This document shows, piece by piece, positions 1 to 29,927 of a stretch of DNA of 29,927 bases; the first letter of the stretch is position 1, and each line of letters opens with the position of its first letter. Source of the stretch: a virus; IMG/VR virus record IMGVR_UViG_3300022198_002113, positions 1-29,927 of that record, one strand, 5' to 3'. The notes below the pieces were generated by a model that did no database searches, had not been told where the DNA came from, and saw only the letters and a list, made by a program, of their open reading frames with translations. The translations under genes were made by a program, and so were the position numbers.

Positions 1-188
1 CATCCAGTGACCTTAACGGTGCAATAGACGGAACAGCACTCACAGCAAACACCACACCAACAGCCCTACCTGACCTCTCCGCAACAGACTTCCAGATTGC
101 ACCAAAAGGCGTGGTCAACATTAAGTCACTACGCATCTTGGGCGGCTACGGCGCAACGGATGCAGAGTTGGAGGCGGCTACCACGTGA
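1..188 (+). CDS. C-terminal end of a lectin-like (LamG/concanavalin-type) virion protein, partial
   Basis: The reading frame is open from base 3 to a TGA at 186-188 and gives about 61 residues with no start in the window, so the gene begins upstream. The last residues contain IKSLRI, then GATDAELEAAT. This resembles the closing strand and tail of LamG/concanavalin-like jelly-roll domains, which often end in a DAEL-x-A-type helix. Phages use such domains on tail fibres and surface proteins to bind sugars. The stop overlaps the GTG of the next gene (GTGA). The domain assignment is inference from a short stretch. Confidence 0.6.
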   Translation, partial: SSDLNGAIDGTALTANTTPTALPDLSATDFQIAPKGVVNIKSLRILGGYGATDAELEAATT

Positions 189-340
189 CCTGCATCGCCT
201 CGTATCTTCTCATGGCGTGGATTAACGCCGTGGCATTGAAAGATGCTAACTACCCGGTCCTATGGTACTGGATAGATTACCGGATGAAAGTGGCCGTCGC
301 GCGTGAAGGCTACATCTGCATTTTGGGCGAAGAGATTTAG
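185..340 (+). CDS. small hypothetical protein, 51 aa
   Basis: A GTG at 185 overlaps the stop of the preceding gene by four bases, the junction style used throughout this window. The frame runs 51 codons to TAG at 338-340. The product is rich in aromatic and aliphatic residues (YLLMAWINAV; YPVLWYWIDY) and could associate weakly with a membrane, but there is no clean transmembrane helix. An in-frame ATG at 212 would give a 42-residue form. I do not recognise a family. It is supported only by context, overlap and lack of another use for the interval. Confidence 0.5.
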   Translation: MTCIASYLLMAWINAVALKDANYPVLWYWIDYRMKVAVAREGYICILGEEI

Positions 341-352
341 ACGGAGACCGAC

Positions 353-589
353 GTGACCGAAACCATTTTGCAATTTTGGCCAGTGGCGCTGGCCTTCGTC
401 GGCTTCTTGGTGTGGCTCATTCGCCTTGAAAGCCGCAGCATCGAGAACACCAAGGAAATTCGCCGTCTGTGGCATCAGCGCAAGGAAGACATGGACCTTG
501 CGAAGGCAGCGCGTGATGACACAAACGCAATGTTGGCCGAGATACGCGACGACATTAAGGCGCTTATTGCCAAGGTGGGGTCGAAGTGA
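353..589 (+). CDS. small membrane protein with N-terminal TM helix and coiled-coil tail, 78 aa
   Basis: GTG start at 353, preceded by a purine-rich GGAG (342-345). Residues about 8-25 form one transmembrane helix (FWPVALAFVGFLVWLI). A charged, heptad-like helical region rich in Arg, Lys, Glu and Asp follows to the C-terminus. One N-terminal membrane span plus a soluble coiled coil is the general form of small holin-accessory, spanin-like and membrane-anchored phage proteins, but none can be assigned. Its stop overlaps the GTG of the next gene (GTGA at 586-589), suggesting translational coupling to a virion gene. Confidence 0.7.
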   Translation: MTETILQFWPVALAFVGFLVWLIRLESRSIENTKEIRRLWHQRKEDMDLAKAARDDTNAMLAEIRDDIKALIAKVGSK

Positions 590-1329
590 CCTACGAGATA
601 CGCTCCATATCCCAGCTTGGGGGATCGGAGCCGTTTGAGCTTCAGCTGTCTCGTGGTCAGATTCCGGGGCATTCGTTTCGACATGTCGTTGGCGAAGTGC
701 CCAGCATGTCGAATAACCAGAGTGGCAGTCTTTGGGATGTTAACGACACCCTTTACCCTTGGTCGGCTTTCGATACTCCCGGAACACTTTCTATCGCTCG
801 AGCGAGCACAGAAGACGCTGATAAGAACGTCATCATCAACGGTTTGGATGTCCTGTTCAACGAAATAACAGAAACGGTCAGCCTTACAGCCGCCAGCGGC
901 AACACGACGACGAACAGCTTTGCGCGTGTATATACAGCTCGTATGAACGGTCTGTCGGAGAACGTGGGCGATGTCACAATAACGCGTGGAGGCACTACCG
1001 TAGCGCGGATAAACGCGGGTGTTGGGCAAACCATCATGGGTGTTTACACCGTCCCGGCGGGCTATACTGCTTACCTGACGCAGGGTGTTATGACGATCCA
1101 GAACACCGCTGACGCCACAGGTAAATTCTACTATCGCGTCCCGGGCGATCGGTTCATCATTGGACACTTGTTTGAAGTTGCAAGCTCCGAGTATCTATAC
1201 AGTTTCACTTGCCCGCTACGCCTACCTGAGAGAACAGACATCGATGTTCGCGCCTCTGTGCGCACGAACAACGCCAAGGTGACATCGGCGTTTGACATGA
1301 TCCTGATCAAGAACGGAGGCCCGCTCTGA
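586..1329 (+). CDS. virion structural protein of the cyanophage-type beta-rich family, 247 aa
   Basis: The protein is beta-rich and resembles a family common in marine tailed phages. Its hallmarks are an N-terminal segment with LWDVNDTLYPW, a central repeat-like sandwich (NVIINGLDVLFNEITETVSL), and the segment INAGVGQTIMGVYTVPAG around residues 145-165. Proteins of this family are found in virions and are usually annotated only as structural, possibly decoration or receptor contact. The GTG start overlaps the previous stop; the stop TGA overlaps the next ATG (TGATG at 1327-1331). The family match is from memory; the exact virion position is unknown. Confidence 0.75.
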   Translation: MTYEIRSISQLGGSEPFELQLSRGQIPGHSFRHVVGEVPSMSNNQSGSLWDVNDTLYPWSAFDTPGTLSIARASTEDADKNVIINGLDVLFNEITETVSLTAASGNTTTNSFARVYTARMNGLSENVGDVTITRGGTTVARINAGVGQTIMGVYTVPAGYTAYLTQGVMTIQNTADATGKFYYRVPGDRFIIGHLFEVASSEYLYSFTCPLRLPERTDIDVRASVRTNNAKVTSAFDMILIKNGGPL

Positions 1330-1577
1330 TGGCACCGAAGATCGACAAGGACAAGATGGCATGCAACAAGCCGCGCCGACAAAAGTCTGGCGGCAAGAAG
1401 TTTGTTGTGAAAGCCTGCGACAAAGGCAAAGAAAAGATCGTTCGCTTTGGCGATGCGAACATGACTATCAAGAAGTCCGATCCAAAACGCCGCAAATCAT
1501 TTCGAGCCCGTCACGGCTGTGACACCAAAAAGCTCGACAAGTTATCGGCCCGGTACTGGTCGTGCAAAATGTGGTGA
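1329..1577 (+). CDS. small basic Cys-containing phage protein with SFRARHxCD...ARYWSCKMW motif, 82 aa
   Basis: About a quarter of the 82 residues are Lys or Arg. The C-terminal half carries a highly characteristic motif: RFGDANMTIKK, then RRKSFRARHGCD, then ARYWSCKMW at the end. This block recurs in small proteins of many tailed phages, especially marine ones, next to capsid and tail genes. I know of no proven function. The Cys residues (CxxxxPRR near the N-terminus, C in KACD, HGCD, WSC) could bind a metal. The start overlaps the preceding stop (TGATG). It is the first of four consecutive small basic genes. Confidence 0.75.
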   Translation: MAPKIDKDKMACNKPRRQKSGGKKFVVKACDKGKEKIVRFGDANMTIKKSDPKRRKSFRARHGCDTKKLDKLSARYWSCKMW

Positions 1578-1625
1578 GGCAATATGAATCGTGCTAACAT
1601 GAGCAAACAGATTACGGAGGTTCCA

Positions 1626-1796
1626 ATGGCTAACTGTAAATCCAAAGGCATGAAGATGGGTGGCAAGGTCAAGGCTGGCTACAAAATGGGTGGCAAAGTC
1701 GAGGCTGGCTACAAGATGGGTGGCAAGGTTACGGGTTATAAAAACGGCGGTGCTGTAATGGCTGGCAAAAAACCCAAAGCCTGCAATATGTCCTGA
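1626..1796 (+). CDS. tiny Lys/Gly repeat protein (AGYKMGGKV repeats), 56 aa
   Basis: I chose the ATG at 1626 because GGAGG (1616-1620) sits five bases before it. A longer in-frame start at 1584 lacks a ribosome site. The protein is nearly all short repeats: MGGKVKAGYK, MGGKVEAGYK, MGGKVTGYK, NGGAVMAGKK. It is strongly basic, with one Cys at each end (MANC and ACNMS). Similar GGxV-type motifs appear at the end of the next gene's product and in the virion proteins at 11020 and 13094. Function unknown; a DNA-binding or virion-targeting role is inference. The stop overlaps the next start (TGATG). Confidence 0.7.
   Translation: MANCKSKGMKMGGKVKAGYKMGGKVEAGYKMGGKVTGYKNGGAVMAGKKPKACNMS
1653..1742 (+). 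repeat. 30-bp tandem repeat, three copies, coding
   Basis: Three in-frame units of 30 bases start at 1653, 1683 and 1713, each with the core AAGATGGGTGGCAAGGT or a one- to two-base variant. They encode KMGGKVxAGY. The third copy diverges in its last third. Units of this kind can expand or contract by slippage or recombination without changing frame. Confidence 0.85.
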
Positions 1797-1969
1797 TGGC
1801 CAAGAAGGACGCATGTTACCGGAAGGTTAAGGCGCGATACGACGTCTTTCCATCGGCCTACGCAAGTGGGGCGATCGCGAAGTGTCGTAAGGTTGGCGCT
1901 AAGAACTGGGGTAATAAGTCCAAGAAGAAAATGGCCAAAGGCGGTCTCGTGAAAACGCGAGTGTTCTGA
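1796..1969 (+). CDS. small basic phage protein with RYDVFPSAYASGAIAKCRK motif, 57 aa
   Basis: The ATG at 1796 shares its A with the previous TGA. The stop TGA at 1967-1969 in turn overlaps the next ATG at 1969. The 57-residue product carries ACYRKVKARYDVFPSAYAS and AKCRKVGAKNWGNKSKKK. This compact block is widespread in marine phages and also in giant viruses, with no established function that I know. The end, MAKGGLVKTRVF, contains the same GG-hydrophobic-Lys motif as its neighbour. Conserved Cys 7 and Cys 30 could pair or bind metal. The frame lies between two overlapping genes, which supports it despite its length. Confidence 0.75.
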   Translation: MAKKDACYRKVKARYDVFPSAYASGAIAKCRKVGAKNWGNKSKKKMAKGGLVKTRVF

Positions 1970-2238
1970 TGGTGCGCAAGACAGAAAAAGGCGCTGCTCT
2001 CAGGCGTTGGTTCGAAGAAGACTGGAAGGACGTCCGCACCGGAAAGGCGTGTGGGCGTAAAAAAGGCGAGAAACGCGGAACACCTTACTGCCGACCCACA
2101 AAGCGAGTATCGTCGGAAACACCCAAGACCGCGGGTGAGATGACAAAGTCTGAAAAGAAGCGTAAGATCGCCGAGAAAAAGCGGGTTGGCTCTGGTAAAC
2201 GCGTCAGCGCAGCCAAGCGTAAAACCAAGAGGGCGTAG
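1969..2238 (+). CDS. small highly basic phage protein (LRRWFEEDWKDV...PYCRPTKRVS family, DUF5872-like), 89 aa
   Basis: Nearly 40 percent of residues are Lys or Arg. Residues 10-20 read LRRWFEEDWKDV, followed by GKACGRKKGEKRGTPYCRP and TKRVSSETPKTAGEM. This pattern is known from a conserved small domain in phages and large DNA viruses that I associate with DUF5872; that label is from memory. The C-terminal 35 residues are an almost pure basic tail (KRKIAEKKRVGSGKRVSAAK), suited to nucleic-acid contact. It is the last of four basic genes placed before the head-tail adaptor genes, so a role in head DNA packing or assembly is plausible but unproven. Confidence 0.75.
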   Translation: MVRKTEKGAALRRWFEEDWKDVRTGKACGRKKGEKRGTPYCRPTKRVSSETPKTAGEMTKSEKKRKIAEKKRVGSGKRVSAAKRKTKRA

Positions 2239-2243
2239 GTCCA

Positions 2244-2897
2244 ATGACAGTATCAGGCACCCGGACATTCAACCTCGACATCGCTGAGATTATCGAGGAA
2301 GCGTACGAGCGCTGTGGGCTCGAGATGCGCACAGGTTACGACGCCAAGACGGCTCGTCGCTCTCTGAACCTGATGTTCGCCGAATGGGCCAACCGGGGCC
2401 TGAACCTGTGGACTGTTGAGCAGGCGACCATCACGCTGACCGAGGGCCAAGCGCAAGAAACGCTCGGTGCCGAGGTCGTTGACGTTCTCGAGATGGTTCT
2501 GCGCCGCAACGGTTCTGATGTCGAGATGACGCGGATTGGTCGCGGCGAGTATCTGCGCCAAGTGGACAAGGACCAAAAGGGCCGTCCTGTGCAGTTCTAC
2601 GTTGATCGAGGCATCACGCCGGTGATCAACATGTGGCCAGCGCCTGAAAACTCTACTGACCAGATCGTGTATTACTACGTGCAGCGGATCGATGACGCCG
2701 GTGCTTTGGTCAACACAACCGAGATGCCGTTCCGATTCTATCCGTGTGCGGTTGCCGGATTGGCGTATTACCTGTCCGTCAAGCGGGCGCCGGAGCGCAC
2801 GGGCATGCTCAAGCAGATATATGATGAAGAGTTCCTTCGTGCCGCTGAGGAGGACGAGGATCGAGTTCCGCTTCGCATTGTACCGGGGAGACGATGA
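2244..2897 (+). CDS. head-tail adaptor, P22 gp4-type, 217 aa
   Basis: The N-terminal region (DIAEIIEEAYERCG, then TARRSLNLMFAEWANRGLNLW) is the helical signature of the adaptor family that attaches below the portal of P22-like and many marine podoviruses. A beta-rich middle follows (YVDRGITPVINMWPAP), then a helical end (AVAGLAYYLSVKRAPER). In the family, twelve copies form a ring closing the portal and starting the tail. Length is close to other marine members. The start follows the previous stop by five bases; the stop overlaps the next ATG (ATGA at 2894-2897). The family assignment is from pattern memory. Confidence 0.75.
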   Translation: MTVSGTRTFNLDIAEIIEEAYERCGLEMRTGYDAKTARRSLNLMFAEWANRGLNLWTVEQATITLTEGQAQETLGAEVVDVLEMVLRRNGSDVEMTRIGRGEYLRQVDKDQKGRPVQFYVDRGITPVINMWPAPENSTDQIVYYYVQRIDDAGALVNTTEMPFRFYPCAVAGLAYYLSVKRAPERTGMLKQIYDEEFLRAAEEDEDRVPLRIVPGRR

Positions 2898-3196
2898 GCT
2901 ACGCTTCTGGTAAAAACGCCTTTGGCATATCTGATCGATCCGGATTCCGGTATCGACTCAAGGACATGCGCGTTGAGTGGAACGGGCTGAAGGTTGGCAA
3001 GGACGAGTACGAGCCGAAGCATCCGCAGTTGACGCCGCGACCTGTTCGCGCAGATGCGGAAGCGTTGCGCAATCCAAGGCCCGACAATCCGGAGGCGCTG
3101 ACGGTATATGTGGGTATCCCCACTGTTGAGGCACCTCGCCTTGAGCGGGTTCGCATGGTAGGTAAGGTCGGAACCGTGGAGGTGAGCACGACATGA
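2894..3196 (+). CDS. conserved phage protein of the neck/adaptor region, 100 aa
   Basis: The N-terminus MSYASGKNAFGISDRSGF, then LKDMRVEWNGLKVG, EYEPKHPQL and a Pro/Arg-rich part, matches a small protein that in marine podoviruses consistently sits between two adaptor-type genes. No function has been demonstrated to my knowledge; a structural or assembly role in the neck is inferred from position. It overlaps the upstream and downstream genes by four bases each, so the three are probably translated as a coupled set. Confidence 0.7.
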   Translation: MSYASGKNAFGISDRSGFRYRLKDMRVEWNGLKVGKDEYEPKHPQLTPRPVRADAEALRNPRPDNPEALTVYVGIPTVEAPRLERVRMVGKVGTVEVSTT

Positions 3197-3843
3197 CTAT
3201 GACCTACGCAGAGCTAAAGACCGCAGTCGAAGAGTGGTCTGAGTACAGCGAGAGCACGTTCGTCAGTAACATCCCGCTGTTCATCCGCCTTGCTGAAGAG
3301 CGCATACTGAAGAACGTCCAGCTTAGCGTGTTCCGCAAGAACGCGACAGCCTCGACAGTCGCGAGCGATCAGTATCTGGCGTGTCCGACGGACTTCCTTG
3401 CACCGTTCTCCTTGAGTCTAGAAGGATCGAGCGGCGGCAAGTTCTTTCTCGAGTTCAAAGACCCGAGTTTCATCCAGTTCTACAACCCGGACAGCGCCGT
3501 CACGGGTCAGCCCAAGTATTACGCGCAGTACGACGTGGACAACTTCATTCTCGCCGCGACTCCGGACGACACGTACACAGCTGAGCTTCACTACATGTAC
3601 CGACCGGCGAGTCTGACAGTTGGGGCGGACAGCGGCACGACATGGCTGAGCGAGAACGCCGAGGTGGCGTTGCTGTACGGCGCGTTGCTCGAGGGTGCGA
3701 TGTTCATGAAGGGTGAGGCTGACGTCATCCAGAACTACAACCAGCGGTTCCAAGACGCGATTGCGGGCTTGAAGATGATGGGCGAGGCCAAGGAAGTGAC
3801 GGATGAGTATCGCACTGGCAAGGTTCGGAGACAGAAGCAATGA
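3193..3843 (+). CDS. second head-tail adaptor/tail-tube-type structural protein, 216 aa
   Basis: The protein opens with MTYAELKTAVEEWSEYSEST and IPLFIRLAEERILKNVQL, followed by YLACPTDFLAPFSL, a beta segment, and the helical LYGALLEGAMFMKGEADVIQNYNQ. This arrangement is found in a family next to the gp4-like adaptor in marine podoviruses, usually annotated as adaptor or tail tubular protein. It most likely forms or completes the ring between portal and tail hub. The start overlaps the preceding stop (ATGA). Which tail ring it forms cannot be told from sequence alone. Confidence 0.7.
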   Translation: MTMTYAELKTAVEEWSEYSESTFVSNIPLFIRLAEERILKNVQLSVFRKNATASTVASDQYLACPTDFLAPFSLSLEGSSGGKFFLEFKDPSFIQFYNPDSAVTGQPKYYAQYDVDNFILAATPDDTYTAELHYMYRPASLTVGADSGTTWLSENAEVALLYGALLEGAMFMKGEADVIQNYNQRFQDAIAGLKMMGEAKEVTDEYRTGKVRRQKQ

Positions 3844-4103
3844 TCTCCGCGGTTGTCAGGACAACGCACAACAGGGGTTTCACGCCGGAGGAATTGGCGG
3901 CGCAGGCCGCTGAACGCATTGTGTCTGCCGCTGACTCGACCCACCCGGCGATCAGGGATCAAGCGATCGCGTATCGAGAGCTCATTGAGCAGCTGTTGGT
4001 TGAGTACATGAAACAGGCGGTTCGCAGCGACCGCACAACTGTGTATAATGCGCTGCATGATGCAGGTCAGCCGGAGCTGGCGAAACTGATAAAGGACCTT
4101 TGA
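3840..4103 (+). CDS. conserved small helical phage protein, 87 aa
   Basis: The motif NRGFTPEELAAQAAERIVS near the N-terminus, followed by AIRDQAIAYRELIEQLLVEYMKQAVRSDRTTV, is a recurring short all-helical protein in phages of marine alphaproteobacteria. It overlaps the adaptor gene by four bases, so it is probably made with it. Function is unknown; a scaffold or chaperone role for its neighbours is only a guess. Confidence 0.7.
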   Translation: MISAVVRTTHNRGFTPEELAAQAAERIVSAADSTHPAIRDQAIAYRELIEQLLVEYMKQAVRSDRTTVYNALHDAGQPELAKLIKDL

Positions 4104-4104
4104 T

Positions 4105-4554
4105 ATGGCTTTCACAGGCAACTTCCTTTGCACCAGCTTCAAGCAAGAGCTGCTGCAGGCAAAACACGACTTCACGGCGTCTACTGGACACACGTTCAAG
4201 ATCGCTCTGTACACCAACAGCGCTTCGTTCACCGCAGCAACGACAGATTACACGGTCACCAACGAGGTTGGTGCTTCTGGTACGTATTCGGCGGGCGGCG
4301 GAACGCTGACCAACGTGACTCCGACAACATCTGGTACGACGGCGTACGCTGACTTCGCGGATATCACGTTCACGTCTGCTACGATCACGGCTCGCGGCGC
4401 GTTGATCTACAACACCACGACAGGTGGCGGTTCCGGCACTACGGAAGCAGTCGCGGTGCTGGACTTCGGCGCGGACAAGACGTCAACGGCTGGGGATTTC
4501 CAGATCGCGTTCCCGACAGCCGATGCTTCGAATGCCATAATTCGATTGGCCTAA
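4105..4554 (+). CDS. virion structural protein, beta-rich, 149 aa
   Basis: The product begins MAFTGNFLCTSFKQELLQAK and HDFTASTGHTFKIALYTNSAS and later has GGGTLTNVTPTTSGTTA and ARGALIYNTTTGG. This is a widely conserved phage virion protein, common in podovirus and siphovirus structural modules and often called structural protein without a precise site. The Thr/Ser/Gly-rich beta strands suggest a jelly-roll or Ig-like fold. It starts two bases after the previous gene. Confidence 0.75.
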   Translation: MAFTGNFLCTSFKQELLQAKHDFTASTGHTFKIALYTNSASFTAATTDYTVTNEVGASGTYSAGGGTLTNVTPTTSGTTAYADFADITFTSATITARGALIYNTTTGGGSGTTEAVAVLDFGADKTSTAGDFQIAFPTADASNAIIRLA

Positions 4555-4557
4555 GTC

Positions 4558-5196
4558 ATGGCGGTTTTCGTCAACCGTGCCAAAATGTCCACGGCTACCA
4601 CTGGTACAGGGACGATAACGCTTGGCTCCGCTGAGAGCGGCTATCAGTCGTTTGCCGATGCTGGCGTGACGCACGGGAAGGTCGTGCGTTACGTCATCGA
4701 GGATGGCACAGACTGGGAAATCGGCACAGGCACCTACTCGGCGTTTGCTACGACGCTTACGCGGACGGTTGACGAGAGCAGCGACGGTGGCGAGGCTCTC
4801 GCGCTGTCAGGGTCGGCGGTTGTATATCTCACAGCGACAGCAAGCGACATCATGAACACGGAGAACCCTGTCATCAGCGCGGGGACCCTCACTGAGGACG
4901 TGTTTACGATCACTGGAACCACGCCAGCTATTTCTCCCAATAACGGTTCCATACAACTGTGGTCGCTCACGGGAAACAGTACGCCTACCGAAGGCACTTG
5001 GGCCGCAGGTCAAGCAATCACTTTGATGATTAGCGATGGTGCGGCTTACACGATTAACTGGGCTACAATAGACGTGAAGTGGGCGAACAACGGTGGCTCT
5101 GCGCCTACGCTGGCAACTACCGGCTACACAGTCATTGCCCTGTGGAAGGTATCGACAACGCTCTACGGGGCGCTTGTTGGGGATGCGGGTGCCTGA
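4558..5196 (+). CDS. tail-fibre-like structural protein, copy 1, 212 aa
   Basis: Residues 1-60 (NRAKMSTATTGTGTITLGSA, then GYQSFADAGV, VRYVIEDG and WEIGTGTY) match the N-terminal module of a common phage fibre/decoration protein. Residues about 115-212 form a second module (GTTPAISPNNGSIQLWSLTG, GTWAAGQAITLM, TGYTVIALWKVSTTLYGA). This second module is repeated, at roughly 60 percent identity by eye, in the 6719-7618 product. Probably a virion surface or fibre subunit. The stop overlaps the ATG of the next gene (TGATG). Confidence 0.75.
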   Translation: MAVFVNRAKMSTATTGTGTITLGSAESGYQSFADAGVTHGKVVRYVIEDGTDWEIGTGTYSAFATTLTRTVDESSDGGEALALSGSAVVYLTATASDIMNTENPVISAGTLTEDVFTITGTTPAISPNNGSIQLWSLTGNSTPTEGTWAAGQAITLMISDGAAYTINWATIDVKWANNGGSAPTLATTGYTVIALWKVSTTLYGALVGDAGA

Positions 5197-5921
5197 TGTT
5201 GTGGCATAAGGTTCAGGGCGCTGGCGGAAGCGGCGCATCGGGCGATCTGACCTATTCTGCTGCAGATTCAGATTTTGAGTTTGGTGCAAGTGGAAACACG
5301 CAGTTTTCCAAGACAATGGCTATCGGTGCGGAACCGGGGGCGGGGCAAAAGCGTGTTCTGGTAATCGCCGAAGGGGGCGCTTCGCTTTCGGTCAACCGAG
5401 ACATTAGCACCACCTCGGCGTCAGTTGGGGGGATTTCAGCGACAAAAGTCGCAGAGCGTTTGCCATCTAGTACTTCTTATAAGCAGTACGTTGCTGTCCA
5501 CACGGTCGAAGTCCCGACCGGAACAACTGCGACGGTGGTTCTAAATTCTGCAAATTCTCGCGGTTTTGGAGTACAGATTTACGCGGTGTACATATCAGAC
5601 GCAGCCGATCTCACCCTGTTTGACAGCGGCACAGACGCCGGAACTACCACTTTGACCAGCACAGTTGACACGCCATCCGGTGACAGCTTCGCCGTTGCAG
5701 CGGCTCAGTATCGAAATGGTGAGACTACACCTTCTTTGTCTTTCTCTGGGACGCTGGGCATCGCCACGGATTATCGACAAGACATTTATACCAATGAAAA
5801 CTTCTACGCTGGTTCGGCTTTGGTAAGCGGCAGCGGCACGGAGTTGACCGCTACAACATCAGACGCAGGAGCGGATGGAAATGAGAGCGTTTCCGTCGCC
5901 TGTGTATTTTACGCTACATAA
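5196..5921 (+). CDS. beta-sandwich fibre-associated protein, copy 1, 241 aa
   Basis: I chose the ATG at 5196, which shares a base with the upstream TGA; the frame is open further upstream only because it overlaps the previous gene. The N-terminus has a Gly/Ser linker (QGAGGSGASG), followed by alternating short hydrophobic and Thr/Ser/Gly strands typical of phage fibre beta-sandwich domains. It occupies the same relative position after fibre copy 1 as the 7618-8259 gene does after fibre copy 2, and both have similar size and composition. No catalytic motif is visible. Confidence 0.7.
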   Translation: MLWHKVQGAGGSGASGDLTYSAADSDFEFGASGNTQFSKTMAIGAEPGAGQKRVLVIAEGGASLSVNRDISTTSASVGGISATKVAERLPSSTSYKQYVAVHTVEVPTGTTATVVLNSANSRGFGVQIYAVYISDAADLTLFDSGTDAGTTTLTSTVDTPSGDSFAVAAAQYRNGETTPSLSFSGTLGIATDYRQDIYTNENFYAGSALVSGSGTELTATTSDAGADGNESVSVACVFYAT

Positions 5922-5930
5922 GGAGATACT

Positions 5931-6008
5931 ATGTACGCAAAACAGATCAACGGCGAGTGGCAGCAATACACGTTTCGCCAAGACAACTCGCAAGTTTTAA
6001 GGTACTGA
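5931..6008 (+). CDS. 25-aa ORF, probable N-terminal remnant of a tail-fibre assembly chaperone
   Basis: A strong ribosome site (AAGGAG, 5920-5925) lies five bases before the ATG at 5931. Translation ends at TGA 6006-6008 after 25 codons. The peptide contains NGEWQQYTFRQDNSQV, which lines up with the start of the 166-residue chaperone-like protein at 8269 (GELVSEIQIRKENPQV): the shared pattern is GE, then R-x-(D/E)-N-x-QV. Both follow a beta-sandwich gene. It therefore looks like a cut-down second copy; whether the short peptide is still used is unknown. Confidence 0.55.
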   Translation: MYAKQINGEWQQYTFRQDNSQVLRY

Positions 6009-6011
6009 CCA

Positions 6012-6710
6012 ATGCTTGGATTTGCACCATTAGCTTCTGCGCCTCTAGCGGATGATGGTGCTATTGTATCGACCAATGTGTCGGTGTCGCTTACCGGCGT
6101 GTCCTCGACCACCGCAGTTGGGACAGTCACGGCAACTGGAGACGCGGTCGCTACTCTGACAGGCGTGTCCTCGACCACAGCCGTTGGGACAATTACGGCA
6201 ACTGGAGACGCGGTCGCTACTCTGACAGGCGTGTCCTCGACCACAGTCGTTGGGACAATTACGGCAACCGGAGACGCGGTCGCTACTCTGACAGGCGTGT
6301 CCTCGGCTACCGCCGTTGGTTCTGTCGAAGCATCGACGCCCACGGTGGTATCGGTTAGCGGTGTGTCCTCGACCCCTGCTATTGGGACAGTAACGGCAAC
6401 TGGGGGTGCTGTAGCTACTCTGACAGGCGTGTCCTCTACCACGGCTGTCGGCATTGCAACGGTCAGAGAACCGACCGTCACTCTGACTGGTGTCGCATCA
6501 ACGACAGCCGTTGGGTCTGTTACTGTTACAGGCGGCGCTGTCGTCACTCTGACCGGTGTTCAGGGTTCTGCGCAGGTTGGCAGCTTGTTCTTCTGGAACG
6601 CTGTTGACCCCGGCGATGACAATGCGTGGACTGAGGTTCCGGGATCTGCTACAAGTTGGAGTGAACAGGTTCCGGGTCCGGGTAACTCTTGGACGAATAT
6701 CGCAGCGTAA
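6012..6710 (+). CDS. virion protein made of tandem 22-residue beta repeats, 232 aa
   Basis: After MLGFAPLASAPLADDG the protein is almost entirely tandem units beginning (L/V)(T/S)GV, such as LTGVSSTTAVGTVTATGDA; about eight units can be counted. The end has WTEVPGSATSW and WTNIAA, a tryptophan motif that commonly closes such proteins in marine phages. The repeats probably build an elongated beta structure on the virion surface. No enzyme motif is visible. It starts three bases after the 25-residue ORF and may be coupled to it. Confidence 0.75.
   Translation: MLGFAPLASAPLADDGAIVSTNVSVSLTGVSSTTAVGTVTATGDAVATLTGVSSTTAVGTITATGDAVATLTGVSSTTVVGTITATGDAVATLTGVSSATAVGSVEASTPTVVSVSGVSSTPAIGTVTATGGAVATLTGVSSTTAVGIATVREPTVTLTGVASTTAVGSVTVTGGAVVTLTGVQGSAQVGSLFFWNAVDPGDDNAWTEVPGSATSWSEQVPGPGNSWTNIAA
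6090..6553 (+). repeat. 66-bp tandem repeats within the beta-repeat virion gene
   Basis: Units start at 6090, 6156, 6222, 6288, 6354 and 6420, then continue in a more diverged form with one 63-base unit to about 6553. The first three are near identical and share GGCGTGTCCTCGACCAC and GGAGACGCGGTCGCTACT. Because the period is a multiple of three, copy-number change would keep the frame. Confidence 0.85.
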
Positions 6711-6718
6711 GGTGATCT

Positions 6719-7618
6719 ATGGCCAGCACGTACACCAGCAACACAGGTCTGGAAAAACCGGGAAGTGGTGAGCAGGTCGGCACGTGGGGCAGCACTGCCA
6801 ACGAAAACTTTGATATTATTGACCGCCTTGTCTCAGGTGTTGGCGCGATCACGCTGTCTGGCACTACTCACACCCTCACAACTAGCGATGGTGCGTTGTC
6901 GGAAGGGCAATACAAAGTTCTCGTGTTTGGCGGCTCTCCGTCCGGCACCAACACTGTAACGATCTCACCCAACGATCAGTCCAAAGCCTACTGGGTGCGT
7001 AACGCCAGCGGTGAGAGTGTCATTATCACCCAAGGGTCTGGCGGCAATGTAACGGTTGCGAACGGCGAATCTGCGTTTGTGTACGCCGACGGAGGTGGCG
7101 CAGGCGCGGCTGTGGTTGATTTAACAGCGTTGTTGCCTGCCCCATCCGATATTGCTTTTTCGCAGTTAGCAGATGCTACTGTGCAGACGTCAGGAGAGGG
7201 GTTCTCTGACAGCGACACGGCGCTGATGACCGCTGCTCTTATTCAGGACTATATCCAGACTGCCACTTTGACACTAACCAATAAGACGTTGGGCGGGGTT
7301 ACGCTAAACGACGGATATACCGAAGAGGTATACGCGGTAAGCGGAACGACCCCTGCTCTTTCACCCACCAATGGTTCTATCCAGACGTGGACACTCACCG
7401 CCAACTCGACCCCAACTGCCGGTACATGGGCAGCTGGACAGATGCTGACTCTGCTGGTGGATGATGGGACTGACTACACCATAACGTGGAGCTCGCTGTC
7501 GGTTGAATGGAAAACAAATTCCGGGTCAGCACCGACGCTGAACACCGCAGATGAGACAGTTATCGTGCTGTGGAAAGTTGGAACAACTATCTACGGCGCT
7601 CGCGTAGGTAACAGCTGA
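6719..7618 (+). CDS. tail-fibre-like structural protein, copy 2, 299 aa
   Basis: The N-terminus (YTSNTGLEKPGSGEQVGTWG, then NENFDIIDRLVSG) is a well-known fibre/structural module in phages. Residues about 40-140 form a second beta domain (YWVRNASGESVIITQGSGG). Residues about 200-299 repeat the C-terminal module of the 4558-5196 protein (SPTNGSIQTWTLT, GTWAAGQMLTLL, VIVLWKVGTTIYGA). The shared end module may be a common attachment or trimerisation domain. The stop overlaps the next ATG (TGATG at 7616-7620). Confidence 0.75.
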   Translation: MASTYTSNTGLEKPGSGEQVGTWGSTANENFDIIDRLVSGVGAITLSGTTHTLTTSDGALSEGQYKVLVFGGSPSGTNTVTISPNDQSKAYWVRNASGESVIITQGSGGNVTVANGESAFVYADGGGAGAAVVDLTALLPAPSDIAFSQLADATVQTSGEGFSDSDTALMTAALIQDYIQTATLTLTNKTLGGVTLNDGYTEEVYAVSGTTPALSPTNGSIQTWTLTANSTPTAGTWAAGQMLTLLVDDGTDYTITWSSLSVEWKTNSGSAPTLNTADETVIVLWKVGTTIYGARVGNS

Positions 7619-8259
7619 TGCTTGGGTCGCTGCTCAAATCTTGTTCAACTGCAGATGTTAGCTTTGTTGGCTCGTCTTCTGCTACCAATTCTAATAGCAT
7701 CGATCTGACCGGAATATCCGGTCTGCAAACTGATGACTACGTTATATTTGCGTTTTCGGATGACAATACGACGTTTTCGCTAAGCTCTTCCGGTTGGTCT
7801 GGGATGAGCGATGATTTTCCAAACTCAAAACTCATAAACGACATTCGTCACATCGCTGGCTACAAGCAAATGGGTGACCCCGTAGATACAGTCGTCACCG
7901 TAAGTACCGCTCTTGATGCTGGTATTGCAGTCGCCTTCAGGGGCATCTCGAACCCACCGTCTCTTCCAACGGCGTCGGAAAGTGCCACCAGCACCAACAC
8001 ATTCGATGTTGGGTCAATGAGTGTTGCGGGCGAGGGGTCTGTTTCTTTGATTATCGCCATGCACGATGAAGCCAGCGCTACTATAACCGGAACACCGAGC
8101 GGTTACACATTAGCGGCAACAGCTTCGTCTGCTAATAATTCTATGGCAATGTTCTATAAACTTGACGTTGCTTCTGGAACTGAAAACCCCGGCGCCGGTG
8201 TTTGGAGCGCAAGTTCCGATTCGTTGTATACTGCCGGTTATATCATCGCGCCAGCATGA
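7618..8259 (+). CDS. beta-sandwich fibre-associated protein, copy 2, 213 aa
   Basis: The pattern resembles a phage fibre domain family: a segment like LQTDDYVIFAFSDDN, then AGIAVAFRGISNPP, SLIIAMHDEASATITGTPSG, and a final strand YTAGYIIAPA. Family members sit on tail fibres or virion surfaces and have no known enzyme activity. Its place directly after fibre copy 2 parallels 5196-5921 after copy 1. The start overlaps the upstream stop by one base. Confidence 0.7.
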   Translation: MLGSLLKSCSTADVSFVGSSSATNSNSIDLTGISGLQTDDYVIFAFSDDNTTFSLSSSGWSGMSDDFPNSKLINDIRHIAGYKQMGDPVDTVVTVSTALDAGIAVAFRGISNPPSLPTASESATSTNTFDVGSMSVAGEGSVSLIIAMHDEASATITGTPSGYTLAATASSANNSMAMFYKLDVASGTENPGAGVWSASSDSLYTAGYIIAPA

Positions 8260-8268
8260 GGATGAAAG

Positions 8269-8769
8269 ATGCCATACGTTAGATCAGACACAGGCGAACT
8301 CGTATCTGAAATTCAGATACGCAAGGAAAACCCTCAAGTAAGTTTTCCAAAACCATTGTCAGACGCCGCGATATCTTCGTTTGGATATGCGGAGGCGCAA
8401 GAAACAGCGCGTCCATCTACTCAATTTTGGCAGCGGGCTACTAAAGAGACCACTGCTGTACACGTAAACGGGGCTTGGTTAATTCCGTGGACCGTAGAAG
8501 ACATCCCAGCAACTGCTGAAGGTGTTAAAAACGAAGCGTACCGCCGCATCGTTGCGATCGTTCCGGAATGGAAGCAGCGTAACTTGACCGCTCAAGCAGC
8601 CCAGCTCGCCGAGAAGGGTCGCGCCAACTGGACGGCTGAAGAACTGGCGGCGTGGAACGCGGGTCAGGCTATCTGGGATCAGGTAGCCGCCATACGTGCT
8701 AAGTCGGACGCGCTCGAGGCTATGAGCCCGATACCGGTTGATTACAAAGACGATAGGTGGTGGGTCTAA
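8269..8769 (+). CDS. tail-fibre assembly chaperone-like protein, 166 aa
   Basis: The N-terminal part (IRKENPQVSFPKPLSDAAI) resembles tail-fibre assembly and DUF4376-type phage proteins, which help fibres fold or attach. The C-terminal half is helical (AYRRIVAIVPEWKQRNLTAQ, TAEELAAWNAGQAIWDQV) and ends in DYKDDRWWV. GAGGATGAAAG precedes the ATG. The position after the fibre genes agrees with a chaperone role, but some such proteins stay in the virion as adhesin parts. Full-length partner of the 25-residue remnant at 5931. Confidence 0.65.
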   Translation: MPYVRSDTGELVSEIQIRKENPQVSFPKPLSDAAISSFGYAEAQETARPSTQFWQRATKETTAVHVNGAWLIPWTVEDIPATAEGVKNEAYRRIVAIVPEWKQRNLTAQAAQLAEKGRANWTAEELAAWNAGQAIWDQVAAIRAKSDALEAMSPIPVDYKDDRWWV

Positions 8770-8797
8770 CGACTTCCAAACGACAGGTTCTGATCAT

Positions 8798-10708
8798 ATG
8801 CCGCTCTCAAAGCTACAGTTCCGGCCCGGTATCAACCGAGAAGTCACAGCGTACACCAACGAGGGTGGCTGGTTCGATTGCGATAAGGTGCGCTTTCAAA
8901 AGGGCTTCCCGGAGTCCATCCTCGGCTGGGTGAAGAAGTATTCCAACTCCCTGCTCGGATCGTGCTCGCACATCGCCGCTTGGTCTAGCCTGTCGTCCCA
9001 GCGGCTGACTGTCTTTGGCACGCACTTGAAGCTGATTGCAGACACCACCGGTGCGTTCACAGACATCACACCTCTTCGGGCGACGTCCGCTGCGGGGGAT
9101 GTAACATTTTCCGCGTCGGATGGCTCCAGCACGATAACTGTCTCGCATACTGGCCACGGCGCAAGAGCGAATGATTTCGTTACGTTCTCCGGTGCGGTGT
9201 CACTTGGCGGGACAATTACCGCCGATGTGCTCAATCAAGAGTATCAGATCGATAGCGTACCTGATGGCAACACGTACACGATCACCGCTCGTGAAGTGGC
9301 CGATTTGCTTGCAACGGCGGTTGATGGAGCAACAAGCGTGACACCCGTAACCGCTAACGCCTCTGACACCGGTAACGGGGGTGGGTCTGTGGTTGGTGCG
9401 TACCAGATTGCTACTGGTCAGACGTCCACCATCGTTGGTCTCGGTTGGGGCGCAGGTGGTTGGGGTGATGACGGCTGGGGATCAGCATCTTCGACGCCCG
9501 TTTTGTCTGGTAGTTTCCGCATCTGGTCAACTGATGCGTTTGGTGAAGACTTGCTCGCCAATCCGCGCGATGGCGGCATCTACTATTGGGACTATTCAGC
9601 AGGTGGTCGCGCCGTCAACCTGTCCGACTTGTCCGGGGCCAATAAGACGCCGACCGTTGCCAAGCAGATTATCGTCAGTGATCGCGATCGACATGTTATT
9701 GCGTTCGGCTGTGATCCGGAGGCAAGCCCCGGCGTTCAAGACCCGCTTATCATCCGGTTCTCGGATCAAGAATCGCTGACGGATTGGGAGTCGAGAGCGA
9801 CCAACACCGCCGGTGAGCTACGCCTCGGCTCTGGGTTCGAGATTGTCAGAGCGGTAGAGACGCGACAGCAGATTCTCGTATTCACGGACACCACGCTCTA
9901 CGGCATGCAATACCTTGGCCCGCCGTTCACCTTTGGCGTTGGCTCTATCTCTGAGAACATCACCATCGCCAGCCCCCGTGCGGTTGAGGCGGCTGATGAC
10001 TTGGTGTTCTGGATGGGTAAGCAGGAGTTTTACGCATACACTGGTACAGTGCAGCGCCTTCCATGTACGGTGCGGGACTACGTGTTCTCAGACTTCAACT
10101 ACGATCAAACGGAAAAGGTGTTCTCAGGCCTTAATGGATGTCACTCTGAGGTGTGGTGGTTCTATCCATCTGCCGACAGCGAAGACGTTGATCGGTACGT
10201 GATCTACAACTACGGCGAACAGGTCTGGTACATCGGCTCTCTGGCCAGAACAGCGTGGCTTGACCGTGGCATCTTCACATATCCGTTGGCGACGGACCTC
10301 AACAGCTACGTCTACGAGCATGAGAACGGCATCAATGACGGCTCTACAAACCCGTCTCAAGCGATCAACTCCTACATTGAGTCCGCACCTATGGACATCG
10401 GTGACGGGGAGCAGTTCTCGCTGCTCCGCCGCGTAATTCCAGACATCCGGTTCAAGGACTCGACAGAACCACAACCTAGCGCCGAGGTGACCATGTCTGT
10501 GCGCAACTTTAGTTCTGGCGAGTACACCAAAAGCCAGACGCGCACGTTCCGCGACCCGCGCTCTGCGCCGTCTGATGAGCGTACCGACCAGTTGTTTTAC
10601 CGCCTGCGAGGTCGCCAGATGCGTTTGCGCGTCGACGCCGGTACGCGTGGCGTGACGTGGGGGCTTGGTAGCCCGCGCGTAGACATCAGACCTGACGGTA
10701 GGCGCTGA
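8798..10708 (+). CDS. tail hub / packaged-DNA stabilisation-type structural protein, 636 aa
   Basis: The frame is open from 8738, but the conserved N-terminus MPLSKLQFRPGINREVTAYT, then EGGWFDCDKVRFQKGFPE, starts at the ATG at 8798. This is the signature of large tail proteins in marine podoviruses, commonly annotated as stabilisation or tail protein and comparable in role to P22 gp10. About residues 225-245 hold a Trp/Gly-rich GWGAGGWGDDGWGS segment typical of the family. The later region, with LRRVIPDIRF and RLRGRQMRLRVDAG, is beta-rich. The long length and position after the fibre genes fit a hub that fibres and adaptor contact. Confidence 0.75.
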   Translation: MPLSKLQFRPGINREVTAYTNEGGWFDCDKVRFQKGFPESILGWVKKYSNSLLGSCSHIAAWSSLSSQRLTVFGTHLKLIADTTGAFTDITPLRATSAAGDVTFSASDGSSTITVSHTGHGARANDFVTFSGAVSLGGTITADVLNQEYQIDSVPDGNTYTITAREVADLLATAVDGATSVTPVTANASDTGNGGGSVVGAYQIATGQTSTIVGLGWGAGGWGDDGWGSASSTPVLSGSFRIWSTDAFGEDLLANPRDGGIYYWDYSAGGRAVNLSDLSGANKTPTVAKQIIVSDRDRHVIAFGCDPEASPGVQDPLIIRFSDQESLTDWESRATNTAGELRLGSGFEIVRAVETRQQILVFTDTTLYGMQYLGPPFTFGVGSISENITIASPRAVEAADDLVFWMGKQEFYAYTGTVQRLPCTVRDYVFSDFNYDQTEKVFSGLNGCHSEVWWFYPSADSEDVDRYVIYNYGEQVWYIGSLARTAWLDRGIFTYPLATDLNSYVYEHENGINDGSTNPSQAINSYIESAPMDIGDGEQFSLLRRVIPDIRFKDSTEPQPSAEVTMSVRNFSSGEYTKSQTRTFRDPRSAPSDERTDQLFYRLRGRQMRLRVDAGTRGVTWGLGSPRVDIRPDGRR

Positions 10709-11004
10709 TGTCTCGTAAACTAACCAGATCCTTCTTCGCTGTACCGCCGGGGCAGTACGACCCGACGTACTTCTCGCAGCTTGTTCAGAGCTTTTCCTTC
10801 TTGCTCGAACAGCTGCAAAACCCCGGCGATGCGCGGCATACAACAATGACGTTGACCAACCTCCAGACCAATGATCAGGGGTTGGAACCGGGAGCATTGT
10901 TTCAACAGGATGGATTTGTTAAGATCACCCAAGCAAACACGCCGCACGTCGCAGGTATAGCCGCGACAGCATCCGTAGGGTTGGTATCGGTGACGACCAC
11001 GTAA
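10708..11004 (+). CDS. conserved small virion-associated protein, 98 aa
   Basis: The ATG overlaps the TGA of the hub gene (TGATG). The sequence has MSRKLTRSFFAVPPGQYDP, a helical LVQSFSFLLEQLQNPGD, TMTLTNLQTNDQGLEPGALF and GFVKITQANTPHVAG. This arrangement recurs directly downstream of the hub gene in related marine phages. It is presumably a structural partner of the hub; function not shown. Confidence 0.7.
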   Translation: MSRKLTRSFFAVPPGQYDPTYFSQLVQSFSFLLEQLQNPGDARHTTMTLTNLQTNDQGLEPGALFQQDGFVKITQANTPHVAGIAATASVGLVSVTTT

Positions 11005-11019
11005 CACTGAGGAACGCAA

Positions 11020-11820
11020 ATGGGACTTCTTTCAACTATCGGTGGAATGGTCGGTCTATCAATCGGCGGGCCGGTTGGCGCGGCCATTGGTGCTGGTATT
11101 GGCTCTCTAGCGAGCGGGGGCGATCTAAAGGACGCGCTTACCGCCGGTCTTATGGGCTACGGCATCGGCTCTATTCCGGGAGTTGCCAGTACTTTAGGTG
11201 GGCTCGCCGGTGCGGCTGGTTTGTCAGGCACAGCCTCCAACCTAGCAATGCAGGCGGCTAACCCGAACGCGCTCGGCAAGATGGCTCAGAGCTTCGGCTC
11301 GAACCTGATGGGTGGCGCAGGTGGCGCAGGTGGCGCTGCTGCGGGTGCAGGTGGGGCGGCTGGTCAGGGTGCCGGGGGTATCAGTAGCTTGCTCCAGTTC
11401 GCAGAGAGCCCGCTCGTTATGGCTAGTTTGATGCAGATGGCCTCACCTAAGAACGTCGAGTTGATGACGGCGGAACAACGCGCACAGATGGCTACAGGTG
11501 AGCGCCTTCCGGACTACCAAGGCACTGCAGTTCCGGGTAGCTATACACCTGCTCCCGCCACCCCAGTCCCTGTTCCGGGTCTACAGCGACCTCGCGCCTA
11601 TGCTCGTGGTGGCATGATCAAGGGTCCGGGTAACGGGACCAGCGATTCTATTCCGGGGACCATCTACCAAGGCAACAAGCCGGTTGAGGATATCGCGGTG
11701 TCTGATGGTGAGTTCATCATGACCAACCGCGCTGTCAAAGGTGCCGGTAACGGCGATCGCAACAAGGGCGCAGCCCGCATGTATCAGATGATGCGTGAGT
11801 TCGAGCAAAGGGTATCGTAA
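11020..11820 (+). CDS. Gly/Ala-rich virion protein with GPGxGTSDSIPG...SDGEF(I/V)M domain, 266 aa
   Basis: Residues 1-60 are a glycine-zipper-like hydrophobic stretch (IGGPVGAAIGAGIGSLASGG), a form seen in proteins that insert into membranes. The middle, about residues 95-125, is a Gly/Ala repeat made by near-tandem GGTGGCGCA units. The C-terminal domain has ARGGMIKGPGNGTSDSIPG, then VSDGEFIMTNRAVKGAGNGD, a well-known block in marine phage virion proteins. The membrane-active start and position before three internal-virion-type genes make a DNA-ejection role plausible; that is inference. Confidence 0.7.
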   Translation: MGLLSTIGGMVGLSIGGPVGAAIGAGIGSLASGGDLKDALTAGLMGYGIGSIPGVASTLGGLAGAAGLSGTASNLAMQAANPNALGKMAQSFGSNLMGGAGGAGGAAAGAGGAAGQGAGGISSLLQFAESPLVMASLMQMASPKNVELMTAEQRAQMATGERLPDYQGTAVPGSYTPAPATPVPVPGLQRPRAYARGGMIKGPGNGTSDSIPGTIYQGNKPVEDIAVSDGEFIMTNRAVKGAGNGDRNKGAARMYQMMREFEQRVS

Positions 11821-13088
11821 TGGCACCTTTAAGCAAACTGGCGTCACCCACAAAGATTATTGATTATGCGAGGCCCAACACCACTCAACCCGCTCTTACA
11901 ACGAACTCTGCGCCTACGGGAGCTACGGTGTCGCGCGAAGCACCGGCGGCTGATCAGGTCATCCTAAATCAGTCACAACCGTTATTGCCCGCGTATTCCG
12001 AGCGGTTTATGAAAGACCTGCTCGCGAACATCTATTACACAGACCCCGAGACTGGCATGGTCTCGGGTATCGCGTCTCGTAACCCGCTCATGGGGCAGGT
12101 GCAGTACGACGAGAACGGTCAGGTTATCTACGAGCGCGATGCTGAGGGTAACATCAAGTACGACGCGTTCGGCGAACCCGTGCCGCAGGTCATCGGAGGT
12201 GTTCCGCGCCCCGAGGTGATGCCGTTCACACCGCTGCAGCAAGAGGCTATCGACCTCGGTACTGGTATTGGGGCGTACAAGACAGATTTCGACGCTGCTC
12301 GCGATGCGATTACAAGCGGCATATCTACCATAGGCGATGCGACTGGTTACGCCGAGCTTGGCAAGGATCAGTTGCAAAAGTCCTTTGGTGAGTTTGACCC
12401 AACGACAATGGTTGATCCGTATTACAACCAGTACGTTGAGGACGTAATCGACGTTACCGAACGCGACATCCAGCGACAAGGCGATCTAAACCGTAACAGG
12501 ATTAACGCGTCTGCGGTGGACGCTGGGGCGTTTGGTGGTTCTCGTCAAGTTGTGGCTGAACAAGAAAATCAGCGCAACGTCATGGACACTATGGCCCGCA
12601 CCGGCGCCCAGTTGCGGTCTCAGGCTTACGACGCAGCTATGACGAACGCTCGAGGAGTGTTTGAAAACGAGATGGCGCGTAATCAGACCGGCGCTCAAAT
12701 CTACAACACTTTGGGCCAAGGTCTCGGATCGCTTGGTGGGTCGCAGATTGCAGGTGGCAGCAGCGTTGGGGCGCTTGGTGAGGCAACTCAAGGGGCTATT
12801 GGTCGCGATGTAGATCGACTGTTCAACCTCGGCTCCGCAGAACAGGCCCAGCGCCAGAGCGAGTACGACGTACAGCGTCAGGGTCGCATCGAGGAGGCGT
12901 ACGAGCCGTTCCAGCGCTTCGCGTACATGAGCGACATCTTCCGAGGCGTCCCTTCCACGCAAGGCACTCTTACCGCGACTAGTGCCCCGTCGCCGAACCC
13001 GATCACGCAGTTCCTTGGGAACGCGATGGGCATGTCGTCTTACTACAACGCCGGTGGTACTGGCATCCTCTCTGGACTGGCGAGGTAA
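11820..13088 (+). CDS. virion protein, internal-virion/ejection type, 422 aa
   Basis: A typical segment reads MPFTPLQQEAIDLG, followed by QYVEDVIDVTERDIQRQGDL and NASAVDAGAFGGSRQVVAEQ. The AFGGSR block and the long helices around it mark a family found in the late structural region of marine podoviruses and suspected to be internal or neck virion protein. The N-terminal third is beta-rich and contains QYDENGQVIYERDAEGNI. The ATG overlaps the preceding TAA (TAATG). Its precise site in the particle is unknown. Confidence 0.65.
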   Translation: MAPLSKLASPTKIIDYARPNTTQPALTTNSAPTGATVSREAPAADQVILNQSQPLLPAYSERFMKDLLANIYYTDPETGMVSGIASRNPLMGQVQYDENGQVIYERDAEGNIKYDAFGEPVPQVIGGVPRPEVMPFTPLQQEAIDLGTGIGAYKTDFDAARDAITSGISTIGDATGYAELGKDQLQKSFGEFDPTTMVDPYYNQYVEDVIDVTERDIQRQGDLNRNRINASAVDAGAFGGSRQVVAEQENQRNVMDTMARTGAQLRSQAYDAAMTNARGVFENEMARNQTGAQIYNTLGQGLGSLGGSQIAGGSSVGALGEATQGAIGRDVDRLFNLGSAEQAQRQSEYDVQRQGRIEEAYEPFQRFAYMSDIFRGVPSTQGTLTATSAPSPNPITQFLGNAMGMSSYYNAGGTGILSGLAR

Positions 13089-13093
13089 CCTCG

Positions 13094-14599
13094 ATGGACT
13101 CTGTCTACAACCGAAAGCTCTTTCAGCGCAAAGAGGACCGCGCAGCGCGTGATCAACTGCGACGGATGGGTGGCATCATGAGTTCGTCGGACGAGTTGAT
13201 GCAGGCTGCTCAGCAAGGGTTCCAGACAGCCAAGCCGCCTCAGATGACTGGGCAGGGCCAAGTCGTATCAATGGCGCCGAGCATCGTTCCTACGGCGCAG
13301 GAAATGATGCAGCAACAGCGCCCGCCGCAACAGCGCCCACCGCAGCAGATGCCCCCTCAACAACAGATGCCTCCTCAACAACAGATGGGTATGATGGGTG
13401 CGTTGGGCTTAGCGCCTTCGGTGCAGGCACCTCCAATGCCGCAGCAGCAACCTCGCCGTGGTTTCCAGCAGGGCGGGCAGGCCAAAACCGCGCAAGATAT
13501 GGTGGACGCCTATAAGGGGCAAATGCAGAATGTTGACTTGTCTCGTCCAACCATGACGCAAAACATGTCTGCCAATCTCGCCCGTGCAAAAACTGCAGGG
13601 GGGTCCCGCCGGGGCTTCCAACAGGGGGGTGTCGCTCAGATGAGCCCAGAGCAAATGGCCGAATATCGAAAGTCGCGTTTGCTAACCGGAGCTCGGAGCG
13701 TGGATACCCCAACGATGAGTCGTCCGACGATCACGGAGGGCGCACCCACACCCACTGCTTCGCCAGAACCGGCGAAAGTCGTTGTAACCGAGACGCCGGG
13801 ACCTGATGCCACGGCGCCGAGCTCCCCGGAGGAGGCGATCGGCAAGGCTAAGCAGTTGATGGACGATCCGAACATCCCCGCCGAGGAGAAGTCCAAGGCC
13901 ATCCTTAAGGTTGCTGGTACGCCTCAGAGCGGCGATCTGGTGCAGGATATCCGTGAGCTCTACAAGCAGTCCGTTGGTGGCGAGATACCGCGTGATGCGA
14001 CGATCGACGAGCTGAACCGCGGCATCTTCGGCGCAGCTATGGCCAGCAGTAAGAACCCCCGAGCAGCTGGTGCGCTGGCCGAGGGTCTGTCCGCTGCGCT
14101 GACTGCGATGCGTCAGACGGAGATGAGCCGTCAAGAGCGAGAGATGGGGCTCAAGGGCACAGAGTTCCAAGTCCGCGCTGGTCGCGAAGAGGCGGCTATT
14201 AAAGCTGCGTTGGCCGCATCAAAAAGCTCAGATAAGGCGTTTGAAGAGATTACCAAAATCTTCCAATCTCTGACAACAGCTGGTGAGCGTACCGGGGAGC
14301 AAGCTGTTGAGTTCCTGAACAATATGATTCCCGGTCTCGGAGATAGGTACATGGAGTACCTAGCAGGCAAGGCTGGCGTTGGTGTCACTCCGAACAATGC
14401 CCCGGCTGGCGCCCCCTCGAACGTGGTCCCCCCTTCTGAGACAACGCAATATCGAAACCAAGCTAACGCCTTGATCGAGAAGATAAACAGCTCGACATCG
14501 CCAATGGAGATGAAGCAGGCTGAGTACAGGAAGGTGCAAGACGCGGCAGCTAAGGTTGGCATAGACCCCGCCGCTCTGTTGCCATTGGCTGGAGAATGA
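13094..14599 (+). CDS. Pro/Gln-rich virion protein with helical C-terminal half, 501 aa
   Basis: The N-terminus VYNRKLFQRKEDRAARDQL, then RRMGGIMSSSDELMQAAQ, is recognisable from the same gene position in related marine phages. Residues 70-115 are low-complexity Pro/Gln. The motif RRGFQQGG occurs twice, about 60 residues apart. The C-terminal 250 residues are helical and include repeated sequence around RQTEMSRQEREMGLKGTEFQ. Likely a structural or ejected protein between two internal-virion-type genes. A GAGG (13082-13085) precedes the ATG. Confidence 0.65.
   Translation: MDSVYNRKLFQRKEDRAARDQLRRMGGIMSSSDELMQAAQQGFQTAKPPQMTGQGQVVSMAPSIVPTAQEMMQQQRPPQQRPPQQMPPQQQMPPQQQMGMMGALGLAPSVQAPPMPQQQPRRGFQQGGQAKTAQDMVDAYKGQMQNVDLSRPTMTQNMSANLARAKTAGGSRRGFQQGGVAQMSPEQMAEYRKSRLLTGARSVDTPTMSRPTITEGAPTPTASPEPAKVVVTETPGPDATAPSSPEEAIGKAKQLMDDPNIPAEEKSKAILKVAGTPQSGDLVQDIRELYKQSVGGEIPRDATIDELNRGIFGAAMASSKNPRAAGALAEGLSAALTAMRQTEMSRQEREMGLKGTEFQVRAGREEAAIKAALAASKSSDKAFEEITKIFQSLTTAGERTGEQAVEFLNNMIPGLGDRYMEYLAGKAGVGVTPNNAPAGAPSNVVPPSETTQYRNQANALIEKINSSTSPMEMKQAEYRKVQDAAAKVGIDPAALLPLAGE
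13346..13389 (+). repeat. 18-bp tandem repeat encoding QMPPQQ
   Basis: Two complete units, 13346-13363 and 13364-13381, differ at one base (CAGATGCCCCCTCAACAA and the CCT form), and a third begins at 13382 with CAGATGGG. Upstream, 13315-13342 holds related CAACAGCGCCC units. They code for the Pro/Gln-rich stretch. Confidence 0.85.
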
Positions 14600-14600
14600 T

Positions 14601-17600
14601 GTGGCTGACACCGAAAACCCGTTCGCTGGTATTGGGGACACTCTAGAATACAGCGATCCGGTCGAAGATTACGAAGGCGGCGCGTTTTACAACACCGTGA
14701 AGGGTGTTCGTAACGCGACCAGTTTTGTCGCTGACGTGGCGCAGGGTTTGCTAACCTCCCCCGTCACGATGATGCAGGGTATCTTGGAACTCGGGTCTTC
14801 TGGTTTTGATCTAGCTTTTGACACCGACACAACGAGCAGCGTTAGTGACACGTTCAACGCGGTAAATGATTGGGTCGTTCCGGAAAGCTCAGCGGGTCAG
14901 GTGGCCAATCAAATCGGTGCATTTGGTCTGGGCTTCATACCTGTGGCGGGGTGGCTAAACCGCGCTAACGCAGCAGCAAAAGGTCTCAACGTAACATCTA
15001 AAAGCCGTTACATGCGCACCGCCGAAGATTTTGGTCGCAGTGCTCTTGGGCAGAAGGTGCTCGGTAACAGGGCCAAATTGATCGGATCGACAGCCGTAGC
15101 TTATGGTGGTTACGGCTACGCCTTCTCGCCGGACGGACGGGCTACGTTATCAGACTCTGTGGATTGGCTCCCTGATGTGCTGGAAACGGAAGACACGTCT
15201 GGTTTGCAGGGTCGCGAACGCGCCTTGGCTACGCTCCGCAACAAAGGGCGCAACGCCACCGAAGATGCGCTAATGAGCTTGGGTTTCGACGCCGCCATTG
15301 CTGGTGTTGGGGCGGGTATGCGAACAGCTGCTCCGTATATTGGCGATGCCATAAACACCGCTAAGGAAAACAGCGCTGTTCAGGCGACCTTTAACGCGCT
15401 TAACAACGTCACATCTTCAGGCCCAGCAACAGCGGCAAAGAAAAAGTTTCAAGCATTTTTCTCCCCCGACCAAGGTGCCGATCCACTTGTCATGGAAGCC
15501 AAGCGCAACGCTCAGGCTAAGGTTAGCGGTGAGAAAGCAATTGCAGCTGATCTTGTTGGTGAGTTGGACAACACTGTGCGTCGATTTGTTAAGGCGTCTG
15601 GTGTTCAGGGCACCAATGGTGCTCGTAATCCGGATCAGGTTTGGGCTGATCTGAACAATTATCTTGACGGTAACATTTCTTCTTTGCCTGCTGGCTACCC
15701 AGCCAAAGCACAAGAGCTCGCTGACGCCATTCTCCAGCGGCAGGCGAAGTTGTTCGATGAAGTTAGTTACGAGCTTGAGCAAATTGTAAAAAATGACCCC
15801 GGTGTTGGTCCTCGATCTATCGAGGCGGAGAAGGTTCGCTTCGAAATGCTCAACAACCAAAGCCAAAATAAGAACCGCTTGCGGCGAGTTTTTGATGTGC
15901 ACAGGCGTCCTTTGGATTTTTACAAAGGGTTCGACATCAACGACCCTCGCCTCGATAGAGCCATCAAAGAAGTCGGCATAAATCAGCGTAGAATGAATGG
16001 AATCAACCGTCAGGGCGCTTTGACTGCGACTGAAGAGGCGACCGCCAGAAAGACTGTTCTGGAGTCTTTGGGTCTGTATTCGGCGAACAACAGGATTACT
16101 CTGGATCAGGCACTAGACGCTAAGATAAAATCCCTTGAGGAAATAGCGCAGTTTAGTCGCGGTGAAAAAGTCGTAAAGCCTCGCGGTGCCGACCTTCGCG
16201 CTGATGAGGGTCTGTTCATTGAAAGGCAGAAACTTCTCGATAAAAGTCCCACTTTGCGCTCCCTGATGGGTGAGATCAAAGACCCGAAAGACCGGGTTAT
16301 TGAGACCATAGACAGCATTGCGTCAACTGCTGCGTCTATGCGTTTCTACAGTGACGTGTATGCCAAAAATACTAAGTCTTTCGGATCTGCCATAACCGCA
16401 ATCGAAAATGGCGGTCGTCCGCTTGTCATCGAAGTTCCAGATCGATTGGTGATGAACAGCGTTGATTATCGCATGGCTATGGCTCCGATTGAACAGCGAG
16501 CGATGCAAGAGTCCGCGCGTTTGAACACAAACGTAACTGCCAACGAGATGCTTCAACAATACCAGCGGGATTTGGTTGACGTACACGGATACGTGAAGCT
16601 CGGTTCTATGAGCACAACAGAAGGTAACGCCAAAACTATTATTGGTGGGGAGTTCGGAGAGCTAAGCGGCAAATACGTGCCGCGCGAAATGTATGACGCT
16701 CTCACATCACCTCGCAAGATGGAGCATAATGCACTGAGAGCTGCGGTGGCCTTGGCTAACTCTGCGGTTGGTCAGGTACAACGCGCGACAGTTATTCTTA
16801 ACCCAGCATCTCGTATCCGAGATATGATCGGCTCGACCGGTATGGTATTCGGCTCTGGTAATCTCATGCGAGACATGGACATCGCCGGGAACATACAACT
16901 GGCGTTCAACTCGTTTAAGAACCTCGACGATATCGGCTTAGCCGCGAAACGCGAACAACTCGAAATGGCTGGGGTGCGTGACTCAAACGTCGTGCTTCAG
17001 CTTTTGAAGCAGTTTCGTACGGAGAGCGAAGAGCTTGGCCAAGGGGTCATTTCGAGCAAACTTGTCCGCGCGGGGCAGTCTATCAACAACATGCCCGTCT
17101 ACAGGCAAATAAACAAAGCCTTTGAAGACGTCGCAGCAGGCACTGACCTGCTGATGAAGGTCACAGCGCTGACTGCAGAAGAGCAGAAGCTCAGAGCCAT
17201 ATACGCCAAGGCGGGTTTGGATGTGCGCAACCCCGCCGCTGCGCAGGCTCTCATAGACGCCGGTTTGGCTACGAAAGCGACGAACGACGCCGTTGCCAAT
17301 ATAACCCCGAGAGGGCAGGCTGGTAGTCTTCGCCCAACGCTATCTCGCTCCCAAGCCCTTGATCCGGTTGAAGTCATCGCCGCCCAACGCGTTCGCGCAA
17401 TGCTGCCGAACTACGGTATGGTTGGCACAGGTGTTCGTCAGGTTTACGAGCGAGCTCCTGTCTTTGGTAACTTTACTTCGTTCGCCTTTGAGACCATCCG
17501 CAACTCGGTAAACATCCTCGACACCGGGATGAAGGAACTCAGCTTTAAGCTCTCTGATGACGCTGCTGCTGCCATACGCCGTGCTGGTGGGAACCCCGAG

Positions 17601-19019
17601 CAGTTTCAAGCTGGTGTCCGGGCAGAAGGTCTACATCGCCTGAGCAGCTATGTTGCTATGGCGAGCGTGATTCCGAAGCAAATCCAACGAGCCTCTATGG
17701 TGGCTACAGGCACAACGGAAGACGACATCCAAGCAGCCAAACGCCTCGGCCCTGAGTACCTATCTGGCGTTGATCTCATCGTCACCAAGAACGACGGTGA
17801 AGGCAAGATGGAGGTCATCAATCTTAACCAAACGGCACCTTATGCTTTCGCTCTCGAAGGCGCACAGGCTGCTATTGAGGCGTATGCTGAGACGGGCGAT
17901 CTCGGTGGCTCAACCATCAAACAGATATCTGACGCCACGATTGCCGGGGTGGGTAAGTATTTTGAGCCGTTCTTAGCCCCAACTATCGTAGCCGATAGAG
18001 TTGCTGATGCAGTGGCGCGTGGAGGTAGGACCGCCGAAGGTGCTTATGTTTACTACAAGAGCGATTCGCTATCTGATAAAATCGTGGCTAGTATGTACCA
18101 CACTATGGATGTGTTCCTTCCCGGATACGTTCGTCTTGGTGTGACAGCTCAAGGGGGCACTATTGAGCCGGGTAATGTGACGCGAGCTGTACAAGGCATA
18201 CCAAGCAAACAGGGCGATGAACTTACCAAGATGGAGGAGTTCGGTAAGATCCTTACAGGTGCGACTCCGATCCGCATCGATGCCTTCAAGCAAGGTAAGT
18301 TCAAAGCGGAAGAATACTCTAATGTTCGTTCGGAGGCCAAAGGCGAAGCCTCTCGGGAAATAAAACGCCCTGACAAAACAAAAGAGCAGATGCTCGCCGC
18401 TTGGCAAACATATAACGACAAGATGTACCGTGCGCAGTCCATGCTCTACGGTGACATCCAAGCGATGCGGGCGCTCGGTGTGCCAGACCAGAAGATACGC
18501 GTTGCGTTGATCAAGTTTGCAGAAGAAGGTCGAAGAGAAGTAAGCTCTATTATGCGCGGAGAGTTCTACCCCGGCTACTATTCCAGAGACGCTGCGGCTA
18601 AATTCCGTCGTGAGATCACTGAGGGGTATGACAATCGTCTCGTTATGGAGCCGCCAATCACAGAACTGCGCGAAATATCTAAGTCTCGACAAGGTGAAAA
18701 GCTCGACCCACTTCGGTTCGCACGTGAGCAAGACGATCCGTTTTCTGGTATTGGCACTGATCTTGAGTTTGGTGGGCAATCTACAGCGAGCCCGTTTGCC
18801 GGTATCGGTGATGGTCTCGACTACCTACCCCAGCCTCAGTCTGTCGGTCCTGTGACGTATCAACCACCGGAACCCGCTGCACCTGCCACTCAGGTGCCAA
18901 ACGAGTTGTTGGGTGGCAACCCGTACGAGCAGATGCAGAACGCGCCGCTGCAGTCGCTTAGGCCGATGGCTCGGACGGGGATGATGCAGTCGCTCCGACC
19001 GATGAGTCGTCCGCAGTAG
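14601..19019 (+). CDS. giant internal virion / DNA-ejection type protein, 1472 aa
   Basis: The GTG at 14601 follows GGAG (14591-14594) and the previous stop. At 1472 residues it is the largest gene here, in the position and size of podovirus internal core proteins. Around residue 733 lies VILNPASRIRDMIGSTGMVF, comparable to the KTxxNPAxQIRN-type segment in podovirus core proteins (from memory). Much of the rest is predicted helical. The short motif PF(A/S)GIG-x2-L(E/D)(Y/F) occurs once at residues 7-17 and twice at about 1379-1410. The end has two copies of QSLRPM(A/S)R. No lytic transglycosylase or protease motif was found. The last 62 bases overlap a gene on the other strand. Confidence 0.75.
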   Translation: MADTENPFAGIGDTLEYSDPVEDYEGGAFYNTVKGVRNATSFVADVAQGLLTSPVTMMQGILELGSSGFDLAFDTDTTSSVSDTFNAVNDWVVPESSAGQVANQIGAFGLGFIPVAGWLNRANAAAKGLNVTSKSRYMRTAEDFGRSALGQKVLGNRAKLIGSTAVAYGGYGYAFSPDGRATLSDSVDWLPDVLETEDTSGLQGRERALATLRNKGRNATEDALMSLGFDAAIAGVGAGMRTAAPYIGDAINTAKENSAVQATFNALNNVTSSGPATAAKKKFQAFFSPDQGADPLVMEAKRNAQAKVSGEKAIAADLVGELDNTVRRFVKASGVQGTNGARNPDQVWADLNNYLDGNISSLPAGYPAKAQELADAILQRQAKLFDEVSYELEQIVKNDPGVGPRSIEAEKVRFEMLNNQSQNKNRLRRVFDVHRRPLDFYKGFDINDPRLDRAIKEVGINQRRMNGINRQGALTATEEATARKTVLESLGLYSANNRITLDQALDAKIKSLEEIAQFSRGEKVVKPRGADLRADEGLFIERQKLLDKSPTLRSLMGEIKDPKDRVIETIDSIASTAASMRFYSDVYAKNTKSFGSAITAIENGGRPLVIEVPDRLVMNSVDYRMAMAPIEQRAMQESARLNTNVTANEMLQQYQRDLVDVHGYVKLGSMSTTEGNAKTIIGGEFGELSGKYVPREMYDALTSPRKMEHNALRAAVALANSAVGQVQRATVILNPASRIRDMIGSTGMVFGSGNLMRDMDIAGNIQLAFNSFKNLDDIGLAAKREQLEMAGVRDSNVVLQLLKQFRTESEELGQGVISSKLVRAGQSINNMPVYRQINKAFEDVAAGTDLLMKVTALTAEEQKLRAIYAKAGLDVRNPAAAQALIDAGLATKATNDAVANITPRGQAGSLRPTLSRSQALDPVEVIAAQRVRAMLPNYGMVGTGVRQVYERAPVFGNFTSFAFETIRNSVNILDTGMKELSFKLSDDAAAAIRRAGGNPEQFQAGVRAEGLHRLSSYVAMASVIPKQIQRASMVATGTTEDDIQAAKRLGPEYLSGVDLIVTKNDGEGKMEVINLNQTAPYAFALEGAQAAIEAYAETGDLGGSTIKQISDATIAGVGKYFEPFLAPTIVADRVADAVARGGRTAEGAYVYYKSDSLSDKIVASMYHTMDVFLPGYVRLGVTAQGGTIEPGNVTRAVQGIPSKQGDELTKMEEFGKILTGATPIRIDAFKQGKFKAEEYSNVRSEAKGEASREIKRPDKTKEQMLAAWQTYNDKMYRAQSMLYGDIQAMRALGVPDQKIRVALIKFAEEGRREVSSIMRGEFYPGYYSRDAAAKFRREITEGYDNRLVMEPPITELREISKSRQGEKLDPLRFAREQDDPFSGIGTDLEFGGQSTASPFAGIGDGLDYLPQPQSVGPVTYQPPEPAAPATQVPNELLGGNPYEQMQNAPLQSLRPMARTGMMQSLRPMSRPQ

Positions 19020-19323
19020 GGCCCTTCCAGCGGTCATCACGACCAACGCCGCGCATCTCGTACGTGAGCAAGAACGCCGCGCAGCATGCGACGTGCCACA
19101 TGTGGGAGCGCCCAGACTCTGGGTCTGTGTCCTGACCGCTCCACCACGCGTTCTGGTGGCGCAGCATGGCGCCGTAGACGCGCGACCAGTCCATCCCGTG
19201 CTCCCAGTTGCGATCGGCATACTTGATTGCCCCGCTGGTCAGGATGTCACCTACGGCAATCATGAGCTCCGGTGGGATCAACTCCATCCGGATCTTGCCT
19301 TGGTCGTCTTTGCGCCCTTCCAT
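18958..19323 (-). CDS. dATP/dGTP diphosphohydrolase N-terminal family protein (DUF5664), 121 aa
   Basis: The protein has the family pattern KIRMELIPPELMIAVGDIL, SGAIKYADRNWEHG, DWSRVYGAMLRHQNAWWSG, DPESGRSHMWHVACCAAFLL and YEMRG. As I recall, this domain (formerly DUF5664) is related to MazG-type nucleotide hydrolases and was named after enzymes that remove dATP or dGTP. The acidic and His residues of the DPESG-x-SH-x-WH block are the likely metal and catalytic site. It is the last gene of a leftward operon with dCMP deaminase. Its 3' 62 bases lie inside the giant virion gene on the other strand, but only its low-complexity Ser/Ala tail is affected. Confidence 0.8.
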   Translation of the reverse strand: MEGRKDDQGKIRMELIPPELMIAVGDILTSGAIKYADRNWEHGMDWSRVYGAMLRHQNAWWSGQDTDPESGRSHMWHVACCAAFLLTYEMRGVGRDDRWKGPTADDSSVGATASSPSEPSA

Positions 19324-19592
19324 TACTTCCCCTTCCCATACATCTCTGGGTGATCCTTACGCCAACCGCGGTTCTTCTTCTGGCTGACAACGCGTGTGTT
19401 CGACTTCGTCGCGCTCCCACCCTTCGCTAACGGCTTGACGTGATGCACATCCATGCCGTCACCCTTCTTCACGCGCCCCTCTCGAAGTGCTTCGCGTCGA
19501 GCCTTGTTGTTTGCGACTCGCTTAGCTTGGACGCTTGGACGCTTGTTATACTTGGCCTTCGTGGCGAGCTCTTTCTTCGATGACTTGGGCAT
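19323..19592 (-). CDS. small HNH-type nuclease-like protein, 89 aa
   Basis: Residues 1-45 are very basic. Residues 48-66 read DVHHVKPLAKGGSATKSNT, followed by RVVSQKKNRGWR. This is the compact HNH core seen in small phage HNH proteins: His50-His51, the GG-S turn and Asn65. No CxxC zinc pair is present. Family members nick or cut DNA, as homing enzymes or packaging helpers; activity here is not provable. GGAGG sits six bases before the ATG. The stop overlaps the downstream ATG (TAATG). Confidence 0.75.
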   Translation of the reverse strand: MPKSSKKELATKAKYNKRPSVQAKRVANNKARREALREGRVKKGDGMDVHHVKPLAKGGSATKSNTRVVSQKKNRGWRKDHPEMYGKGK

Positions 19593-19601
19593 AAGAGCCT
19601 C

Positions 19602-20042
19602 CTATCGTACGTGTACGCTCACCTGCGCTTCGGTGAACATCTCCATAGATAGCTTCATATCACAGGCCCAACGCTCAGCGAACTCTCGATCTGGTGTCGG
19701 CCAGCACACGTGCTTGATCCCCATCTGAATGATCTGCGCTGCACACTGCGTACAGCAGGGATGCGTACAGAACAGCGTGGCGCCCTCCAGCTTACCGGTG
19801 GCGAACGCCATCGCGTTACACTCGGCGTGGAGGATCATCTTATACTTGATGTCTCGGTTCTGCAGACGCGCTGGGCTGTCCTCGACACCGCGTGGGAGCC
19901 CGTTGTAGCCAGCAGAAACAAGCCGTCTTTTGTCGTCAAAGATCACAGCGCCAACTTGACTACTAGGATCCTTACTCAACTTGGCCACATGCCGAGCCAT
20001 CTCGACCGCCCAGTCCCACAAACGCTGCTCTTCGAAGTTCAT
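19602..20042 (-). CDS. dCMP deaminase, 146 aa
   Basis: Zinc-dependent deamination of dCMP to dUMP feeds dTMP synthesis during phage replication. The conserved catalytic block HAECNAMAFA is at residues 72-81 (His72 zinc ligand, Glu74 catalysis), and PCCTQCAAQIIQMGI supplies Cys97 and Cys100. DPSSQVGAVI and AGYNGLPRGV are the usual N-terminal family segments. The frame is open further upstream, but the ATG at 20042 overlaps the stop of the regulator gene by four bases and matches the normal family start. No thymidylate synthase lies in the window. Confidence 0.92.
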   Translation of the reverse strand: MNFEEQRLWDWAVEMARHVAKLSKDPSSQVGAVIFDDKRRLVSAGYNGLPRGVEDSPARLQNRDIKYKMILHAECNAMAFATGKLEGATLFCTHPCCTQCAAQIIQMGIKHVCWPTPDREFAERWACDMKLSMEMFTEAQVSVHVR

Positions 20043-20377
20043 GTGTTCTTCATCCTTTTCTGAAGAGATTCCCCAGTCCCACGTGGACGCCCATCGAGCC
20101 AATCCTTGACCTCTTTGAAGTACCACCTCTTGGCAGATGTCGTTGTGATATCATTCGACATTACCAACGGTTTGGGGAACATGTCCTCTTTGATCCACTT
20201 GTAAATCGTGCGGTCCGCTATGCCGATCCATAGCGATATTTGCCGTATGCTGATCAGTCTGTCTTCTGGTTTTGGGAAGACCCCATTATCCATCAGGCGC
20301 AACACAGACATCTCGTCCGTGTTGAGGAGCTTCGCCACCTCGGCCAATACCTGTTGCTGCTTCTTCGTCGGTTTCAT
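20039..20377 (-). CDS. AlpA/MerR-like winged-helix DNA-binding regulator, 112 aa
   Basis: Residues 41-95 form an AlpA-type unit: LISIRQISLWIGIADRTIYK as helix-turn-helix, WIKEDMFPKP as the linking segment, and RWYFKEVKDWL as the closing strand and helix. Such proteins act as small transcription regulators or recombination-direction factors. The first 40 residues are an extra helical part (QQQVLAEVAKLLNTDEM). It heads the leftward deaminase operon and diverges from the gene at 20405, so it may control both. No integrase is visible, so I prefer regulator over excisionase. Confidence 0.75.
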   Translation of the reverse strand: MKPTKKQQQVLAEVAKLLNTDEMSVLRLMDNGVFPKPEDRLISIRQISLWIGIADRTIYKWIKEDMFPKPLVMSNDITTTSAKRWYFKEVKDWLDGRPRGTGESLQKRMKNT

Positions 20378-20404
20378 ACTACATACGACATGAAAGGAAA
20401 GTTA

Positions 20405-20767
20405 ATGGAAGAAGACGAACCGTTAACCCGCGAGGAGCTGATGACGCATTGGCAACTGTGCCGCATCGCCATCGACTTCAAGAACAAACACCTGACGCGC
20501 AAAGAGGCCATAGCAGAGTTCTCTAAGTGGTCAGGCATGCCGAGTCTCATCGCTTGGATGATGCTCGATCCTATGCGCAAGGAAACCATATGGGATCTCC
20601 GTAAGAGCTTTCCGAAATGGATCAACAAAGAGGACGAGCCAAAGTTCAAAGACACCACCTACGGTACTCGCAAGACGCCCTACACCAAAGGCAAGCCAAG
20701 AGGCATGGCAGTAGCGCGTAAACTCAAGCAGGTTCCCCCTGAACAATCTGGCGATACGCCTCCTTGA
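20405..20767 (+). CDS. hypothetical protein, 120 aa
   Basis: The frame is open from 20240, but the 5' part overlaps the AlpA gene on the other strand. The ATG at 20405 follows AAAGGA (20394-20399), and an alternative ATG at 20390 adds five residues. The protein is helical and charged, with DPMRKETIWDLRKSFPKWI in the middle and a basic Pro/Lys end (TRKTPYTKGKPRGMAVARK). I do not recognise a family. Its position between the AlpA gene and the lysis cassette suggests regulation or packaging, but this is a guess. The last 44 bases overlap the small RHH gene on the other strand. Confidence 0.65.
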   Translation: MEEDEPLTREELMTHWQLCRIAIDFKNKHLTRKEAIAEFSKWSGMPSLIAWMMLDPMRKETIWDLRKSFPKWINKEDEPKFKDTTYGTRKTPYTKGKPRGMAVARKLKQVPPEQSGDTPP

Positions 20768-20885
20768 TCAGGAAACCCAACTGCCGCGCCATGCTGCGCT
20801 GCTCGAACTCTGCCAGCTCTTGCAACAATGCGTGATCTTCTTTCCGAAGGGCCACGTTCTGGAACTCCGCCTTCTTCTTTTTCAT
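20724..20885 (-). CDS. Arc-like ribbon-helix-helix regulator, 53 aa
   Basis: The product starts with four lysines. Its core AEFQNVALRKEDHALLQELA then EFEQRSMARQLGFLIKEAY fits the ribbon-helix-helix fold: a short strand (FQNVAL), helix A, a turn, and helix B carrying SMARQLGFLI. These dimeric proteins bind inverted repeats as repressors. GGAG lies eight bases before the ATG. Upstream is a promoter with an inverted repeat flanking its -10 element, which suggests self-control and control of the divergent lysis gene. Its 3' end overlaps the gene at 20405 by 44 bases. Confidence 0.75.
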   Translation of the reverse strand: MKKKKAEFQNVALRKEDHALLQELAEFEQRSMARQLGFLIKEAYRQIVQGEPA

Positions 20886-20898
20886 GGTCCAACTCCGT

Positions 20899-20944
20899 CC
20901 AATGTGTTAAATTTAGTTATACATTGGATGTTGGTAGTACACAA
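20899..20944 (-). promoter_or_regulatory. promoter and probable operator between RHH gene and lysis cassette
   Basis: Read leftward: TTGTGT (20944-20939), a 17-base spacer, then TATAAC (20921-20916), a good sigma-70 form. Perfect 7-base inverted arms CCAATGT (20899-20905) and ACATTGG (20921-20927) bracket the -10. A repressor bound there would block this promoter and possibly one toward the endolysin gene. Which protein binds is inferred from position. Confidence 0.6.
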
Positions 20945-20958
20945 GTCTGGGGTCTGAA

Positions 20959-21588
20959 ATGAAGAAGCACTACTCTCACTATTCGCAAGTGCCCAGTGAG
21001 GACTGGCCGTGGAAGTCGTTTTCGCCGCAGGAAATTGCCTCCAAGGGGGAGGGGGAACTGCTGGTTGACACGGATGCGATGGACCGTCTGCAAGCGCTTC
21101 GTGATCGGCTCGGCAAGCCCCTCGTGCTGACAAGCGCCTATCGCAGTCCAGAACACAATCGGCGTGTCGGCGGGGCAAAGAACAGCTACCACATGCAGGG
21201 CGTGGCCTTTGATGTGCGAATGGAAAACCACGATCCGCACCGGTTTGAGGCGACGGCTCGGGCCGAGGGTTTCACCGGCTTTGGGTACTACCCGAAGAGT
21301 GGCTTCATGCACATTGACACCGGGCCGGAACGCAGCTGGGGCAAGCCGTGGCCCAAGACCGCGACGGACTGGCCCGAGGAGGTTGAGCGCAAGCCTGAGA
21401 CGCTGGGCGAGGACACAGAGGCGCAAGCGACCGCAGGTGCCGCAGTGGCGGGTGCAGTTGCGGGAGCGGCGGAGCATGTGCCTGCCGTCAGCGGTTTGCT
21501 CGGGCAGCTTGCCCCGACGGCGCAGCTTGTGGCGATCTGCGTCGCGGCATTGCTGCTGGGCTACGTACTCTGGAAGAAGCTGAAGTGA
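20959..21588 (+). CDS. M15-family peptidase endolysin with C-terminal membrane anchor, 209 aa
   Basis: Peptidase M15 (D-Ala-D-Ala carboxypeptidase-type) domain, residues about 20-125: SAYRSPEHNRRVGGAKNS, then SYHMQGVAFDVR with His78 and Asp85, and GFMHIDTGPERSW with His118, giving the zinc-binding His/Asp/His set. It would cut peptide bonds in peptidoglycan. After a Glu/Thr linker comes an Ala/Gly-rich stretch and, at about 189-205, a membrane helix (VAICVAALLLGYVLW) ending in KKLK. A C-terminal anchor is unusual for a phage lysin of this class. No N-terminal signal peptide is seen. The TGA overlaps the next ATG. Confidence 0.88.
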   Translation: MKKHYSHYSQVPSEDWPWKSFSPQEIASKGEGELLVDTDAMDRLQALRDRLGKPLVLTSAYRSPEHNRRVGGAKNSYHMQGVAFDVRMENHDPHRFEATARAEGFTGFGYYPKSGFMHIDTGPERSWGKPWPKTATDWPEEVERKPETLGEDTEAQATAGAAVAGAVAGAAEHVPAVSGLLGQLAPTAQLVAICVAALLLGYVLWKKLK

Positions 21589-21779
21589 TGCTCCGGCTCA
21601 AACTCTGGCTTGCAGCGGCAGGTGCGTTCATCGTGGCGCTGCTCGCGGCATACTGGAACGGTAAGAGCAAGGCGAGGGATGAGGGATATGCAGACACGCG
21701 CAAGCGCATGGACGAAGTTGACCTTGGCAATGACCCTGATGCCGCTCGCCGCTGGCTGCACGAGCGTGGTGAGCGGTGA
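21588..21779 (+). CDS. inner-membrane spanin-like protein (Rz type), 63 aa
   Basis: ATG at 21588 overlaps the endolysin stop (TGATG); a GTG at 21585 is also possible. One N-terminal transmembrane helix (LWLAAAGAFIVALLAAYW, residues about 6-23) is followed by a charged helical tail. This is the shape of an i-spanin, although short. The second half of the gene also encodes the o-spanin in another frame, as in classic Rz/Rz1 pairs. The pair would link and fuse inner and outer membranes in the last step of lysis. Confidence 0.75.
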   Translation: MLRLKLWLAAAGAFIVALLAAYWNGKSKARDEGYADTRKRMDEVDLGNDPDAARRWLHERGER

Positions 21780-21906
21780 GGCCATCTGTGATGCGACATC
21801 CGCCAGCCGCACGGCGCACGCAGCCGCGCTTGCGGAGGATGGTGGCGACAGGTCGGTGGTTACAGGCGCGTATCTCATTCGGCAGATAGACGCGGCTTGT
21901 CAGTAA
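21688..21906 (+). CDS. outer-membrane spanin lipoprotein (Rz1 type), 72 aa
   Basis: The chosen ATG at 21688 has AGGCGAGGG nine bases upstream. A lipoprotein signal peptide runs from a basic start to the lipobox LAAGC, with the lipidated Cys at residue 24, leaving a mature protein of about 49 residues. The gene begins inside the i-spanin gene in the +1 relative frame and continues past its end, an overlapping Rz/Rz1 arrangement. Nothing else in the interval would explain a perfect lipobox. An ATG at 21679 in the same frame would add three residues. Confidence 0.8.
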   Translation: MQTRASAWTKLTLAMTLMPLAAGCTSVVSGEAICDATSASRTAHAAALAEDGGDRSVVTGAYLIRQIDAACQ

Positions 21907-21967
21907 TTGCGCTAGGTGGCGTAGTCCGTGCCTGCCGGACGCAGGTAGCGTACCCCATACGCGACAG

Positions 21968-22008
21968 CCCCGGCACGGAGCCTCAACCGTTGCCGGGGTT
22001 AGTTTTTT
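21968..22008 (+). terminator. rho-independent terminator of the lysis operon
   Basis: Stem CCCCGGCA-CGG (21968-21978) pairs with CCG-T-TGCCGGGG (21987-21998) with one bulged base, and TTAGTTTTTT follows. It stops + strand transcription after the spanins. The right arm and loop also encode the end of the - strand gene at 21983-22231. Confidence 0.85.
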
Positions 22009-22231
22009 CGATCAGGGCGAGGATGGCGTTTTCTACAGCTTCTCCGCGGCGGTAGCGGTATTCTCTTGCTGCATCTAAGGCCTCCCGCAGCGCATCCTCT
22101 CGTGCAGTCGCTACCAGTGCATCTGATACGTCTTTGCGGATGTATTGAACATCGTAGACACCTACTGATGGCTCATTAGTATATCCCGGCATACCGGGAC
22201 TTGCCCAAATCTGTTCTGGTGCTTCTGTCAT
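21983..22231 (-). CDS. hypothetical early phage protein, 82 aa
   Basis: The start MTEAPEQIWASPGMPGYTNE, then YDVQYIRKDVSDALVATA and a helical Glu/Arg-rich end, matches a loose class of small phage accessory proteins with EQIWA...EYIRxD segments. No function is known for them. It is the last gene of the leftward operon and overlaps its upstream neighbour by four bases (ATGA). Its last codons form the right arm of the opposite-strand terminator. Confidence 0.7.
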   Translation of the reverse strand: MTEAPEQIWASPGMPGYTNEPSVGVYDVQYIRKDVSDALVATAREDALREALDAAREYRYRRGEAVENAILALIEKTNPGNG

Positions 22232-22548
22232 GTGTCGGACCCTTCGCGGTAGGCGGCTAGGGCGTTCTTTAGCCTGTAGATTGCATCGCTTACGTCTGGA
22301 TCTTCGGTTGTTTCCCAGAACCCGACAGCATCCGCCAGCGCATCCGCTTTGGTGATACGTGCTTCGAGGGTGGCTATCTGTTCGCCACGGTGGCTGTATT
22401 CGCGGGATAGGTTGTCAAACGCGGATTGCAGTTCTTCGATGCGGGCGGCGGCTTCACGCATCAAAGCAGTGTCACTCCCCCATGCGATTTTTTCGCCCAT
22501 CTCTATGACGCCAGCTTTGATCGTCAGGCGCTTCACCAGATCACTCAT
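22228..22548 (-). CDS. hypothetical helical/coiled-coil phage protein, 106 aa
   Basis: The start at 22548 follows GGAGGG at about eight bases; the frame further upstream belongs to the overlapping gene. The middle is a long charged helix (LMREAAARIEELQSAFDNLS, then EQIATLEARITKADALADA) likely to form a coiled coil. Similar Ead/Ea22-like proteins with MSDLVKRL starts are common in phage accessory operons and have no fixed role. Overlaps the genes on both sides. Confidence 0.7.
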   Translation of the reverse strand: MSDLVKRLTIKAGVIEMGEKIAWGSDTALMREAAARIEELQSAFDNLSREYSHRGEQIATLEARITKADALADAVGFWETTEDPDVSDAIYRLKNALAAYREGSDT

Positions 22549-22753
22549 CGCCCAAGCCCTCCGGCCTCGCCACAGGGCGCGGTGAGGCGCTAAGCAGCGT
22601 TGACCGCTCACACAACACCGCCACGTCGTCATAGGACGCTTCAAGGATGGCTTGCATGGGCTGCAAGGCCGCGCCGCACTCTGCCTCGCTGGGGAAGAGG
22701 ACGCGAGATTCCACGTCGCCGTACAATGCGATAAGGATGGTCCACAGCTTCAT
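22541..22753 (-). CDS. hypothetical small protein, 70 aa
   Basis: MKLWTILIALYGDVESRVLF gives a short hydrophobic start, perhaps a signal or membrane segment, and SEAECGAALQPM with two Cys (Cys26 and Cys48) could form a disulfide. A Pro/Arg tail ends the protein. Similar MKLWT-type small proteins occur in phage early operons. The ATG overlaps the previous stop by four bases, and its own end overlaps the next gene by eight. Confidence 0.65.
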   Translation of the reverse strand: MKLWTILIALYGDVESRVLFPSEAECGAALQPMQAILEASYDDVAVLCERSTLLSASPRPVARPEGLGDE

Positions 22754-22986
22754 TTATCCATCTCCTGCGCATCCCGAATGGCACTGGCCTTGTATTGGCA
22801 CCAGTCTGGCGTTTCGTTTGTGTCGATTGGCAGCTTGCGGGACTGACTGTCTTCGGTCTTGTTCCAAACGCACGTCCCGCCGATGTAGCCGCGACAGCAA
22901 AAGCCACCGCTCAAGCACTTAGCGACCAGAGCGCCAGGATTGTCTTTGCGTTCTATTATCACTGGTCCGAATGTGTATTGGGTCAT
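22750..22986 (-). CDS. hypothetical Cys-rich protein, 78 aa
   Basis: Five Cys residues (24, 30, 31, 39, 63), with the cluster CLSGGFCCRGYIGGTC, suggest metal binding or disulfides. The rest is polar. No family recognised. Overlaps its neighbours by four bases each, as in the rest of this block. Confidence 0.65.
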   Translation of the reverse strand: MTQYTFGPVIIERKDNPGALVAKCLSGGFCCRGYIGGTCVWNKTEDSQSRKLPIDTNETPDWCQYKASAIRDAQEMDK

Positions 22987-23198
22987 AGTTCCGCGTTCCT
23001 TTCCATCATTGCATGAAATTTGTCATCCTCCGCCATCTCAGCAAGTGCGGCGGCTTCTTCGTCATTGGCGCGGGCGCACTGGTCGCAAGCCCACTTGTCG
23101 CGCTCGTATTCGGTCAGGTCATCCTCGATGAAATCGCACTCGCAATAATCGCAGCGGAATGTTTCCTCGAAGGCAGGCGGGTAGAGCCAAGAAGCCAT
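22983..23198 (-). CDS. small zinc-ribbon-like protein, 71 aa
   Basis: Two Cys pairs, Cys16-x2-Cys19 and Cys38-x2-Cys41 (CDYCEC and CDQC), with 18 residues between, are laid out as a zinc ribbon. An acidic, Ala-rich helix follows. I chose the ATG at 23198 because it overlaps the stop of the 30-residue gene upstream (TGATG); a start at 23210 would add four residues. Role unknown; such proteins often bind nucleic acid or a host protein. Confidence 0.7.
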   Translation of the reverse strand: MASWLYPPAFEETFRCDYCECDFIEDDLTEYERDKWACDQCARANDEEAAALAEMAEDDKFHAMMERNAEL

Positions 23199-23290
23199 CA
23201 GAACCCCCATCCGTAGGCGATGAACAGGAGCATAAACGGCAGGGCCAGAACGCAGATTGCGCCGAGCAAATCTTCAATGAAGTGTCTCAT
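23198..23290 (-). CDS. 30-aa membrane peptide
   Basis: Thirty codons from ATG 23290 to TGA 23198-23200. The start MRHFIEDLLGAICVL is followed by a run of hydrophobic residues to YGWGF, so about residues 9-27 can span a membrane. Both ends overlap neighbouring genes (ATGA and TGATG), which argues that it is translated. Tiny proteins with an M-(R/K)-x-F-(I/L)-(E/D)-D-x-(I/L)GA start occur in rhodobacterial phages and prophages, as I recall. Function unknown. Confidence 0.65.
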   Translation of the reverse strand: MRHFIEDLLGAICVLALPFMLLFIAYGWGF

Positions 23291-23493
23291 GCCGTCCACC
23301 CCGCCTGTTGAACCTCGCGTAGCGCCTTGATGCGGTTGCGCATTTCTTCGCGCGTGCAGCCGTGGTCGATGATGTGGTCTATGTCCGCTGCCATCTCTAG
23401 CAGCGGGGTGACGTTTGCGCCCTCGCGGTTGCCAGAGCGTATCGCGTCATAAATCGCGTCACTCAGCACGCGCATCGCTTCGTCGTAAGTCAT
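23287..23493 (-). CDS. hypothetical helical protein, 68 aa
   Basis: Acidic and helical: MTYDEAMRVLSDAIYDAI, then LLEMAADIDHIIDHG and CTREEMRNRIKALREV. No motif or family recognised. It shares one base with the upstream stop (TAATG at 23491-23495) and four bases with the next gene, so it belongs to the coupled block. Confidence 0.65.
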   Translation of the reverse strand: MTYDEAMRVLSDAIYDAIRSGNREGANVTPLLEMAADIDHIIDHGCTREEMRNRIKALREVQQAGWTA

Positions 23494-23756
23494 TAGTGTA
23501 CTCCGTCTTCTGGCCCTACGGCCAAGTTAAGTTGATGTATTGCCTCGGCCTCGAGGGCCATCGTTGCTGCGTCGAGGGCGAGCATGTCGAAGTCTTCTTC
23601 GCCCCCGTAGTTGCGTATCAATACGCTGAGCAAAGTCTTGAGCTGGTCAGAACTCATGCGCAGCGGTGAGAACGAACTGATGATCTCTATGTATTTCAGG
23701 AACTCAGCGTTCGTCATTGGTTTGTCTGTAAAAGAAAATTCGTACTCGCCCCGCAT
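23493..23756 (-). CDS. hypothetical protein, 87 aa
   Basis: Start at 23756 is supported by GGAG about eight bases upstream; a later ATG at 23717 has no ribosome site. This start puts 53 bases inside the end of the upstream helix-turn-helix gene. The protein is helical with segments SSDQLKTLLSVLIRNYGG and MLALDAATMALEAEAIHQL. No family recognised. Confidence 0.65.
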   Translation of the reverse strand: MRGEYEFSFTDKPMTNAEFLKYIEIISSFSPLRMSSDQLKTLLSVLIRNYGGEEDFDMLALDAATMALEAEAIHQLNLAVGPEDGVH

Positions 23757-24018
23757 CGTGGTACTCCGATCTGGCTAGTTGCTTCCTCTCAAGATACCCG
23801 AGAAGGAACTTCCCACGCTCCTGAGACACGCCAATCATGCTGCCCAAGTCAGAACCGGTCAACATCCCCTTCCGGCGCAACGCAGACAGCGCAGCGAGAT
23901 ACTCTTTTGGTACTCGCTGCGCTACACCACCCTGACCCCCGTCACCAGCCGACATCATCGACTGGTTCTCGAGGATCGACATGGCTCTCAGGCCTTGGGC
24001 ATACTCACTTTCCGTCAC
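23704..24018 (-). CDS. winged-helix-like DNA-binding protein, 104 aa
   Basis: After a flexible Gly/Gln-rich part, residues 38-98 look like a winged helix: EYLAALSALRRKGMLTGSDL, GSMIGVSQERGKFLLGYLER as helix-turn-helix with recognition helix, and RVRIFFYRQ as the wing. Possible transcription regulator within the early operon. The first bases overlap the end of the zinc-ribbon gene by 14 bases. Family assignment is by fold pattern only. Confidence 0.65.
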   Translation of the reverse strand: MTESEYAQGLRAMSILENQSMMSAGDGGQGGVAQRVPKEYLAALSALRRKGMLTGSDLGSMIGVSQERGKFLLGYLERKQLARSEYHDAGRVRIFFYRQTNDER

Positions 24019-24241
24019 GTGAAAGCTCGTTCACTTTGTCATGCAGAAACTTCACTTGCTTCATCGCAGCGTCGTTCTGCTGTTCCATGAACACCAACTC
24101 AGTGACAAACCAAGCAGTCGACTTGCGATCCAACTCACCGCTGATCAGCATGTGGAAACACCGGTTACACAGATCCTTGCTGTTGCCTGTCAGATTGCCG
24201 CAGTTGCGCACAATGCACCGTATCTTAGACGTCTGGCTCAC
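24005..24241 (-). CDS. small zinc-finger-like protein, 78 aa
   Basis: I chose GTG at 24241 because it overlaps the upstream TGA (GTGA); a longer start at 24268 would lie inside the upstream gene. Cys9-x4-Cys14-x10-Cys25-x2-Cys28 (CIVRNC and CNRC) makes a likely zinc site. A helical tail with QNDAAMKQVKFLHDKVNEL follows. Similar zinc proteins occur in phage early regions with unknown roles. Confidence 0.7.
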   Translation of the reverse strand: MSQTSKIRCIVRNCGNLTGNSKDLCNRCFHMLISGELDRKSTAWFVTELVFMEQQNDAAMKQVKFLHDKVNELSRDGK

Positions 24242-24738
24242 AGGAACTTTTCCGGGTCTGTGGCCCACAGCACGTTCATCGCTCGGCGGTTAGAATGATG
24301 GAAGATATCCGCCCGTGCCACCGTACCCTGAGTGAAGAGCCGGTTCAGCCGATCGCGCACCATGACCGTCTGCTCGTTCACCTCACGCGCAATCTCACGC
24401 GTCGTCAGGTATGACTCGGCATCCTCCAACGCGTCCATGATGCGCTCATCAAGGTCTGCAAGTTTATCCAACAGCGGCGACGGCTCGTCGTACTCAGCCT
24501 CATCAGGGTCACCTCCGATGGGCTCGACGTAGATACCCATGTACTCCGTCTGCCGACCCGGTGTGTTTCTGATCAACTTCGCCATGCGCTTCTCACCTGC
24601 GATGAGGTTGGCGGCCATTGTCACTCCCGGCGGGATGTACACACCCTCACCTGTCTCAGGCACAACGCCGAAGCCGTCGTTCTTGATCGTCAGGTTGGTG
24701 ATCAGGATTTCTTTTTCGATTGTCGGTTGCTGTTCCAT
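24238..24738 (-). CDS. protein with OB/cold-shock-like N-terminus and winged-helix C-terminus, 166 aa
   Basis: Residues 8-72 (ILITNLTIKNDGFGVVPETG, GVYIPPGVTMAANL, then YMGIYVEP) have the beta pattern of a cold-shock/OB-type nucleic-acid domain. Residues 96-160 look like a winged helix (LTTREIAREVNEQTVMVRDR, LNRLFTQGTVARADIF). An acidic linker joins them. It may act on DNA or as a regulator of phage transcription. It is expressed from its own copy of a duplicated promoter-leader unit. Domain calls are from strand/helix pattern and memory of similar phage proteins. Confidence 0.65.
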   Translation of the reverse strand: MEQQPTIEKEILITNLTIKNDGFGVVPETGEGVYIPPGVTMAANLIAGEKRMAKLIRNTPGRQTEYMGIYVEPIGGDPDEAEYDEPSPLLDKLADLDERIMDALEDAESYLTTREIAREVNEQTVMVRDRLNRLFTQGTVARADIFHHSNRRAMNVLWATDPEKFL

Positions 24739-24740
24739 GT

Positions 24741-24799
24741 TATGTCTCCTTGGTTAACATGTTTCATACTATATGTAACTTTTTAGGATTTACAAGAGG
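24741..24799 (-). promoter_or_regulatory. promoter and leader, copy 1 of a duplicated 59-bp unit
   Basis: Leftward: -35 TTGTAA (24795-24790), 16-base spacer, -10 TATAGT (24773-24768), then an A/T-rich leader and AAGGAGA ribosome site before the ATG at 24738. The -35 overlaps the stop codon of the upstream gene. The 59 bases are identical to 25141-25199 except at two positions. Confidence 0.75.
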
Positions 24800-25137
24800 T
24801 ATTCTTCAATCCATTCCTTGAGTTCTTCGACTGTTTTGGCGTTGTCATACTCCTGCTGCTTGCGAGTCTCATACTCATGGCGGCGCTGGAGTTCTTGCGC
24901 CTTTTCCTCGCACCAGCGGCAGACAGTATGGCCGTAGCTTTGACGAGATAGACTCACCTTACCTTCGCAAGATGAAGAGATACCGCTTTCACAGTCTGGC
25001 ATTGTGGCGCGGGCCTTCAATGCGGTATCCCGCTTGTCTGCGTATGCGTGTCCGTGCGCTTCGCAATATCTCTTGTTGCCCCAACGACGATGGTAAATCG
25101 CTTGCTCGGTACAGAAATCCTTCTTGCACTTAGGCAT
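24790..25137 (-). CDS. double zinc-knuckle-like protein, 115 aa
   Basis: Two potential metal sites are visible: Cys4-x4-Cys9-x15-Cys25-x2-His28, and Cys49-x7-Cys57-x15-Cys73-x2-Cys76. The C-terminal third is a charged helix (EKAQELQRRHEYETRKQQEY) with a Glu-rich end. No family recognised; a nucleic-acid- or protein-binding adaptor is likely. Expressed from copy 2 of the duplicated promoter. Its stop codon TAA lies in the -35 of copy 1. Confidence 0.7.
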   Translation of the reverse strand: MPKCKKDFCTEQAIYHRRWGNKRYCEAHGHAYADKRDTALKARATMPDCESGISSSCEGKVSLSRQSYGHTVCRWCEEKAQELQRRHEYETRKQQEYDNAKTVEELKEWIEEYLL

Positions 25138-25140
25138 TCT

Positions 25141-25199
25141 TATGTCTCCTTGGTTAAGATGTTTAATACTATATGTAACTTTTTAGGATTTACAAGAGG
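25141..25199 (-). promoter_or_regulatory. promoter and leader, copy 2 of a duplicated 59-bp unit
   Basis: Leftward: -35 TTGTAA (25195-25190), 16-base spacer, -10 TATAGT (25173-25168), leader and AAGGAGA ribosome site before the ATG at 25137. It differs from copy 1 only at 25158 and 25165, and lies exactly 400 bases away. Confidence 0.75.
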
Positions 25200-25342
25200 G
25201 GATTTTTTGGTATTCTTACTTTTAGTTCGGGAGGGTTCCCGGATCGTGGGCCGCGCACATCAGCGGTAGTCGTACCCCATATGGTGCGCGAGTTATCGGG
25301 TTTAGCGCCCCGGTGATTCTCTTCCCTGTTCGCTACCACCTA
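25200..25342 (+). other. non-coding gap with several hairpins; possible small RNA
   Basis: No credible gene. On the + strand there is TTCGGGA-GGGT-TCCCGGA (25226-25243), CGCGCAC (25252-25258) pairing with GTGCGCG (25284-25290), and ATCGGG (25295-25300) pairing with CCCGGT (25309-25314). A terminator follows directly at 25343. GGTAGTCGTACCCCATA (25265-25281) is almost the same as GGTAGCGTACCCCATA at 21944-21959, also just before a terminator. A weak + promoter (TTACAA, 15 bases, TATTCT) may exist at 25190-25216. This could be a small RNA or a structured leader; not recognised as a tRNA or known family. Confidence 0.4.
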
Positions 25343-25373
25343 ACCCGCCGGTCATCGATCGGCGGGTCTTTTT
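25343..25373 (+). terminator. rho-independent terminator, + strand
   Basis: ACCCGCCG (25343-25350) pairs with CGGCGGGT (25360-25367). Part of the 9-base loop can also pair, and CTTTTT follows. No + strand gene ends nearby, so the transcript it stops must begin in the non-coding gap or be antisense to the early operon. The T-run touches the stop of the - strand gene at 25372. Confidence 0.85.
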
Positions 25374-25614
25374 ATGTGATAATCGTTTCCCTCTGCTTTG
25401 CGCAAAGAGTGTGATGAAGAAAACCAACCAGACCAATGGCTTCCTGCAGGTCGCTAGTTGCGTAAGTCGTAAACGTGGCGTGACCCGTAAGGCTACCCGC
25501 CAAAGCAACAGAGCGAAGCCTACCGCTCTTGGCCATCTCCAGAGCCTCCTCGAGCGTAGCGACGGTGTCTGCGTCCGGTTCGGAGTTTCGGTCCTGTAGT
25601 TTAATCGTACTCAT
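25372..25614 (-). CDS. conserved small phage protein, 80 aa
   Basis: The core reads DADTVATLEEALEMAKSGRL, RSVALAGSLTGHATFTTYAT and SDLQEAIGLVGFLHHTLCA. I recall close relatives in phages and prophages of alphaproteobacteria, with no function assigned. Start at 25614 follows AAGGAGATTGAA. The stop abuts the opposite-strand terminator. The start overlaps the previous gene's stop by four bases. Confidence 0.7.
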   Translation of the reverse strand: MSTIKLQDRNSEPDADTVATLEEALEMAKSGRLRSVALAGSLTGHATFTTYATSDLQEAIGLVGFLHHTLCAKQRETIIT

Positions 25615-26171
25615 TTCAATCTCCTTTTTACGCCTTTGCTGGAGTTACAGCTGCGACACAGCAGTTGGTATGTAGACCTTGAAGCGTGGTACTTAATCCA
25701 CGGTTCAGGGTCGGCCAAGTGCCAACCCGCGCAGCTCTTATTTGTAACAAGTTTGACGTCGCTACTCTCGAGGTATTCTTTCGCAATAACAGAGAACGGC
25801 GGATCGACGTGGTCAACAGTCAGATGCGTGGTCTCGCCGCAATATGCGCACTCCTTCGGCTCCGCGTCATGAAACACTGTCGCCAAGTCATCCCGGACTG
25901 CTGTGCGCAGCGCGTCGTCATAGCGTTCTTTATCCTTAGCTCCGCGTATCGCCTTGCTCCACGAGAACGGCCCGTCAATACCGCACTCCGTCTGCACAAT
26001 GAGGTGACGTGTGTTGTTCGGATATCCCGGACATGGCATCCGTGTAATGCTCAGGAACTTAAAACCGCAAAGAGCACCTGCGATCTGCAGGTGCTCCTCG
26101 TTGAACGGCTTCCCGAACATATTAACGTCTATGATCGCCCGCATCTTCGCGAGCTTATCTTTCTGTGTCAT
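25611..26171 (-). CDS. HNH/DUF3223-like zinc nuclease protein, 186 aa
   Basis: The second half has Cys108-x2-Cys111 (CAYCGE), then LTVDHVDPPFSVIAKEYL with His121, and Cys172-x2-Cys175 in LLCRSCNSSKGVKRR. This is a split HNH-type zinc fold. The region with KLVTNKSCAGWHLADPEPWI, then YHASRSTYQLLC, recalls DUF3223-type HNH-linked proteins. The first 100 residues are a separate domain with PGYPNNTRHLIVQTECGID. A nicking or cutting activity is possible. It lies in the early operon below the helicase. The exact catalytic set is less complete than in classic HNH enzymes. Confidence 0.65.
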   Translation of the reverse strand: MTQKDKLAKMRAIIDVNMFGKPFNEEHLQIAGALCGFKFLSITRMPCPGYPNNTRHLIVQTECGIDGPFSWSKAIRGAKDKERYDDALRTAVRDDLATVFHDAEPKECAYCGETTHLTVDHVDPPFSVIAKEYLESSDVKLVTNKSCAGWHLADPEPWIKYHASRSTYQLLCRSCNSSKGVKRRLK

Positions 26172-26340
26172 GCCCTAACGCCTTATTTGCCAACATGCCG
26201 TAGAACTGTGCCGCTGGGCCTTCGGAGACCTTGGCGATGTCCGAGATCTCACGCAGTGCGTCCTCGAGCTCCTTCACTCGGTGGCGCAGTGCCTCGACCT
26301 CGGCGTCCCTAACGCCCCCTGTGAACAGCTGGTCTGGCAT
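26155..26340 (-). CDS. small coiled-coil protein, 61 aa
   Basis: ATG at 26340 overlaps the upstream TGA (TGATG); a GTG at 26343 lies just before. The middle is a heptad-like helix (AEVEALRHRVKELEDALREI). The last 17 bases overlap the HNH-type gene. Similar coiled-coil proteins are common in phage early regions; no function known. Confidence 0.65.
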   Translation of the reverse strand: MPDQLFTGGVRDAEVEALRHRVKELEDALREISDIAKVSEGPAAQFYGMLANKALGHDTER

Positions 26341-26510
26341 CACCAGTGCTCCAACCGCTTTAAGTTCTCCACTTCATCCTCGAGGCGCTCGACCTCCGCC
26401 ACCAGTTCGTCGATCCTGTCGAACAGCTCCTCGTGCTCCGGCAGGATGCGGCGGTACATGGAGGTATGACCATCCCGCAAGAGGGTCAGTGCTACTTCTT
26501 TGTCGATCAT
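26340..26510 (-). CDS. small coiled-coil protein, 56 aa
   Basis: ATG at 26510 is preceded by GAGG. The N-terminal part is MIDKEVALTLLRDGHTSMYR, and the rest is an acidic coiled coil (DRIDELVAEVERLEDEVENL) ending KRLEHW. It may pair with the next gene's coiled coil, since the two overlap (TGATG). Function unknown. Confidence 0.65.
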   Translation of the reverse strand: MIDKEVALTLLRDGHTSMYRRILPEHEELFDRIDELVAEVERLEDEVENLKRLEHW

Positions 26511-26519
26511 ATCAAGTCC

Positions 26520-26741
26520 TCACTCGTCGCAATCTGGGTCGCTGTAGTCCATTTCGCAAATGCAACGGTATATACATACTTGCAATGCGACGTCTCTTAT
26601 CCGTTCATCATCCCACTTTTTTGGGTCAACACCTAAGTCCCTGTCAAAATGGAGAAAAAGACCCCATAGGCAGTTGGCCGCAATCTCTAAATCAAGATCA
26701 GATCTTTCTTTGTGATTTCTTTTAAGCTGGAACTTATCCAT
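26520..26741 (-). CDS. hypothetical small protein, 73 aa
   Basis: A strong ribosome site (AAGGAGATAATGTGAC) precedes the ATG at 26741. Segments LDLEIAANCLWGLFLHFDRD and DDERIRDVALQVCIYRCICE are helical; four Cys (24, 56, 60, 62, with one more near the end) may bind metal. No family recognised. It sits directly after the helicase gene. Confidence 0.65.
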   Translation of the reverse strand: MDKFQLKRNHKERSDLDLEIAANCLWGLFLHFDRDLGVDPKKWDDERIRDVALQVCIYRCICEMDYSDPDCDE

Positions 26742-26762
26742 GTCACATTATCTCCTTCTGGG

Positions 26763-28091
26763 TCATATCATTTCCTTCAGCGTTAGCTGTGCTGCTTGTT
26801 TGCCAGACAGCGACTTCGCTATCTTAGCGTCGATCGTATCTCTCGCCGTCACGTAGTGTATGTACACTGTCTCCTTCTGCCCTTGTCGAGCAAGCCGTGC
26901 GTTGACCTGCTCATGCGCCTCCTGTGAATACGTCAGCGACATCCAGATGAGTCGTCTGCCACCCGACTGCAAGTTCAGACCATGTGACGCCGACGCCGGG
27001 TGCAGCGCCATTACTGGCACTTCACCGCGGTTCCACGCCTCTATCGCCTCACGCGCCTCCTTGGCGCTCGTGCCGCCGCCAAGCACTGGCATATCAGGCC
27101 ATATATCACGCAGCTTCGCGGCCTCCGCGCGGAACTGATATACAATCAGACAGTTCTCACCCGAGTCCTCCACGATCTCACGGACCGCATTCACCTTCGT
27201 GTCATGCACGTCGATCGCATCGCCGAGCTCATCAAGCACCACGCCGCTCGCGATCTGACGCAGCTTGATACCCAACGTCGTCTGCTGCAGCGCCATGATG
27301 TCCGTGCCGCTGAACCGCGCCACGCACTCCTTCTCCAGCTCCTCATACTGACGCATCACACCGCGCGGCAGCACCACATCATTAAACACCGGAACCGGGT
27401 CGCTAAACACAGGCACCTCAACCCTGAAGCACCGGTTCGCATAATCCTGATCAAGCGCTTCCGCACACCCCGGCAGCTCACGCCACACATGCCCGAACTG
27501 ATCAACCGCCTGAAAATACGACGCCCGCCACGCGTAGAAACTCAGCCCCCAAACACTCGGAAACACAGCGTCCACAATCCCCCAGTAATCCAACCGCCCG
27601 TTCGCATACGGACTACCAGTCAACCCAACTCGCCGACCCGCGAACGCCATCATCTTCTTGATCGACTTGCGCCGCTTAGACTTCGCCGACTTCAGCTTCG
27701 TCACCTCGTCGAAATACACCGCCGTCCGGTTGCCCGCCTCGAACCGCTGCTGCTCAAGCCACGGCGCCAACTCATAGTTGACCATCAGCACCTGCCAATC
27801 AGACGCCATCACCTTCTTACGCTGAGCAGCCGTCTTACCAGCCAACGTCTCAACACGCAGGCCAAACCCCCACTTCTCATTCTCCTCAACCCACGTCACC
27901 TGAGCCACACGCAGCGGAGCCCACACAACAGCGCGGTCAATATCCCCTCTGGCAATCAACGTCTTGATCGACTGCAACGAGACCGCCGACTTACCAGCCC
28001 CCATCTCCGCAACCCAGATCACATTCGACTTCCGACACAAATGCGCCAGAGCCTCCTCCTGATAATCATGAAACCGTAGCAAACCACTCAT
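26763..28091 (-). CDS. SNF2-family DNA helicase/translocase, 442 aa
   Basis: I chose ATG at 28091 with GGAAGGA upstream. Helicase motifs: Q-like FHDYQEEA near residue 10; Walker A EMGAGKS at 29-35; VWAPLRV at 56-62 as motif Ia; motif II DEVTKLK at 128-134, where DE-V replaces DEAH; motif III LTGSPYANG at 157-165; and motif VI QVNARLARQGQ at about 396-406 with arginine fingers. This is the compact phage SNF2 type, which uses ATP to move on double-stranded DNA in replication or recombination. It overlaps the VRR-NUC gene by 26 bases, and such pairs recur in phages. Confidence 0.9.
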   Translation of the reverse strand: MSGLLRFHDYQEEALAHLCRKSNVIWVAEMGAGKSAVSLQSIKTLIARGDIDRAVVWAPLRVAQVTWVEENEKWGFGLRVETLAGKTAAQRKKVMASDWQVLMVNYELAPWLEQQRFEAGNRTAVYFDEVTKLKSAKSKRRKSIKKMMAFAGRRVGLTGSPYANGRLDYWGIVDAVFPSVWGLSFYAWRASYFQAVDQFGHVWRELPGCAEALDQDYANRCFRVEVPVFSDPVPVFNDVVLPRGVMRQYEELEKECVARFSGTDIMALQQTTLGIKLRQIASGVVLDELGDAIDVHDTKVNAVREIVEDSGENCLIVYQFRAEAAKLRDIWPDMPVLGGGTSAKEAREAIEAWNRGEVPVMALHPASASHGLNLQSGGRRLIWMSLTYSQEAHEQVNARLARQGQKETVYIHYVTARDTIDAKIAKSLSGKQAAQLTLKEMI

Positions 28092-28335
28092 CCACTTGAT
28101 CCTTCCCGTATAACACTTCCACATTGCACCCGAGCCCAGACAACTTGGCGATCACCGCCTTCTGTATCTTGCTCAGCCGACCCTTGTCCGTCTTCAACTC
28201 CACAAACACAACAACACCTCCCGGCATCATAACCAACCGGTCAGGTATGCCCTTCGTACCAGTCAGCTTGATCGTCCAACCACCGCGCTGAACAACCTCC
28301 TGCCGAAAATATCGCTCCAGTCTGCTTTCGCGCAT
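28066..28335 (-). CDS. VRR-NUC domain nuclease, 89 aa
   Basis: The whole protein is one VRR-NUC domain: N-terminal Glu (RESRLERYF), GTKGIPDRLVMMPGG with Asp32, VVVFVELKTDKGRLSKIQ with Glu46 and Lys48, and Gln58. These are the metal and catalytic positions of this PD-(D/E)XK-type family, which includes structure-specific DNA nucleases such as FAN1. Phage members usually sit beside an SNF2 helicase, as here, and probably process branched DNA. It heads the leftward early operon. Confidence 0.9.
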   Translation of the reverse strand: MRESRLERYFRQEVVQRGGWTIKLTGTKGIPDRLVMMPGGVVVFVELKTDKGRLSKIQKAVIAKLSGLGCNVEVLYGKDQVDEWFATVS

Positions 28336-28391
28336 TGACCTGTTCGCCGTTCTTAGTTACACACTTTTATACACACGAAAGGGAATGTCAA
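28336..28391. promoter_or_regulatory. divergent promoter region between VRR-NUC operon and RHH/DUF2800 operon
   Basis: Leftward there is a perfect -35 TTGACA (28391-28386) with TATAAA 14 bases later (shorter than usual) and TAAAAG at 16 bases as an alternative -10. Rightward there is TTATAC at 28367-28372 as a -10 candidate with no clear -35. The RHH protein encoded to the right may bind here. Exact elements are uncertain. Confidence 0.5.
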
Positions 28392-28556
28392 ATGTTAAAA
28401 CCAAAAGGGCAACTCGTGCGTGTCAACGTGACGATCGATGCCGATCTGTTGGATCGTTTCGACGCGTCGATCGCCAAACTCAATCTGCGCCGTTCGCAGG
28501 CGCTGACTGAACTGATCAAAACCTACTTAAAAGGAGAAGACAATGGCAGCGACTAA
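28392..28556 (+). CDS. ribbon-helix-helix (Arc/CopG-type) regulator, 54 aa
   Basis: ATG at 28392 follows AAAGGG. The frame is open upstream, but those codons lie in the promoter. Residues 7-45 form the fold: strand QLVRVNVTID, helix A ADLLDRFDASIAKLN, turn, and helix B RRSQALTELIKTYL. It is first in the operon with a nuclease and lies next to a divergent promoter, so self-regulation and control of both operons is likely. The end overlaps the next gene by 14 bases. Confidence 0.85.
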   Translation: MLKPKGQLVRVNVTIDADLLDRFDASIAKLNLRRSQALTELIKTYLKGEDNGSD

Positions 28557-29637
28557 ACACATGCTCAGAGGCGGGTCCAAAGCCGTCTATGATATCAACT
28601 GTCCGGGCGCCGCAACGCTCCGTGCAACGGTGCCTGATGAGCCCGCAGGAGAGGCGGCGATGCGTGGTAATGCATACCACGACGCGGCTGAACACGCGCT
28701 CAAAGAAGGCCTCAATGCTGAGGACCTGCTCGGCATGACATGGCGTGGATACACCGTCACCAAAGAAGTCATCGACCTGCATCTCAAGCCATACATCGGC
28801 TTCGTTGACGAACACGCAGACGACTGGGACTGGTTCGATGTCGAGCTGTTCATGACCCATCCGGACATCCAAGATTGCGGCGGAACTGCTGATTTGATTT
28901 ACAAAAAAGGCCGCACCCTCGGCATCGGCGACCTCAAGACAGGGCAGAACCTCATCTCCCCTAAAGCCGACTCGCTGCACTTCTACGCAGCCGTGGCAGT
29001 AATATCTCAAGACCTCGTCGATGACATCGATGACATCGAGCTGACCATCTTCCAACTCGGTGAAGTCAGGCAGGCAACCATCACCATCAAAGAACTGCTC
29101 GACTGGCACGACCGCTACTACGCGTCATACTCAGACGGCGAGAGCTTCAACAGCGGCAAGCACTGCACATGGTGCCCCGCCATGAGCATCTGCCCAGCCA
29201 AACGCGCCGTCGCCGAAGCCGCCTTCAAGTACAAGAGCATCGGCAACGACCTCGCTACCGCCCTCGAGATGATCCAAGAACTCGAGCCGTGGATCAAAGA
29301 GGTGAAGAAAGACGCCGAGAAAGCCATGATGGCCGGGGCCCACGTCGAAGGATGGAAAGTCGTCGAGACACGACCCACACGGAAATGGGCTGTTGACGAC
29401 ACAGAAGTCTTGGACTACCTTGAAGGAGCCGGGTTGGACCTTGATGCGGCGGCGCCTCGCAAGGTCATCACTCCGCCACAGGCGGAGAAGTTGCTCGGCA
29501 GTGTGGAAACAGAAATGGTCGTGTCAGTGTCATCGGGAACGAAAATTGCGCCGCTATCGGACAAATCCCCTGCTCTGAACGAGGAAGGATCACGTGATCT
29601 TTCGTCGCTCCATTTCGCAACTAAGGAGACTGTCTGA
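28543..29637 (+). CDS. DUF2800/Cas4-like PD-(D/E)XK nuclease with iron-sulfur Cys set, 364 aa
   Basis: RGNAYHDAAEHAL supplies the family His46; GTADLIYKKG with Asp117 and GIGDLKTG with Asp130 and Lys132 form the metal/catalytic site. Cys20 plus Cys208-x2-Cys211-x5-Cys217 have the spacing of the 4Fe-4S cluster in AddB, Cas4 and Dna2-type nucleases. It probably is a DNA end-processing exonuclease in recombination. Residues about 235-364 are an extra helical and disordered tail. AAGGAG precedes the ATG; the TGA overlaps the next ATG. Confidence 0.85.
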   Translation: MAATKHMLRGGSKAVYDINCPGAATLRATVPDEPAGEAAMRGNAYHDAAEHALKEGLNAEDLLGMTWRGYTVTKEVIDLHLKPYIGFVDEHADDWDWFDVELFMTHPDIQDCGGTADLIYKKGRTLGIGDLKTGQNLISPKADSLHFYAAVAVISQDLVDDIDDIELTIFQLGEVRQATITIKELLDWHDRYYASYSDGESFNSGKHCTWCPAMSICPAKRAVAEAAFKYKSIGNDLATALEMIQELEPWIKEVKKDAEKAMMAGAHVEGWKVVETRPTRKWAVDDTEVLDYLEGAGLDLDAAAPRKVITPPQAEKLLGSVETEMVVSVSSGTKIAPLSDKSPALNEEGSRDLSSLHFATKETV

Positions 29638-29927
29638 TGTCGACAGAACTTACTACCAACCTCGCCCCTACCGATTTCGTCGAGCAGGCCAAGGCGTTTG
29701 AAGCAACCGCCCCGCGCGTCAGCGGCAACAGCATGCCGATCATGCGCATGCTGAAGTCTGACGGATCGTGGGTCTATGGTGCCGACAGCACTGAGGTCGA
29801 AGAAGACTCAGAGTGGGCAATCCCGCCAGACTCCCTCGCGCAGGGTTTTATCGCATGGCATGCAGGTAAGGTCGAAGGCGAGCGCATGGCCACCTTCGGC
29901 AAGCCTGCTGTGGACCCGAGCTCGCTT
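29637..29927 (+). CDS. conserved phage protein downstream of DUF2800 nuclease, partial (97 aa seen)
   Basis: The ATG shares a base with the upstream TGA. The visible part has FVEQAKAFEATAPRVSGNSM, then PIMRMLKSDGSWVYGADSTE, VEEDSEWAIPPDSLAQGFIA and WHAGKVEGERMATFGKPAVD. Proteins of this kind (LRLLKxGxWVYGADxxEVE...GYIAW) commonly follow the DUF2800 or single-strand annealing genes in phages, as I recall, and may belong to the recombination set. The gene runs off the window. Confidence 0.7.
   Translation, partial: MSTELTTNLAPTDFVEQAKAFEATAPRVSGNSMPIMRMLKSDGSWVYGADSTEVEEDSEWAIPPDSLAQGFIAWHAGKVEGERMATFGKPAVDPSSL

Follow-up and report, generated by a model that had tools for sequence, protein, structure and literature searches.

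Two near-identical 60-bp units, each placed directly 5' of the start codon of a different gene, were found in the window, i.e. the whole stretch of viral DNA analysed (29,927 bases). Judged from its sequence, the pair is best read as a duplicated promoter, leader and ribosome-binding site (RBS). At a probability of roughly 0.75 we take the unit to be a self-contained expression cassette whose duplication came with the modular acquisition of one of the two genes behind it (the 115-aa or the 166-aa gene), the incoming module having been joined at the cassette. The features discussed are compiled in Table 1.

Table 1. Features of the window and the stretches of two related phages used for comparison
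Feature	Position	Strand	Details
Copy 1 of the 60-bp unit	24740..24799	-	-35 TTGTAA 24795-24790; 16-bp spacer; -10 TATAGT 24773-24768; leader; AAGGAGA
Copy 2 of the 60-bp unit	25140..25199	-	-35 25195-25190; -10 25173-25168
166-aa protein behind copy 1	24238..24738	-	probable C-terminal helix-turn-helix regulator; PHROG 2440, residues 95-144, E 7e-6
115-aa Cys-rich orphan protein behind copy 2	24790..25137	-	no family; TAA stop inside copy 1 -35
Closely spaced small genes beyond the 166-aa gene	21983..24268	-	from ORF list and mostly overlapping junctions
Divergent promoter-like site TTTACA-16-TATTCT	25189..25216	+	TG (TGG) before -10; -35 overlaps copy 2 -35
Candidate small RNA	25217..25372	+	156 nt; 59% G+C; no ORF; in largest gap of minus cluster
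Intrinsic terminator	25343..25372	+	11-bp stem (8 G-C pairs), then CTTTTT
CRP-901 (L006) stretch	12002-14335		four promoter-RBS units
CRP-902 (L136) stretch	12516-14356		four promoter-RBS units

The 60-bp repeat and its predicted expression signals

The pair, with a self-BLAST E value of 5e-22, is the longest repeat in positions 20000-29927, the early half of the 29,927-base record. The copies are identical at 58 of 60 bases with a start-to-start spacing of 400, in agreement with the earlier note except that its length of 59 bp was one base short at the left. On the minus strand the unit reads CCTCTTGTAAATCCTAAAAAGTTACATATAGTAT[g/t]AAACAT[g/c]TTAACCAAGGAGACATAA; it starts 4 bases upstream of the -35-like TTGTAA and is followed by C-ATG (24738) in copy 1 and by GA-ATG (25137) in copy 2, leaving a gap of 1 and 2 bases, respectively, before the start codon. 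The identical block is confined to the expression signals, namely the -35, spacer, -10, short leader and AAGGAGA, and its G+C content is 28-30% as against 55.5% for the record. Just beyond the repeat the sequence AAGAATA is common to both copies, an 11-base insert intervening in copy 2.

A pattern scan matched TTGTAA-16-TATAGT in both copies with 9 of 12 consensus bases (4 of 6 in the -35), and the -35, 16-base spacer and -10 listed in the earlier note were recovered at this motif level. Promoter-like sites as a class occur near chance in the region (8 found, 5.3 expected). Since they are not enriched, the promoter call relies on position and duplication, not on motif score. Counted in favour of a cassette were the abrupt end of the identity, close to the -35 on one side and to the ATG on the other, the presence of the same -35 and -10 at the same spacing beside the start codons in both copies, the unlike downstream proteins, the lack of a terminator between the copies, and the analogous repeats and gene shuffling of distant relatives by the tail protein described below. 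A near-identical noncoding unit directly 5' of unlike genes within one genome is the general mark of a start-proximal regulatory cassette, and this is what the window presents.

Genes and predicted transcripts

The proteins encoded downstream of the two copies are without similarity, as had been claimed. That each copy precedes a different early gene likewise holds as far as the genes differ, the term 'early' being taken from their position alone. The proposal that the -35 of copy 1 doubles as a stop codon was borne out by the sequence, the TAA of TTGTAA terminating the 115-aa gene. For the 166-aa protein, weak winged-helix Pfam matches below the cut-off were obtained, and its structure prediction was poor (pLDDT 38) and unusable.

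The likely genes from 28335 leftward to 21983 all lie on the minus strand and mostly overlap. Judged by the ORF list and the junctions, a single transcription unit probably comprises the small genes that follow the 166-aa gene. The sole sizeable gap in the cluster (25138-25371, 234 bp) contains copy 2 and a 172-bp stretch without a minus-strand gene. No tRNA gene was found in the window. At 6083-6559, 66-bp-period repeats (TLTGVSSTTAVGTVTATGDAVA repeats) lie within a 232-aa ORF, the product of which is repetitive and probably structural.

No minus-strand intrinsic terminator was found between the copies. Because the copies are co-directional and no terminator separates them, transcripts from copy 2 should continue through copy 1 and the genes below. 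The two promoters should thus act in tandem and give nested transcripts, so that the 166-aa gene and those downstream of it would be served by both. The 'two equally controlled transcripts' of the earlier note need to be corrected in this respect, from separate to nested ones.

In the mechanism that we propose, each unit would be a ready-made cassette consisting of a host-type sigma-70 promoter, a very short leader and a ribosome-binding site, and host RNA polymerase would transcribe leftward from both copies. From copy 2 would come a long transcript with the 115-aa gene and everything below it, and copy 1 a shorter one beginning at the putative regulator gene. The duplicate copy most likely arose as a gene was joined in by recombination at a unit, and the 60-bp direct repeat could act as a homology patch at which the intervening 115-aa gene could be exchanged or lost.

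A candidate small RNA divergent from copy 2

A feature missed in the earlier note is the promoter-like site on the plus strand, of the extended -10 type and back to back with copy 2, followed by a candidate small RNA. The simplest reading of these elements would be a small RNA transcribed divergently from copy 2, and such an RNA is likely. The candidate folds better than 200 of 200 shuffles (z -3.4; z -2.0 without the terminator). Its terminator is the only one this strong in the window, where 0.035 would be expected from shuffles, and no plus-strand gene that it could serve was recognised nearby. The spacing of the divergent arrangement is set by the 11-base insert, which is missing from the flank of copy 1; copy 1 is therefore without such an arrangement. 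No Rfam family was matched at gathering score; the leads anti-hemB, c4-a1b1 and isrK were far below their gathering scores, resting on the generic terminator or on one hairpin, and were dismissed. The 21-bp core of the candidate had no match in IMG/VR. If transcribed, this RNA would be a new phage regulator.

Searches for further copies and relatives

The motif search of the unit across the record, suggested earlier, recovered the two copies and no third, and searches of phages, plasmids, viral records and species genomes gave no further copy either. The best third-copy candidate, at 20371-20384 near a 112-aa HTH gene, was discarded as its score fell inside the shuffle range. There was no exact match in IMG/VR for the 22-bp core of the unit, none in species genomes for a 25-base pattern, and a BLAST search with the region hit neither phages nor plasmids.

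Single-sequence searches with the 115-aa, 166-aa, helicase and 1472-aa proteins revealed no relatives, and the DUF2800 protein matched one distant locus (26% identity). For the 656-aa tail protein, a profile that drew on the phages DSL-LC04, Pag-Yong1, CRP-901 and HTVC027P led to 80 IMG/VR loci with up to 61% identity. The phage of the window is a podovirus-like relative of the HTVC023P/CRP-901 phages and is not T4-like. The 166-aa gene was absent from 44 out of 44 tail-protein-relative records searched. Against these relatives the region's DNA yielded nothing beyond short, chance-like hits (14-35 bases) and the other early proteins (tblastn) only generic genes, e.g. the helicase; no relative carrying the early region of the window was found.

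Repeated units and gene order in tail-protein relatives

Self-comparison covered 29 genomes or fragments of tail-protein relatives, several of which carry genome-specific repeats directly 5' of start codons. The IMG/VR record G027 (L113) has, at 13336-17096, 6-7 near-identical sigma-70 promoter-leader-RBS units before small genes (TTGACA..TATGGGA..TATAAT..TTTAATAAATACAGGAGAA-ATG, the leader being followed by CAGGAGAA). These units and those of the roseophages CRP-901/CRP-902 resemble the window in the layout of -35, -10, short leader, purine-rich RBS and ATG and in their small-gene surroundings, the units of the roseophages adjoining an HNH-helicase-VRR nuclease module. CRP-901 differs from the window in having five copies (TTGTAATCTGTGACA..TGTCAC..TATATA..GAGAGAGAGGAA-ATG), some of which adjoin terminator hairpins, and a palindromic, operator-like core, the unit comprising TTGTAA, a TGTGACA/TGTCAC palindrome and a TATATA-like box. 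The units are unrelated in sequence between genomes, and profile searches do not cross from one to another. In Pag-Yong1 (L007), at about 9650-18950, a GGTTCAGCCTGAACC palindrome recurs directly upstream of many start codons and looks like an operator or start-associated repeat.

CRP-901 and CRP-902 infect the same host strain. Behind the helicase/VRR module the order is unit-A-unit-X-B-unit-C-D-unit-E in CRP-901 and unit-A-unit-C-B-unit-D'-unit-E in CRP-902, with A, B, C and E 84-99% identical, X missing and D replaced in the latter. The firm part of this case is the relocation of C: the cassette made of a unit and C (a 61-aa gene, 98% identical) lies behind unit 3 in one phage and behind unit 2 in the other. 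Five of the eight homology borders fall within 10 bp of a unit, which was reached in 0.08% of random placements (p = 0.004 with a stricter border set), although these values overstate the case and are partly circular because the shared units themselves pull alignment ends toward them. The words promoter and intergenic are not used in the description of the two phages (PMC10149686). The earlier suggestion that recombination between the window's units could delete the gene between them is supported by analogy with this pair only.

Alternative readings and wider meaning

The gene immediately behind copy 1 probably encodes a regulator, TGTAA-N11-TTACA runs from the -35 to the -10 edge in both copies, and the CRP-901 repeats show a clear palindrome between -35 and -10. 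These observations would suit a regulatory design in which two operator-promoter copies are bound by the same phage regulator, perhaps the 166-aa HTH protein, and owe their identity to selection or gene conversion, not to recent acquisition. We regard this as unlikely: the palindrome arms are just 5 bp long, and 60 bp are estimated to contain about as many such palindromes by chance; each of the two differences between the copies disrupts a small palindrome of copy 1, the identity extends to the non-palindromic leader and RBS, and the structure prediction for the regulator is poor. Even less probable is that the repeats are recombination or att-like ends of a mobile element around the 115-aa gene with an incidental promoter content. 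A single orphan gene of no family does lie between direct repeats, but the scan of early-region proteins matched no integrase, transposase or resolvase (there is an HNH gene nearby, though outside), the repeat stops at the translation signals and the promoter layout is the same in both copies. Assembly artefact or chance is hardly credible given the E value, a repeat shorter than the usual read and the two sites at which the copies differ, even though the sequence comes from a virus contig in a sequence collection and not from a finished isolate genome.

Taken as a duplicated expression cassette, the pair places the same switch before two unrelated neighbour genes and would be an example of the repeated control cassettes that seem to let phages take up, drop and rearrange small genes. 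Such cassettes would explain how small genes of unknown function can be plugged in ready for expression, and their fast turnover. As a tentative generalisation, on which we would not yet rely, genome-specific promoter-RBS repeats might be widely used for gene shuffling in this podovirus-like group, which is not T4-like, with every lineage evolving its own 50-70 bp unit as both promoter and recombination joint, and copy 2 of the window serving in addition as a divergent promoter with a small RNA. The CRP-901/CRP-902 comparison makes cassette-driven gene turnover testable outside T4-like phages.

Comparison with known repeat systems

PeSLs (promoter early plus stem-loop) are described from T4-like myoviruses (Arbiol et al., 2010; Comeau et al., 2014; cited in PMC4503421). 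The likeness to the window lies in a repeated unit among small genes, in the window with a putative early promoter of host sigma-70 type, that could provide homology for gene shuffling, and the difference in the stem-loop of the PeSL. The window's repeat has neither stem-loop nor terminator; its 60 nt form no stable hairpin (z-scores +0.5 and +1.0), and the only hairpin nearby ends the opposite strand outside the repeat. Shuffling of the PeSL type at units was seen only in the analogous CRP-901/902 pair, the stretches of which are a PeSL-like case outside T4-like phages.

The start-associated sequences SAS and ESAS of cluster K mycobacteriophages provide the other comparison (PMC3203893). The 13-bp SAS motif, GGGATAGGAGCCC, occurs many times over, and ESAS is SAS with a 17-bp inverted repeat and no clear promoter. 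Like the window's unit, they lie immediately 5' of the start codons of unlike genes and include the ribosome-site region. They are shorter, more numerous and not shown as promoters in that study, whereas the window's unit is long, is present twice and includes -35 and -10 boxes. On direct reading the motif GGGATAGGAGCCC is not in the window's unit, which has AAGGAGACATAA in its place. Owing to these differences from both systems the unit is filed under the general kind only, and it is best read as a start-proximal regulatory cassette, PeSL- or SAS/ESAS-like, left by modular gene acquisition.
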